64,000 nucleotides of DNA from Blepharisma japonicum (Eukaryota > Ciliophora > Heterotrichea > Heterotrichida > Blepharismidae): NCBI GenBank assembly GCA_949751835.1, contig CATKHK010000128.1:33700-97699 (forward strand), given 5' to 3'. The notes beneath the pieces were generated by a model, which was given only the letters and a program-made list of their open reading frames with translations, was not told where the DNA came from and did no database searches. Each line of letters opens with the position of its first letter. Positions within the stretch are counted from its first letter, which is position 1. A program made the translations under genes and the position numbers. Positions 1 to 64,000 of this stretch are shown here, piece by piece.

Positions 1-2020
1 TTGATATAGCTGTAATAAAATACCTACGAGATTTATTTATAATCAGAGGGTCCATAAACGTAAATCTATTTTGACTATAAGTGCTGAGGATTTCTATAGC
101 ATTATTATCAGAAAATCCTATATTTCCGCATACTAAAAATGTTGAGTTTTCTAAAGGGTGGGTAATAAGCCGTGTTCCGTCAATTATATCTGAGAACATT
201 TCTAAGCAGACTTTATAGGTATTTTGTGTAGCTTCTTGCAAATGCATAAAGAGCTTGCCTAAAATGTGACTTAAGACTAAGCTTTCGTTTTCTAGCTGAA
301 GCTTGGAGGCTAGAGCTGTAAATGTTCCACTTACATTAGATGATACTTCTTTGTTAAAGTAAAGCTTAATGAACGACCGAAGGAAGGACAAGCAAGCTTT
401 TACTAGTCCAGTCGATTTTAATGAAGGATTTATGTCAATGAAGCTCATCAACTGTAAAATATGATAAGCAAGATTCCCATTTATCATATGTTCTTCATAT
501 GTAGTCTCTGACGCTTTTGGCCTTATCGCCCCATCTCTCTTTGGTGCTACAAATTTTGAGTATATTTTTTTATTTTCTATAATAATCACGCTCAATATAT
601 ACACCATAATTTCTAACTGCACTGCTGCCTCTTGATTTGTGAGCACAATTAAAGCTAATTCCTCGAATTTCATTATGATCCATGATGTTATACCTTCAAA
701 ATCTGCCCTTGATAATGAGCAAATCACTGATAACTCAGCCAGCAGCATTTCTTCGTCATCAACTCTATCATCTTTCGTCAGCATTAAAGTTATATAAGAT
801 TTTGTAATTTCCACTATACATTTTTTCAAATCCTCTGGGAACGTTTTTACTTCTGGGCATAAAAAATCCCAAAACTGCAGCTGATAATGAATAATATTAT
901 CAGGGACATCAGTTTCTATAGAATTTTTAGTGAAATAAAAAATTTCGCCTAGAAATTCTAGCAAGTTCATGTGATTTTTTACGTCAAAAAGTGCTTTACT
1001 GCCGGCTAGTTTGGCTATGAGCCTGACAAACTCATAAAGGATAGTTTCATCTTCAAGCCCAATTTTGCCTTTTAAAATTTCTCTGATTCCTTGAACTATT
1101 TGTATTATAATTGAGAATCTTGTGTCTTGGGAAGCGAAAAAGTTTTTATTTATTGAGAGGTATAAAGCCTGGAATTTTAAACAGTTTTGGGCAGCTTCTT
1201 TGTTAGCAAGCCTGAGCATATATTGGTAAAGCTCAAAAATCTGCCTTGAAGTATCAATAGACTGAAGGGTTGCCCAGCCTGGGTTTTGTGAGGGCGAAAC
1301 TTCGAAAAAATCTGTATTTTCTGCATCATTTGACCCGAATTCTAATATATTTACAAGGATTTTTAAAAGTAAAAGGATAATCCCAGATTTATCAGAATCG
1401 GAATAGCTTTCACTAAGAGTGGCGGCAAGAGCACTTGTGCAGCTACCAAAAAGTGCTGGAAGAGAGTCCTGCTGGAATTGCTTGGCATTTCGCTTATGCT
1501 GTGTAAGCACATATTCAGAGTTTGGGCCCATATCTTCAATTAGAGTGTCTATCAGCTGTAAGCCGATACATATATAGACTGGGGACTGTGTAAGAAACTC
1601 TAGGGCATAAGTAGGAAGCTTGGTGAACTCTGTGTTATCATTCCATGATTGTCTTGCAATCCTACATAAAAGTCTTAATAACGACAATAAAACCATATTT
1701 CCCGCTTTGTAAATATCTTCCCCTTTACTCACTAAATTTGATAAGATATGCTTATATAAGCTCAGCCGACACTCCTGGCTAAACAAGCTCCACTTCCTGT
1801 ATAAAAATTACTTTGTAATAAGATTGAAAAGAACTTGGGAGGCAAGATACACAGACTGGTGGGAGATATCTTGTAGCAATACATAGCTAGAAAGCTGAAG
1901 TCCAATAGGATTGTACACAAGCTCTTGGAAATACGAGTGCGCTGGCAGCTGATCTTCTGTATTTGAGCTGAAAAAGCAAGAACTTTGTCTTAGAAATTCG
2001 CTGACTAAATTTTCGTCCAT
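1..2020 (-). CDS. XPO7: Exportin-7 (importin-beta family), partial at 3' end
   Basis: Nuclear export receptor of the importin-beta/exportin family, which works with Ran-GTP at the nuclear pore. About 668 residues are visible; the family is usually near 1080-1100 aa, so the C-terminal part lies beyond position 1. The start ATG is at 2018-2020. Reading continues only if a 15-nt intron at 1797-1811 is removed. Recognition rests on helical-repeat segments matching exportin-7: an RIARQSWND segment (compare RITKLGWFD in animals) and, later, NLAYHILQLMSF and ESLVLSHILGKLF, in the order expected for XPO7. No in-frame TGA was seen; all tryptophans are TGG. The long unbroken frame beyond the intron supports the splice. 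Exportin-4 is the main alternative. Confidence 0.85.
1797..1811 (-). other. 15-nt spliceosomal intron in XPO7
   Basis: On the minus strand this reads GTAATTTTTATACAG. Left in, it puts a TAA in frame right after residue 70. Removed, the frame runs on to the window edge with exportin-like sequence. Confidence 0.9.
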
Positions 2021-2099
2021 TTATTATAGATCTGGGGGTTTTGATTGAAATTTCTGTTAATAATTAAATTGAATTTTCATGATAATATGTTATTTATCC

Positions 2100-2567
2100 T
2101 TAAGGCTCGTTTCCCACTTGGTTTTCTAATTCTGAAATTCTTCTCTGCAAAGCGATCAGCTGCTGCTCTAATGCTGTTTTTTCGCCTTTAAGCTGAGTGA
2201 TTTGCTGCTGAAGCCGGCTATTTTCAGCTTTTTGATGAGAAAAATGTCTTTTCATCTCCTCTTCGACTCTTGAAATTTCGTTCATCAAGCTTTTTCTAAC
2301 ATCATTGACTTTCATATTCAGCACATTTTCCAATGTGTCTTTTTCTGATCTTAGGATTTGGACTTCTTTTTTGTGGAAATTCATTTCTTCAGTTATTTGC
2401 CTGATCATTTCTTCGAGGCTTAAAAGTTTCCCCTTCAGGGAAGCTGAGCCTGCTGCGGTTTGAGTACCAGAAAGAGAGACCATTGACCCTTGAGTTTGGG
2501 CCATTCTGCTTTGAGGGGAAGCTGTTTCTTCCAGACCTGGACGGAATGATCCTGTAGTGCTTCTCAT
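2100..2567 (-). CDS. Small coiled-coil protein
   Basis: A 155-aa protein if translation starts at the ATG beginning MRSTTGSFRPG. An in-frame ATG 51 nt upstream would add AT-rich, hydrophobic sequence unlike the rest, so the internal start is preferred. Residues 1-50 are Ser/Thr/Gln-rich and probably disordered. From about residue 50 to the end there is a continuous heptad-like coiled coil rich in E, K, Q and R, ending in LENQVGNEP. No enzyme motif or membrane segment. The style fits ciliate cytoskeletal or basal-body components, but that is inference. It is followed, after an 80-bp spacer, by the exportin gene on the same strand. Confidence 0.75.
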   Translation of the reverse strand: MRSTTGSFRPGLEETASPQSRMAQTQGSMVSLSGTQTAAGSASLKGKLLSLEEMIRQITEEMNFHKKEVQILRSEKDTLENVLNMKVNDVRKSLMNEISRVEEEMKRHFSHQKAENSRLQQQITQLKGEKTALEQQLIALQRRISELENQVGNEP

Positions 2568-2806
2568 ATTTTTATATAATAAATCAAATGGAGTATAAAG
2601 GAAATAATTTATTTTCAAAGAAATAGATTTCTTATAATTCTATGCATTTTCAGCATTAAGATTTTTAAATAATGTTAATTATTATTTTTTCAGTAATTTT
2701 TACGTTAAATTATTAGCGAAAATAAAGAGTTATGACATAAGAAATAATCCAATATTTTGCGTTAATTTAAGAAAAGATATACTTGCGTTAATATGCCATT
2801 AAGTAA

Positions 2807-3376
2807 ATGAAAAGTGTTTTGTATTATAAAGACAGATTTTATGATCACATCCATACAGTCCACAAACCCACTTACTACGATATTTTACCTGGAAAAAGAC
2901 CATTCTCAGTACTTAGAAAAAGAGTTATTTCATTTTTAAGAGACCCAAAAGAGCTTGATCCCGTTAATATTTTAAGGTCGCAAAATGAAGAAATCTTTAT
3001 AACTCCCCAGAAGCCTGCACCCTTTAAATGCGAATTAAGACCAAAAATCAAGCGAAGAAACGTGCTGTCTTTAGATGGAAAATCTTATGAAAAATTAATA
3101 AAAGATAGAAATAAAATCCAGGATGGAGCTATAACTGATAGACCTATAAGAAGAAGCATCCCTCCGTTGCCACTTAAATCTGATATAAACAAATTGTGCG
3201 ATATTAAGCCTATGCTCCCTAAACGTTCACAAAGTGTAGGAAGAAAGTCTATGAAAATGATTATAAAAATCCCTGTAGAAAAAATTAAGGATGAAGGACC
3301 AATCACATCGTGGGAGCAAAGTCCTCACGATATGAAAATTATATACGATTACTATAATCTCCCAACAGTCAAATAA
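2807..3376 (+). CDS. Basic protein of unknown function
   Basis: A 189-aa, strongly basic protein with no family I recognise. It starts with MKSVLYYKDRF and has many short K/R clusters (KIKRRN, RRSIPPLPLK, RSQSVGRK). There is no signal peptide, membrane segment or cysteine pattern. A proline-rich stretch and the RSQS segment could be protein-binding or phosphorylation sites (inference). It is the first plus-strand gene, divergent from the coiled-coil gene upstream (240-bp spacer), and runs convergently into the FYVE-like gene with only 28 bp between them. Confidence 0.7.
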   Translation: MKSVLYYKDRFYDHIHTVHKPTYYDILPGKRPFSVLRKRVISFLRDPKELDPVNILRSQNEEIFITPQKPAPFKCELRPKIKRRNVLSLDGKSYEKLIKDRNKIQDGAITDRPIRRSIPPLPLKSDINKLCDIKPMLPKRSQSVGRKSMKMIIKIPVEKIKDEGPITSWEQSPHDMKIIYDYYNLPTVK

Positions 3377-3404
3377 ACAATTTTCGATAATTCTTATTTA
3401 TAAG

Positions 3405-4310
3405 CTAAATAATATTGCATGCACAAATATCTCTCTTAATATCTTCAATCTTTGCCAATCCTCCTTTCCCTTCTCCTTGTACAACAGGTTTAAAAGTTTT
3501 ACTATACGCTCTTCTTACATTCTGATAGCAAATTTGGCACAAGCTTTCTTTGATAATCTGAACAGGGACTTGGTTCCTAATAAACTCTTTTAGCTCAGCC
3601 AATTCATTTTCTACTTTTTTCTTCTCTTCAAGCATTCCATTAATTTTTAGCCTCATGATTTCTACCTCTTCATGGCCTCTGGCTGTTTTTTGTACAGTTC
3701 TTTCTTCTATAGACTGTGAAGCTTCTAATTGTAATTTTAAATCTTTTATTTCTTCTTCCATCTTAGAGTTATTGTCGTATTCTTTTTGAAATTGCTGGTC
3801 AAGTTCCCATTCTTTTCTTTCATGATCAGCCTGTTGCTCTTTTTGTTTATTTTCAAGTTTACGTGATTTTGAGATGAATTTTGTGAGCTGCTTAGTTTTG
3901 TCGTTGCGTTCTTCAATGCATTTTTGGATTTCTTGGGCTATTTCTTGTTTAATTGCTTGGGATTTTGAATCAGTCTCTTCTACAAGCTTTTCATGATGAC
4001 AAGATTCACAAAGACGTTCTTCTTCGCCACGGGTAGAAATGGAATGGTCCTTGCAGACTAGTCTGCCACAAGACAAGCAAGTATGCTTTTTTTGGATCAG
4101 TGTAAATGGGGTTTCACAAATATAACAAACTTCATTGGTTTCAATGACTTTATTGAACAAGTTGACTGATAAGTTGACTGGCTGGGTAATCAGACCTACA
4201 GTACCTTTTGCTAGACCTTTTAATGCCCTTTGGGCAATATTTGGATCAGATGTGGAGCTTGAAGAGCTGCTATTAGAGTTAAACTTTAAGAGACTGGTAA
4301 AGTTTTTCAT
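3405..4310 (-). CDS. FYVE-like zinc-finger, coiled-coil protein
   Basis: A 301-aa protein. Residues 1-55 contain a Ser run and a small-residue/hydrophobic segment. Residues about 60-105 hold a FYVE-like double zinc site: CYIC, then KKHTCLSCGRLVCKDH, then LCESC. Classical FYVE domains carry an R-(R/K)HHCR basic patch that binds PI3P; here it is reduced to KKHTC, so lipid binding is uncertain. Residues about 110-250 are a charged coiled coil. A second CxxC pair (LCQICYQN) near residue 260 and a C-terminal CAC may form another metal site. A role in endosomal or vesicle tethering is suggested by the domain type only. The stop is TAG. Confidence 0.75.
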   Translation of the reverse strand: MKNFTSLLKFNSNSSSSSSTSDPNIAQRALKGLAKGTVGLITQPVNLSVNLFNKVIETNEVCYICETPFTLIQKKHTCLSCGRLVCKDHSISTRGEEERLCESCHHEKLVEETDSKSQAIKQEIAQEIQKCIEERNDKTKQLTKFISKSRKLENKQKEQQADHERKEWELDQQFQKEYDNNSKMEEEIKDLKLQLEASQSIEERTVQKTARGHEEVEIMRLKINGMLEEKKKVENELAELKEFIRNQVPVQIIKESLCQICYQNVRRAYSKTFKPVVQGEGKGGLAKIEDIKRDICACNII

Positions 4311-4508
4311 GTTTTTATTACCATATTAAAAACTCTTTTTAGATTTTATAATAATTTAGATTCCATTAGAAAATAATGATTTTAAATTATATAAAATTCT
4401 ATTTTTATATAAAAATATTTTGTAATATTTCTCTATTTTTTGAGATTTTGGCAATAATCCTATATTTTTATAAGACGTTTGGTTAATAAAGCATGCTTAG
4501 GAATATTT

Positions 4509-5420
4509 TTAATTGCTAGGACATGTATTAGAGTTCGTAGGAGAAACTTCAAATTTCAGCTCCCTCCAATTCAGCTGGGCTTCTGGAAATTCGTTATAGC
4601 CTTTGGAATTTCGGCACTCAGATCTAGAAGAGTCATCATCTAATATACCACAAAACATATAACTGCAGTTCGCAAAGCCAAATTTATTAGCTCTATAAAT
4701 ATCTTGATTGCAGACAGGACACTTATGCTCTCTTCCATCAGACATCTCCAAAATTGCATCGAACTTGCCCATACCCAAACAAATGCACACTCTTTGTTTG
4801 TAAGCAACACATTCATGATTCATGCAGATTCCTTCTAAAACCAATCCTGATTTTTTGATTTTTCACACCGGAACTACCGTGTCTCTCCTCCCGCTATTAT
4901 TATCACTAATAAGCACTGTAATAATTTCGCTCTGCTCAACTCCATAGTCAAGCAGCGTATTGTTATCGTCCAGCTCAATTTCTTTATAGAGAATTTTGAC
5001 TTTATTTCGATAATCCCCACTCCCACAGAACCTTTTCCTCAAATTAGAAATTTTTTCATTCCTTGGCAGTGACGCTCTTAGGACCTTTTTGGTATTTTCA
5101 CAAATCATAAAGGAAAGTGTTATTTTTTCAGTTAAATCTTCAGTAACTTCAAGCGAAAGAGAGTCTCCAGAGGTCAAGCCAATTTCATATAAAGGTACGT
5201 AGTGAGTTGATTCAAAGACAGACTGCTTATGCTTGATTTGAAACTTTAAGTGGCATGTTGAAATCCCTTCTTTCAGATTTTGGTGAATAATTTCGCGAGA
5301 AAGCTCACAAAGCCTGGTCGAAAGAGGCTTTTTTACTTTTATTTGAGGTTTAGAGAAGTAAGTCTCGTCAAGATTAATCCAGAATGAAGTATTCGCGCTA
5401 GTTGATTCATTGCAACCCAT
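4509..5420 (-). CDS. Ubiquitin-like / Cys-rich protein, predicted N-myristoylated
   Basis: A 303-aa protein, read through one in-frame TGA (4863-4865) as Trp. The start at 5420 is chosen because it gives MGCNEST, a good N-myristoylation (Gly2) and palmitoylation (Cys3) signal; a longer frame upstream adds only AT-rich hydrophobic sequence. Residues about 30-110 and 115-185 look like two ubiquitin-fold segments, the second with an ILYKEIELDDNNTLLDYGV pattern like the ubiquitin turn and last strand. The C-terminal 110 aa are Cys-rich: CMNHEC, VCICLG, CPVC, then NCSYMFCG, probably zinc-binding. I do not recognise a named family; membrane-anchored ubiquitin-like signalling is a guess. Confidence 0.7.
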
Positions 5421-5824
5421 TTTTAAGTATTTGCAACTAGTAAGACGTAGATATGGAGAACAAGGAAATAGGAGATTATGGGGATGGGAAATTTTTAAAA
5501 AAGTGTAAAGAAGCAAATAATAATAAAAATAAGGACTCTTAGGGGGAAATTCAGTATAGAAAATTTGTCGAAATTTGTTGCCATTTACTTAGGAGATTTT
5601 AAATTAGATTGTTAATTTATATGCATTTTTGAAGAAATGTTATTTGATATTAGCTTTATTAAAAGCCAATTTTATTTCGAATCTTCATTTAACTTGATGG
5701 AAGATATGAGAATAATAAAGTCTCAACGGTCTATTTTTTTACTAGATAAATGTCCCATAATGATAATTTTATTTTTTGATTATTAAAGCAAAATAAAAAT
5801 GTAAATTTTAAATGAAGGGTTTCG

Positions 5825-5993
5825 CAGACCCGTCAATTCAAATACAGGCACTTTATGGTGTATAGCTCGTAGAATTGACATTTGAAATAAAAGAAGAGTT
5901 GAGCCCTTCGGGTGCTCCTCTTCTCTGCCTCACATTCCTAATCCTAGGACATTCCATATGTCGACAGGAGACACCGTGGGCTGACAATTTTTT
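5825..5993 (+). ncRNA. Candidate structured small RNA, identity unknown
   Basis: A patch richer in G+C than its surroundings in a 655-bp spacer. It can fold into three consecutive stems. GTCAATTC (5832-5839) pairs perfectly with GAATTGAC (5872-5879). A 13-bp interrupted stem spans 5892-5924 and is capped by a C(TTCG)G tetraloop. A short hairpin has arms at 5948-5952 and 5958-5962. It ends in six T (5988-5993), as expected of RNA polymerase III. No strong protein frame fits. It does not match the U1, U2, U4, U5, U6, 5S or SRP RNAs I know. Strand is inferred from the T run; boundaries are approximate. Confidence 0.45.
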
Positions 5994-6075
5994 AAAAACA
6001 AACAGAAAACTAAATCGATCTATTTATCCTCTTAAATTTTCTACTTTCTGTGTAAAATTTCCTATAACCCTTCAA

Positions 6076-6507
6076 TTATTCTTTAAAAGACTCCAAAAAT
6101 GTGCTTTTATAAGTTTCCTTTAAGCTTGAATTCATATCAAGTAAATTTCCTAGCAGCTTTTCATAGCACTTTTCTTCACAAATAGTCAAATCTTCTTCTC
6201 CGTATTTAGATACAGGGTACTCCGAAGCACATCCAAATACACATTTTTTGCATTGATTGCTGTCATTCGGAAATTTTTTGTTAAAAATCCCAAAAAAGGA
6301 ATCATGCATTTCTTGGCATTCTTTTACGCAGTTTCCTCTAACTTTTTTCCAGTCTTCAAGCCTAACGGGATCTCCACTATAACAGCTTTCGGCACATTTT
6401 GAATATTTTACCTTAACATTTCTCAATATTTTTAAGCCTTTTTCAAGCTCTTCTTCACACTGCTGTGTGAAGCTATAATAGCTGAGTTTTCTCTTAAGAT
6501 CATCCAT
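6076..6507 (-). CDS. FAM136-like (DUF842) CX3C protein
   Basis: A 143-aa protein with four C-x3-C pairs: CAESC, CVKEC, CVFGC and CEEKC, spaced along predicted helices. This is the signature of the FAM136A/DUF842 family, small soluble proteins of the mitochondrial intermembrane space whose paired cysteines form disulphides. Its length matches the family (about 138 aa in animals). There is no signal peptide, consistent with CX3C proteins imported by the MIA pathway (family knowledge). It lies 27 bp downstream of a second CX3C gene on the same strand. Symbol withheld because orthology is not proved. Confidence 0.75.
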   Translation of the reverse strand: MDDLKRKLSYYSFTQQCEEELEKGLKILRNVKVKYSKCAESCYSGDPVRLEDWKKVRGNCVKECQEMHDSFFGIFNKKFPNDSNQCKKCVFGCASEYPVSKYGEEDLTICEEKCYEKLLGNLLDMNSSLKETYKSTFLESFKE

Positions 6508-6534
6508 ATTAATTATCCAGGAATGGCTTAATCT

Positions 6535-6885
6535 TTACTTATTTGAGTATTGAAGTAAATAATCATTAATGACTGGAGCCATCGGTGAATACAACTGGCT
6601 TACCTTTTCAGCTAAATTTTGCTTGCAAGTTTCATAGCAGCCCTCTTCTTTGCATGCAGAAAAACAGTAAAAAGCTTGCTGTCTAGATCTTTTCATTTCA
6701 TGCACAAACTTATCAAAGATTGATCTTCCTTCTTCGATGCAGGCTTGAGGCTTGCTTTCTTTCTGACATCTATGCTTATTCACTAATAAGTAATGTTTTC
6801 TAGCAAAATCAATATCATCAGTGTCTTGAATAATCGAAATTTCTTGCCTAAAAGCTTCTTCTCTAGTTGTAGGTGGATAAGACAT
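6535..6885 (-). CDS. Small CX3C protein, possible mitochondrial intermembrane-space protein
   Basis: A 116-aa helical protein with cysteines at CQKESKPQAC and CFSACKEEGCYETC, giving two C-x3-C pairs in the second half. The N-terminus (MSYPPTTREEAF) has no targeting peptide. The pattern resembles twin-CX3C intermembrane-space proteins and the FAM136-like neighbour, though sequence similarity to that neighbour is weak. The two genes are head-to-tail with 27 bp between them, which may mean an old tandem duplication followed by divergence (inference). Confidence 0.65.
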   Translation of the reverse strand: MSYPPTTREEAFRQEISIIQDTDDIDFARKHYLLVNKHRCQKESKPQACIEEGRSIFDKFVHEMKRSRQQAFYCFSACKEEGCYETCKQNLAEKVSQLYSPMAPVINDYLLQYSNK

Positions 6886-7007
6886 TTTTATTAAATTAAG
6901 CTTAATTATAAAATTTTGTCAGGGTGCTTTAGTCTATGAGTGAGTATTTTTATTATTTGTGGACAACGTCCACGAATTGGGCTTGCAGTTTTACAAGGTG
7001 AAGCAGT

Positions 7008-7769
7008 TCAGCCTTCCCCAAAAGTAGATGATAATGGAAGAAGATCAGATTTCATATAAGAATTCATTTCTAAAGTTTTCAATGAAATATGTTTAAGTGC
7101 ATTACGGTCTGTCCCAGATAGCATAAATGCAGGCAATGTTTTATCACATGGCTTATTTGGAGACTTACTGAGATCTGGGCTTTGAGTTTTAGAGTCAATT
7201 TGTGAGTAATTTATGGAATCAATTACTATATCACTTTTTGTGATTCTGTGAAATGGTGGCCTTCCTTGAGCTTTATTGAATTTAATAGTACCTTTTTCTG
7301 TATTTTTTTTAACTGCACTATAATTAGGGTCATAAGAGGCTTGGTTCGATAAATCTTGATAAGTTTTAAAAGTTTCTCTGCCTAGGTATTTCGACATATC
7401 AGGCGTTCTGATGTTTTGGACATTTGTCGAAATTGATGGAGAGTGATCAAAAGAAATAAATCGATTATGATGGACATCGTGGGCTCATTTGAGAAATTCA
7501 GGCCGTGCAAGCTGCTTTTCAAAAGAAATTGGAGACTGAACGTGGGGTGATAAAGAACGGCGAGGAGCTGAAATTGCTGATAACGTTCGTTTATGACGAG
7601 TTTCTGTAATAAAAAAGTTTGAAGTCATTGTGGCAGTTTTTGGGGAGTCAAGAGGAAGTGATGTATCAGCAGAGTTTGGCTTGTGGCGAGTAGATTTTAT
7701 GGTAAGCTTTGAAGGAGCACCAATTTTGGAGTAGAGATCTAAGGATTGGGGTTTAAAATGTCTTGCCAT
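7008..7769 (-). CDS. Unknown Ser/Pro-rich protein
   Basis: A 253-aa protein joined through one in-frame TGA (7485-7487) read as Trp; under the standard code it would be split in two. It is basic and Ser/Thr/Pro-rich, with repeated SP and RSLSP motifs that could be kinase sites, and no membrane or zinc motif. The second half contains YDPNYSAVKKNTEKG and FNKAQGRPPFHR. This kind of composition is common in ciliate cytoskeleton-associated proteins, but I do not recognise the family. Stop TAA. Confidence 0.65.
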
Positions 7770-8241
7770 TAGATAAATGCTGATTAATAGAATTTTGTTT
7801 GTATTTTAAGTCTTAGTCTTAATTATCATGTGAGCTATAATAACGATTGAAATATTTTCATTTATAGAGTAATAAAAGATCAAATAAAAATAAGCACCAA
7901 AAAGAACATAATTAGTATAATTTAAAGCAAAAACTGAATCAATCTGCCCATATTTTGCAAACAAAATGCTCTGCTAAATTATTTAAAAGTTTTAACTATT
8001 TATAACAGATAACCAAAGAAAATATTTTATTAGTTATCTAATTTAAACATAAAAAGCCTATTAGCATCTAATTTTATCATATTTTAAATAGTCTTTTTCT
8101 TCCCATGAATTAATAATTTGTGTATTACTTAGCTAAGTATTGATATTACCATATAAAGCATATCATGCCTTAAATAAAAACTCAAATCTGTTCATAAATA
8201 TCATTTAAATAATTATTGGGGGCCTATCTAATATACCATAT
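7770..8241. other. Intergenic spacer, no gene seen
   Basis: 472 bp of AT-rich sequence between divergent genes. No open frame with coding character, no RNA-like fold and no repeat recognised. It presumably holds the promoters of both flanking genes. Confidence 0.6.
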
Positions 8242-8652
8242 ATGGAAGCTAAAGAACTCGGTCTTTGCGCATTATTCAGAGGAGTTGACTATGTAGCTAA
8301 GGCTTCTAAGCGACCAAGAGAGCAGATAAAAGCTTTTACCTCTCTAGTATCTAACAAAACAACCCCATGCCTAGCTAAGCTATTAGACTCCATTAAAAAC
8401 GTGTCAAATGATATAGGAATTGAAGAAACTGCTGAAATACTGCATCTTCCTCCAGACGTTTTAAGACTTTTACTAATAAATTACGGTATTCCTAAAGTTG
8501 ATACAGATGGTGATAAAATGACTATTGATAATGAAGATTTCAATGATCCTGAAGAAGATGAATTGTACTCAGAACCCGATATAAAACTAGATAAAGAGAT
8601 TAAAACTTCTAAATCAGTGAATTATTCTTATCAAATAATAGATGAAGATTAA
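8242..8652 (+). CDS. Helix-turn-helix-like protein, first of a tandem pair
   Basis: A 136-aa protein. Residues about 10-85 are helical and match the N-terminal part of the next gene: VDYVAKASKRPREQIKAFTS here against an LDYIAKAAKRPREEIQAFTS form there. The segment GIEETAEILHLPPDVLRLLL has a helix-turn-helix look (E-T-A-E-I-L ... P-P-D-V-L). The C-terminal 50 aa are acidic and probably disordered. Probably DNA-binding or regulatory, by similarity to the longer neighbour only. No named family recognised. Confidence 0.65.
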   Translation: MEAKELGLCALFRGVDYVAKASKRPREQIKAFTSLVSNKTTPCLAKLLDSIKNVSNDIGIEETAEILHLPPDVLRLLLINYGIPKVDTDGDKMTIDNEDFNDPEEDELYSEPDIKLDKEIKTSKSVNYSYQIIDED

Positions 8653-8725
8653 TTATAATATAAAAATTAAATCGTTTAAATTTGCTTTAAAAATGCTATT
8701 CTTTATAGCTTTATATAAATTATTT

Positions 8726-9729
8726 ATGCAGAAAATGCATAAGATAATTTACTAGACTACATCGCTAAAGCAGCAAAGCGCCCACGAGAAGAAATTCAAG
8801 CTTTCACCTCCTTAGTATCTCACAACTCAATTCCTTGCCTAGATAAACTTCAAAAAACACTCGTAAACGTCGCAAGTGAATTAGGCCCAAGACAAACAGC
8901 CCAAATGCTCAGCATATCAGAAGAAGTTTTATCCCTAATCATCTCTGAAGATTTTTTCAAATCCTCCACAGCGCCTACCACAAACCATGTAAAAGTGGTA
9001 AAAAAGCCAAAAAAAGTCCCTAAAAATAGCATATCAAATAACATATCAAATCCTATAGAGATCGAAAATTATGATCCAATTACCCCAGAAGAGTCTAAAA
9101 ATGTCTCAGAAGAATTCAAAAACCGAATCACAAGACTTTACAAAGGAAACGTAAAAATCAAAATTATTATGGCTTTATATGATATTAGAAACAGCTGCTT
9201 TATTCATAGTTTTGGGGATTGGGAACGGTCCACTGCGAGGCAGAGGCTTTTCGAACTAAGAGAAAAAATAGCAAAGCTTAAATCTGAAGGAAAAAACGAC
9301 GAAGAAATCAGCAAAATACTGTGTATGAGGGAAATTAAGATCAAAGAAATTATTGGCGATTTAAAAAGACCAAAATTAATATACACAACACAGGATATTA
9401 AAGAAGCCCTTTGCTTATATAAAACCTTAAGAAATAAAAAAAGAGCAGCAAAGGAGCTTGGAATTTCAGTATTTACGCTGGATGAGTGGATAAATAAGAG
9501 CAAAACGGACGAACTGAAAACGATTTATGATAACGATGAAGGAATTCAGCCGCTTGCCATTTTAAATGCCCTGGAAACTTATTATTTGACTAAAAGCCTT
9601 GAAGAAGCAGCTGAAGTCTCAGGACTGACCATTCTTAAAGTTTCCAAATTTGTGGAAAGGTGCAGATTGAGATCTTTGGAATTTAAAGAAAAACGCAAAA
9701 TCTCTGAAGAAAATCATGAAGAAGAATAA
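8726..9729 (+). CDS. Helix-turn-helix repeat protein with apparent 1-nt deletion near start
   Basis: From 8743 an unbroken frame matches the N-terminal domain of the preceding gene, but it has no ATG until 8905. ATGs at 8726 and 8735 lie in another frame; one extra A in the short run at 8741-8742 would join them to the conserved domain. So this is either a sequencing/assembly indel in an A run, a real frameshift, or a protein starting at 8905 (274 aa). The downstream part has several helix-turn-helix-like units: DEEISKILCMREIKIKEII, RAAKELGISVFTLDEWI and EEAAEVSGLTILKVSKFV, like homeodomain-type or sigma-region-4 helices. Role: probably DNA binding (inference). Confidence 0.6.
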
Positions 9730-10265
9730 ATAAATTATCTAAAAATTGTAAAAATATTTGTTTTTAAAAAGAATAATATTTTTTATTTAGCTTAAAAAAG
9801 CGTCTAGACTGTATAGTTCAATTAAAACCTTAAACCTTGAGTTTTTATTTTGATTCAATTTCATTCTCCTAAAAGAACTGCTCGTATATTTAATAAAATC
9901 TTAGATTTAATCGGGAGTATATTTTTGATTATATAAATATTTCTTATATTCTAAGATAATGATATAAATGATTAGTTTTCTCTCTTTTATAGTATGCATC
10001 TATTCTCTTTTAATTGAAGTATTTTATAGCTTTATTATCACCAAAACTAGTATAACTCATTATTAATTCTCCTAGCTTAAACAGTAATAACTTTTAAGAC
10101 TATAAACGCACATGAATATAAGCATAAAGAAGCCATGGCTAGCTAAAATTTTTCTTTGAGATAATTTATTTTGTAACTGTTTGAGAAAATGTTATAAACA
10201 TATAAATTGCTATGAGAAATTCATGAAGTGGAAGCCAAGTAAGCCGAAAACCTCTCTCGGATTTA
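9730..10265. other. Intergenic spacer, no gene seen
   Basis: 536 bp of AT-rich sequence. A short frame starting near 10203 (MKWKPSKPK) overlaps the start of the next gene in another frame. I could find no acceptable 15-16 nt intron that would join it, so it is not annotated. Confidence 0.5.
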
Positions 10266-13200
10266 ATGAGAAGCCAACAAGTCAGTATAGACCAAGATCA
10301 AGTTTCAAATGTCGCATCAGATATCACTGATGATTATACAGGGCCGTCATTAGCTTTATTTGCAAAAATTATATGATCTAAAAAACTTGTCTTTACCCAA
10401 CTCGCCCAACAAGGTGGACTACGGCCACGCGTAAAAATGAGCCCTTCCGAACTGCTATCCTTACTAAAACGCTCCGGAATCACTACAAATATGCATCAAC
10501 TTAAAGCGTTTCTGAGATATATGCAGGTTGAAAGTGCATCTCCACTAGACATAGTTGAAGCTGCCAGAACCCTCAGCAATAATGAGAGTGGACTTACTTC
10601 GATTGAAGAAGTAGATACAGGAGAAGAAAAATTCCCAGTATTTGTACATACTGATAGATATTCTGAAAGGGTTAGAGAAGTATTAAAAGACACAGATTTA
10701 AAAGCATTTTTTAGAGAAGCTACACTTGGGACTGGCATTATGGATGTTGATAGTTTTGCAACAGCAATTTCATTGAAAAGTAATGGAAGGATAAGACAAA
10801 TTGAGGCACAAAAAGCATTTGAAAAAATTGCTAATGGAAATGAAAATTTTACTGAGGAAGAATTTGTGAATGCATTTAAAAATTATGAGAGACCAGGAAG
10901 GACGCTGAGCCATTCAATTAAGATTTTAAAAAATTGACTGAGAGATGATAAACTCACAACTGAGCAGGGATTTGAGTATTTGCTAAGGATCACTGGAGCA
11001 AATAAAACCTTAAATTTTGATCAATTTGTGATAGGGTTGACAGAATTTAATTTTAGTCAATATGAGCTTTATTTGTTATTTCGAGAAATTGATACAAAAC
11101 AAGATGGGGTTATTGATTTGACGGAGTGGATGAATAAAATTTATGAAAGCTCTGGCCCTTATCAATCACTACGTGATATTGTACTTGAAAATAATTTGCA
11201 GACTGATGATTTACTTATTAAAATGGATTTAAAAGACAAACAAAATATTGGCTTAGCTGAATTTGCAAGCATTTTACAAAAAATGGACCCTACTTTAACA
11301 GCTGGAAAAGCTGTAGATTTAGCAAAAATCGCTATTGGTAAGCAAGGATATGTTGATTTACAAGATTTTCTATTACAACTGTCTCAGAAACCTGTTGATT
11401 ATGAAGGCGACTGAAAAGAACAAATTTTAAGAAAAATTCAAAACCATATCAAAGGAAACATCGAAAAAATGAAAAAAATATTTGAAGACGCTGACGAAAG
11501 AAACAATGGAAAATTGCCACTTGCAGATTTCCAGCACTGTTTACATAAAGCGGATATTGGACTTCCTGCGATAGAAATTGAAAGACTTGCCAGAATTCTT
11601 GATAGAAAAGGTGACCATTTGGTTGATTATACAGATTTTTTAGACCATTTAGAAGGAAAGAATTTAAGTCCTCCAGACCCGCTTAAAAAAACTATCCTTA
11701 GGCTTATAGTATTCCTCCGTCAAAATTCTCTCGCCCCAGCTCAGCTTCTTAAAAGATTAGGAGGGAACGTCACAATAGAAACCTTCGCCAAATTCATTAG
11801 AATAAAAGTAGACAAGCGGCTTGACCGTGTCACTGCTTATGAAGTTTCTAACAAATTTGACATGAACCATGATGGGATTATCGATATTGTCGATCTTTCA
11901 GCAGCCTTAAACAGTAAATCCTATGCCTCTTTTTCTCGAAATTCCCCATTTCCAACTGATAAATTGAACCAAGAAAGAGCTAAAGGGATTATCAGAGATG
12001 TAAGAAATGCTTTGATACAGAAAAGAATGAATTATAAAGACGCATTTGCTGCGTTTGATACAAAAAACAATGGGATGCTGACATGCAAAGAATTTTCTGA
12101 TGGAATTGATAAGGTAATAGAGCTGTCTCAGCCAGTGAAAAATGGGCTTTTTGCCATAATGGATAAGCAGGGGATCGGGCTGATTGATTATAAAGCTTTT
12201 TGTGACGTGATAAAAGAAGGGGATGTACATGAAAAAGCGCATGGAGACTCATGGAGCTGGGAAACGAAAATTATTCATATGATAAAAAAATGAATTACTA
12301 AAGAAGGAATAAGCATAGAAAACGCATTCCGAGCTTTTGATAAAGATTTTGATGGAATGATGAGCAAAGAAGATTTACGACAAAGCCTAATCTCAATCTT
12401 AAAGCTTGAAGAAAGAGAAATTCCTTCATCAAGACTTGACAGGCTTTATAAGCTTATGGACAACTATAAACGAAATTCAGTATACCTCGCTGATTTTAAA
12501 ATATTATTTGAAGAAAATAAAGTCCAGGATTGGCGGGACTCAGCCAAGCAGCAGATTGGGCTTTATTTATCTAAAAAATTTCCTGACAGTATAAGATCAT
12601 TTGAATTTGTGTCACAATTGACAGGAAAAGTTACATTTCAGCATTTTGATAAATGAATACAAAAAAATCAAATTTTGCAAGGATTTAACCTGACCAATGA
12701 ACTAAATCAGCAATTATTTGCAAGCTTGGATTTTCACAGAAAAGGATACTTATTGCAGCATGACTGGGATTTAGCTTTTGGAAATATCAGTTGAAACAAG
12801 CAATGCTTAGATGAGCTAAAAGACGCTATACGCTCAACATTTACAGACACAAATAACGCATTTTCTCACTTCCAAAGATACGCAAGAGGCTCAGAGCTTA
12901 CCATTTCTGATTTCTCTGAAGGAGTCCATGCCTTAATCCCTGACCGCTTTTCTACCAAAGATATCAACGATTTATGGCAGCAAATAGTTGGCCCCAACCA
13001 AAGCCTGACTTTTCCTATTTTTAAGCAAGCTTTTGAAGACGTTAAATTTTTATCTCGTCTTTCTTTTTGTAAATCGTCTATGAAATCAAGATCGTTAACA
13101 AGGGAATCTCGAAGAGACCTAAAAACTCCATTTTCTACTTTAAGTTATAGATCTTATGAAGAAGATCCATTAAAAAGACTGCAGTCCATGATTTCTGTTT

Positions 13201-14015
13201 CTAATACCAGGATTGAAAATATTTTCAGTGAAATTGATTCGACTTCGTCTGGGAAAGTTTCATCATTTGAGTTTAGAAAAGCATTGAGGAGGCTGAATTT
13301 AGGCTTAACAGCAAGGGAAATTGATAATATTGTTATGAGATGTGACGCGAATAATAATGGAATTATTGATTGAAAAAATTTTAACAATCAATTTGTAAAA
13401 TCAGGGGTGGAAAACCAAATAAAAGGGATCGCCAGTGAAAAAATAGAAAAATATACAGAAAACATGTTTTCTTATATGCTGTCACCTCGTGATGCTTTTA
13501 ATCAATTTGATAAAGAAAGGTCTGGATATTTAAGTTTTGAAGCATTTGTCAATTTGATGACAAAGCTATGCAAACTGTCAAAGGACCAAATACCTAGCTT
13601 TACAGTACTGCGAGATTTATTTGAAATTATTGATTTACGAAAAGATGGAGTCCTTGACGTAAAAGAATGGATTTCTACCTTTAAATCCCATGCTCCAATG
13701 CCATGGGAAAATTCCCAGCTATACGACGACGTATGTCTCTCAATTTCCAAGCATAGAAAAGGCTTACTTCTCACCTTTGAAGCTTTATCTGGGACAGGTT
13801 TCGTCTCTTTCACTGAAGCCAAAAACATTATCACCAGCATCCTCAAAGGTACAAAACTTCCAGATATATTATGAAACCAAATCCTCAGAGTTGCCTTAAA
13901 AGATGGCAAAATCGACTATAAGTTTTTACTCGAAGTATACAAAAACCGAGCATTGACCAAACAAATGCACCCTAAAAGTACAGCGAAGCCAGAAGAAATT
14001 TCACTTAAAGCTTAA
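10266..14015 (+). CDS. Large multi-EF-hand calcium-binding protein
   Basis: A 1249-aa protein, continuous only when eight TGA codons (10374, 10935, 11412, 12291, 12654, 12792, 13371 and 13872) are read as Trp. The one at 13371 sits in the EF-hand DANNNGIIDWKNF, where an aromatic residue is normal, which helps prove the code. At least nine EF-hand-like loops are spread along the protein, including DTKQDGVIDLTEW, DMNHDGIIDIVDL, DKDFDGMMSKEDL, DKERSGYLSFEAF and DLRKDGVLDVKEW; several others are degenerate. No membrane segment, kinase or protease domain. Probably a cytoplasmic or cortical Ca2+ sensor or scaffold. The start at 10266 is the most upstream in-frame ATG. The Bet1-like gene follows 32 bp after the TAA. 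Confidence 0.85.
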
Positions 14016-14047
14016 TTTAATAGATGATGTAGGAAATTAATATAAAT

Positions 14048-14371
14048 ATGGATAAGCGAAGAGACAGAGGAATTGAAGACCATGTAGAGGATGAAAACAA
14101 CAAAAAAATAAAAATTTTGCATTCCCAAGTATCAGAAATAAAAGCCGCTGCGAATAATATTTACCAGGAAACAAAAGACAGCAACTCCTTTTTAGATGTG
14201 TTTAATGGGCAGATGGAAAAAGGAAAAGCAGGTGTGAGAAATGTGTTTGATAGGTTTGAAGGGGTTTTAGCTGACAGGAATAATAGGCTGAGCATTTATA
14301 TTGCAGGGTTTCTGACTATTCTTTTTCTTATTGTGTGGAAATATGCAATGTATAGTGGTGAATCTAGCTAA
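14048..14371 (+). CDS. Bet1-like Qc-SNARE
   Basis: A 107-aa tail-anchored protein. A charged N-terminus (MDKRRDRGIEDH) is followed by one SNARE-type heptad helix (about residues 20-78, HSQVSEIKAAANNIYQE ... GVRNVFDRFEG) and a single C-terminal membrane segment (about 82-100, LSIYIAGFLTILFLIVW) with a six-residue lumenal tail. The size and layout match Bet1/Sft1 SNAREs, which act in ER-Golgi vesicle fusion. It follows the EF-hand gene closely on the same strand. Another small Qc-SNARE is possible. Confidence 0.75.
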   Translation: MDKRRDRGIEDHVEDENNKKIKILHSQVSEIKAAANNIYQETKDSNSFLDVFNGQMEKGKAGVRNVFDRFEGVLADRNNRLSIYIAGFLTILFLIVWKYAMYSGESS

Positions 14372-14455
14372 CCTTATAGATTTATTATAGTAAATTTCTT
14401 TTAGTAAAGTTTATAATAATCCTTATAAAATCTTACAATTTATAATAAATTAGCA

Positions 14456-15052
14456 CTACTGCTTACAAAACTTGCTGATTTTCATATAAGTTTCTCGGAT
14501 TCCTCGCATCCTCATCTGTAAATCTGTAACTTGTTCTGTAATATAAGCATTTTCTCGATGAATGTTAAATAGTGGGGTCTTATTTATTTCATTGCATTTG
14601 GATTTATAACACGCAATTGCAGCGTCTTCTGATTCAAAATTCCCATCATCATTAAAAGGAAATCTGTCAAATTCAATTCCTGCATCCTCTTCTGCCTCAT
14701 CTTCCGACGTCATTATTTCGTCAATACATATCGAATGGGAAAGAGGGGTGAAGCCGACAGAATTTCGCTCATGGACACAGCGATAACTGATAATGGACAG
14801 CTTATCAATAGCCTCGTTATTTCGATTCAACTTAAAGCTATAAGTCCGCTGACGATTCCCTCTGATGAAGTTTTCAGATTTTAGGTCTTTGAACAATCCT
14901 GGGCTTTCTGATGACGAACTCCCACAGATGTTGTAGGCTTTCGCATCGTTACTTTCTAAAGAGATTAACCGTGGCCTGGTATTGAGGTTTTTGTCTTTTA
15001 ACGGAGTAAGAGCTGCGCAGTTTGAAGACTTGGGGTTTGAGTAGTTGAGCAT
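14456..15052 (-). CDS. Unknown acidic protein
   Basis: A 198-aa protein of unknown function. The N-terminal 75 aa are Ser/Asn-rich. An acidic patch (TSEDEAEEDAGIEFD) lies at about 115-130. The C-terminal 50 aa are more ordered, with cysteines at CYKSKC and a final KFCKQ. The NRQRTYSFK segment resembles a basophilic kinase site. No domain recognised. Single frame, no TGA codon used. Convergent with the Bet1-like gene (84-bp spacer). Confidence 0.6.
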   Translation of the reverse strand: MLNYSNPKSSNCAALTPLKDKNLNTRPRLISLESNDAKAYNICGSSSSESPGLFKDLKSENFIRGNRQRTYSFKLNRNNEAIDKLSIISYRCVHERNSVGFTPLSHSICIDEIMTSEDEAEEDAGIEFDRFPFNDDGNFESEDAAIACYKSKCNEINKTPLFNIHRENAYITEQVTDLQMRMRGIRETYMKISKFCKQ

Positions 15053-15669
15053 TTATAAATTTCTTAACGTGAAGATACAGTCGAAAAATATCAAAGAAAT
15101 TGGAAAATTTGAAGACATGAGAAAGAGAAGAATTAAGCAGGAATGCGATTAAATTAGATAAATATTATATATAAACTGACTAAAATAGAAAAAACAGAAG
15201 GAGTTGTAAAATTTAGAATAAAATTGGAAATTGTAAGATAGGGGATAAGAGAATAGTGATTTTCTACATCCAATAGCATGTAAACTGAAATAAAAGAGAA
15301 ATAGATTTTTTTCACCCCATTTTAAAATTGAAAGTTGTTGAGACATAAAACCCCAAAATAAATTTTAATTAAATTTTTAAAAATTTTTCTAAAGCCTAAT
15401 TTTTATTTCGTAATAATAATATCAAAAATCTTTATTGATAAATATTTTAATTATAATTATTTTTGCTAAAATTTAGAAGAATATTTCGCATTAGTTTATT
15501 TAGACCAAATTAATCTGAATAAATCGATTATTGATAATTATCTTATTTAATATATAAACTAGCCATATTTAATAATATTAACCATCATAAGCATAATTTG
15601 GGCTATTTTTAAATTTTTTACCTCTGGCTATTATCGACTCCCTATGCCGCGCATTATTATAATTTAAAT
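15053..15669. other. Intergenic spacer, very AT-rich
   Basis: 617 bp between divergent genes. A 65-aa aromatic-rich frame on the minus strand (15149-15346) looks like chance in AT-rich DNA. No RNA or repeat recognised. Confidence 0.5.
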
Positions 15670-16131
15670 ATGCCTAAAAAGGGAAATAACGGAGCCTCCA
15701 TGAAAACCACCAAAGAAAAAGCTCAAAAGCCAGTTACCAAGAAAAAAGCTGAACCAGAATCTGACCAAGAAGAAGAAAAGCCTAAAAAGCTTGATGGTAT
15801 CCAGCCTAAAAGAGCCAGGAGTGCCTACATCTTCTTCTCAACAGAAAAAAGGCCTGAAATTTCCGATGAATACAAAGGTAAAGAAGCCATGAAAAAGCTC
15901 GGCGCAATGTGGAAAGAGTGCTCAGACGCTGCCAAGAAGCCTTACATCGCATTAGCTGAAAAAGACAAAGAACGGTTTGAACGTCAAATGGCCGAATTCG
16001 AAGAAAGCGGGGAATTCCACGACGAGGATGGAAACGTCGTCACAGAGGACAAGCCTATGAAAAGAAGAAGTATGAGTGCCAAAGAAAGCACAGGTGCAAA
16101 AAGAAAGGCAGGAGGCAAGAAAAAATGTTAA
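15670..16131 (+). CDS. HMG-box chromatin protein
   Basis: A 153-aa protein with a Lys-rich N-terminus (about 1-40), one HMG-B box (about 42-115) and a basic C-terminal tail. The box shows the usual features: PKRARSAYIFFS at the start, a WKECSDAAKKPY core with its conserved Trp and Pro-Tyr, then KDKERFERQM. HMGB proteins bend DNA and act as abundant chromatin architects in the nucleus. GC content here is higher than in neighbours and the single Trp is TGG, which fits a highly expressed gene. It is followed 64 bp later by TBCB on the same strand. Confidence 0.9.
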   Translation: MPKKGNNGASMKTTKEKAQKPVTKKKAEPESDQEEEKPKKLDGIQPKRARSAYIFFSTEKRPEISDEYKGKEAMKKLGAMWKECSDAAKKPYIALAEKDKERFERQMAEFEESGEFHDEDGNVVTEDKPMKRRSMSAKESTGAKRKAGGKKKC

Positions 16132-16195
16132 TTAGATAAGGTTTTAATCCATATTTAAAAATAGACTCCAACTTTATAATCAGAACTTAATAGAA

Positions 16196-16913
16196 ATGCA
16201 ATCCACCACAGTCAAGCTTAACATTACACATAGCAAGCGCAGCATGACAGCTATGGAAATCAGATTTGATACCTCACAGACCATAGCTTCCCTTAAGGTA
16301 ATTTTCTATACAGAACAACTTATCAGTTCGATTTGGGACTGCCGCTGAATATATGATGCTGAAGCTTTTCAATGAGAACGGCGAGGTCGTCGCCAATATG
16401 AGTGATAATGATGCCCAGTTGGGGACTTATAATCCTCATGACTTTTATGTGATCCATATCATTGATTTAGACCCTTCAACTGTGAATATTGATAATCTAG
16501 AAGAAGTCCCTAAGTATCAGATTTCAGATGAGGCATATAATCAGAGAGATGACACCTTTAGGAAGTTTAAGGAGCAACAACAGAAATTACACCCAGATTT
16601 GGTCAAGCCTAATAAGGCGCCTGTGGACGAAGAGTTCCAGAGGGAGTTTATTGAGGGGATACAGGTCGGGAATAGATGCAAGATAAATCCTGGGGATAAA
16701 AGAGGTACTGTTAGGTATGTAGGAAAAATACCAGAGGCACAGCCAGGATATTGGGTGGGAATAGAGCTGGATGAGCCACTTGGGAAAAATGATGGGTGTG
16801 TGAAGGAAACGAGGTATTTCCAGACTGAAAAGAATCACGGAATTTTTGTGAGGCCAAATAGTGTAGAAATAGGGAATTTCAGGCCTTATGGAGAAGACCC
16901 AGATGAACTTTAA
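16196..16913 (+). CDS. TBCB: Tubulin-folding cofactor B
   Basis: A 233-aa protein in two exons (16196-16297 and 16314-16913) separated by a 16-nt intron. The N-terminal ubiquitin-like domain covers about residues 1-90. A CAP-Gly domain lies at the C-terminus (about 145-225), with GNRCKINPGDKRGTVRYVGK, a GYWVGIELDEPLGKNDG core and HGIFVRPNSVEIG. The Ubl + CAP-Gly order, length and acidic DPDEL end match cofactor B, which with cofactor E handles alpha-tubulin folding and turnover. The start at 16196 is set by the need for a complete Ubl first strand. Apt for a ciliate with heavy microtubule demand. Confidence 0.95.
16298..16313 (+). other. 16-nt intron in TBCB
   Basis: GTAATTTTCTATACAG. Removing it joins the first 34 codons of the Ubl domain in frame with the rest. 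Confidence 0.93.
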
Positions 16914-17178
16914 ATATTAGGATAAGAATACTATCTATTATAATATCGGCATTTATTATAAAATTTTATATTTAATTTCTCAAGGAAGTGAATTTATATA
17001 TAAATTATAGCAAATTGATCATTTTAAATAAAAAGTCTTACGATTTTTTTTGCGTTTTTACTCGGCTTTTACACATATGCAAGTTTTCTGCTATTTTATT
17101 CTCACCAAATTTGTTTTTAAATTAAAAAGTTGATTCTCATTTACAAATAATGATAATAAACGGATAGTATAATTAATT

Positions 17179-17703
17179 ATGAAGGTTTCGTTGCTGTTAA
17201 TTCTTGCCCTTTCAGCATTCTCATCCAGATTTAGAATATTCAAGCCTATGTTTTCTCTTTTAGAAAAAGAAAACAACAATGCAGGAAATCTTGAAGACAG
17301 CAATGGCACGAAATTAGCCGTTGGAAGTCTATTGTTAGAGACAAGCTCTGAGTTGTTAGGAAGCAGCGCAGACGGCAGCTCTAAAACTGGCAGTGACTCA
17401 TTTTTGGAAATACCAAGAAATGGTGATTCATTTTTACAGACTGAATTGTCTAAAGGAGAAACACGTGTTGGAGATATGATAACTGATGAAATATTTAAAG
17501 GAAATAGTGATTGGTTTATACAAACTGGGATTGAGCTAACCCAAGGAGGCACACGTGTAAGTGATATAGTAACTGATGGAGGATATAATGGGAATGGTGA
17601 TATTTTCTTGCAAACGGGAATTGAGCTAACTAAAAGTGATACTCGTTCAGAAGACATGATTTCTGTAGATGGCTTTAAAAGCAGCAGCGAAGATATTTTT
17701 TAA
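17179..17703 (+). CDS. Secreted tandem-repeat protein
   Basis: A 174-aa protein with a clear signal peptide (MKVSLLLILALSAFSS). The mature part is Ser/Gly/Asp/Thr-rich. From about residue 74 there are three copies of a roughly 30-aa repeat (90-bp period), with the theme F(L/I)QTGIELT ... TR..D(M/I) ... G(D)(I/W)F, the last copy ending in SSEDIF. No cysteines and no membrane segment. It may be a secreted or extrusome/cortical-granule content protein (inference from signal plus repeats). The repeats are diverged at DNA level, so the expansion is not very recent. Confidence 0.7.
   Translation: MKVSLLLILALSAFSSRFRIFKPMFSLLEKENNNAGNLEDSNGTKLAVGSLLLETSSELLGSSADGSSKTGSDSFLEIPRNGDSFLQTELSKGETRVGDMITDEIFKGNSDWFIQTGIELTQGGTRVSDIVTDGGYNGNGDIFLQTGIELTKSDTRSEDMISVDGFKSSSEDIF
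17398..17703 (+). repeat. 90-bp coding tandem repeat, about 3.3 copies
   Basis: Imperfect tandem repeat within the secreted protein gene; period about 90 bp, recognised from recurring ACACGTGT and CAAAC(T/G)GG(G/A)ATTGAGCTAAC blocks. Confidence 0.7.
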
Positions 17704-17866
17704 TGAAGTTTACTAGCAATAATAGCATAAACAATTTTCATAAATTTTTGTAATAAATAATTTTGTATTTTTTATTTTTAACATTACTTAATATTTCATA
17801 AAATCTCTTAGCTTGCCATGCCTAATATAAAATTTTAATGCTTAATTCAAATAATAGTTATCTAAA

Positions 17867-20800
17867 TTATCGGATTTTTTTCTTGACTTTATCCACCATA
17901 TCATTCACATGTTTCATCGCCTTCATCAACTGATCAAACTGTGACGTGTCCACATTTTCAGCAATTTTTTCTACCCTTCTCACTCTCTGCAAAATCTGGT
18001 CTAATAGTGACAAATCAGATTTTTCTCCATCTTTGCCTATTTCTCCACCAATTCTAAGGTTGCTTTCTATATCTTCTTTAGGCTCCCACAATTTCAGCTC
18101 TACACCGCTATAGGAAATAATTTTCAGTCTTTCTTGTTCTTCCTTGTCTTGCTGCTCAATAAGTTTAAGGTTTTCTTCCTTGTATTTCTGGATCTGTGAG
18201 CTGATTTTTTCTTGGTATTTTTGCTTTCTTTCGTCGAGTTTAGCTTGAAGACGGTTTTTCTGACGGGTTCGCTCGTCTTCCATTGATTTTTCCCATTCGT
18301 CCATTTCTTTTTGGTGCTGCTTGAGCAATTCTTCCATTTTTTCAGGCGAAATTCCTCTTTCTTTCATGACTTCGACCATCATTCTTTGTCTTTCTTCCAT
18401 AATTCGACGCTGCTCTTGGATTTCTTCAAGCCTTCTTTGCTTTTCTTCAACTTCTTTGAGCTGCTCTTGGATGCTGTTGATTTCGAGCTCTTTTCTTCGT
18501 TCGAATTCTCTAAGCTCTTGGCTTCTGAGGTCTAATTCTCGTAGCTTTTCTGCATATAATCTCTCGTTTTCTGACCTCAGCTTGTCTATATCCTTTTCCA
18601 TATCACTTAAGTTTGCATTGGCCATTCTTGGGTCGCTTTCACTGATTTTCTTGAAAATTTCAGCATTTTCTTTCATATGAGTGTCAGCCAAATCGTTGAA
18701 TTTTTGTCTGAATTCATCTTCGACGTCACGCCAAGCTTGATCTTGCTCTGCATTGAGCTGAGCCATATTATTAAACTCTAACTGATTTTGAGCTTCTTTT
18801 TCACGCGCTTCAAGCTCCTCAGTTTTAGCTTGGAGTTCATCAGGTTTAAGCTTGCTTTTCTTGAGAGCTTCACGTTGGGCTAAGTATTGTGCACGAAGAT
18901 TGGCACGCTCTACCGCTTTAATGTTGACAGCAGCTTGGATTAAAGTGTTTTGTCGTTCACGTAATTTTCCATGCTTAAGAGCTGTCAGTTCACCAATTTC
19001 TCTGTCATGTTTGGCTTCCAGTAGCTGTCTTGCAAGACCTATAAGCTCTTCTGGAGACATATTTCCTGTGTTTTCAAGGATATCTTCCATTTTTCTCATC
19101 TCAATGTTGCTTCTTGCATTTCTTTCAGCTTCTTTTTGCTGCATTTCTATATCAAACCGTTCTCTATCTTGCTTTACTTTAATTTGGGCTTCTTTTTCAG
19201 CTCTTCTTCTCTTTCTGTCAAGGAGCCTTTGCTTGAGGTCGGTTTCTTGTTTTCCTTTTTGAATTCCAATGGCTTCGTCTAGCCTATTAATTTCCTTCAA
19301 TATTTGGTCTTTTTCAGTCTGGCTACTTGCATTTTCTAAGGCTTTAATAAGTCGCTCTTTTTCCTCAGACTGTGCAGCTTCTTCTTGGTCTAGCATATTA
19401 TCAATTTGTAAGAGCTCTTGCTGATGAACTTCTTGAAGTCTAACTAAATCTTGGTCGTATGCTTCTCCAACATCTTCTATTTCTCTTTTCTCATCTTCAT
19501 TAAGCAAAATTTCTCCATTTCCTTCAGTAAAAGCCAACAAAGTATTTCTTTCAAGCTGGGCCAGTTCTTCTTGATGTCTTTCCTCCATCTCTTTTTTCTT
19601 CTCTTCATGATTTGCATTAACTCTTCCCAGTCTTCCTTTTCTTCTTTCCTCTAGCCTTTTGAATAAATCGGCCTCTTGCTGTTTCTTATGAGCAGTCAGC
19701 TGGTCTTCAATTCTTTTTGCTTCAATTTCAAAGTTCTTCATCAGTGCATCTGTTTCCTGCTGGTTTTTAGAGTTTGCTAAATCGTTTTGCAGCTGCGTGC
19801 GGATTTCTAAAAGTCTCTGTTCTACTTCTTTTCTGGTCTCTTTTTTGTAGTTTTCTTTCTCATTTAAGTAGTCTTCATTGATAATTTCTACTTCATCTTT
19901 AAGCTCTTTTTCTATAGCTTCCTTCTCTTCCTTTTGTCTAGCAATTATCTCAGCTTTTTTAGGCTCATAGTAAGCTTTTTCTCTTTGAGCAGCTCTTCGT
20001 TTTGCTGCTCTTTCTTGAAGACGCTTATTCAGTTCTGATTGAGAATTTTGTATATCAGCATTAAGAAGCTGATCCAGTCTTTGCATGTTAGCATTTAGCT
20101 CGCCAATCAATTCTTGCTTATCATGTTCCATTAAGTCTGGATTATTTTGGATATCTTTGCTCAAAATTTCAGTATTTTTTACTTCTATTAGTGTCTCTTT
20201 CCTTAAAATTTCAGCTACAGCATCATTATAAGTTGTAGGTATTTCTTCATCAATATTGGCTTCTGGGAGGACAATTTCTTCATCTTCATCAAATTCTGCC
20301 TCCACAATTTTCTGTTTCAATATCTCTGGGTCAATATCAGCCAATTTATCTGCAAGTTGATCTTTCAGTTCTCTGGCTTGTTCCAGCAGCTCATTCAAGC
20401 CTACAGTAGCTTCTTCGTCCTGTGCATCAAAAGCAGCCTTAACTCTGTCATAATACTTGCACAAGTTATCATACATATCTTTAAATTGCGAAGGCTCCAA
20501 TAATTCTTTATCAAAATCAATGCCATCTTCCAAAGACTCCTCAAATGCAGGAACAACAGGCACCAAATTTGACTTAAACCTGCATTTTTTGCAGCAGCTT
20601 CTCAACATTGCATATAACCTTTCTTTAGAGTTCACAGACGCCCAAGCTCTCCAATGCAAAAATGATAAAAATCCTATAATAAGAATAATCAAAATAATCA
20701 ACGCTACAATAATGCCTGCAATTATCCCCCATTGTGGCTCAGTCATGAGATTATCAGCTGCATATATATTTAAAGCATCCAAATTTAAAGAAGTTCTAGC

Positions 20801-23800
20801 TAAAAATGTGACATCTTGGCTTGGACAGCTTTCACTGTCCCCGACGACAGCAATAATAATATGTTTATCAGAGTCAGCATTGTCTACAAAATCATAAATT
20901 CCAGCATCAGTAAAAGTAAAGGCAAAAGTGTCGACGTAGCTTGAGGAAGATTTCATTCTCCATTCGAGCTCTTTGAAGGTAGCATAATCGAAATTTTTAT
21001 TGGTATTTAGTAAAGAGTCTTTAAGGTAGACTGGGTAGTGAGAACGAGGGGTTAAAGAGAATAAGAAAGTATCGTTTCGCTTTATACAGGCAATTGGGTT
21101 GGAAAGACCCGCAGAAGTTGAAGCAAGGGAACGGGATTCGTCATCAGTAAGAAGACGGCGGTAGTAAGTGGAGAGGGATGAACCGGTGCCATAAACTCCT
21201 TGAGGGCCGTCTGAGGTCATATCTACGGTATGGACTTTTGAAGAGTCTGAGACGGAGGTAGCTCCAAGATAGTTGGAGCCAGTCATAGATACTGGCCGAG
21301 ATGATCCACTTGAAGGATTGTAAATGTAAAATTGACCATCAGATTTAAGGGTAACGCTGGCTGATGTACTTCTACAAGTAGAGTTGCAGACGTCTTCTTC
21401 GCTAGGTGTATCATCACACACGCAGACACTGTAAGTAGAATCTAAGCTCCCAGAGCCTCCATTACATTCACTTTCACAGCTTCCTGAACTTTTGCAAGAC
21501 CCATCAGCTTTTCTTACCTGCCCTGATATGCAATTGGTATACTGTTTTGGTGTACAGTCTTCAGCTGAATCTACCTCACTTTCAGTGACCCCTTCAATTA
21601 CAAACTCATAAGTTGGCAAACATATACAGCTTCCATCATATTTCTGATATCCACGATATTTCCCTTTACAAAGACAAGTATCTTGTCCTGCATCCGAATA
21701 AGCATGCGACCCACAGATTTTGCATTTGCTTAGCCCTTCTTCGTCACCATAAGTATTTGCCGGGCACGACAGACAGGCTGAAGCACTTTTTCCTTTGGTG
21801 GATGGGTTATAGGTAGTAATTGGACATGGAATAGCTGATTCTGTGCCTTCAGGACAATAATACCCGCTTGGGCAAGGATATCCGCCATCATTACTTAACG
21901 TCTGAGGATTTGAACGTGTAGCGCCAGCTACACAAAGATACCCAGCATCGCATGGGTAACATTTTTCTGACGACGTCCCATTAGCATATAGTCCAGCTCC
22001 ACATTCAATACAAGCATTATCTACCATATAAGTCCCAGGCTCACAAGTTTCTGGGTAAAAGTTAGCTAATTGGCAAATAGTTCCAGTAGGACACTCAATA
22101 GCTTCGTCTTCAGTGTAATATTTAGTAAGGTTAGTGCTATCATATAAAGGACAATAATAATTCACAGGGCATTTTGTAGGAGTTTCTGTAAGATCATTGC
22201 AGATATATCCAGGAGTACATGGGATAGGAGCTGATGAGCCTAATGGACAATAAGTGCCAATTGTGCAAGCAACTGGAGATGTTGTAGCTTCTTCACAATA
22301 ATAGCCTCCAGGACAAGGTGGACAATCACTTGCAGAACCTGCTACACTTGAACTGCCTAGGGTGCCTGGTGGACAAGGAATATAAGATTCAGCCCCTAAT
22401 ACACAGAAGTAGCCTTTTTTGCAAGGATATTGGGTATAATCACCTATCCCTGTGCTACTACAATAGTAGCCAGCTGGGCAAGGCTTGCAAGCATTTATGT
22501 CACTCATTGATTTGCTGCCATTATATGTATATTTAGGACAAGGTGTCGGAGAATTGACGCCAGAAGGACAGTAATTCCCTGTAGGGCAATCAAAAGGTGT
22601 AGGGTTTCCTGTGACACAGTAGCTTCCAGGTGGACAAGTAGTACAGTCAGAAATTTGGGTAGCTCCTGTATTTTTTCTGAATTTTCCTTCAGGGCACTTA
22701 GTTGGTGTTGTTGTTCCTAATCCACAATAATAGCCTGAGGGGCATGGAGTACCTGATAAACTATACACAGCTGGAGTTGAGTAAGGACTAGACTTTTTGC
22801 ACCAAAACCCAGGGGCACACTGTCCAGAAATTCTTCCATCTACACAGTATTGTCCTGATGGGCACACACTGCAGTCTGTATCAACTGTAAGGCCTTCACT
22901 ATCTTTATTATAAGAGCCTGCAGGACAAATAAGCCCATATCCAGTCCCTTGAGGGCAATATTTGTATTGTGGGCATAAGTTGTTTGCATTAGTAGCAGCG
23001 TTGTTGCATTCTCGGCCAGCAGGACAAGTTTTGCATGTATCAAGATTGGTGACATCAGCATAGGTGCCTGGTCCGCATGGGAATTCATTACTATATCGAG
23101 TTCCGGCAGGACAATAATAGCCATTAGGGCAGTTTGTTTGAATTGCAGTAGAACCTGTGCAGTAGTAACCATTTCCGCATTGTGTGCAGGATGATTGCTT
23201 AGTTTGAGTATTATAGTCACCCATTGCACAAGGTATAGGGACCCAGCTGCCTGTGCCACAGTAATAGCCTGTAGGACATTCACCTTCTGGAGGGGTAGGT
23301 GTTGCTTTTCCAGGATCACAATAATAGCCGGCAGTGCAGTCTCCTGTAGGAGAGCTTAGACCTTGACTATTACAATATTTGCCATAAGGACAGTCAAGAC
23401 ATTGAGTATAGTCGCTTAAGCCCTTTGAAGGACTATAAGTTCCAGCTGAACAAGGAGTTACAGCAGAACTTTCTGTAGGACAATAGTTCCCAGCAGAACA
23501 GATATTTCCATGAGTTCCATCTGTTGGGTTTGCAACTTTAGACCCAGCCAAACAATAGTAGCCAGCTAAACATGACCCTGATTGGGCTGCTAATGCATAA
23601 CCTCCACAATAAAGGCCAGCTTCGCAAATGGTTTTTGAACTGCTTCCTGCAGGACAATAATTGCCAGGGTCACAAATTCCACCAGTTGCGTCACCTTTAG
23701 GCATAGACGTAACAGCTCCCCCAGTACAATAATACCCATCAGCACATACATCTTGATAAAGTGCAGCTCCAAGGGTTGGGCAGTACTTTCCAGCGTCACA

Positions 23801-26800
23801 CGTCACACAAGCTGTACTTGCGCTTTGGCCGATCAAGCTATTATAAGTTCCAACTGGACATGGATTAGAATAAATATAACCAGTCCCTGATGGACAATAA
23901 TACCCCATAGGGCACAATGTTTCTGAGGTAGCTCCTAAGTCGCAGTAATACCCTGGATCACACGTAACACATGAAGATTGTTTTGTATTCATTTGATAGT
24001 TTCCAGCAGGACACAAAATCTCTTCAGCTGTGCCAGCAGGGCAATAATAGCCTCTATCGCATTCTTTTGTAGGCGTAATGTCTCCTCCAGGGCAATAAAA
24101 ACCAGATGTACAAGATTGCCTCATATTTGATGAGCTAGTGCTGCCATCACAGAAATAACCTGGGGAGCATGTGATGCACTCATTACTTGCAGAAGCTCCG
24201 GTGTATGGCAAGTAGTATCCTGCGTTACATTGGACAGGAGAAGCAGGTCCAGTGCAGTAATACATAGCTGAGCAAATATTTCCAGTGGTGCCATCAGTTG
24301 GGGCTGGAGTTGTAGCTGCTGATTTACAGTAATAACCGGCTTGACAACTATTAGAAACGGCGAATAATTCATCGTCTGAACAGTATTTTCCAGAATCACA
24401 AGGAATGCTTGATGTAGAGCCTTGTGGGCAGTAATAGCCTGGATTGCAACGGCCTCCGTATGTTTGGTTTTCTTGAGGTCGGGAAGTTGTAGACTTTGAA
24501 ATACAGTAAAAGCCTGGGTCGCATTGTCCAGCAACAGCAGAAGCTCCTAGTTGGTTGCAGTAATAGCCTGGTGTACAATCGATGCATGCAGAACTTGACT
24601 GCTGGCCTGAGTTAGGGTTGTAAGTGCCTATAGGACATGGATATTGCTTAGGATATGAAGTTCCTGATAAACAATAATAGCCTATAGGGCACACATTTGC
24701 AGTGTAGTCTGATGTACCTGGCGGACAATAGTAGCCAGGAGGGCATGTCTGACAACTTGCTTGGTTCGTAAGGTCTTGATAAGTGCCTGCTGCGCAGAGT
24801 AATTGTACTGCAGATCCTTGTGGACAATAGTATCCTGCTGCACATATGCCACCTCCTGGCTCTCTTGTAGTAGATGATTCAGTGCAATACCATCCTTGCC
24901 GACATTGAGTGCCTGTATACGCTGATAACCCTGTGCTTGTGCATGCATATCCGGCAGGGCAAGGGAGACAATGAGTTGGATCACTTCCTGTGGTGCTTGG
25001 ATTAAATGAGCCAGTAGGGCAAGCTATTTGAGCAGAACTTCCTAAACAATAATTCCCGACTGGGCATGGGCCGTAATATCCTGGAACATCAGTATAAGGT
25101 TGAGGGTATGGAGAACTTGAGGTACAGTAGTAGCCAGCAGAACATGAGCCTGCCACAGCAATTTGACCAGAGTACAAACAGTAGTTATTAGCGTCACATA
25201 GATTGCAATCATCAATGCTTTGGCCTCCTGATCCTAATCTGTATGTTCCTGGAGGACAAAATTTTCCAATAAATGAGCCTTGTAAACAATATTTTCCAGT
25301 TTCACATGTTGTCATAGATGTCAGTGTTGTAGTAGGACAATAATTTCCTGGGTCACATGATATACAAGCAGAAGCTGCAGGGCTTGGATTATAAGTTCCA
25401 GCAGGACATGCAATTTGGGCAACACTTCCTGAAGGTGCATAGTACCCTGCTGAAGCAGGAAGACGATTCGCAGTTGACTCACCTGCTGGACAGTAGTATC
25501 CTGGATTGCACATACCTGTTGGTGATGGGCTCAAATCAGTGCCTGCACAGTAATATCCAGGCCAACAAGTAACACAGTCAGTTGCCGACCTTCCTCCATC
25601 AAAATTGTTAAAAGTCCCTGCGCTGCATTTTTGAGGCGAGGTTGTCCCTGCAGGGCAATACCCTCCGGCAGGACACTTTTTTCCAGTTTGACCATCATTT
25701 GGTGTAGCTATAGAAGCTCCCCCAGAGCAGTAAAACCCTGCTGTGCAGGTAGCTGTTTTAGTAGTTTGGCCTGGAGATTGACAATAATAGCCAGCGTCGC
25801 ACGAAGTGCAGTCTGTAGAAGTAGCCAATCCTGTGGCAGCTCCATAAGTGCCGCTTGGGCATTGCAGAGGTGTAATAGTCCCTGATGGGCAGTATGATCC
25901 AATAGTACAAATAGTTGGGGTGATTGTAGCTGTTGTCGGACAATAGTACCCAGGAGTGCATGAGGCACAGTCAGACACAGAAGCTCCACCAGTAGGCCCT
26001 CTATAAGTTCCAGCAGGGCAAGCCATAGCCATAGATGATGTGGAGCCTTTAGGGCAATAATAGCCAGGACTGCATAAATAGGAGGAATAGTCTGACACTC
26101 CAGTAATGCTTACATAGTACCCAGCTGGCACAGTTTTGCAGTCGTTGACAGATTTAGCGCCTTGAGTATTTCTATAAGTACCTACAGGGCAGGGTGTCCC
26201 TGATGAGGAGCCTTCAGGGCAATATTGGCCAGCTGGACATCCATTTGAAGTTGCCAAAGGGTATAACTTAGGGTAAGTACTCATACCTGAAGCACATATG
26301 AACCCAGCTGGACAAACTGATAAATACATCATAAGCTCTGAAGTAGCTGCCTGAGCACAGAAATACCCAGCCTTACATAAAATTGGTGTTGTAGCCCCTT
26401 CATAAGTATAATAGCCAGCATTTGCGCTTTGGCAAGTAGTAGAACCTGCAGCATTTGAATATTTTCCAGCTGGACACCTTTTACAGCTGGGATAAACCCC
26501 TGGTCCTCCATCTTGAGCTCCTAGTTCGTCCATATATGTACCAGCTGGACAGGTTATAGGTGGTGTTGAAGTAGAATCATAACCAGGGCAAAACTTTCCA
26601 ACAGGACAAAATATGCACTCTCCTTGGTCACTTGCCCCACCTGTGCTATAAGTCCCTACTGGACATATATATTGCTTATCATAAGTAGTGCCTCTAGGGC
26701 AATAATACCCAGTTGGGCAAGTGTTTGAAGAATATGTAGACGTCCCAGCTGGACAATAGTAGCCTGCAGGACAAATTAAGCATTCATGGACTCCTTCTAC

Positions 26801-29800
26801 ACGAGTATTCGCATTATATGTGCCAGCAGGGCATGGAAATTCTGTAGTAAAATGTGTACCAATTGGACAATAATACCCAGCAGCACATACTACAGGAGGG
26901 TTATTAACATAGTTTGTACCATATCCGCAAGCAAAGCCAGGAGGACATTGGTCACATTGGGCTAAGCCATAAGCCCCATACATGGTGCCGAGAGTACCTG
27001 GAGGGCATGGGTTTTGGGTTTTGCGGTTTGAGCCTTCTGGGCAATAGTAGCCGATTTCACATTTTATGGTAGCTTCTACTGTGCCAGCTCCTGGGCATGC
27101 ATAGCCAGCAGGACAGACCCAGCAGCTGCTTAGAGGGTTTCCTTGGTATGGGCCAACTTTTCCTGGAGCACAAAGAACTGGCTGTTGTGAACCTGAACTG
27201 CAGGAAGTCCCTGCTGGACATAATAAGCAGTCTTCTATTTTATATTTCCCTGTTAATGAGTTATAAGTGCCTTCTGGGCATGCTGTAGCAGATGTACTTC
27301 CAATCGGGCAAATGTTTCCTGTAGGACAAATGGTAGGATTTGCAGTACCTGCAGCGCAGTAGTAGCCTTCAGGACATTGTAAACAGTATCCTGCTGAAAT
27401 AGCTCTAAGTTTTTTATAGTAAGTCCCTCCTGGACAGTTTGTACCAGTAGATACTCCTGAAGCGCAGTATTGTCCTTGTGGGCATGGGTAGTTTTCATAG
27501 TTTCCTGTGCCAGCAACACATAGATATCCTAATGGACAGTTAAAGCAAAAAGTGCTGTCATAAGCTCTGACAACAGCATTAAATTTACCAGCTCCGCATT
27601 GAGTCATTGAAGAACTCCCATCACAGTAGTAACCTGGCCAACATTCAAATCCAATCATATCTGGCCTATCTGCATTATTTGGTAGCCAGAAGCCTATAAA
27701 TGCTGAGCTTATAGTTTTTGACCCAATATAAGAGTATTTGTTGGAAGAAGCATAATTGCCAGCGCCATCTTCTCCTCCTGGTATTGGATAGCACCATCCC
27801 CATCCTGATGAACAAATAATATTATCTTTCCAAGCATTATAACTCTTTACATAATCATCAACATTTGTGGATGTTGCAACGCCGCTTCCACTAGTTGTCA
27901 GGCCTGGATAACTTGCTAAAGTTGTCGTTGATTTGCAATAGGCTGAGCCTGCAACAGAGTCATAATTTGCTGGACAAGATTTTGGCCTAGCACCTGATCC
28001 AGTTCCTTCACTGGCTGAACAATAAGAGCTAGCAGGGCAAAGTTTGCACATGCTTTCTCCTGAGGCTCTATATGTCCCTTCAGGGCAAATCCTTGTAGGT
28101 CCTTGGAAAGGATCGCATTCCATATTATCAGGACAAGTCAGACAAGTGTCCATCCCAGCTAAAGAATAAGTCCCAGCACTGCAGGCAGTATATGAACTTC
28201 CACTACAAGAAACCCCAGCAGGACAAGGCACACACATATCAGGAGATCCTACTATTATATATCCGCTTGGGCACGCAACTGTAAAAGAGTATTCAGGACC
28301 TGGAGCCATATAGCCAGAAGAAGGTGTGCTGCAAGACCCGGAGCCTGGAGCTGAGTACTGTCCTTGGACACATCGCTGCATTTGATAGCCGCTTTGGTTT
28401 GGGCATGAAAAACCGCCTGGGCAGCCAAGACAAAATGAATAATATTCATATGAGTAAGTCCCGGCAGCGCAGGATTGTGCACTTAGAGTAGGGTCTGGAC
28501 AATATTTCCCTGCCGCACAAGCTGTACAGACCATATCATTTTGGGCTGAATAAGTCCCAGGAGGACATGGGACTGGAGTAGACCCCATGCAGTTAAACCC
28601 AGCAGGACATGTACATTTCGGCCCATTTGGCCACGCATAAGGTGCATTTATACAAATATTGGCCACAGAAACTGCTATAGTTGTAGTAGCGCTGCCATAT
28701 CCTCCATTTGCCCCAGTTAGTGTAACAGCTACTGATGTATACGGAGTACTTCCCATTGACCCAGCTGCTGCATATATAGTAGCCTGTTTAAATAACTTGT
28801 AATCAGAGGTCGTAAAGGTTAATGAAGAGGTCGTCAATGATAAATTTGTAGTATCTGTAGATGCTATACTTACAGTCACGGTTGCTGATGGCTGTGAGGA
28901 CAGTCATACATCAAAAGTCGCATATTGTTTACTTTGAACCAAAATAGCTGAGTTGCTTACTTTTATAGTAGGAGAACTTGCAGGAAGAATAACTGCTGTT
29001 GTAGTTTTATCTGAAGGATAAAAGATCGCACTATTGAAATTTGAATCTGATGTAGAGACTGAATAGGTAATTGTAGTAGTTTGATAAGGAGATGAGGCAA
29101 TTGAAGGGCCCGTTATTAAAATTCGTTGTGTGCTCCAGCTTGAAGACGTAAAAGTTACTTGGCTTGCGCTTAGTGTTATATATGAGTTACTTAATGATAG
29201 CGAAACTACTACATCTGATGATGGCGCAGATCCGATTGAGATGTAGAGTTGAGTGCTGTCTTTGGCTTGGAGACCTACAGAAGAGTCTGCTTGAATATAA
29301 TATTTTGTACTCCCATATATTGGCACAGAAATTGAGCCTGAAGAAGCAGTTAGGCAGGTTTGGAAATTAGCGACACCGTTGTAGGTGGAATCTGATGAAG
29401 AAATTGAGTGGATCACACCAATGTTAACGGGGTAAGAAGAGGAAGCAAGCATCCCAGTGTTGAAGTAAACTTTTTGAGCTGTGGCGTAGTTTGAGCTTGT
29501 AAATGTCAGGGAAGTTGTAGTGATTTCTAAAGAGGAGGAGTCTTTTGAGCTGAGAGAAACGACCACATTAGATAGTGGTGCATCTGTTAAATATATTTGG
29601 TAATATTGGTTATAAGTTGCTTCAAAAATTGCATCAACAAAGTTTATTGCTAGCTCTCCATTAGAATATGATGTTGCTGAAAAAGTTGTTGAGAAAGCTG
29701 AATATCCTGAACAAAGGGCTTCAACTGTTATTGACCCAGTTCCTGTATAAATTACATTGGAAAACGACAAACTCCCCAGATTAAGGGTTGCACTCCCACC

Positions 29801-30659
29801 ACTGCTTATCTGTCCATTTCCTGACTTTGCTTGCAAGTAGCATTGGATGCTCGAAACAACTTTATTTCCGCTTGAATCTGTGACAGTTGCCGTCACGGAA
29901 AATCCTGATCCTTTATAAATAGTAGTTGGATAAGAGTTAAACGTTATAGATGACGGAGTTCCTGAAGATATCGTAAAAGAGTTGCTATAAGCATCGCTGA
30001 GCCCTGAAGCACTTGCTTTTAACACAAAGGTCCCAGCTCCAGAAACAGAGCATGAACTAAAAGTACTAGCACCACTTGTGGCTGTCACTGAAACACTTGA
30101 CATTGTCCCATATCCACTTCCAGGTATCAAATTCAGCGTAATTGAGCTGGCAAAGGATGTATCCACGGTATTTTTACCTATAGGAGGTTTTAAAACTTGG
30201 ACTATTACATTGCTGGAACAAGGGTTAGATGTACTTGTAGGCTGAGCTGAAAAATAAAGCATTTGTGAGGTGCCTGAAGTAATAGTAAAAGCACTGCTGG
30301 ACACAGAGCTATAACCTATGGCAGCAGCTATAAGTTTGTAATTGCTTCCGGTCTAAAGTAAATTTTACTGCTGTAATATAAAGATTGTTAAAGGTAGCAG
30401 AGTTTGAGCTTGATGAAAAGGTAGCTGCAAGATTTCCATATAAAATGACAGTGCTTGACGCAGTTGAAGGGTCTAGGCTCAAAAAGATCGAAGCTGTGTC
30501 ACTTTGAGATTTTGTGACTGTGACAGAAAATGTGCTATACGCAGCTGTCTACTTATAAAATACTGATGATGACGGCTGAGTGCTGAACGACAAAGAAAGA
30601 GCCAATCCTCCTGGAACTAATAAGATCCAAAGAAAAAGAAGCATTTTTATTATAAGCAT
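17867..30659 (-). CDS. Giant Cys-rich (GCC2/GCC3, ephrin-receptor-like) single-pass membrane protein with coiled-coil tail
   Basis: 4253 aa in three exons (introns 30549-30563 and 30353-30368), with a single TGA-Trp at 28902-28904. The start at 30659 or an in-frame ATG at 30644 precedes a signal peptide (LLFLWILLVPGGLAL). Residues about 30-650 are Ser/Thr-rich beta-type repeats. About 658-3086 hold dozens of 40-50-aa Cys repeats of the form CPAG.YC..G....CPAGTY, the GCC2/GCC3 type. About 3298-3324 is one membrane helix (IVALIILIILIIGFL). The last 925 aa are a charged cytoplasmic coiled coil. The extracellular part recalls alveolate CRMP proteins, linked to regulated secretion, but those have a different membrane end. 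Surface or exocytosis-site receptor is inference. Confidence 0.9.
30353..30368 (-). other. 16-nt intron in giant Cys-rich gene
   Basis: Minus strand GTAAAATTTACTTTAG. Without removal a TAG ends the frame; with removal, similar Ser/Thr-rich sequence continues on both sides. Confidence 0.85.
30549..30563 (-). other. 15-nt intron in giant Cys-rich gene
   Basis: Minus strand GTATTTTATAAGTAG. Its final TAG would stop the frame; removal connects the signal-peptide exon to the rest. Confidence 0.85.
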
Positions 30660-31503
30660 TTCGAATGTGATAAGATTAAAATAATCAGATGAATTAACAT
30701 TGATTTTGAATCAAGAATGATGAGAGGAAATATAAATTTTGAAAACAGAATTGGTTTGTTTCAATTTCTGAAGATGAATAATTTATGGATAATGATGAAA
30801 TATTTCTCTTGAAAGTCATAAGATTTTTGCTTGCAGATCTAAAACTGGAGAGGGTTAGTAAAAAGTAATGAGAAGATTAGTTGAGCAGATTTTAAATTCT
30901 CAAGTGAAAATTTGAAACTGTTAGAAAATTTATAAAAAGCGTAAATTTTCATTAAAATATTGAAATTATCTAGATCAATTTATACGTAAATAGAATTCGT
31001 CTGAAGAGAGTTTGTGTAATAAAATTCTTGGGGAGGATAATATTGCAGAATTTTATTCAATGTTTAATAATTTATTATGTTTTATATTTTCTTTATTCTC
31101 AAATTTATCAATCTTTCTCTTCAAATTTATAATAAAAAGCCTTGTGGATAATAATTTTTCATTTATACTGTTTCAGATTATTTTATTTATAAGAATCTGA
31201 AGGCTATATACAGAGCTTTACTAAAAAGTTTTTGAGAAGAATCAGAAAATTAAGAGATTGAAAAAGAAAGCCAATTTCTAAATAAATATATAAAAATTTC
31301 AGGAAAAATTATTGTTTATCAATTAAAAATATTTACCTCATAATTTTTATGCAGCATCATATTATATGTAAAAGAGAAATATGATGATCCCATAAATTAA
31401 TTTCATGCTGAAATATAGTTTTATTCTATGTAAGCTGCTAATATTTATACATGTAGACTTATGCAAACGAATAAATAAATAAAATTATGCATCCGAATAA
31501 AAT
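30660..31503. other. Intergenic spacer, no gene seen
   Basis: 844 bp between divergent genes, AT-rich. A 62-aa Phe/Leu/Ile-rich frame at 31012 is not convincing. No RNA fold or repeat recognised. Confidence 0.5.
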
Positions 31504-32232
31504 ATGGGAAATTGCTGTAATGGAGGAGTTGAAAGTGCTCAACCAATCTCCAAAAACGAGCCAAAAATCACAGAAAGTCTCCCTCGAGAAGAGCAAATCA
31601 TCATAGAAAACGAAAAAAAATTAGAATTCAGTAAACTCAACAGCAAAGACATCATAAAATCCCTAAAATCTGAAGGAAATCAAAATTGCTTAAGTATGCC
31701 TCAACTCAAACGAGCCTTTTTTGACCTTCAGCTCTCAGAAAATGACTTATCCTCCCCTGACTCAGCCTTTTACAAAATCTTATCAAAGCTAAAAAACGAA
31801 AAAAAACTTTATGAAATACGCAAACTTGTATTACTTGCCTTACTCGTAGGTAAAGGATCGCCTCAAGATAAAGCAATTTGGCTGTTTAAACAGTATGATT
31901 TAGATGCATCTGGGGCTATAGATGCAGGGGAAGTTGAAACTATGCTAAATGAAATGATAGATCTTGCTGTAAATATTTTGCCATTATCGGCAAGAGGGGA
32001 TGAGGAAAACTGTTTAAAAAAAGAAGAGGAAGATGCATATAAAAGTATGTTGCTTACTGGACAACAAAGTATGGTTCAAGAAGTTATGAAGCTATTGCTG
32101 AATCAAAATGAGATTGGAGAAACAGAATTTGTGGCGAAAATATGCGACCCAAGTCAGCAGCTGAATAAGCTGCTTTGGAGCTATGGGGTTAGATTGCTAC
32201 TGAAAAGTTATGGTAATCATAATAGTAGCTAG
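31504..32232 (+). CDS. EF-hand protein with MGNCC membrane-anchor N-terminus
   Basis: A 242-aa protein starting MGNCCNGG: Gly2 for N-myristoylation and Cys4/Cys5 for palmitoylation. Helical throughout. One good EF-hand lies at about residues 140-151, DLDASGAIDAGE, with all usual Ca2+ ligands (D1, D3, S5, D9, E12). Other EF-hand pairs are degenerate. It is followed 52 bp later by a clear paralog in the same orientation. Probably a membrane-bound Ca2+ sensor on the inner face of the cell membrane (inference from anchor plus EF-hand). Confidence 0.8.
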   Translation: MGNCCNGGVESAQPISKNEPKITESLPREEQIIIENEKKLEFSKLNSKDIIKSLKSEGNQNCLSMPQLKRAFFDLQLSENDLSSPDSAFYKILSKLKNEKKLYEIRKLVLLALLVGKGSPQDKAIWLFKQYDLDASGAIDAGEVETMLNEMIDLAVNILPLSARGDEENCLKKEEEDAYKSMLLTGQQSMVQEVMKLLLNQNEIGETEFVAKICDPSQQLNKLLWSYGVRLLLKSYGNHNSS

Positions 32233-32284
32233 ATGATAGTTTTTATTTAGTAGTATTCGAATAAATAATGAGCAGTTAATAAAA

Positions 32285-33064
32285 ATGGGATCTTGCTGCG
32301 AAGGAAGAATAGTTTCAAGCCAAGAGGCGAAATTTGAAGTTGTTCAAACTGGAAGCATTGGAAGAGGTCCAAGTTTTAATATTAAAGTAGCTGACAAATC
32401 AAAATTTCCTGATGCCCCTCCACGAGAAGAAGAAGTTATTGCAATCAATGAAAGAAAACTAGAATTTTCAAAATTGAATAGTAAAGATATTATCAATGCG
32501 TTTACTGCAGAAGGTATGGAAGGATTATTAAGCAGACCGCAACTAAAGCGCGCCTTTCTTAACCTTGGATTACCTGAAAATGACCTAACGTCTCCTGATG
32601 CGCCATTTTACCAACTTTTGGCAAAAATCAAAAATGAGAAAAAGCTGTACGACATTAGAAAAATGGCTCTTTTAGGTTTATTATTAGGTAAAGGCTCGAA
32701 CCTAGAAAAAGCGCGTTTACTATTTAAACAATATGACTCAGGAAGTTCAGGAAGTCTAGATACTGGAAGAGTGGAATTAATGCTCATTGAGATTATGGAT
32801 TTATCAGCCAATATCATACCTGATATTGCAATAGGAGAAGGCGCTGATTATTTGACAAAAGAGGAAGAAGACACATATGAAGGCCGCTTGCGAGCTGGAC
32901 TAGAAAACGCATCCAAGGAGGCCAAAAGAATTCTTATCAGTAGAGGCCAAGTGAGTGAGTCTGAATTTGTAGCCAAAATGTCTGATTATAAGCTGCCACT
33001 TTCTAAGTTGTTATCAAGCTCAGGGACAAGAGCATTTATCAGATCTTTTTCTAATGCCAGCTAA
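32285..33064 (+). CDS. EF-hand-like paralog with MGSCC N-terminus, Ca2+ loop degenerate
   Basis: A 259-aa tandem paralog of the previous gene, sharing REE.(I/V)I..NE.KLEFSKLNSKDII and the LKRAF block. It keeps the lipid-anchor signal (MGSCCEG). The loop matching the sister's good EF-hand reads DSGSSGSLDTGR: position 3 is Gly instead of Asp and position 12 is Arg instead of Glu, so Ca2+ binding there is probably lost. An extra about 17 aa follow the anchor. It may have become a Ca2+-independent partner of its sister (inference). Confidence 0.8.
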   Translation: MGSCCEGRIVSSQEAKFEVVQTGSIGRGPSFNIKVADKSKFPDAPPREEEVIAINERKLEFSKLNSKDIINAFTAEGMEGLLSRPQLKRAFLNLGLPENDLTSPDAPFYQLLAKIKNEKKLYDIRKMALLGLLLGKGSNLEKARLLFKQYDSGSSGSLDTGRVELMLIEIMDLSANIIPDIAIGEGADYLTKEEEDTYEGRLRAGLENASKEAKRILISRGQVSESEFVAKMSDYKLPLSKLLSSSGTRAFIRSFSNAS

Positions 33065-33146
33065 TTATTTTTCCAATTCATTTTGAATTTTAATTACTAA
33101 TTAAATCCTATAATTAATATATAAAGTCCATATTATATTATGTGTA

Positions 33147-34181
33147 TTACATAATTTCGCATTTTGCGCATGTTCCTCGTCTCCCAGCCAATCCTGAATC
33201 ATTTTCTTTTTCTTTGGTCTCATCTTTTTTTGACTGCTGATTGGGAACTGCATCTTTCATATCATTACTGGGTATTCCTGCAATTAACCCTGACTCAAAA
33301 ACCACAGCTTCTTCATCTGAGCTTGAACTTTCAGATTCTACCGTTGAATCTTTTGGACTTACAATATGGCCTTTAGCTTCTTCTAAAAAAGTGTTGACAG
33401 GGGAAAAACTTTCTTTATATTCCCCATCTATATGGACGATTCCTGGAATAGTATATCTCCTAGGTTTTTTTCTTGATTTTTCTACATCTAATTCTTCTTC
33501 TTCGTCAAGCTTTTTCTCTTCAGATCTTTCTAAATAATTTTCATCAACTTTTACTAAGTCTCCTAACTCTGCATGGCGCTCATCTATAATTTCTGGCTCT
33601 TCAAAAGCCTCAGCTGGCTTAATTTCTTCATCAGATAACTCACTTGCTTGGATTATTTGGAGAAAGCTGCTTTTATAGTCAGACTGAAAAGTACTTATAT
33701 TCGTTGTTGAAGGGACAATCTCGGTACTTCCGAAGGCCCGCTTTTGCCTTTGAAGCTGGAATAAATCGATGCTTACACAGATTTTTGCAGTTTTGTCAGG
33801 AGATTTAGTAAGAACTAGCTCATATTTAGAATAAGGCTCAAGCGTACTCGCTATTTGTGAAAATTCCAAAACTGCTTCTCCAAGCTTTTTTGTGGATTTT
33901 CCTCTAATTTCTAAGACTTGGAAACTCACATGTTTTTTCACCCAGTTTTTGCCTCGTTTGATCATATGAACAATGAAGGAAATGGGGTATTCTAGAATTA
34001 CTTCGCCATTTAATGAGTTATATGGCATAGGCTGAGTCTCTTGCTTCTGCTTGCCCCTTCTCGCTAAGATTTTTATCGGGCCTGTTTCCCCATATTGTGC
34101 TTTGACATAATGAACTTGGATATCCAGATTAAATTTGTGCTTTTTAGGAACAATTCTCTCAAATGTTTCTCTTAGAGACAT
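33147..34181 (-). CDS. NT-C2 domain protein with C-terminal CaaX box
   Basis: A 344-aa protein. Residues about 10-150 fit an NT-C2 (EEIG1/EHBP1-type N-terminal C2) domain: a KFNLDIQVHYVKA first strand, an EVILEYPISFIVHM core, then VSFQVLEIRGKSTKKLGEA and ICVSIDLFQ. Such domains attach proteins to membranes. Residues about 150-330 are acidic, Ser-rich and probably disordered. The protein ends in KCEIM: a CaaX box (C-E-I-M) whose final Met favours farnesylation. The combination suggests a membrane-bound adaptor. Stop TAA. Confidence 0.75.
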   Translation of the reverse strand: MSLRETFERIVPKKHKFNLDIQVHYVKAQYGETGPIKILARRGKQKQETQPMPYNSLNGEVILEYPISFIVHMIKRGKNWVKKHVSFQVLEIRGKSTKKLGEAVLEFSQIASTLEPYSKYELVLTKSPDKTAKICVSIDLFQLQRQKRAFGSTEIVPSTTNISTFQSDYKSSFLQIIQASELSDEEIKPAEAFEEPEIIDERHAELGDLVKVDENYLERSEEKKLDEEEELDVEKSRKKPRRYTIPGIVHIDGEYKESFSPVNTFLEEAKGHIVSPKDSTVESESSSSDEEAVVFESGLIAGIPSNDMKDAVPNQQSKKDETKEKENDSGLAGRRGTCAKCEIM

Positions 34182-34353
34182 TTTGATTTAGAATTATTTT
34201 CAACTAGACGCTAAAATAATTTGGTATTATTAAAAATAAATAAAATAGCTTCAAGTATTTTTATATGAATAATTTTCATTTATAAATAAATAGTTGTCCA
34301 TTTAATATATTTTATCTCAATTTTCCTGCATTTTCTCATTATCTTAATATTAG

Positions 34354-35349
34354 ATGGACTATTTAATTGATACCAATCGCGGATCTCTACGGTCAATTTT
34401 TTCAAAACACTCAACCACTCATGACAACCCAGCGATTACATATAACGAACTTTTCAAATTCTGCACTGCGGTAAGGATATTCCCTGATTTATTATCCTCA
34501 TTTGAGATTAAGCGGCTAGTCATGAAATCTTCCAACTCTCATGGAAACTCAGACAAGCGAATTGAGCTCAGCTATTTGCAGTTCGAAAAGCTTTTAAAAT
34601 CAATAGCAAACCATTGCTTCACATCTGGATCAGATGGAGAAAAGCTTAAATTGCTATTTGCCCATATTAAAAATTCCTGCAAACTCAACTATCATGTAGA
34701 CTTAAATATTGCAGTAGATAGTTCGTGTTTAATTGAAGAAAATTCTTTATCCAATTCTAATTTGAACTCTTCTAATGAGAGATCACAAAAACAGAGAGAA
34801 ACTTTAAGAAAATCCTCTTCAGGGCCTAAAATGAAAAGTAAGTTTTAAGCAGAAAATATGATTAAAAAAAGTCTAACAAAATGTGCATCACTAAAGCTCC
34901 CTTCTGCAGACCAGCCAGGTAATCGAACGCGAATCGTTTCTCCTAGAATTATGAACCCAACTCCAAGAGTTGCAAATAAAAAAGTAAAGCAGCTCTACCA
35001 AGCAATTTCTCCTAGGCATCTCTCAGCTAGAAAGCTTGCATCAAGGTCCCCAGACTCCAAGCATGAAATAAGCAGTTCTATTGACCAGCATTCAACAAGG
35101 CTTAGCAAACCATTGGAAATCCCTAAACTAGGTAGTCCTTTATCATCAAGCCAATTTGTTATATCAAGTTTGCCTACTGTTAAAAACAGCAACCATAATA
35201 AATTAAGCAAAGTTAAAAGCACATTTGATGAATTTCGGAAAAAACATAAAGAAATAGTATCAAAAAAGCCAGCTGGGATTGGCCCAAAGATGCTTAGGTT
35301 TATTAAAAGTTCACATAAAAATAGGTTTGAAAATGTAACAGTTATTTAG
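34354..35349 (+). CDS. Basic Ser-rich protein, two exons
   Basis: 326 aa, made by removing a 15-nt intron at 34838-34852. Without it the frame meets a TAA and looks like two genes 9 bp apart; the intron is 3n, so both halves share a frame. The N-terminal about 115 aa are helical (GSLRSIFSKHSTT, ITYNELFKFCTAVRIFPDLL), loosely like EF-hand or TPPP/p25-type domains, but without calcium ligands. The rest is basic, Ser/Pro-rich and disordered, with SPRIMNPTPR and SPRHLSARK motifs resembling proline-directed kinase sites. Probably cytoskeleton-associated (inference). Confidence 0.75.
34838..34852 (+). other. 15-nt intron
   Basis: GTAAGTTTTAAGCAG, with an in-frame TAA inside. Consensus-perfect for the tiny introns elsewhere in the window. 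Confidence 0.85.
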
Positions 35350-35483
35350 AAATTTGTGAAGAAGCTGTTTTTTGAGCTATGGAGGGTTAAAACAATTTAC
35401 AGTGCCTAGTATTATAAGTGATTAGATTTAATAATTTAATTTAAATGGATTATATAGAAATATTTTCGGAAATATTAAAATAA

Positions 35484-37031
35484 TTATTCGTTGGTGGCTG
35501 ATTTATTCACAGCATGGCTAAATACAGCAAGCTTGGCCTTTATTGACCCCACCAATAAATTATCGATATTTTCTTGCTGAGTAATTGCTTTAATGTTCAT
35601 CGGGTTCGTAGAAGATACTAAATGCTCTTTCAAAATTGCTTGTTTTTCAAGCTTTGAAGCTTTTTCTGATATGATTTTTACTTTTTCTGTGTCTGAAACA
35701 CTCATTCTTAGCACATCGTCTCAGTTTGCCTTTATTTCTTCAATAGGCATATTTTTTTCGTTTTCTTGTCTTAATTTTCTTTTTTCTTCCAGGTAATTAA
35801 TTTTTTTTGCAACTTTTGGAGTTTCCACAGTTTTTGACTGTGACTGTATTTTTCTAGGCTTTATTTTCTTTTTCTCCAACTCTACAAAAGACTCAGATCT
35901 CTGATTGATTTCTGACAAAATTCTATGATGTCTTGCTGGGTTTTTCATTTTTTCCAGCCTTTCCTGCAGCTCCAGCTGCTTTGTTTTATCCACTGTTGGC
36001 ATAAACATTTCTTTAATCAGTTCTGCATACCTCAATCTTTTTTCAATTTTTTGCAACCTCTCCACGTTTGCTGCATTTTGGGCTTCTTTCAGCTGTTTTT
36101 CCTGCTCGAGAATTTTCGCATTTCATGTGCAAGATGAGCTTCTTACTTTATTTTCAATTTTTCTTGAGTTTACCGCTTCTTCATTTCTTTTTATATGCTC
36201 ATCCCTCAGCACTTCGTATCATTTCATGTGCTCAATTATTTTTTCCTGATTTATTGATCGGTTTACAAGTTTCCGCTTGGCAAGTTCGCTTTTACGTTTT
36301 TCGAGCTCGGGAAGCTCATACTCGCATTTAAATTTTTCTTCAAGTTTTACATAGAGAGGCTTTACACCTTTGACTGACTCATACTCATTGTTTCTACGGC
36401 GGATTTCATCGATTTCTTGCTGACGTTTTGCTTTGAGTTCTTTCATTTTTTCAAGTTTTTCGTAGTATTCTTGTTCCTTTTTGGCTTTGAGCTCTTCAGT
36501 TTCTTTCTTTTTGATTTCAGTTTCTTCTTCGAGGATTATCTTAAGTTTTGCCTGCTCTTGCTGCTTCTTTTTTATTCGTTCTTTTTGCTCTTTGTAATAG
36601 GCCTTTATTTTTTGAGCAGCTTCTTCAGCTTTTTTTCTTTCGTTTTCTAAATACTCTTGTCTAGTTTTTGCATTTTGAAGATTCGGCTTATTAAGTTTAT
36701 TTTCGTTCTGTATAGATCCTAAATTATCAAGTGTACTTATAGACTCTTCGATACTTGACAACTTAGCTTCTAATAGTTCTTTTTGCTTTTTAATTTCTTT
36801 TAGTTTTGCTTGTCTTACGTTTTCATCAACATTATTCGAATTTATCTTATTAAGAAGACTATTGATAACTGTTTGGAGATCATCTGGAGATTTGGAAAAA
36901 GGGATTGAGGCTTGTTTTATGTGGGAAACTATTTTTGATGCTGAAGAAGTAAGTGAACCTTGGATAGATTCCTGAGTCTTAGCTTTTGATTTGATAGATG
37001 ACAGGATATCAGACAAGTACTTTGTGACCAT
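35484..37031 (-). CDS. Charged coiled-coil protein
   Basis: A 515-aa protein, continuous with TGA as Trp at 36219-36221, 36123-36125 and 35721-35723. It is dominated by charged coiled coil (runs of E/K/R, about residues 90-300) with conserved-looking punctuation around the Trp codons (HMKW YEVL, CTWNAKILEQEK). A KRLRYAELIKEMFMP block and an NPARHHRILSEINQRSE block follow. No motor, membrane or zinc motif. The composition suggests a cytoskeletal or ciliary scaffold, with no specific family assigned. Stop TAA; the start is the first ATG of the frame. Confidence 0.75.
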
Positions 37032-37154
37032 AGTTAAGAATAATTATTTATAAAACGTTATAATAAAGCAGCTGTTGTAAGTAATAGAGAAAAACTATTT
37101 TTTATAAAAATATAAAATTATGCCAAAACCTATATGAAATATTTGTTATTTGTC

Positions 37155-38654
37155 TTAAGAAGAAGCTTCTACTACAATCATGTTTACTAACACATAAAGC
37201 ATGATCAAACTATTAAGCCCTACAATCCCCAGTGAAACTCCCTAAATAGCTCTTACCCTCGAGGAAAATTTCACATCATACGGCGACGGCGTTTCTACCA
37301 TCTCCCTTGCAGCTATGTGCATAAGTGGTATCGCAATCGGTACCAAAATAAATCCAAACAATCCAACCCAATTCAAAATAATACCCTACATAACTTTTAC
37401 CAAGTCATACACAAAAAATGCAATTGTGAATGGTAAAACTACACAAAAAAATCTACAAATAGCAACGGTTTTAAAAGGCAATTCTTTAGTCGCTCCAATT
37501 CCATAATACATAGTAAGTACATTATCAGATAGTGGAATCGCCATAAGCGGAAAGCTGGAAAATACATCAAAAGCAGGGAAAAGCACTATAATATACGCTA
37601 TTATATAAGTCCACCATGGTCTATCACTTTGTGAGTACCCAGCTGAGTACTCTCTAAATGATATATTAACTTCTCCTTTTACATCATGAATAGCCATTGG
37701 GACAATAATCCCTAACATCGCATATAATGTGAATGATGTTGCTGCTACCATAATGATAATTTTTTTCAAGTTTTTCACTCTGCTCCTGACGAATTCTGCA
37801 ATGCTTGGGAACTGTATTTGGTACACAAAAGCAAAAAGAATAATAGAAGCCATACTAGACAAATGAGTCCACACAGCCAAAGGTGGGTCATCAAAAGATT
37901 CATGCACATCATGATCTACTTGTTTCTGCTGGATTAAAAGAGCTATTGATGTTATAAGGACTAGTCCTATAATAATAAACCTCATAATTGTCAATACACT
38001 TTGCACCCATCTTTGCTCTTTCATACCTTTAATAGTCAAATAAGTCATAAAAACTGCATAAATAACTAGAAATATCCAATAATTCTGATAGCAGGAGTCA
38101 GAATAGCTTGAAGTTTCATAAATATCACACTTTTTTGCCCATGGGAGCGGGATATTTGAAGCAAAAGAGCTCGCGAAAATAGTAACATAGCCTAATTGTG
38201 CACCTTGGAAGTAGAAACTTAAGATTATAATATAAAAAGTTGCCCATTTCTGGCCAAATAAAATTCTAATATTTTCTGTGACATCGAATCTTCGACTTGT
38301 GATAATTGGACGTGGGGTGGGCTCTTTTTCTAATAAATCGTCTCCTGCTTTTTGGCCTGTGAAAATTTGTCGCCATGTAGGTGGTTTTATCCTTTTTCCT
38401 TCATCTCGGAGCCGAACTATGACTTCTGTTCGGCTCATTACTTCAAGGAGCTGCCGAGCTAGATAATAACTCTGATACGCAGTGAAAATCATGTAAAAGA
38501 ATGAAATCAACCACCCACTTGTCTTAAATGCATGTGGAAGAGCCAAGAACCCAGCTCCAACAACGATGTTAACTGAAAAGAAATAGCCTGTCGACAATCC
38601 AAATTTATCTGGATTGATTGAAGACAGCTCTATTGAGAAATCCATGATGGACAT
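37155..38654 (-). CDS. Amino-acid transporter (AAAP / SLC38-SLC36 type)
   Basis: A 489-aa multi-pass membrane protein in three exons (introns 37386-37400 and 37242-37256, both 15 nt). The opening YFFSVNIVVGAGFLALPHAF is the first membrane helix with the GAGFLALP motif typical of the amino acid/auxin permease family. About 10-11 membrane helices follow, including WATFYIIILSFYFQG and ILFAFVYQIQFPSIAEF. The terminal exons add a last membrane helix (LFGFILVPIAIPL and LIMLYVLVNMIVV), so both introns are needed for a complete transporter. Substrate unknown; the family moves neutral or other amino acids with H+ or Na+. Confidence 0.88.
37242..37256 (-). other. 15-nt intron in amino-acid transporter
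   Basis: Minus strand GTAAGAGCTATTTAG; its last three bases would be an in-frame TAG. Confidence 0.85.
37386..37400 (-). other. 15-nt intron in amino-acid transporter
   Basis: Minus strand GTAAAAGTTATGTAG; ends with an in-frame TAG. Removal restores the C-terminal membrane helix. Confidence 0.88.
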
Positions 38655-39125
38655 TTTTTAATTCACCAAGCTATTTAACAATCCGTGTAAATGGGTTCTT
38701 ATTAATTAAAACGTTCTCCATAGTAAAATGTCGAAAAAGTTGAATATGGAGAGAAATTATGTAAGTTTAGGCTGAAAATTGTGAGTTAGGCATAAAAGAG
38801 ATTCCAGCTATTAGAAAAAAATGAGGAGGTGAATAATGTTACGTTATAATGGAAAAAAATAGTTTGGGCTTAGAGGATTTAGGAGAGCTAAATATATTAT
38901 TATGGGATCATGCTAATAATTTATTGTTGATTTTAAAAGCAAAGCCTATTAGTTTCATAAAAATCTAGAAAAATTAGAATAACTGATTTTAATGTTTTCT
39001 TAATACCTCTAGAATTTTATAATATCCTTTAGTTCTTGAGGTTTTTCTACTAGAATTCTCATAGTGTATATTATTATCATGTTTCATTAAATCCTCATCA
39101 TCTTTTTATAATCAAAAAATAAGAA
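38655..39125. other. Intergenic spacer, no gene seen
   Basis: 471 bp of AT-rich DNA between divergent genes. Nothing recognisable beyond the presumed promoters. Confidence 0.5.
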
Positions 39126-41168
39126 ATGTCATGCCCTTGCTATATTTGTAAAACCCATGACCCTGTCCCAACCCATACTCACTTTATCAAGTCAAAATTT
39201 ACCTCAGAAAACTCATATGGCTTTGTATCAATTACTAATATAAGCTCATCTCCTACATCTGCATTAAAATTCAAAATTAACAAAACCCAAGCCACAATGG
39301 ACCTGAATTTTTCAGCAATTTTGCCTACTTGGACTATTGAAGACGTTCTTTTTATTGAAGCTTATGAAGGTTCTATTTCAGATTCTCTAATAGGCACTGG
39401 AAGTATTCCATTATCATATCAAACATTTGATAATTCACTAGTAGAAGTAAACTTGGACTCTTTTATAGAAGAACCTATAACTGTTTCATTTAAACTGAGT
39501 TTTGAAAGTAAGTGCAAAACTATTGAAAACCCTTCTTATATGATTTTTCGCAAAACCTCAAGACTCGACCCCAGCTATAAATATACATTAGAAATCCTTA
39601 ACGGAGAAAAAACAGATGAAATTCGCATAAAAGATGAGTCTCAAGGCTATAAAGATGAAGTCTGGCACCATATAACAACTATTGACACTTTTGAAGTCCT
39701 CAATCTTAATTTCAAAATGACTAATCTTAGTGGAACTGGAAAAGCTAGGAACTTTGAAAGCTCTGCTACAATCCAAAAGAAAAATTTGAAAAATGTTCCT
39801 TACTTTTTTACTTTAAGATCTCCTACTGTACAGTTTTCTTCATTCCTTACGTTTTATTTGGTACCTTTTAATTCTCAGTTTATCACATGTCCAGCAGGAT
39901 CATTTGAGATGAAGATTTTACCGCAGTCTAATAGGTGGATTAATGATTTTATAGCAGAAAGAGGGTATTTGCAGTTTCAATTGATGACTTTGCTGGTGCA
40001 ACACCAAGTTAAAGGAGAAATTCAGGTTGAGGAACTTACACAGGTTTTGGAGCATCAGGAATATTCTTTTAAGTTTGATACTAGAGATATTAATGACAAA
40101 CTTGTTGTAAAGCTATTCTCTTATAAAGAAAATCAAGAAGTCGCATCACTCCGTTATGTAGGAATGATTAAATTTAAAGAAACTCCAGGTTTTAAATATA
40201 GACAAGACTATCAGTCCATCATTCAATTTGGCCCTTTCACATTAGACGTCACTCTATCCAGTGAAGAGTCCAAAATTGAAGACAACCCTCAAAAAATTGA
40301 AACTTCTATATCAGAATTCAAAGATCCAGAGCCTGCCAATTTAACCTTTAAAGACAGAACTTTTTTCAATGTCTTAGATTTAATGGAATTCAAAATTCAT
40401 CAAATTTCTAAAAGAAATAGCTTGACAACCACTCATATAAATAAACTTAAAACTCGAAATGAGCTTCTCCGTAAACAAATTTTTGACTTAGAGCACTCTC
40501 ACCCTGTAACAGAATTTGATAATATTGTGCAGCAGTCTGCTCTAAAGCCAAAAAAACTATCAAATTCTCAGTCCATAAGTCAAATTTTGCCTGGAAATAA
40601 TAACAGCAAAGCTTTAGAAGAAACAGCTGCACCTAAATATCAAATTTGCTCATGTGGGAATCGGAATCCAAAATTTAAAGGATATTGTGAAAATTGTGTA
40701 AAAACTTTGAAAGATCAGTATGAAAGAGTATTGAAATGATATACTCCCATAAAGAACAAGTTTGATGAACTTGAAAGAAAATACACTGGGATCAATGCAA
40801 GGAAAATACTATTTGAAGGAAAAATCGTAAAATTGCAAGAAAAATTGAAAAAGCCTGTAGATATTGAAGAAGGGGATACCGAAGAAGTCAAACAAATGAT
40901 GGTCCAGATGACTGAGCTGCAAAATGAGGTTGAAAATATGAAAGAAGAAGCTAGAAGAAAAATTGAAATAATTGAAACGCAAAAAAGCAATATACAAGTT
41001 AATTTAAGTGAAAAAGAAAAGGAAGAAGGAAAATTGCAAAAGAAGCTGAGGGAAAGTGAAGAAAAAGTTGGAATGATAGCACAGGAAATTGATGAGACTA
41101 ATAAAAGAATGGTGGATAAAAAGGTTTTCAATGACAAGTATAGAGGGAAATATTTGCCAACAGCGTAA
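39126..41168 (+). CDS. C2-like / zinc-ribbon / coiled-coil protein
   Basis: A 680-aa protein read through one TGA (40737-40739) as Trp. A Cys/His cluster opens it (CPCYICKTHDPVPTHTH). Residues about 20-400 hold one or more beta-sandwich segments of C2-like pattern (VLFIEAYEGSISDSLIGTG, VSFKLSFE). A zinc-ribbon-like CSCGNRNPKFKGYCENC lies at about residue 515. It runs straight into a coiled coil (about 525-660, KFDELERKY ... ). The TGA-coded Trp falls in LKWYTPIKNKF just after the ribbon. Probably a membrane or cytoskeletal adaptor; no named family. Confidence 0.75.
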
Positions 41169-41243
41169 AATATTTAATTTAAAAGATTTTTTATATAAAA
41201 TAATTATTAATGTTTATATAATTATGCAGTAGATAATTATATA

Positions 41244-44200
41244 TTAATCATCATCAATTTCTGACCCAGACTCATTTTCCTGTATCTTTTTCGCTTTTCT
41301 CAATCCATTACTTACAAGTATTTTCTCCAAAATCAAATCCAGCTTACTATAAATAGGGATATCCTCATTGCAAACCAAATCTGAAAGCCTCCCCAAAAAA
41401 TCAAGAAATTCCACAAACTGCATTTTATAGTGAGCTCCATCCGAGTCCATTTCATTTAATATACTCATTTTGGAAAATGCATAGACCTTTATAAGCTCAT
41501 CGTCATTAATTGTGATTTTTGCTTTATCCACAAGTGCTCTGATTGATTTGAATGATAGCCATCTTCCAAGCTTTTCTCGATATTTTGTAAAAATGTTTTG
41601 GAGATTTGATAAATTGGCTTCAAGGATGTCGTTAACTTCGAGGTTGTAGAGCTTTTCTTTTCTGAATTTGGCAGCTTTAGCAGTCATGGCGTATTTAAAT
41701 ATATGCTCGTTTAGTAATTTTTCAGTCATTTGACTAGGTGTTAAAGGAAGATCTTGGTATTTGCAGAGAGCTAATCTTACAATAATTTCATAAAATTCAT
41801 ATCTACACAGCTCTTTATCAGGGTTATCATCCAGTTTTTCTTCAAGCTCTACATTTACAGCTATAAAAATTCTATCAACTGCAGCTTTATTTAAAAATTT
41901 TTTATCATGCATATCACATTGATCACAAAAATCGCTGAAATCAAGCCAGCCAATACTAGGATAATTACTACTTGCCGACAAATATAAAAAGATCTCTTTA
42001 ATTTCACCAAAATTAGCTAGCAAAACGCTATAAACATCATCTAACTGTACAGGGTCTCTAATAATCCTTGGGAGCTTATAATACTTGCTATCATAATCAA
42101 ACATAATTTTCCTGGTATGGTCAGTATCGTCTATATAATTTCTAAATACAGATTTATTTTTATCAAAAACTCTTCCCACTTGGATATTTTCAGCTTCACT
42201 TACAGAAAGCTCATATGACCTTAAGGGAATATTAATTTCATTAGTACTGATCTCTTCTCATCTCCTTTTAGATAATTCTTTAGAAATGCATACATCATTT
42301 CCATCTAAAATAAATCACAAATAATGCTTCCCAGGAGGCAAAAGTAAAGAAACTTCATATTTTCCTAGGGTTTCGTCTGCAAGCTCTAATGGGATTTCTT
42401 TTCAGTCATTAAATGAAGCTTTTAAACAAATTTTGCAAATTTCTCTGATTTTTTTCCAATTGAAATTGTTAATATTGTCAATAGTTTTTAGCTTCTCTAA
42501 GCTGATTTTTAGGTCGTAAATGACCCACCTTTCACATATCCAGCAATGTGGAGACAAAATTCATTGGCTTGAGCCTTTAACTTCTCTTTTTCCAAGCATC
42601 CTGGAAAATATTAATTCATTGGAATGCCCGAACAGTCTTTTATCTGCCTCTTTGGTAGGACTTTCTATGTTTAATAAATTATCCTTGTGTGTAATTAATG
42701 ATCTTCCCATACCATCTCTCAATTTAAGATTTATTTTTGTGCTTTGTTCTACAATATAATCATTTCTTTTTAGAAACTTCATAGGGTGTGGAACTGATAA
42801 AGCTGAATTTGCTTTCATTCCTGCAGTTTCTTGTGCCCCTAAATGAAGTATCATCGAATTCAACATTTTTCGAGAAATTTTATTTCCAGTGAGATGCAAG
42901 CCGATCAAGGTGTTAGACTGCTTTAAACCGTTAATAATAATTCCTGCATCAGTGTCTGTGATTTTTGTGTGAGAAATATTAAGGTGTAATAAACCAGGAT
43001 GCCGACTAAAAATCTGGCTAATTAAAATGCTTAATTCAGAGTCAGAAGAGCTTAAATTATTTCATGAATAATCTAAAAACCTTAAGCTCCTATTTTTTCT
43101 TAAATAGGCTAGAAATTTTTTAGTACTTTCAGTAGAAATTTGATTTCAAGATAAATCTAGCTCAGTCAGAATATTTTTTCTTAAAATTCTGCAGACTTGG
43201 TCCATTGCTGAATTATTAAGCCCTAAATCTGAAATATATAATTTTCTTAAGGTTCTTGAAAGTGGTAAAGCTTTGAGAGTTTCTACTACATTCATCGGTG
43301 TAAATCTACACGCATTTAAATTTATTTCTGTAATTTGAGCTGAAGCTATCATTTTATTTAATTCTTTGGCAAAATTTGAGCCTATTTCATTTCTTGTATA
43401 GTAAAGAGATTGGATATTTGTATTTGTAGATATTCCTTTAAGCAGATTTGCACCTCCTTGATCTGAAATTCCGCATTCATCCAAATGAATTTGCATTAAA
43501 TTTTTCATAGTCTTTATAGAGTCACTTATAGCTCTGCAGAGTTGGTCATTCATTTTATAGCGATTTAATATTAAAGAATGCTCTTTAGCATGCGCGAGAA
43601 CTGGAAGTGGAGGTATTTGCTCTTCAGTACATTTTTTACTGAAAACTGATAAAGAGGAGTCTTCATCATATTCGTTTTTAGATCGGCCATATTTCCGATA
43701 TGCATCATAAGCATTTTCTTTACTTTGAATTTCACTATACAAACTTTCTATTAATGGAGTCTTAGCATTTTGTAATTCTTTTCTTAGATCTTCTATTAAT
43801 TCCTCCTTTTTTTCAGCATCTTGAGTAAATTGATTAGTGGATCTCATTAAATTCTCAATTGATTTTTTCTTTTCAATTTTCTCTTTGACTTTCCTCAATA
43901 TTTTCCCATGGATTTTTAAAGGTGAAATAGGTGGAATTTTTAATGTAGGAGTAACTGAAAGGTGCCTCAGTGAAATATCAGAAAAGTTAGTTGGAGAAGG
44001 ATTGCTGTATAATGAAATATCATTAATTTGCCTGTAAAATGAATTATCCTTGTGAGGGGATTTTCGTATGCTTTCCAATCTGTCTTCAATTTCAGTTAGG
44101 AAAAAATCTATTTTTCTTTGCAGAGAAATTGCGTCCTTTTTGCCACTATTTCAGGACTCGTCGTTTTGTGTAATAAATGATGGCTGAATGCCTGGAGATT

Positions 44201-44273
44201 TGATTTGTGGGAAGTTGATGTTGTCTTTTACTTCGAAATTTGGAGAAATAATATAAGCATGCTCAGTTGACAT
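41244..44273 (-). CDS. Leucine-rich-repeat protein with CBM48/AMPK-beta-like glycogen-binding domain
   Basis: A 1009-aa protein that is continuous only with seven TGA codons as Trp (plus-strand starts 44151, 43146, 43062, 42561, 42402, 42315, 42258). An N-terminal coiled/disordered region (about 1-200) precedes ribonuclease-inhibitor-type LRRs (about 220-480) with LTELDLSWNQI-type units. A CWICERW motif lies at about 576. About 610-690 is a CBM48/E-set module: ASFNDWKEIPLE, then LLPPGKHYLWFILDG, as in AMPK-beta. Two Trp of this module are TGA-coded. The last about 310 aa are helical. Glycogen or starch sensing is inferred from the module. Divergent from the gene or relic upstream with only 25 bp between starts. 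Confidence 0.88.
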
Positions 44274-44298
44274 AAAATATTACAATTAAAAACAGATT
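44274..44298. promoter_or_regulatory. Very short divergent promoter (copy A)
   Basis: Only 25 bp separate the LRR-CBM48 start codon (minus) from the position matching the start codon of the plus-strand paralog. The equivalent spacer in copy B (45975-46008) is 34 bp. If both sides were transcribed, promoter elements must overlap the coding ends. Confidence 0.45.
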
Positions 44299-45280
44299 AT
44301 CGAAAAAACCTTAGAAATTTTACTAAAAAACTTGCAAGAATCATAGCTATAGAGGGCCAGTTTTTTGACAATTTATTAAGCATTTGATTATGTAGCCTAT
44401 AAAAATAGAAGAAATTACGTAAATATGCTTCAATATAGCCCCAAAAATCCTCCAAAGAAATCCTCCAAAGGACTAAATTCCAAATCTTGGTGACATTTTC
44501 TTCTTTGATCATGTTTGCACCAAAATTTTTTCTGTGGAAGACATGAAAAAGTGTGCCATACACAATTTATCACTATATTATGCCATCTGAAGAGCAATCA
44601 TTAACTCTTAACTAATGGAAAAATTTTAAATTTTTTTTCTAAATAAATGTTTTCTTGTAAAAATGCTCTGGAGGAAGTCTAAAAACGCATCATTCCAGGC
44701 ACACCATAGGTATTTAATTCTCCAGCTACCATAGTGAATCAAATTTCAATTGGCTTGTATAATATTATTTTTGTAAGGCTTGCAAGAATTTGGCACACAC
44801 CATGATATACTTGGGAGAAAGTGTTTTTTAACTTTTTTCCAATGCATAAAATATCAGTGGAGAGATACAGGCAAGGAAAATGGCTAAACTCAGCAATAAC
44901 TATAAATCAAAAGACGAAACAATAATTTTTCATAGCTATTATGGAAAATTATATCAAGATAGCTATCATGACTTCTTAAATCTTCCTTATATCTCTAATA
45001 TCAGTTTGAGAAAATTGGAGACTGATATAGAAGAACTAGATGCCAACAGTTGTGAATTTATTGAAGAATTTAGAGATTTAATACATATTATGGATATTCG
45101 TGGCCAAATCATAGCGCAGAAACCTTTAGAGACACGATTGATGTCATTTTAAATTTTTGGATGAAAGTTGGGATTGCAGACACAGGAAAAATGCATTTTT
45201 TATTAAAGCAAGGCATTGGAGACATTGATTGTGAGTTTCCAACATTACTCAATAGTTCTATTCTAAATATTCTAAATCAA
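44299..45280 (+). pseudogene. Decayed copy A of the gene at 46009
   Basis: DNA-level similarity to the intact gene at 46009-46761 runs almost throughout. The start codon is changed (ATG to ATC at 44299-44301), there are in-frame stops and single-base shifts, and about 220 bp (44641-44862) are inserted in the middle. A 90-aa open piece remains at 44880-45152. It lies at the position where copy B keeps the intact gene, next to the intact LRR-CBM48 gene. Confidence 0.8.
44641..44862 (+). repeat. Dispersed module, copy 1
   Basis: About 220 bp, similar to 47294-47482 (shared blocks include TTTTCTTGTAAAAATGCTCT and AAATATCAGTGGAG). It interrupts pseudogene A but is absent from the intact gene B. 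No clear terminal inverted repeats or target duplication. Confidence 0.6.
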
Positions 45281-45797
45281 TCTTTTCATTCTACTTTAGC
45301 TTATCTTTCAGCTATCCTTCTATTACTCATGTGATATCACGCCCTCGGAGCCTTTAATTTTTATTTCCAATTTTCACCATCAATTTTCATCTATTTCCCT
45401 GAATTTCTTAAATTTTCATCGATTTTCCCAATTTCTATTTTAAATTTTCAATTTTCCTTAGTTATTCTTTAATTTTTTGCCAAATATCTGCTCCTTCAAC
45501 TTTCCTCCAAAATTTCAGCCATTTTTAATTTTAGATTCCTTTAGTCTTTCTTTTTGCGGCAATCTTTCTTTCCAGTCAATTTTTCCTTTCATTTTTGGCG
45601 CATTTAAATGGCGTAAACATGATTAAACTGAAGGGAGGGAGGGTTTCTGATTGAATCAGATATAAGTGAAAAGATTCTGTTCAAAATTTTTTTCCTTTGT
45701 GGTTTTTCATGATAAAAACCGAATTTTTGAAATTTCAGTCATTTTTATCAGCAACAACTTTACAGGAAATGCCATCCTAATATATTTTCAAGATTAC
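45281..45797. other. Spacer with pyrimidine-rich tract
   Basis: 517 bp without a supported gene. From about 45355 to 45600 the plus strand is low-complexity C/T-rich, built on recurring AATTTTCA/TTTTC words. Confidence 0.5.
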
Positions 45798-45974
45798 TCA
45801 AAGAAATTGAATCTTTTTGCCACTTTGCCAAGACTCATTGTTTTGGTGATAAATGAGGGCTGAATGCCTGGTGACATGATTTCTAGGGAGTGAATGCTAT
45901 CTTTCGTTTCCAAAATTGAAGAAATAATATGGGCATGCTCGTTTCTCATATAAAGAGGACTATTTAGTTGACAT
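45798..45974 (-). pseudogene. Relic of the LRR-CBM48 gene 5' end
   Basis: Matches 44117-44273, the first about 50 codons of the intact LRR-CBM48 gene, including SPGIQPSFIT. It has an approximately 24-bp insertion after the first codons, a TAG, and frameshifts; the rest of the gene is missing. It sits divergently 34 bp from the intact gene B. Confidence 0.8.
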
Positions 45975-46008
45975 AAAATATTAATTTGTTAAATAATTAA
46001 AAGGACAC

Positions 46009-46761
46009 ATGGAAAAAACCTTAGCAAATTACACTAAAAAATTTGCAAGAGTCATTGTTATAGGAGGGGCCAGTTTTTTGACAATTTATGGAGCATTTGC
46101 TTATGTAGCCTACGAAAATAGAAAAAGCTACAAGAATCTACTACAATCTTATCAAGAAAATCCTCCTCCAAAGGATCAAATTCCTGATATTGGAATAGGT
46201 GACATTTTCTTCTTTAATCACGCTTGTATTAAGAGTTTTTCTGTGAAAGATATGAGAAATTGTGCCATACACAAAATTTATCACTGATCTGTGTCGTCTG
46301 AAGAGCAATCAATAAGGTACAGGCAAGGAAAATGGCTGAATTCAGCAATAGCTATCAAATCAAAAGACGAAACAATAATTTTTCATAACTATTATGGAAA
46401 GCTATACCAAACTAACTATGAGGAATTCTTAAATCTTCCTTATATCTCGAATATCAGTTTGAGAAAATTGGAGACTGATATTGCAGAATTAGATGTCAAC
46501 AGTCATGAATTTATTGAAGAATTTAGAGATGTAATAGATGTTATAAATAATTCGTGGCCGAATCATAGCGCAGAAACCTTTAGAGACACGATTGATGTCA
46601 TTTTAAATTTTTGATTGAAAGCTGGGATTGCAGACCCAGGAAAAATGCATTTATCATTGAAGCAAGGCATTGGAGACATTGATTGTGAGTTTCCAACATT
46701 ACTCAATAGTTCTATTGCTAAATATTCTAAACAGTGGCCAATTAGATCCATAACTAAATAA
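46009..46761 (+). CDS. Membrane-anchored protein of unknown function, possibly papain-like fold (copy B, intact)
   Basis: 250 aa with two TGA-Trp codons (46285-46287 and 46612-46614). An N-terminal basic segment is followed by one membrane helix (about 14-32, VIVIGGASFLTIYGAFAYVAY). The rest includes GIGDIFFFNHACIKS, then GKWLNSAIAIKSKDETIIF and FLNLPYISNISLRKLE. This order recalls permuted papain-like (YiiX/LRAT-type) amidases: a GD(I/L)..F strand, an S-H-(V/A)-x-I strand, then an R-x-L strand. The usual His of the second motif reads Ser here, so if the fold is right, activity is doubtful. The fold call is tentative. Two more copies in the window are broken. Confidence 0.65.
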
Positions 46762-47293
46762 TACATTGCTGTTGATGACGAAATTAAGTGTTGATTCATA
46801 TCCCATTTTTTAAAAGTAAAGTATCTAACGTATTTGCTTCAACTGTGTGCAATGTTTTATTGCTTCTTTATTATATGTCATATAACTTAACTAAAGCAAT
46901 TCTTTTCGAGTCACTGTCACTTGATACTTCGCTTTCATAAATTGATCAATTAAATACAATCTTTCTGAATTTTTAATGATCTTGTCTTATCACCTTCAAA
47001 ATTAATGAATCGTAAAAGATTTTCATTAATCCCTCCAGGAATTAAAATATCCAACTAAATTTTACGCTATTGCAACTGCGATCAGCTTGTGGAAACCCGA
47101 ATAATTTGATCTATCAGTTTTGTTCAAATTAAGCCTCTCTAATAGAGTTAAAGCATCTTTAGTATTATGTCCTCCAAAATAATAAACATTATTGTTGAAA
47201 TAGATAGCTGATGAGTATTTGAAAGGAGTTATAAAAGGGAGATGTAGAACTCTATAATTTTTATCAATTATCAATGAAGCTCCTGAATCGGTA
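46313..47293. repeat. Segmental duplication, copy 1 (981 bp)
   Basis: Nearly identical to 47483-48464 by eye, with scattered substitutions and small indels. It covers the last 150 codons of gene B and an inverted Kelch-like relic. Both edges are sharp: TAAGGTAC at the left and GAATCGGTA at the right. Confidence 0.9.
46790..47293 (-). pseudogene. Kelch-like relic (B-box/Kelch family), copy 1
   Basis: On the minus strand it keeps a Kelch-like blade (KYSSAIYFNNNVYYFGGHNTKDALTLLE, written here as KYSSAIYF and VYYFGGHN) matching the intact gene at 58670 and the relic at 55993. There is no B-box part, and the frame is broken at several points. Convergent with gene B. Confidence 0.75.
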
Positions 47294-47482
47294 AATAAAT
47301 ATTTTCTTGTAAAAATGCTCTGGAGAAATCTACAACGCTTCCTTCTAGACACACCATATTTATTTGATACTCCAGTTACAATGGCGAACAAAATTTCAAT
47401 TTAGCTTGCATATTTATTATTCTGTAAGGCCTTGCGAGGAATGTTTTTTGACTTTTTTCCAGTGTATTAAATATCAGTGGAG
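47294..47482 (+). repeat. Dispersed module, copy 2
   Basis: 189 bp related to 44641-44862. It lies exactly between the two copies of the 981-bp duplication. Confidence 0.6.
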
Positions 47483-47939
47483 TAAGGTACAGGCAAGGAA
47501 AATGGCTGAACTCAGCAATAGCTATCAAATCAAAAGACGAAACAATAATTTTTCATAACTATTATGGAAAGCTATACCAAACTAACTATGAGGAATTCTT
47601 AAATCTTCCTTATATCTCGAATATCAGTTTGAGAAAATTGGAGACTGATATTGCAGAATTAGATGTCAACAGTCATGAATTTATTGAAGAATTTAGAGAT
47701 GTAATAGATGTTATAAATAATTCGTGGCCGAATCATAGCGCAGAAACCTTTAGAGACACGATTGATGTCATTTTAAATTTTTGATTGAAAGCTGGGATTG
47801 CAGACCCAGGAAAAATGCATTTATCATTGAAGCAAGGCATTGGAGACATTGATTGTGAGTTTCCAACATTACTCAATAGTTCTATTGCTAAATATTCTAA
47901 ACAGTGGCCAATTAGATCCATAACTAAATAATACATTGC
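47483..47939 (+). pseudogene. Truncated copy C of the gene at 46009
   Basis: Keeps the last about 150 codons almost unchanged, but the N-terminal 100 codons, with membrane helix and start, are absent; the 189-bp module stands in their place. Confidence 0.8.
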
Positions 47940-48464
47940 TGTTGATGATGAAATTAAGTGTTGATTCATATCCATTTTTTAAAAGTAAAGTATCTAACGT
48001 AATTGCTTCAAATGTGTGCAATGTTTTATTGCTTCTTTATTATATGTCATATAACTTAACTAAAGCAATTTTTTCGAGTCACTGTCACTTGATACTTCGC
48101 TTTCATAAATTGATCAATTAAATACAATCTTTCTGAATTTTTAATGATCTTGTCTTACCACCTTCAAAATTAATGAATATCGTAAAAGATTTTCATTAAT
48201 CCCTCCAGGAATTAAAATATCCCACTAAATTTTACGCTATTGCAACTGCGATCAGCTTGTGGAAACGCGCATAATTTGATCCATCAGTTTTTGATTAAAT
48301 CAAGCCTCTCTAATAGAGTTAAAGCATCTTTAGTATTATGTCCTCCAAAATAATAAACATTATTGTTGAAATAGATAGCTGATGAGTATTTGCAAGGAGT
48401 TATAAAAGGGAGATGTAGAACTCTATAATTTTTATCAATTATCAATGAAGCTCCTGAATCGGTA
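47483..48464. repeat. Segmental duplication, copy 2 (982 bp)
   Basis: Partner of 46313-47293. It carries the 3' part of the gene-B family (no start) plus the end of a longer inverted B-box/Kelch relic. Confidence 0.9.
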
Positions 48465-49200
48465 GCCAGCAACCAAAACAAATTAGAAAACTGAACAATG
48501 CATGTGCCATAGTCTAGCATTTCAGGAGCTTCTAATACCCTAGTTTCTTACTGTTTTTTTTGTATCATAAACTATCAAATTAGTTCTGTTGTTACCTCTT
48601 TAATTATATAAAGTTATTTTGCGATAAGCACTAGTATAATGCTGATATTCTCGCTGAAGAAGCAGATCATAAACGCAGGCACTTTTTTAGACTAGGCAGC
48701 TTCTCCTAAAGTCTTGCTCTAATTCTGGGTGCTTAGTCTATAAAAAATTTCTGATCATTTGTCACTTAACCTCTATTTTTTGAGTATTAGGCAAATCGAT
48801 TTCGTTTCTATTTTGAGCTTTATTCTTTTTTTCAGTCTTCTCTATCTCTTTCATTTATCAGTTTAGAAATCGAGTCTTTAATCATAATCCATTCAGTCAA
48901 TAACTCTCCAGCTGACTCAAAGACCCAAGAACTTTTCTTATCAGCTTTATATTTTTGTTTCTTCTCTTAAAGAACCCTAAGAATTACTTCTTTAGTTCCA
49001 TCATATAGCTCTGCAAAAATATAATAAACAACCTGAATCCTGTTAGTTAGCTTTATATAATGAGTTGTATTTTAAAAGGTTCAATGAACTTTTTTTATAT
49101 ACTGTCCGAGATTCAATTCACATAATAAAGCTTGAGGGTCGTGTATTGGCATGCACATTCAACCTGATGATTGCACCCTAGCTCACGGCATTGTATATAA
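47965..49200 (-). pseudogene. B-box/coiled-coil/Kelch relic, full-length but broken
   Basis: On the minus strand, a decayed B-box start (QCRELGCNHQVECACQ, near 49190) leads to a coiled-coil remnant (SLEGTKEVILRF-like) and then to the Kelch-like blade at about 48300-48500. Many stops and shifts. It parallels the relic at 55993-57665 in order and wording. Confidence 0.75.
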
Positions 49201-50300
49201 TTATTATAATGCTGGCCTATTAAGCCTAAGTCATGAATTTTTAAAGATATAAATTAATCTTTATATGAAAGATAAATTTAGTAAATTCATCAATTAGGTC
49301 AAAGTTTTCAAACCTATATGACCTTGCCAGCATCATTGTCGATACAGTGTGGACTGATGCTAGATTTGTTATTACATAAAATGCATAATTTGTAACAAAT
49401 ACTGCTTATCCTTTGACTTAATGTTTTGAAATGAATTACCCATAGTTGCTACTAAATCATTTGCAACACGTTCGAATGATGTGCTGATAAGTGATTGCAA
49501 TGACGAAGTTTGTAGAAAGCTGCTCAATATGCTTTGTTTAGCGTAACTTTGTAGTCTATAAGATTTCATTTGTAGAGGGGTATATTTTGCATTCTACAAC
49601 GGTAAGGCAATGAACTTAGATGAAGGGTTTAGTTAATGATTCAGTTTCAATATGCAGCAATGGGTTTTTCGATCTAAGATTCTATGCTGAACACATTTCA
49701 AGCCATCTGATACAATATCATATTAATATGCGCCTTTGGAAATTCTAATTTCATACTCTAATGGAGAATGTATATATAATTGATGATATGGATGCCAATT
49801 TTGGGTAAGAATTTATGCAATACAATAGAGTATAATATTAAAATGATAATTTACAAATACGATTTCGAATTATTTCTTTTATGTGATTATATCGATTACT
49901 GGTTAAACTACTTCCAACATTTTCATATACTCTCTAATTTTGTTCTTAATAGACAGAATTTTCTATTTAATTTTATGTCAAAAAATTGCTACACGCTGTT
50001 GTTATGTTATTTGCAAAGTCGAATGTACACAATGGTTTAAAAAATAAATTTAAGCAGTTTCTTTAACCTGACTTTTAATGATTTTGGATAAATTGTCTAA
50101 CCTATCACAAAAATTATTAAAAAAGGTTTGTCCTCTCTTAAAGGGTTCAAAAGAAAATAACCCAGCAACTCAAACCTTTAGATTTATCCTTCATAGCTGT
50201 TTTATATTTGATAATTTATATTAAGAGCATTTCAAACCGTAATATATTCAAATAAAATCAATTTATTTAATTATAACGACTCAAAAGCAAGAATAAATGT
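49201..50300. other. Region without a supported gene
   Basis: 1.1 kb, AT-rich. Small frames at 49372-49569 (minus) and 49780-50040 (plus) show no family features. It may contain further decayed sequence I cannot identify. Confidence 0.5.
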
Positions 50301-50367
50301 AGAAATGAAAGAGAGGAAATGTTTTTAACAATAAATAAATAGAAATGGAAGAGAGGAAATGTTTTTA
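50301..50367 (+). repeat. 27-nt direct repeat duplicating a start codon
   Basis: 50301-50327 and 50341-50367 differ at one base. Both contain an ATG and the codons for M-(K/E)-E-R-K-C-F; the upstream copy stops at TAA after seven codons. Confidence 0.85.
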
Positions 50368-52090
50368 TCAAGGCTGCAGCCATGAAGCTGATTATTTATG
50401 TGCATGCTCTGCTCAGGCTTACTCATGTAAGAACCACTTGTCAGATCATCTTGAGTCTTCTGAAGAAGATCATCCTTTCAAGCCTACTTTTATTAGACTC
50501 CTCAAAAAAACAAAAAATGCACTTATTGAGCTTCTTAAAAAAGAAAAACTTAAGAAAGACAAATTGAAGGAAAAGGTTATAGCTTTATTTTATAAGCATC
50601 TTCAAAATTCAGAAAGCATCCTTAAAGATATCCTAAATAAATTGGCAGCTGATTCAGACGATTTAAATAAATGGCTTAGGCAGATTTCTAGTACTCAAAA
50701 AGTATCAAAGACCGAACAGAATCCATTTGTAAAACTATTGTCTTTACACCCTGATGAAGCTGTTGAGAAAGCTAAATTACTAATTCCCAAAACTTCAGAA
50801 TCTTATGACAGTCCTAAGTTATTCTCGGCAATCCCAGAAGCCAGCCCTACAGCAATTGAGCATATTAGCAATAATTATGAAACATTTCTAAGCATGCTAT
50901 CCAAAATAGAAAAAACACTTGAAGAGTATGATAAATCAATTGAATCAAATAGAAAACTAGCTTCTGAGAAGTTAGGAAATGCTAGAAAATTTACCTCAGA
51001 CTTAATAAAGAAGATTGAAAAATGCAGAAGCAAGCTTGAAAACTGAAAGCATAATGTGGAAAGTAAAGATCAGGAAGAAATTCAAGATCTAAGCAGTAAT
51101 CTTTCAGCCATGCAAAATCAGATTCAACTCAAAAATTATTTATCTAGCGAAGAGCATTTAGAAGCTGCAAAATATCAAGGAGTAATTTTACAAATAAACC
51201 CTAATACAGTGATAGAAATTGATATAAAAAATCCTATTTTTGTGCGAACAAGAGACAACATTTCTGTTCTTGTATTAAAAGGTAAATTTAAAGATAATGG
51301 AATTGAGGTTGCTATCAAAGTACATAAAAGTAAATATAAAGCAAAGTTAAATAAATACAAAAAAGAAGTAGAAATTTTGCAAAAACTTCAGGGGAGGAAT
51401 TCAATATTTTTAGAATTTTACGGAACTAAAACAGAAACTGTATCAGTTGGTAATGAAAAAATTTACCTTTTATACTTAATAACGGAGCTTTGTGATAACA
51501 CCCTTATGAACGACATAAGTAATCGAAGCGTAACTAGCCGATATTATATTTATGATGGCAGCTATTTTAATATAGCCAGTAGCCTTTTGGAAGGTTTCAT
51601 AATACTAGAAAAACTCAAAATTCATCATAAAAACATAACGCCTCATAATATTTTAATATCTAAAACTGGAAAGCTGAAAATTACTGGTTTTAGTAATTCA
51701 AAACTTCTGCTGGATCTAGAGGATGAGCCAAAGTATCATAAAATTTCAGGAAAAATAGGATATATGGCTCCTGAAATTCGAAGAGAATATGAACAACAAA
51801 TACGTTCTAAAGAGCAAAGAAAAATAGAAATTCAGTTAAGCAAAGCAAGTGTTTATTCTTTAGGTTTGGTGCTTTTTCAGCTTTATACTTTGCCGTCTAT
51901 TCAAGAATTTAATAAATGCATGGACCAAAATTATTTAAATAATTGCATTGATCAATTTAAGCCAATAGAAATATGCAAAACGCTGAAAGGGATGCTTGCA
52001 TTTGATCCATTAAGAAGAATTTCATTAACAAATGCATTATCAATACTTGGCTATGGTGATTATTATCGCACAGTTTATATGGGGGAGTAA
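50345..52090 (+). CDS. B-box / coiled-coil / pseudokinase fusion
   Basis: 581 aa with one TGA-Trp (51044). Residues 1-45 form a B-box-like zinc finger (CFYQGCSHEADYLCACSA, then CKNHLSDH). About 50-290 is coiled coil. About 300-575 is a protein-kinase fold: VAIK with the ATP Lys (about 325) is kept, and GYMAPEI and VYSLGLVLF are present. The catalytic loop reads HHKNITPHN instead of HRDxxxxN (Asp to Asn, about 427-430), and the metal-binding DFG reads GFS (about 447). Both catalytic Asp are missing, so it is predicted to be a pseudokinase. The N-terminal half is shared with the Kelch-like family members downstream, showing swapping of C-terminal modules. Confidence 0.85.
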
Positions 52091-52302
52091 GAGTCTGCTT
52101 TTGCAAATTCTTTATATTTAACTATGATTAACTTTACAATTAGATGAAATTTATATTTAATAATTTTCTTAGTATATCTTATATCCTTTTATGAGAAAAT
52201 TTAAATTTCTTATGATCGTTGGAATTTAAAATAGCTTAAATATCCAGGACTTTGTGAATAATTTTAACAAATTTTTTTCTAATCAATCATTTACAATTAT
52301 CT

Positions 52303-52737
52303 TTAATTAGTAAATTTATTATGAGAAATTATTAGTGATTTCATAGGAAGCTGCTCTGGAAAAATAGCATCTAATGATTTTATGCATTTTTTTTTATTTT
52401 TCAATTGAACTTCTTGAAACTTGAAGGATTGCTTATCTTCTTCATTCATATCAATTTCCTTATTTTTCGGAGATAATCTAATATCAAATTCATGGGGTAA
52501 AAGCTTTTTCCTAACAGGAAATTTAAGATTAACTTTGCATAATCTTAAGGCTTGGGCATATTTCTTTTTGTATTCATTAGATCGATCTGTTGATTTATAT
52601 CGTTTTTTACAAGGAAGTTCGTGGGCTTTTATTGAGAAAATGGGCTGATCGTGGAGTGAAAGAAGAGGACTGTCGAAGAAATCATAAACCTCTTTATAAT
52701 ATTCAAGACTTTGATTCATTTTTGAATTAAATATCAT
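52303..52737 (-). CDS. Unknown basic protein
   Basis: 144 aa, Lys-rich, beginning MIFNSKMNQSLEYYKEVYDFF (the second Met, at 52719, is an alternative start). Ordered-looking hydrophobic pairs occur at the start (DFFDSPLLSLHDQPIFSI), then a basic middle (KKRYKSTDRSNEYKKKY). No domain recognised. Convergent with the pseudokinase gene. Coding status is moderately supported by composition and length only. Confidence 0.5.
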   Translation of the reverse strand: MIFNSKMNQSLEYYKEVYDFFDSPLLSLHDQPIFSIKAHELPCKKRYKSTDRSNEYKKKYAQALRLCKVNLKFPVRKKLLPHEFDIRLSPKNKEIDMNEEDKQSFKFQEVQLKNKKKCIKSLDAIFPEQLPMKSLIISHNKFTN

Positions 52738-53122
52738 CTAAAATATAGGAGTAAGAAAGAAATTTTAATTTGAAGGAAAAAATAAGATGAGAAATTATTT
52801 AAGATAGAGAGAAAGCGATTGAATTATAAAAATATGAGGGAAGATAGCAGATGCAAAAGATGAATGAAGACAATACCAATTGATATAATAAATATATAGA
52901 TTGATTAATGATACTTCAGAAATAACTGAAGATAATTGTGATATTATAAATTTTATGAGCAAATTTACCATGAAATGTGATTTCTTCAAATGCCTAAACG
53001 AAAGGTCTATTTATTTTTAATCCTCTATTTTGAAATTATGAAATTGCTTTTCATATTGGAAATCCAGTAACACAGAGATCTAGAAATTTTTTAACTAAAA
53101 ATTGGTGAATCCAGACTATAGT

Positions 53123-53367
53123 AATCTTCCAATTTTTGAAAGTTTATACAATAAAAAATTCGGTTGTGAAGCTGAAGGAAAAATACATTTAATTCAAAAA
53201 TAATTGAAGTTTACTATTGTTTCAATTCATTGGATAAATGATTTTCATTTGTAAATTTGAAAATGAAAGCTTTATCATTTCCTAAATATTCTATGTATTA
53301 TGTAATTTCCTTCAGCTTGATTTAGCTCAACTGAAATTCAAAAATGTTGGAAGATTTAGTTCAAATC
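53123..53367. repeat. Imperfect inverted repeat, MITE-like
   Basis: ATCTTCCAA..TTTTTGAA near 53123 and AAGCTGAAGGAAA near 53170 recur as reverse complements near 53360 and 53310. The central part (about 53236-53280) also folds on itself (AAATGATTTTCATTT with AAATGAAAGCTTTATCATTT). Confidence 0.6.
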
Positions 53368-53532
53368 TAAGTAAAATTGTTCAGGAAAATAAATATAACG
53401 AATTTAACACACAATGGAGATAAATTAATTAATAATTATAGAATTGTCATACCGCAGTGCAGGAAATATAAGACTTTATGATTTATGACTTTTTAAAGTT
53501 TTAAGAAGAGGATTCGCTCATTTTCTGTACAA

Positions 53533-53565
53533 ACAATGACTAAGCCCAGATTGGGCTTATATTGT
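53533..53565. other. Perfect hairpin
   Basis: TAAGCCCA-GAT-TGGGCTTA: an 8-bp stem with a 3-nt loop, extended by flanking ACAAT/ATTGT pairs. Function unknown. Confidence 0.6.
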
Positions 53566-54046
53566 AAAAATTCAGAATAACGCTTTTAATAAAATCCTTT
53601 TACATATTCTTAACAATTATATAATTTATTTAATAATAAATTGCAAGAATTTTCTATATTGCCAGAATTAATTTCTTTTGATTTAATCTCATAATTCAAT
53701 CAGAAATAAATATGATATCCAATTTCTTCATGCTTATAAATAAATTTATCTCCTTTTATATTTAATATTAAAAAATCTTAAGCTTTTTTATTAAAAAATG
53801 CAAATTATAAAATTAAACTATTGCGTCGATTATAAGAGTAGAGGAAAGAAAGTTACTTGGGTTAATAAAAGCTATTAACTATATAATCTATATTTAAAAT
53901 AATTAAAAAAAAATTTCCATATTAATTAGTAAAAATAAATAATATAAAAATTTATAAATTCAAGATAAGGAAGTGCTATCACATTTTTGAGAAAAAGATT
54001 CTATTTAAAATAAAATATATGAAACTAATATTAGATATTTATAAAT

Positions 54047-54892
54047 ATGAAGATAAGCCAAATAGTGGATAAAAAAGTTGACCAAAACGAAGTTGAATCA
54101 AAATATTATTGAAATGCCAACCGGACGAAGTTGAACATTACAAATCGTTTTAATTTGTCAACACTTTCAACCGATCTCTCTAATAAAAACCCAGAAAGCA
54201 CGTATATCCAAATTTTAAAGATTATTTCCAAAAATAAAATCTATGGGATTTTGTTTGAAAATATTAACCATAAATCTCACTACCACTTATTTATATCAGA
54301 CGAAAATTTAAATATAAAAATTATTGATAACAACCTCACAAAATTTGAACATACTCTTTATTTTGTTTCCTGCTTTTATGACGATCATATTTTTTTTTTC
54401 GGAAATGATTATGATATAGATGAAAAATTTGCTAAGAAATATTCGATTTTTGAAAACCGTTGGGTTCATTTAACGATTCCACCTTCTATTCTTCCATTAT
54501 CATGCACAGGATTTAATCAAAAAATTATTTTCATGGTCAAAGAAAGATATGACTTATTGGTTTATGACATGACTTTAGATTCCTATAGTTATCATTCTCC
54601 TACTGAGGAAATTCAGTCCATGCAAAGAAAAAAGTTGATAAAAAATTCTAATAAGCTTTATTTGATGGCATACTCAGGTGTGGGCATATATAAAATTTTC
54701 TGTTGTGATAACCCTTTATTAAAATGGGCTTTTATTTGCGAGCACAAAGATGAGCCATTAAGATTTGACTTTATCAATAGTTTTTCTCTATTAGTATACT
54801 ACGAGGGTTTAATTTATTATCTTAAAGACTCAATTATTTATCAATTTGAATTGACAACATTTGATTTAAAAGCAGTTGGCCACTTTGATTAG
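54047..54892 (+). CDS. Beta-propeller (Kelch-like) protein
   Basis: 281 aa with one TGA-Trp (54110). From about residue 40 there are repeated beta-strand units (IYGILFENI, FVSCFYDDHIFFFGND, GFNQKIIFMVKERYDLLVYD, NKLYLMAYSGVGIYKIFCC, YYEGLIYYLKDSIIYQF) spaced like propeller blades. They resemble the Kelch-like part of the B-box family but lack the Gly-Gly pair typical of Kelch. There is no B-box. It may be a diverged or stand-alone member of the local family; an F-box-associated propeller is another possibility. Confidence 0.6.
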
Positions 54893-55144
54893 ATTCAAGC
54901 AAGCCTCATAAGATAATTAATTTAGAGTCTAAATTTTAAAATTCCAAAAATAATTTATAATTCATGAAGCTTTGTTGGTTCAATAAACACGAATAAGTTT
55001 TAAAATGCTAAATAATAAGATATAATAAAATAATAGTAGGTCAAATATAATATTAAAATACATCATGGCAAAATTGGTGCTAAATTTTTATGTAATTATC
55101 TTTGTTTTTAGTATATTTTTGGTTTAAGGTATCATATTTACTAG

Positions 55145-55339
55145 AAATGGCATGCTAATAGCACTGAAAGGTTCATTTTTCAAAATTTAGGGAGAAGGAC
55201 ATGGGCAGAACAAGATCTTATCCTCATCGCTGAAAATTACATTAGATTTATGGACAAGAGACACTATAATTCATGAGGATGTAAACGATGATGCAGTGTT
55301 TTAAAATGGCATCATCAAAAGAAATTAAAAAGAAAGTAG
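55145..55339 (+). pseudogene. Coding-like relic, possibly SANT/Myb-like
   Basis: A 64-codon open stretch with TGA read as Trp. It has no ATG near its start and contains GRRTWAEQDLILIAENY, which resembles the first helix of a SANT/Myb-type domain. Surrounding sequence (54893-55992) is AT-rich with coding-like fragments but many stops. Confidence 0.3.
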
Positions 55340-55992
55340 ATTATAATAAATCGCAGTAGCAGTGTCGGTGAGTCTTAATTTAGGAGGTGAGCCATTAGCT
55401 TTGCAGGAAATGAAGCTAGGGCAATGATATTTACAGGAATAGCCCTTAAAAAAGCAGATTAGATACATTGTAATATTGAAAGTGTCGATTGGTAATGTTA
55501 TACAACTTGGAATCAAAGAATAGAGATTCATATCATACCAAATCTAGATATATGGAGAATTCGCATCCGTGAAGCAAGCTCAAGACTCATATGAGTTCCT
55601 TGACTTCCAACAAAATCTAAGCTACTGAAATTATTATAGCAATCTGATTTTGATAATCATAAGGATTTGTGTAAAGTCTTTTTGAATCAAAGCTAGCAGT
55701 CATACAATTTTGGTCATAATTGCCATCATCTTGATATTAGAGTTTATAAGTATTGGAGGGCACACGTACAAATTGCATGCAAAGTTGATGCTAAAGGTTG
55801 CACGGCAAAATCAATAATATCATTTCTGGGAAAACATGAATCTATTCTCATAAAAAATTAATTTAAATATTACAATTTACTCAAAAGTAAAATTTTTCTT
55901 ATCTTTATTTAAATATTAATTTGTAATATTTAAAAATAATATATGACTTAGTATAAAATTAGGATTTAGCAGGCCAATTTTATAGCAATTAT

Positions 55993-57665
55993 ATGAAGCC
56001 AATGCAATTTTTTGAGCCAGAATACAAGCATAAGGCTGAATATGCATGCCAATGCACCTCTTCTCAAACTTTATCATTTGAATTGATTTTGGACAGCATA
56101 AAAAGCTAAATAGCAAGGCTCACATCATTGATTCTATTTTTGAGAGCCATGTGAAGGAACAAAAGAAGCAATTCTTAATTTTCTTGTAAAAGAAGAGTTA
56201 AAAATATAAAGCTGAAAAAGAAGGTACTTGAGCCCTTCAGTCAGCGTTTACTTGAATCAGGAAATGAAACCAAAGAATCTCTAAAAAAATTTGGATTCAG
56301 GCTTGGGCTGAAAATAAGAAATTATGTTACAAAAATTTCTAAAACTCTAAAACTGTCAAAGTCAGAGGATCAAATTTTAGGAATATTAAGTTTAAAGCCT
56401 GATGAAGCTGTTTAGAAAATTAAAAAAATCATCCCAGGTAATCAAGAATGGTACAGAAGTGCAAAATTCTTTTGTGGGCTCAACGAAAAAATTGAAAAAA
56501 ATAATTGAGTGTTATATTGAAGACAAATTTGAAGCTTATTTAAATAAAAGACTTTCTAATATAGAAAATACTCTTGAAGAGCAAAATAAAGCTATCAATT
56601 CAAGTAATGACAAACTTGAAGCTTATTTAAATAGAAGACCCACTAATATGAAAAATAATCTTCGAGAGCACGATAAAGTTGTCAATTCAAATGATGAAGA
56701 GCATAAAAAGATTATTGACTGAACGGACTATGAGCTGACAAACATCAAAGACTTTATTTCTAAACTGATAAATAGGAATAATAAAAACAAGAGAAATACA
56801 GAAGACTAAAAAAAGAATAAAACTAAAAATGCAAAACAAAATCGATTTGCATAATAATTAAACAATTAAGATTACTATAAATCTTATAAAAAAGAATGAA
56901 TCAGAAAGATCTCAGAAGATTCGAGAATTAAGAGCCAAGAAATCAGAAATTCTAAATAGACTAAGCGATCTACAAAAGTACCTGCATTTATGATCCGCTT
57001 CTTCAGCAAGCATATAAGCATTATAATAGTGCTTATTGCAAAAAAACTTCTCTTTATACAATTAATGAGGATAACAACATAAATAATATGATTGTTTATG
57101 ATACAGAAAATAGTAGTAAAAAAATCAGGTTGTTAGGAACTCCTGAAATAGACATGGCACATGCATTGTTCAGCTGTATAATGGTAATTTATTTTGTTTT
57201 GGTCGCTAATTACCAATTTCAGGGGTTCCTTGATAATTGATAAAAATTATAGAGTTCAACATCTCCCTTTTGAAATTCCTTGCAAATACTCATCAGCTAT
57301 CTATTTCAATAATAATGTTTATTGCTTTGGAGGACATAATACTAAAAATGCTTTAATTTTCTCAGATAAGTTTGATCTGAACGAAAACCCATGGATCAAA
57401 TTATGCGCGCTTCTACAAGATGATCGCAGTTGCAATAGTGTAATATTTAATGGAAATATTTTGATTTCTGAAAGGATTAATAAAAATTGTTTACGATTTT
57501 TAATTGGCAGTAATATTTTCACAACAATTTCTTATGATTTTGAAGGTGATAAAGACAAGATCCTTATAAATTGAGAGAGATTGTATTTAATTGAAGCGAA
57601 TCAATTTATGAAAGTGAAGTATCAAATGGCACTGCCTGGAAAAGAATTGCAGGCTCAAAAATAAA
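55993..57665 (+). pseudogene. B-box/coiled-coil/Kelch relic
   Basis: Colinear with the intact gene at 58670 and the partial gene at 63477, but broken by stops and shifts. The zinc ligands are already lost (MQFFEPEYKHKAEYACQC where intact copies have QCF..GCK..V.YAC). A coiled-coil piece is open at 56402-56722 and a Kelch-like piece at 57194-57574 (KYSSAIYFNNNVYCFGGHN). The last visible similarity ends near 57665. Confidence 0.8.
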
Positions 57666-57894
57666 TATTTTTTAGTCAAGTTTATATGACATATAATGAA
57701 GGAGCAATAAGCATTGCACACAGTTGCACAAATTATGTTAGATACTTTTTAACTTGAATGAAAAAATATTAACTGAATTTGTTTAAAATATAATAGATCT
57801 CATTTAATGCTCTTTCGCCGTTAACTCATAATTCTTAATAATTATTTTATTGGTTAAACTAGCTTATATCTTTCTAAATCTAAAGAAAGGGGAT

Positions 57895-58305
57895 ATGAAT
57901 CAAGTGACAAGCAAGAGATATGTAATAAAATAAACATTAGAAGTGGATCATTTGGAAATGTTTTCTAAGGGAAATATAAGCATACTAGTAAGCGTGTAGC
58001 ATAACTTCAAATAGTTTTAAAAATGGTAAGGAATCAACTCATTGATCATAATAATTTATTATTTAGTTATGGATTTACTTGAAGACTCTTTAGAATAATT
58101 TTTATCAAAAAAGATAAATAGAGATCAGATTTAGAAATTACAAATACATCAGACTTAGGAAATTATCAAAAAATAGATCATATTGCACAAAAACACTCTA
58201 ATTGCGTAGTTACAAGAAATTTTCCCGAAAATTTTATTCGAAAATTTTGAACAAGAAGAAAGTTTAAAAGTTTATTAAGAGGCAGCCTCCTAGAAAACTT
58301 AAGCA
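57895..58305 (+). pseudogene. Protein-kinase relic with many TAA/TAG codons
   Basis: A glycine-loop-like RSGSFGNVF-(stop)-GKYK at 57930-57980 is followed, after one frame change near 58045, by YLVMDLLEDSLE-(stop)-FLSKKINRDQI, matching the hinge and next helix of a kinase. About ten TAA/TAG interrupt an otherwise protein-like reading. Confidence 0.55.
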
Positions 58306-58379
58306 ATTTAAGTATTTAACCATTTAACTAGAAAGTTGAAAATTTCATAGCTTCTTATCTTCTAATTAAATCAGCTAGA

Positions 58380-58640
58380 GCTTTTCCTTATTTTTATAAT
58401 AGCATGCAGAGTTTTGGTCGATTCTATTGCATCTTTGTAATGTTTTACTGCTTTTCATATCTCGTTTCACTATAGAAGATATACTCTATATGATCATATC
58501 ATAAGCATGGTTTGAATCATTTCTAATAGCTTCTTTATAGCATTCCATAGCTTCTAATCTTTTGCCTAACTTATATAGAGAATTTTCTTTGCTCATATAA
58601 ATGCTTCATTTAGATTGGCTCTAATTTCATCGCTGTAATA
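58380..58640 (-). pseudogene. TPR-repeat relic
   Basis: The minus strand from an ATG at 58596 reads LYKLGKRLEAMECYKEAI, a good TPR unit (L..LG....A...Y..AI), then stops at a TAG after about 35 codons; weaker TPR-like sequence follows. Confidence 0.5.
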
Positions 58641-58669
58641 TTTTATATCTTTTTCATCATAGGATTAAG

Positions 58670-60418
58670 ATGAATCAAAAGAAGTGCTTTGAACTAGGCT
58701 GCAAAAATGAAGTTGAGTATGCATGCAAATGCACCTCTCCTGAATCTTTCTTTTGTAAGATGCATAGCGAAAGGCATATTAAAAAGAAAATTGCTGGCAG
58801 GGATCATTCATTGTACTTTATTTTTCCAGAGTCTTTAGAAGAGACAAAACAAGCTGTTCTTAGATTTCTTATGAAAGAAGATTCAAAGTATAGGAAGCTA
58901 AAGAAGTTAATTATAGATTCCTTTAATCAGCGTCTAGCTAATTTGGAAGAAGATTTAAGACAATACACTAGAAATTTAGATACTGTTTCAGATAATGTAT
59001 GAAATTTGCGTTTAGAAATTTGTGGAGCTGAAAAATCGTTGGAGTCAAACCGAAACTCAATTACAGAGTTATTGACTTTACAGCCTGAAGAAGCTGTAAA
59101 CAAAGTAAAATCGATAATCTCAGCTGAAAAGCATTGGTATAATGGTGCAAAGTTGTTTCATATATACAGCAAAGACTTAGAAAGTTTAATTGCATCTTTC
59201 GTTAATAAGAGATTTCAAGCATTTCTTAATACTATGCTCTCCAATAAAGAAAGCAGTATTGAAGCAAATAATAAAACTATAAATTCGGCTGGGATTAAGG
59301 TAGCAAACATTAAGGATTTGATTTCTTTAAAAGCAAATGAAAACAGTGAGAGTTTAAAAGTGCTTCAAAATTTATTAAGATTCAAAAAAGAGAATGAGAT
59401 TGCGGCAAGGCTGCTTAGTTCTAAAATAAACTCCATTACTAGTGATATCAACAGTAAACTCAAAATATCAAAAAGCCAATTAAATCTTATGGATATTATT
59501 AATACTTTAAGACATAAAACAGCTGAGTTTTTGAGTAGACCAAACAATCGAGAATTAGAGATGGATTTCAGAGAAACTTGCTCTGCGTACCAGAACATTT
59601 ATAGCATTTATGATCCACTGCTAGCTCAAGCTTACCAAGATTATCTTAATGCTTATCAACAAAACACATCTCTTTATAATCTATATAAGAATAACGAATT
59701 AACTATTTATCACACTGAAACTGAAACCAAAGATGTCAAAATCTTGCATACTCCAGAACCACTAGACTCAGGCACTTGCATAACTCAACTTCCAAATGGC
59801 AAGCTATTCTGTTTTGGTAATGATCCAGCTTCTGGAATTACATTGCTATTTGATGTGAATGGTAGAGTTGAAGTGCTGCCATCTGGAATTCCTTGCTGTC
59901 TTTCATCATGTATCTATTTCAACAACAGCCTCTATTGCTTTGGAGGATTTGATAATAAGAATCTTTTAACTCTATCTAGTAGATTTGATTTGGATCAAAA
60001 TCGATGAATTCAATTAACTCCATTGCCAAAAGCTCATTCTAGTTGCAATAGTATAATATTTAATAGGAATATTTTGATTTCTGGATATAAAAATTGAAAT
60101 CTTTTGCGATATTCAATTGATAGCAACTCTTTCACAACAATTCCTTATGAGTTTGCATATGATAAAAGAAAGATCCTGATAAATGCAGAGAGATTGTATT
60201 TGATTGAATGCGGCCGTGATGGATCAATCTATGAAAGCGAAATTGGAAGTGACACGAACTGGAAATGAATAGCATACTCAAAAATCGAATGTTCTCCTTG
60301 GCAAGTGTATTGTTCGTATAACAAAGGAGGAATATGCATTGGGATAATTGATAATATGTTTGAAAGAAAATACTTCAAGTTTGATTTGAATGGAAAGAGA
60401 GTGATTATATTAGAGTAA
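58670..60418 (+). CDS. B-box / coiled-coil / Kelch-like protein (intact)
   Basis: 582 aa with four TGA-Trp codons (59000, 60005, 60095, 60266). Residues 4-50 are a B-box-like zinc finger (CFELGCKNEVEYACKC, then FFCKMHSERH). About 55-330 is coiled coil with the family block LTLQPEEAVNKVKSII. About 350-580 is a set of Kelch-like blades (GKLFCFGNDPASG, SCIYFNNSLYCFGGFDNKN, then LYLIECGRDGSIYE), two of them containing TGA-Trp. This is the cleanest family member in the window and the reference for the relics. Possibly an adaptor, by analogy with B-box and Kelch proteins elsewhere. Confidence 0.85.
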
Positions 60419-60639
60419 TTATAAAATGATTAGTTAAAAGTAATTTTTAAAGCTTTTGAAATAAATGTTAAGGATAGTTAATCCTTAAAATAGATTTCGC
60501 AAATGTTACTGCATAATTATCTAGTTCATCACACTCATCCTTTTAATTAAGGACAGGGAATAAATTGGAATAACTTTCTGATAATGCTGTATATCACCTA
60601 TTTCTGACCGTAAATCTGCATTTTATTCGATAACTGGCT
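60419..60639. other. Spacer, nothing recognised
   Basis: AT-rich spacer after the intact B-box/Kelch-like gene. Confidence 0.4.
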
Positions 60640-61270
60640 CTTCAAGGTTATGAATTTTCTCTTGCAATAAATGTTTTATTACTAAAGATACTTTAGATAA
60701 GTTTATTTTCAAGTGTCTTAATGTTTGGTATTAGGATACTTTTTTTTGTTGCAATTTTTAATTTTTCTTTTAAAATTATTTTCATTAATAACAATCTGCT
60801 TTTTTTCAGCTAAAGCGGCTATTTCTTGTTTTTAATCTTTTATTTCTTTATTGGAGTATCATTATTGTTGTTTCTCAGGCCTAAATTTTCATTTTTCAAA
60901 TCAGATTTGCGAAAACAGTGACTTTCGGCAGATTGGTTACTCAAATTTTGAATCTGCTATTTTCTCTTTCTAAGGCTAAATTGGAGGTCTATATATATTA
61001 TTTGAATGGTTTCATTTTTGATTCAACACTATCATAATTAATTTGATTTCTAAGCACTTGTGCCGCATTTTTAGATTTCATATAATCTTTTTTTCAATTC
61101 TGTGCATCTATTATTAAACTCTATTACACAAATTCAATAATCTTTCATAGCAGATTCTTGAGTGCTTAAAATTACTTCTTTTTCCTCCAATTTCTGTTTT
61201 AGCTCATTAATCTTCTTGATACTATTTGTTCAGGCTTATTAATCTTTTGTCTACTGTTTTAAATATTACT
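60640..61270 (-). pseudogene. Coiled-coil relic
   Basis: The minus strand reads as charged coiled-coil pieces (INELKQKLEEKEVILSTQESAM, quoted here as INELKQKLEEKEV) with many stops and shifts. No domain identifies it. Confidence 0.4.
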
Positions 61271-61377
61271 CCTATCCCACAGCTCACTATGGAATATTAC
61301 TGCTGGGAGTTTGGGTCTATAATAATATATTATAAACCCATTCAATAAGATCCCCCCTTTGACATTACCTCTTCACA

Positions 61378-62452
61378 ATGCAAGATCACCAGATCCTCTC
61401 ACCCCAGATATACACCGAGATCCTTTCAATTCTTAGCTTGGAATCTGAGAGCCTTAAGCTATTGGCTGTTTAGAAGGTAGATTTTCACATGTCGCGATTT
61501 TAATTTATAAGCTGGATATGGAGCTTAATAATCAAAATGAAGTCAATATACTTCGTTCCCAACTGAATCAAACAATAAAAAATCCCAAAAATAAAATAAT
61601 TGAAACTAAAATTGCTCAGCAATTTAATCTACCAATGCTTCAAACTTATAAAGAATTTGATTGGACTGGCCATTGATTTAAATATCTTTATCTAATTGAA
61701 GAGAAATGCAAGGAACCTAAATTGATTATTTATGACACTGAAAGTGAAAGAGAAGAGATAAAAATATTGAAGCCTCACGACAATTTAGATAGACGCACAT
61801 GCATTGCTCAACTTCCAAATGGGGAACTATTCTGTTTTGGCAATTTTTAAATTCTGGAGTTACCTTAATAATTGAAAGCGATTATAAAGTTCGAGTGCTA
61901 CCATTTGGAGCACCTTGCCACTTCTCATCAGCTATCTATTTCAATGGAAATATTTATTGCTTTGGAGGCTGAGGGACAAATTATAGCTCTTTAGCTTTAT
62001 CTAGCAGCATTGATTTGAATAGAAATAGATGAATTATATTAAAACCAATGCCTAAATCAGATTCCTCTTGCAAATGCGTAGCATAATATGGGAATATTTT
62101 GATTGCTGGAAAAAATAAAAATATTTTGATATACTCAATTGATATTGACTCTTTTTCGACAATTCCTTATGACTTTGGAGAAAAGATAAAAAAGATTCTT
62201 ATAAAAGCAGAAGAGAGGCTATGCTTGATTATATGATGAGAATTAGGAAAAATGTATGAGAGCGAAATTGGAGATGAGTATACTTGAAAAGAAATAGGAA
62301 ATTCAAAGCATAGAATTAATTCTTTTCAAGTTTATTGTTTGTATAGAAAAGGAGTAATATATATATAGGATGCAATGCATATTATCATAGTATGCATGCC
62401 TGCGAAAGAGAATACATTAAGTTTCATTTAGATAAAAAATATCAAATTTAAA
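61378..62452 (+). pseudogene. F-box-like / Kelch-like relic
   Basis: Opens with ATG and an F-box-like segment (LSPQIYTEILSILSLES), then a TAG. Further on come a Kelch-like blade (FNGNIYCFGGWGTNYSS, with the second Trp as TGA) and NRNRWIILKPMPKS (Trp again TGA). Single-base shifts (for example near 61845) and stops such as a TAA near 62084 break the frame. Confidence 0.65.
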
Positions 62453-62657
62453 TTAGGTAAGCAAAAGTTAATACTTTGAAATTATTCATTCAATTGATAA
62501 TGTACAATATAAATAATTATATTAAAAAATGCAAGTTGCATATATAAAATATAAAAAATTATTTATTGCTCTTATTTTCTAAAAATGGAAATTATTCCAA
62601 TATTCTTACTTATCTTAAGTGGTAATACTGGGGAATTAAAGATAGAAGAGTTATAAA

Positions 62658-63182
62658 TATGAATCTCCGTGAAATTCTACAAAGTTGGATTTTGAATCCT
62701 GAGTGCATTACCTAGTGAAATGAACTCAGATTATATAGCTAGGTATGAACAAAGGAAGGCTTTGAAAAATCTTCCAATTCATATTGCAATTCCATCGAAA
62801 TGTTTCTTTGACTTATTTTATTATCATCCATCTTCAAAGACTCTAAATCATCCTTATATAAGGCTGGAAGCACTTAAGACCACTCTGAAATTCCTTCAAA
62901 AAAGAAAATAAAAATGATATTGATAGCACTTTCACGAACATAAACAAAGAAATTTTTAATTATATAAACAAATCCCAAACTATTGAAGATTACTTAGGCT
63001 GATGAATTGTTGTATTCTTGTATGATAAATTTCCCAGCTATATGCACTCAGAAGAGCTTGATAAGCTCTTGTGAAATAATTTATAAAGAGCTTTGAGGAA
63101 TCAAGTTGTCCTCCCAAACAAAGATTATTTGGTTAAGTGGCCTAAAGATCTAATACAGAATTTATGGACTGTAAAAAAATAA
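62658..63182 (+). pseudogene. Broken gene of unknown family
   Basis: An ATG at 62658 reads MNLREILQSWILNPEC and then a TAG. The frame changes at about 62716 to a 63-codon open stretch (IARYEQRKALKNLPIHI), shifts again at about 62911 (DYLGWW with both Trp as TGA), and ends at TAA 63180-63182 after one internal TAA. Read piecewise it looks like one former protein of about 170 aa. No family recognised; two or three indels separate it from an intact frame. Confidence 0.5.
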
Positions 63183-63476
63183 AATAAATATAAAAACTTA
63201 TAGTGAACATTATATTTCTTGCAAGCACTATAAATTAAATTTAAAATTAAGCAACACTAAAGCCATGAAATAAAAATCACATAAAAATCGTAAAATATAT
63301 TCTCATTTTAATAAGCAAAAACATATAAAAAATGCAAGAAATGAGTTTTAATTACTAAAAATCAAGCCAATAAATGCTTATGAATCTTAAAAACTAAATT
63401 AATTTTATCTAACTTTATTATATAAAAAGTATATAACTAAAATTTAACTATAATAAGACAGAATTATAATAATTAT

Positions 63477-64000
63477 ATGGAGATTATGCAATGTTTCGAG
63501 CAAGGGTGCAAGCGTGAGGTTATATATGCATGCCCATGCGATTCTCCTATAATTTTATCTTGTGAAAAGCATTTTGGAAAGCATTTAACCCAGCCTGATA
63601 AAGCTCATGATTTTGAGATAATTTTTATAGAGCCATGCAAAGGGACAAAAGAAGCGATTCTTGGATTTTTTACAAAAGAGCAGTCAAAAAATAGCAAGCT
63701 GAAGGAAAAGATACTAGCATCCTTTAGTCAACGCTTGATTGAATCAGAGAGCGACATTGAAGGACTTTTAAAAGATTTGGATTCAGAATCAGCTGAGCTA
63801 AGCAATTATTTTACAAAGATTTCTCAAATTCGAAAATTATCAAAATCAGAGCAGGATCCTATTCTAGGGTTACTGAGTTTACATCCTGATCAAGCTATTG
63901 AGAAATTAAAAAAAATTATCCCAGCTAATCGAGAATTGTACAGCAGTGCAAGATTATTTTGCGGGCTCAACGAAAAAGTTGAAAAAATGATTGGGCATTT
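63477..64000 (+). CDS. B-box / coiled-coil protein, partial at 3' end
   Basis: 174 codons are visible, all open. Start at 63477 (MEIMQCF; the second Met, at 63486, is possible). The B-box-like finger has QCFEQGCKREVIYACPC, then SCEKHFGKH. A coiled coil follows, with the family block LLSLHPDQAIEKLKKIIP and FCGLNEKVEKM at the edge. It is close to the relic at 55993, which appears to be its decayed relative. Which C-terminal module (Kelch-like, pseudokinase or none) it carries lies outside the window. Confidence 0.8.
   Translation, partial: MEIMQCFEQGCKREVIYACPCDSPIILSCEKHFGKHLTQPDKAHDFEIIFIEPCKGTKEAILGFFTKEQSKNSKLKEKILASFSQRLIESESDIEGLLKDLDSESAELSNYFTKISQIRKLSKSEQDPILGLLSLHPDQAIEKLKKIIPANRELYSSARLFCGLNEKVEKMIGH

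Follow-up and report, generated by a model that had tools for sequence, protein, structure and literature searches.

Copies of a divergent gene pair that keep opposite partners whole, and an insert that may be a trapped IES, in a Blepharisma-like somatic genome

The window analysed here is the final 64 kb of contig C128 (97,699 bp), part of an assembly of 45.2 Mb in 224 contigs. Its frames stay open when TGA is read as tryptophan and TAA and TAG as stops (table 4); under TGA = Trp one frame of 4131 aa (17867-30262) runs without interruption; by eye it shows many cysteine repeats, and its tail looks charged and coiled-coil-like. At the start of contig C36 are CACCCTAA repeats. In the somatic genome of B. 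stoltei, UGA is described as coding for tryptophan, the telomeres as CCCTAACA, introns as tiny and intergenic regions as short (PMC9942806). Given these traits, the TGA = Trp frames and the C36 repeats, we read the assembly as Blepharisma-like and macronuclear. A bacterial origin was rejected on the same repeats and on the need for TGA = Trp in the long frames.

At 41-49 kb of the window lie copies of a divergent gene pair, in which a small neighbour is read from the strand opposite to an LRR gene (Table 1). A first-pass annotation had reported the pair as present twice, with the LRR gene intact beside a neighbour without ATG and frame in one copy (A), the neighbour intact beside a broken LRR 5' end in the other (B), and only 25-34 bp between the starts. 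The descriptions of A and B hold in full. The LRR gene of A is open throughout, and its neighbour begins with ATC in place of B's ATG and carries several indels and stops, two of the stops within codons aligned to B. The neighbour of B is open from ATG to stop, its LRR remnant is gapped and short, and both spacers have the lengths reported. The LRR protein of A falls below the curated Pfam cut-offs for LRR_6 (23.1 bits against 23.4) and for AMPK1_CBM, which is of CBM48 type (23.4 bits against 26.8); 'LRR-CBM48' may serve as a fair label short of a curated domain assignment.

Table 1. Coordinates of the gene-pair copies, the insert and the tandem repeat (positions in the window unless a contig is named).
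Feature	Position	Strand	Details
Copy A LRR gene, intact	41244-44273	-	1009 aa, open under table 4, 7 TGA = Trp
Copy A spacer between gene starts	44274-44298	.	25 bp
Copy A dead neighbour	44299-45283	+	lost start codon, indels, stops, insert
Insert in neighbour A, candidate trapped IES	44604-44862	.	259 bp; left TA 44602-44603
Copy B LRR 5' relic	45799-45974	-	176 bp
Copy B spacer	45975-46008	.	34 bp
Copy B intact neighbour	46009-46761	+	250 aa + stop, open with 2 TGA = Trp
Single TA in B, would-be insert site	46313-46314	.	
Tandem repeat, first unit	46313-47293	+	B 3' half + kelch fragment
Copy C, whole	47292-47931		insert piece, then neighbour 3' half
Copy C piece of insert	47292-47482	.	left end missing
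Copy C neighbour 3' half	47483-47931	+	1 mismatch vs B in 425 bases compared
Tandem repeat, second unit	47483-48464		98.2% to first unit over 984 columns (blastn)
Copy D	contig C53, near 7484-9219		LRR 5' relic of about 870 bp + neighbour frame

Up to E 10 the neighbour protein matched no Pfam family; its best PDB match has E 0.34, and its single-sequence fold is of low confidence (mean pLDDT 41). By eye its N-terminus is a hydrophobic stretch, from which we would guess at a small membrane-anchored protein; it may also bear some likeness to permuted papain-like proteins. From about 46731 the tail of neighbour B diverges from A and D and resembles the flank of a kelch gene, so that its last residues may stem from a 3'-end fusion. 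In blastn, 46720-46767 matches the kelch-gene flank at 58053-58100 with 83% identity (E 1.5e-7).

The similarity put forward for 45798-45974 is well above chance. Copy A and the B relic align with a local score of 442, against a mean of 154 (sd 18, z 16) in dinucleotide shuffles, none of 1000 of which reached that score. With blastn, A (44121-44604) matches B (45799-46315) at 5e-83 over the LRR 5' end and the 5' half of the neighbour, and the region of the B relic matches copy D at 8.8e-59. The relic carries two single-base gaps and a 5-bp gap relative to D, and it ends at 45799. Since none of its 48 codons aligning to A is a stop, what breaks it is the gaps and the truncation.

The count of two copies did not hold, as searching the whole assembly at the DNA and protein levels gave four (A, B, C and D); C, D and the insert in neighbour A are all absent from the first-pass annotation. 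The neighbour protein had eight matches in the 45-Mb genome among the best candidates scored, namely B, C and D once each, A in four pieces and a distant relative on contig C130 (30% identity), which matched no Pfam family up to E 1. The LRR protein, with the best 45 of 103 candidates scored, gave 49 matches: A at full length, three partial matches in D and 45 matches to other LRR genes at 21-32% identity; the B relic was not among them. Thus, among the candidates scored, only A gives a full-length LRR match and only B has a neighbour whose frame is open and whose start is not interrupted.

In copy D the neighbour is an open frame of 241 codons, and the LRR gene is truncated and carries one stop and two single-base insertions. 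From the LRR ATG to an upstream ATG that fits the neighbour is 55 bp. Nine codons past this ATG lies a 32-bp stretch with TA at each end and an in-frame stop (L007:8213-8244, C53, minus strand). This stretch interrupts the start, and we therefore do not call D fully intact; it is below the length of published Blepharisma IESs and is readable as an unusual intron too.

Divergence among the copies bears on which genes have been under constraint. Neighbours B and D give dN/dS 0.19 (bootstrap 0.12-0.29) over 241 codons at a dS of about 0.7, and the neighbour is constrained between them; the value for neighbours A and B is 0.39 (0.25-0.68). For the LRR gene, A and D give 0.096 (0.049-0.161) over 282 codons. 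This low value, despite the lesions in D, argues that D's LRR gene died late. The A-B value for the LRR gene (0.28) comes from only 48 codons and we do not lean on it. Changes specific to each copy were counted by codon position (first/second/third) over 693 sites of the neighbour, both gene halves summed. Those of A are even, as in a dead gene (18/15/15), with a slight lean to the third position in its 3' half (8/4/10), and those specific to D or to the A/B stem fall most heavily on the third position (23/17/57). Copy B has few changes of its own (6/4/12, and an even 4/4/4 in the 3' half), so that the case for constraint on B is built on 22 changes and on its open frame. Along the gene, A-B dS falls across three parts (0.35, 0.25, 0.09), which is weakly significant (18/500 permutations as uneven); no such unevenness appeared for B-D or A-D (494/500 and 257/500 permutations). 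This points to probable gene conversion, perhaps at the 3' end, and because of it the dates are not firm.

What becomes of the reciprocal loss that the first-pass annotation had proposed is mixed. Opposite partners are indeed intact in A and B and, among the best candidates, the full LRR gene is found only in A and the intact neighbour only in B; but there are four copies, and the LRR gene of B was maybe never complete. That the duplicated segment started inside the LRR gene, so that B was born incomplete and true loss occurred in A only, has a little under an even chance of being right. It would fit the end of the relic at 45799, the sequence to its left (45284-45800), which had no other match in a genome search that passes over simple repeats and words of very high frequency, and the LRR searches, which found no further LRR sequence near B. 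Against this, D's LRR gene was long constrained and only then broke and was truncated, which makes later truncation a known path here, and a later deletion of the LRR body of B is possible.

Either way, a pair of back-to-back genes appears to have been copied several times, with each gene whole in a different copy, and the comparison of sequences from which we read the duplication, decay and tandem-repeat steps points to the ordinary decay of duplicates. We put at roughly three in four the probability of the whole account, in which the divergent pair was duplicated at least twice, giving D, the older copy, on C53 and B, the nearer one, next to A. The redundant copies would then have lost one gene at a time, A keeping the LRR gene and B the neighbour with an LRR 5' end, and a recent tandem duplication of B's 3' half and flank would have given C. 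As in the reciprocal loss described after whole-genome duplication in Paramecium, redundant copies would have been reduced to single ones with survivors at different loci; here only a divergent pair was duplicated, on a small scale, and not a whole genome. Reciprocal decay of duplicates is already well known. None of the papers listed for Blepharisma pseudogenes or gene conversion, or for divergent gene pairs in ciliates, dealt with this locus by title or abstract.

The short spacers and the LRR 5' end retained beside the neighbour in both B and D might suggest that a shared bidirectional promoter holds the pair together and that the relics persist as regulatory sequence. We consider this very improbable, as the Blepharisma genome is reported to be gene-dense with short intergenic regions (PMC9942806), so that close starts need no special cause, and the two intact genes now sit in different copies with no common spacer.

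What the comparison adds is a single site seen in three related copies: A and C have an insert but each miss one boundary of it, and B has no insert. The insert consists of 259 bases that are extra in neighbour A relative to B and D and directly follow a TA. It was located at two places only in a genome search, A and C, the C piece being 72% identical to A. Both copies align to its right boundary, where A is short of two bases that are best placed as TA; C continues through this right TA into the gene, and the identity between B and C starts at the same TA. The TA at both ends is thus pieced together from A (left) and C (right), neither copy showing both. Copy D has no insert and has CA rather than TA at the site, and in B and D one protein reads straight across it. 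At the left join of C (47291/47292) the kelch flank meets the insert interior with TA in common, as the join of a tandem duplication would give. From this the duplicated unit seems to have carried the insert, though the near-identical B is without it; since this join also falls at a TA, TA joins may arise by other routes as well. An intron was rejected for the insert, whose left end lacks GT.

Could the insert have originated as an IES? In B. stoltei, roughly three in four IESs are described as TA-bound, with a median length of 255 bp and a range of about 65 bp to 7 kb (PMC9942856). The insert, at 259 bp plus TA in A, is inside this range and close to the median, and it resembles the TA-bound B. 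stoltei elements in its pieced-together TA ends, its location in a gene and the continuous frame without it in B and D, whereas it is known from a somatic assembly and at two dead copies. We give an IES origin roughly even odds. It is unlikely that A and C carry a plain insertion unrelated to developmental excision, with TA ends by chance. The surroundings would favour such chance ends (GC 31%, TA 8.9% of dinucleotides around the site), and among simulated random excisions in the same region (42-50 kb) whose terminal repeat is at least 2 bases long 13.8% hold TA; the insert also occurs at just two places in the genome and shows no clear inverted ends by eye. But a TA direct repeat arose in only 2.8% of all the random excisions, and B and D read through the site as one protein. 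A survey of blastn gaps of 15 or more at 40-64 kb gave six rows for four distinct gaps, none clearly TA-bounded and too few to weigh; one of them is inside the A/C insert, and the A/B insert is absent from the survey because the blastn alignment broke there.

If the insert is an IES, it could be older than the split of A and B and still be excised from B in the developing macronucleus, and it would stay in A and C since each misses one excision boundary. The present cutting from B is, in our judgement, somewhat short of an even chance. We hold as tentatively the joint reading that a single IES was inherited by A, B and C and is germline-only in B, trapped somatically in A and C through different lost boundaries. 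For Paramecium, nearly all mutations that block excision are reported to strike a flanking TA (PMC3464196), and boundary mutants, exon-recruited IESs and precise losses have been described there (PMC3464196, PMC8354472). The loss of one flanking TA that keeps an IES in the soma is what we propose here, inferred in another ciliate by copy comparison and not by genetics.

The contending explanation for the empty site in B is that its germline site is empty as well, the insert having been lost there through an erroneous but precise excision or through conversion by a copy that lacks it. This is a plausible minority reading. Among 64 Paramecium groups, 17 precise germline losses of IESs were reported, as was exon recruitment in 6 (PMC3464196); A-B divergence is uneven as conversion would give, and D is without the insert. 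It does require one more event since the tandem duplication, whose units differ by only about 2%. The comparison of three copies thus makes a clean prediction on the germline DNA at B and on the end requirements of heterotrich excision. Were the trapped IES reading true, boundary loss, together with frame lesions, would have helped to decide which duplicate survived, and germline DNA could be exposed from a somatic genome alone, by comparison of the copies in it.

The kelch genes that flank these copies belong to a family of many copies, represented in the window at 46720-47300, 47972-48903, 56712-57748 and 58670-60418, the last with kelch motifs over the cut-off. A search with 46720-47300 (best 40 of 166 candidates) gave 66 matches, from which 40 places including the query were kept and 26 weaker second pieces dropped. 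Of these 40 places, 27 are no more than 10 kb from a contig end, and on contigs of 100 kb or more the count is 16/25 against 1.75 expected. Telomere repeats were seen at 2/40 contig starts viewed (36 kelch contigs and 4 others), so that many contig ends may be assembly breaks at the kelch family. In the frame at 50345-52090 the second half contains a protein kinase domain (Pkinase, E 7.5e-19), and the first part, by eye, resembles the nearby kelch-family proteins.
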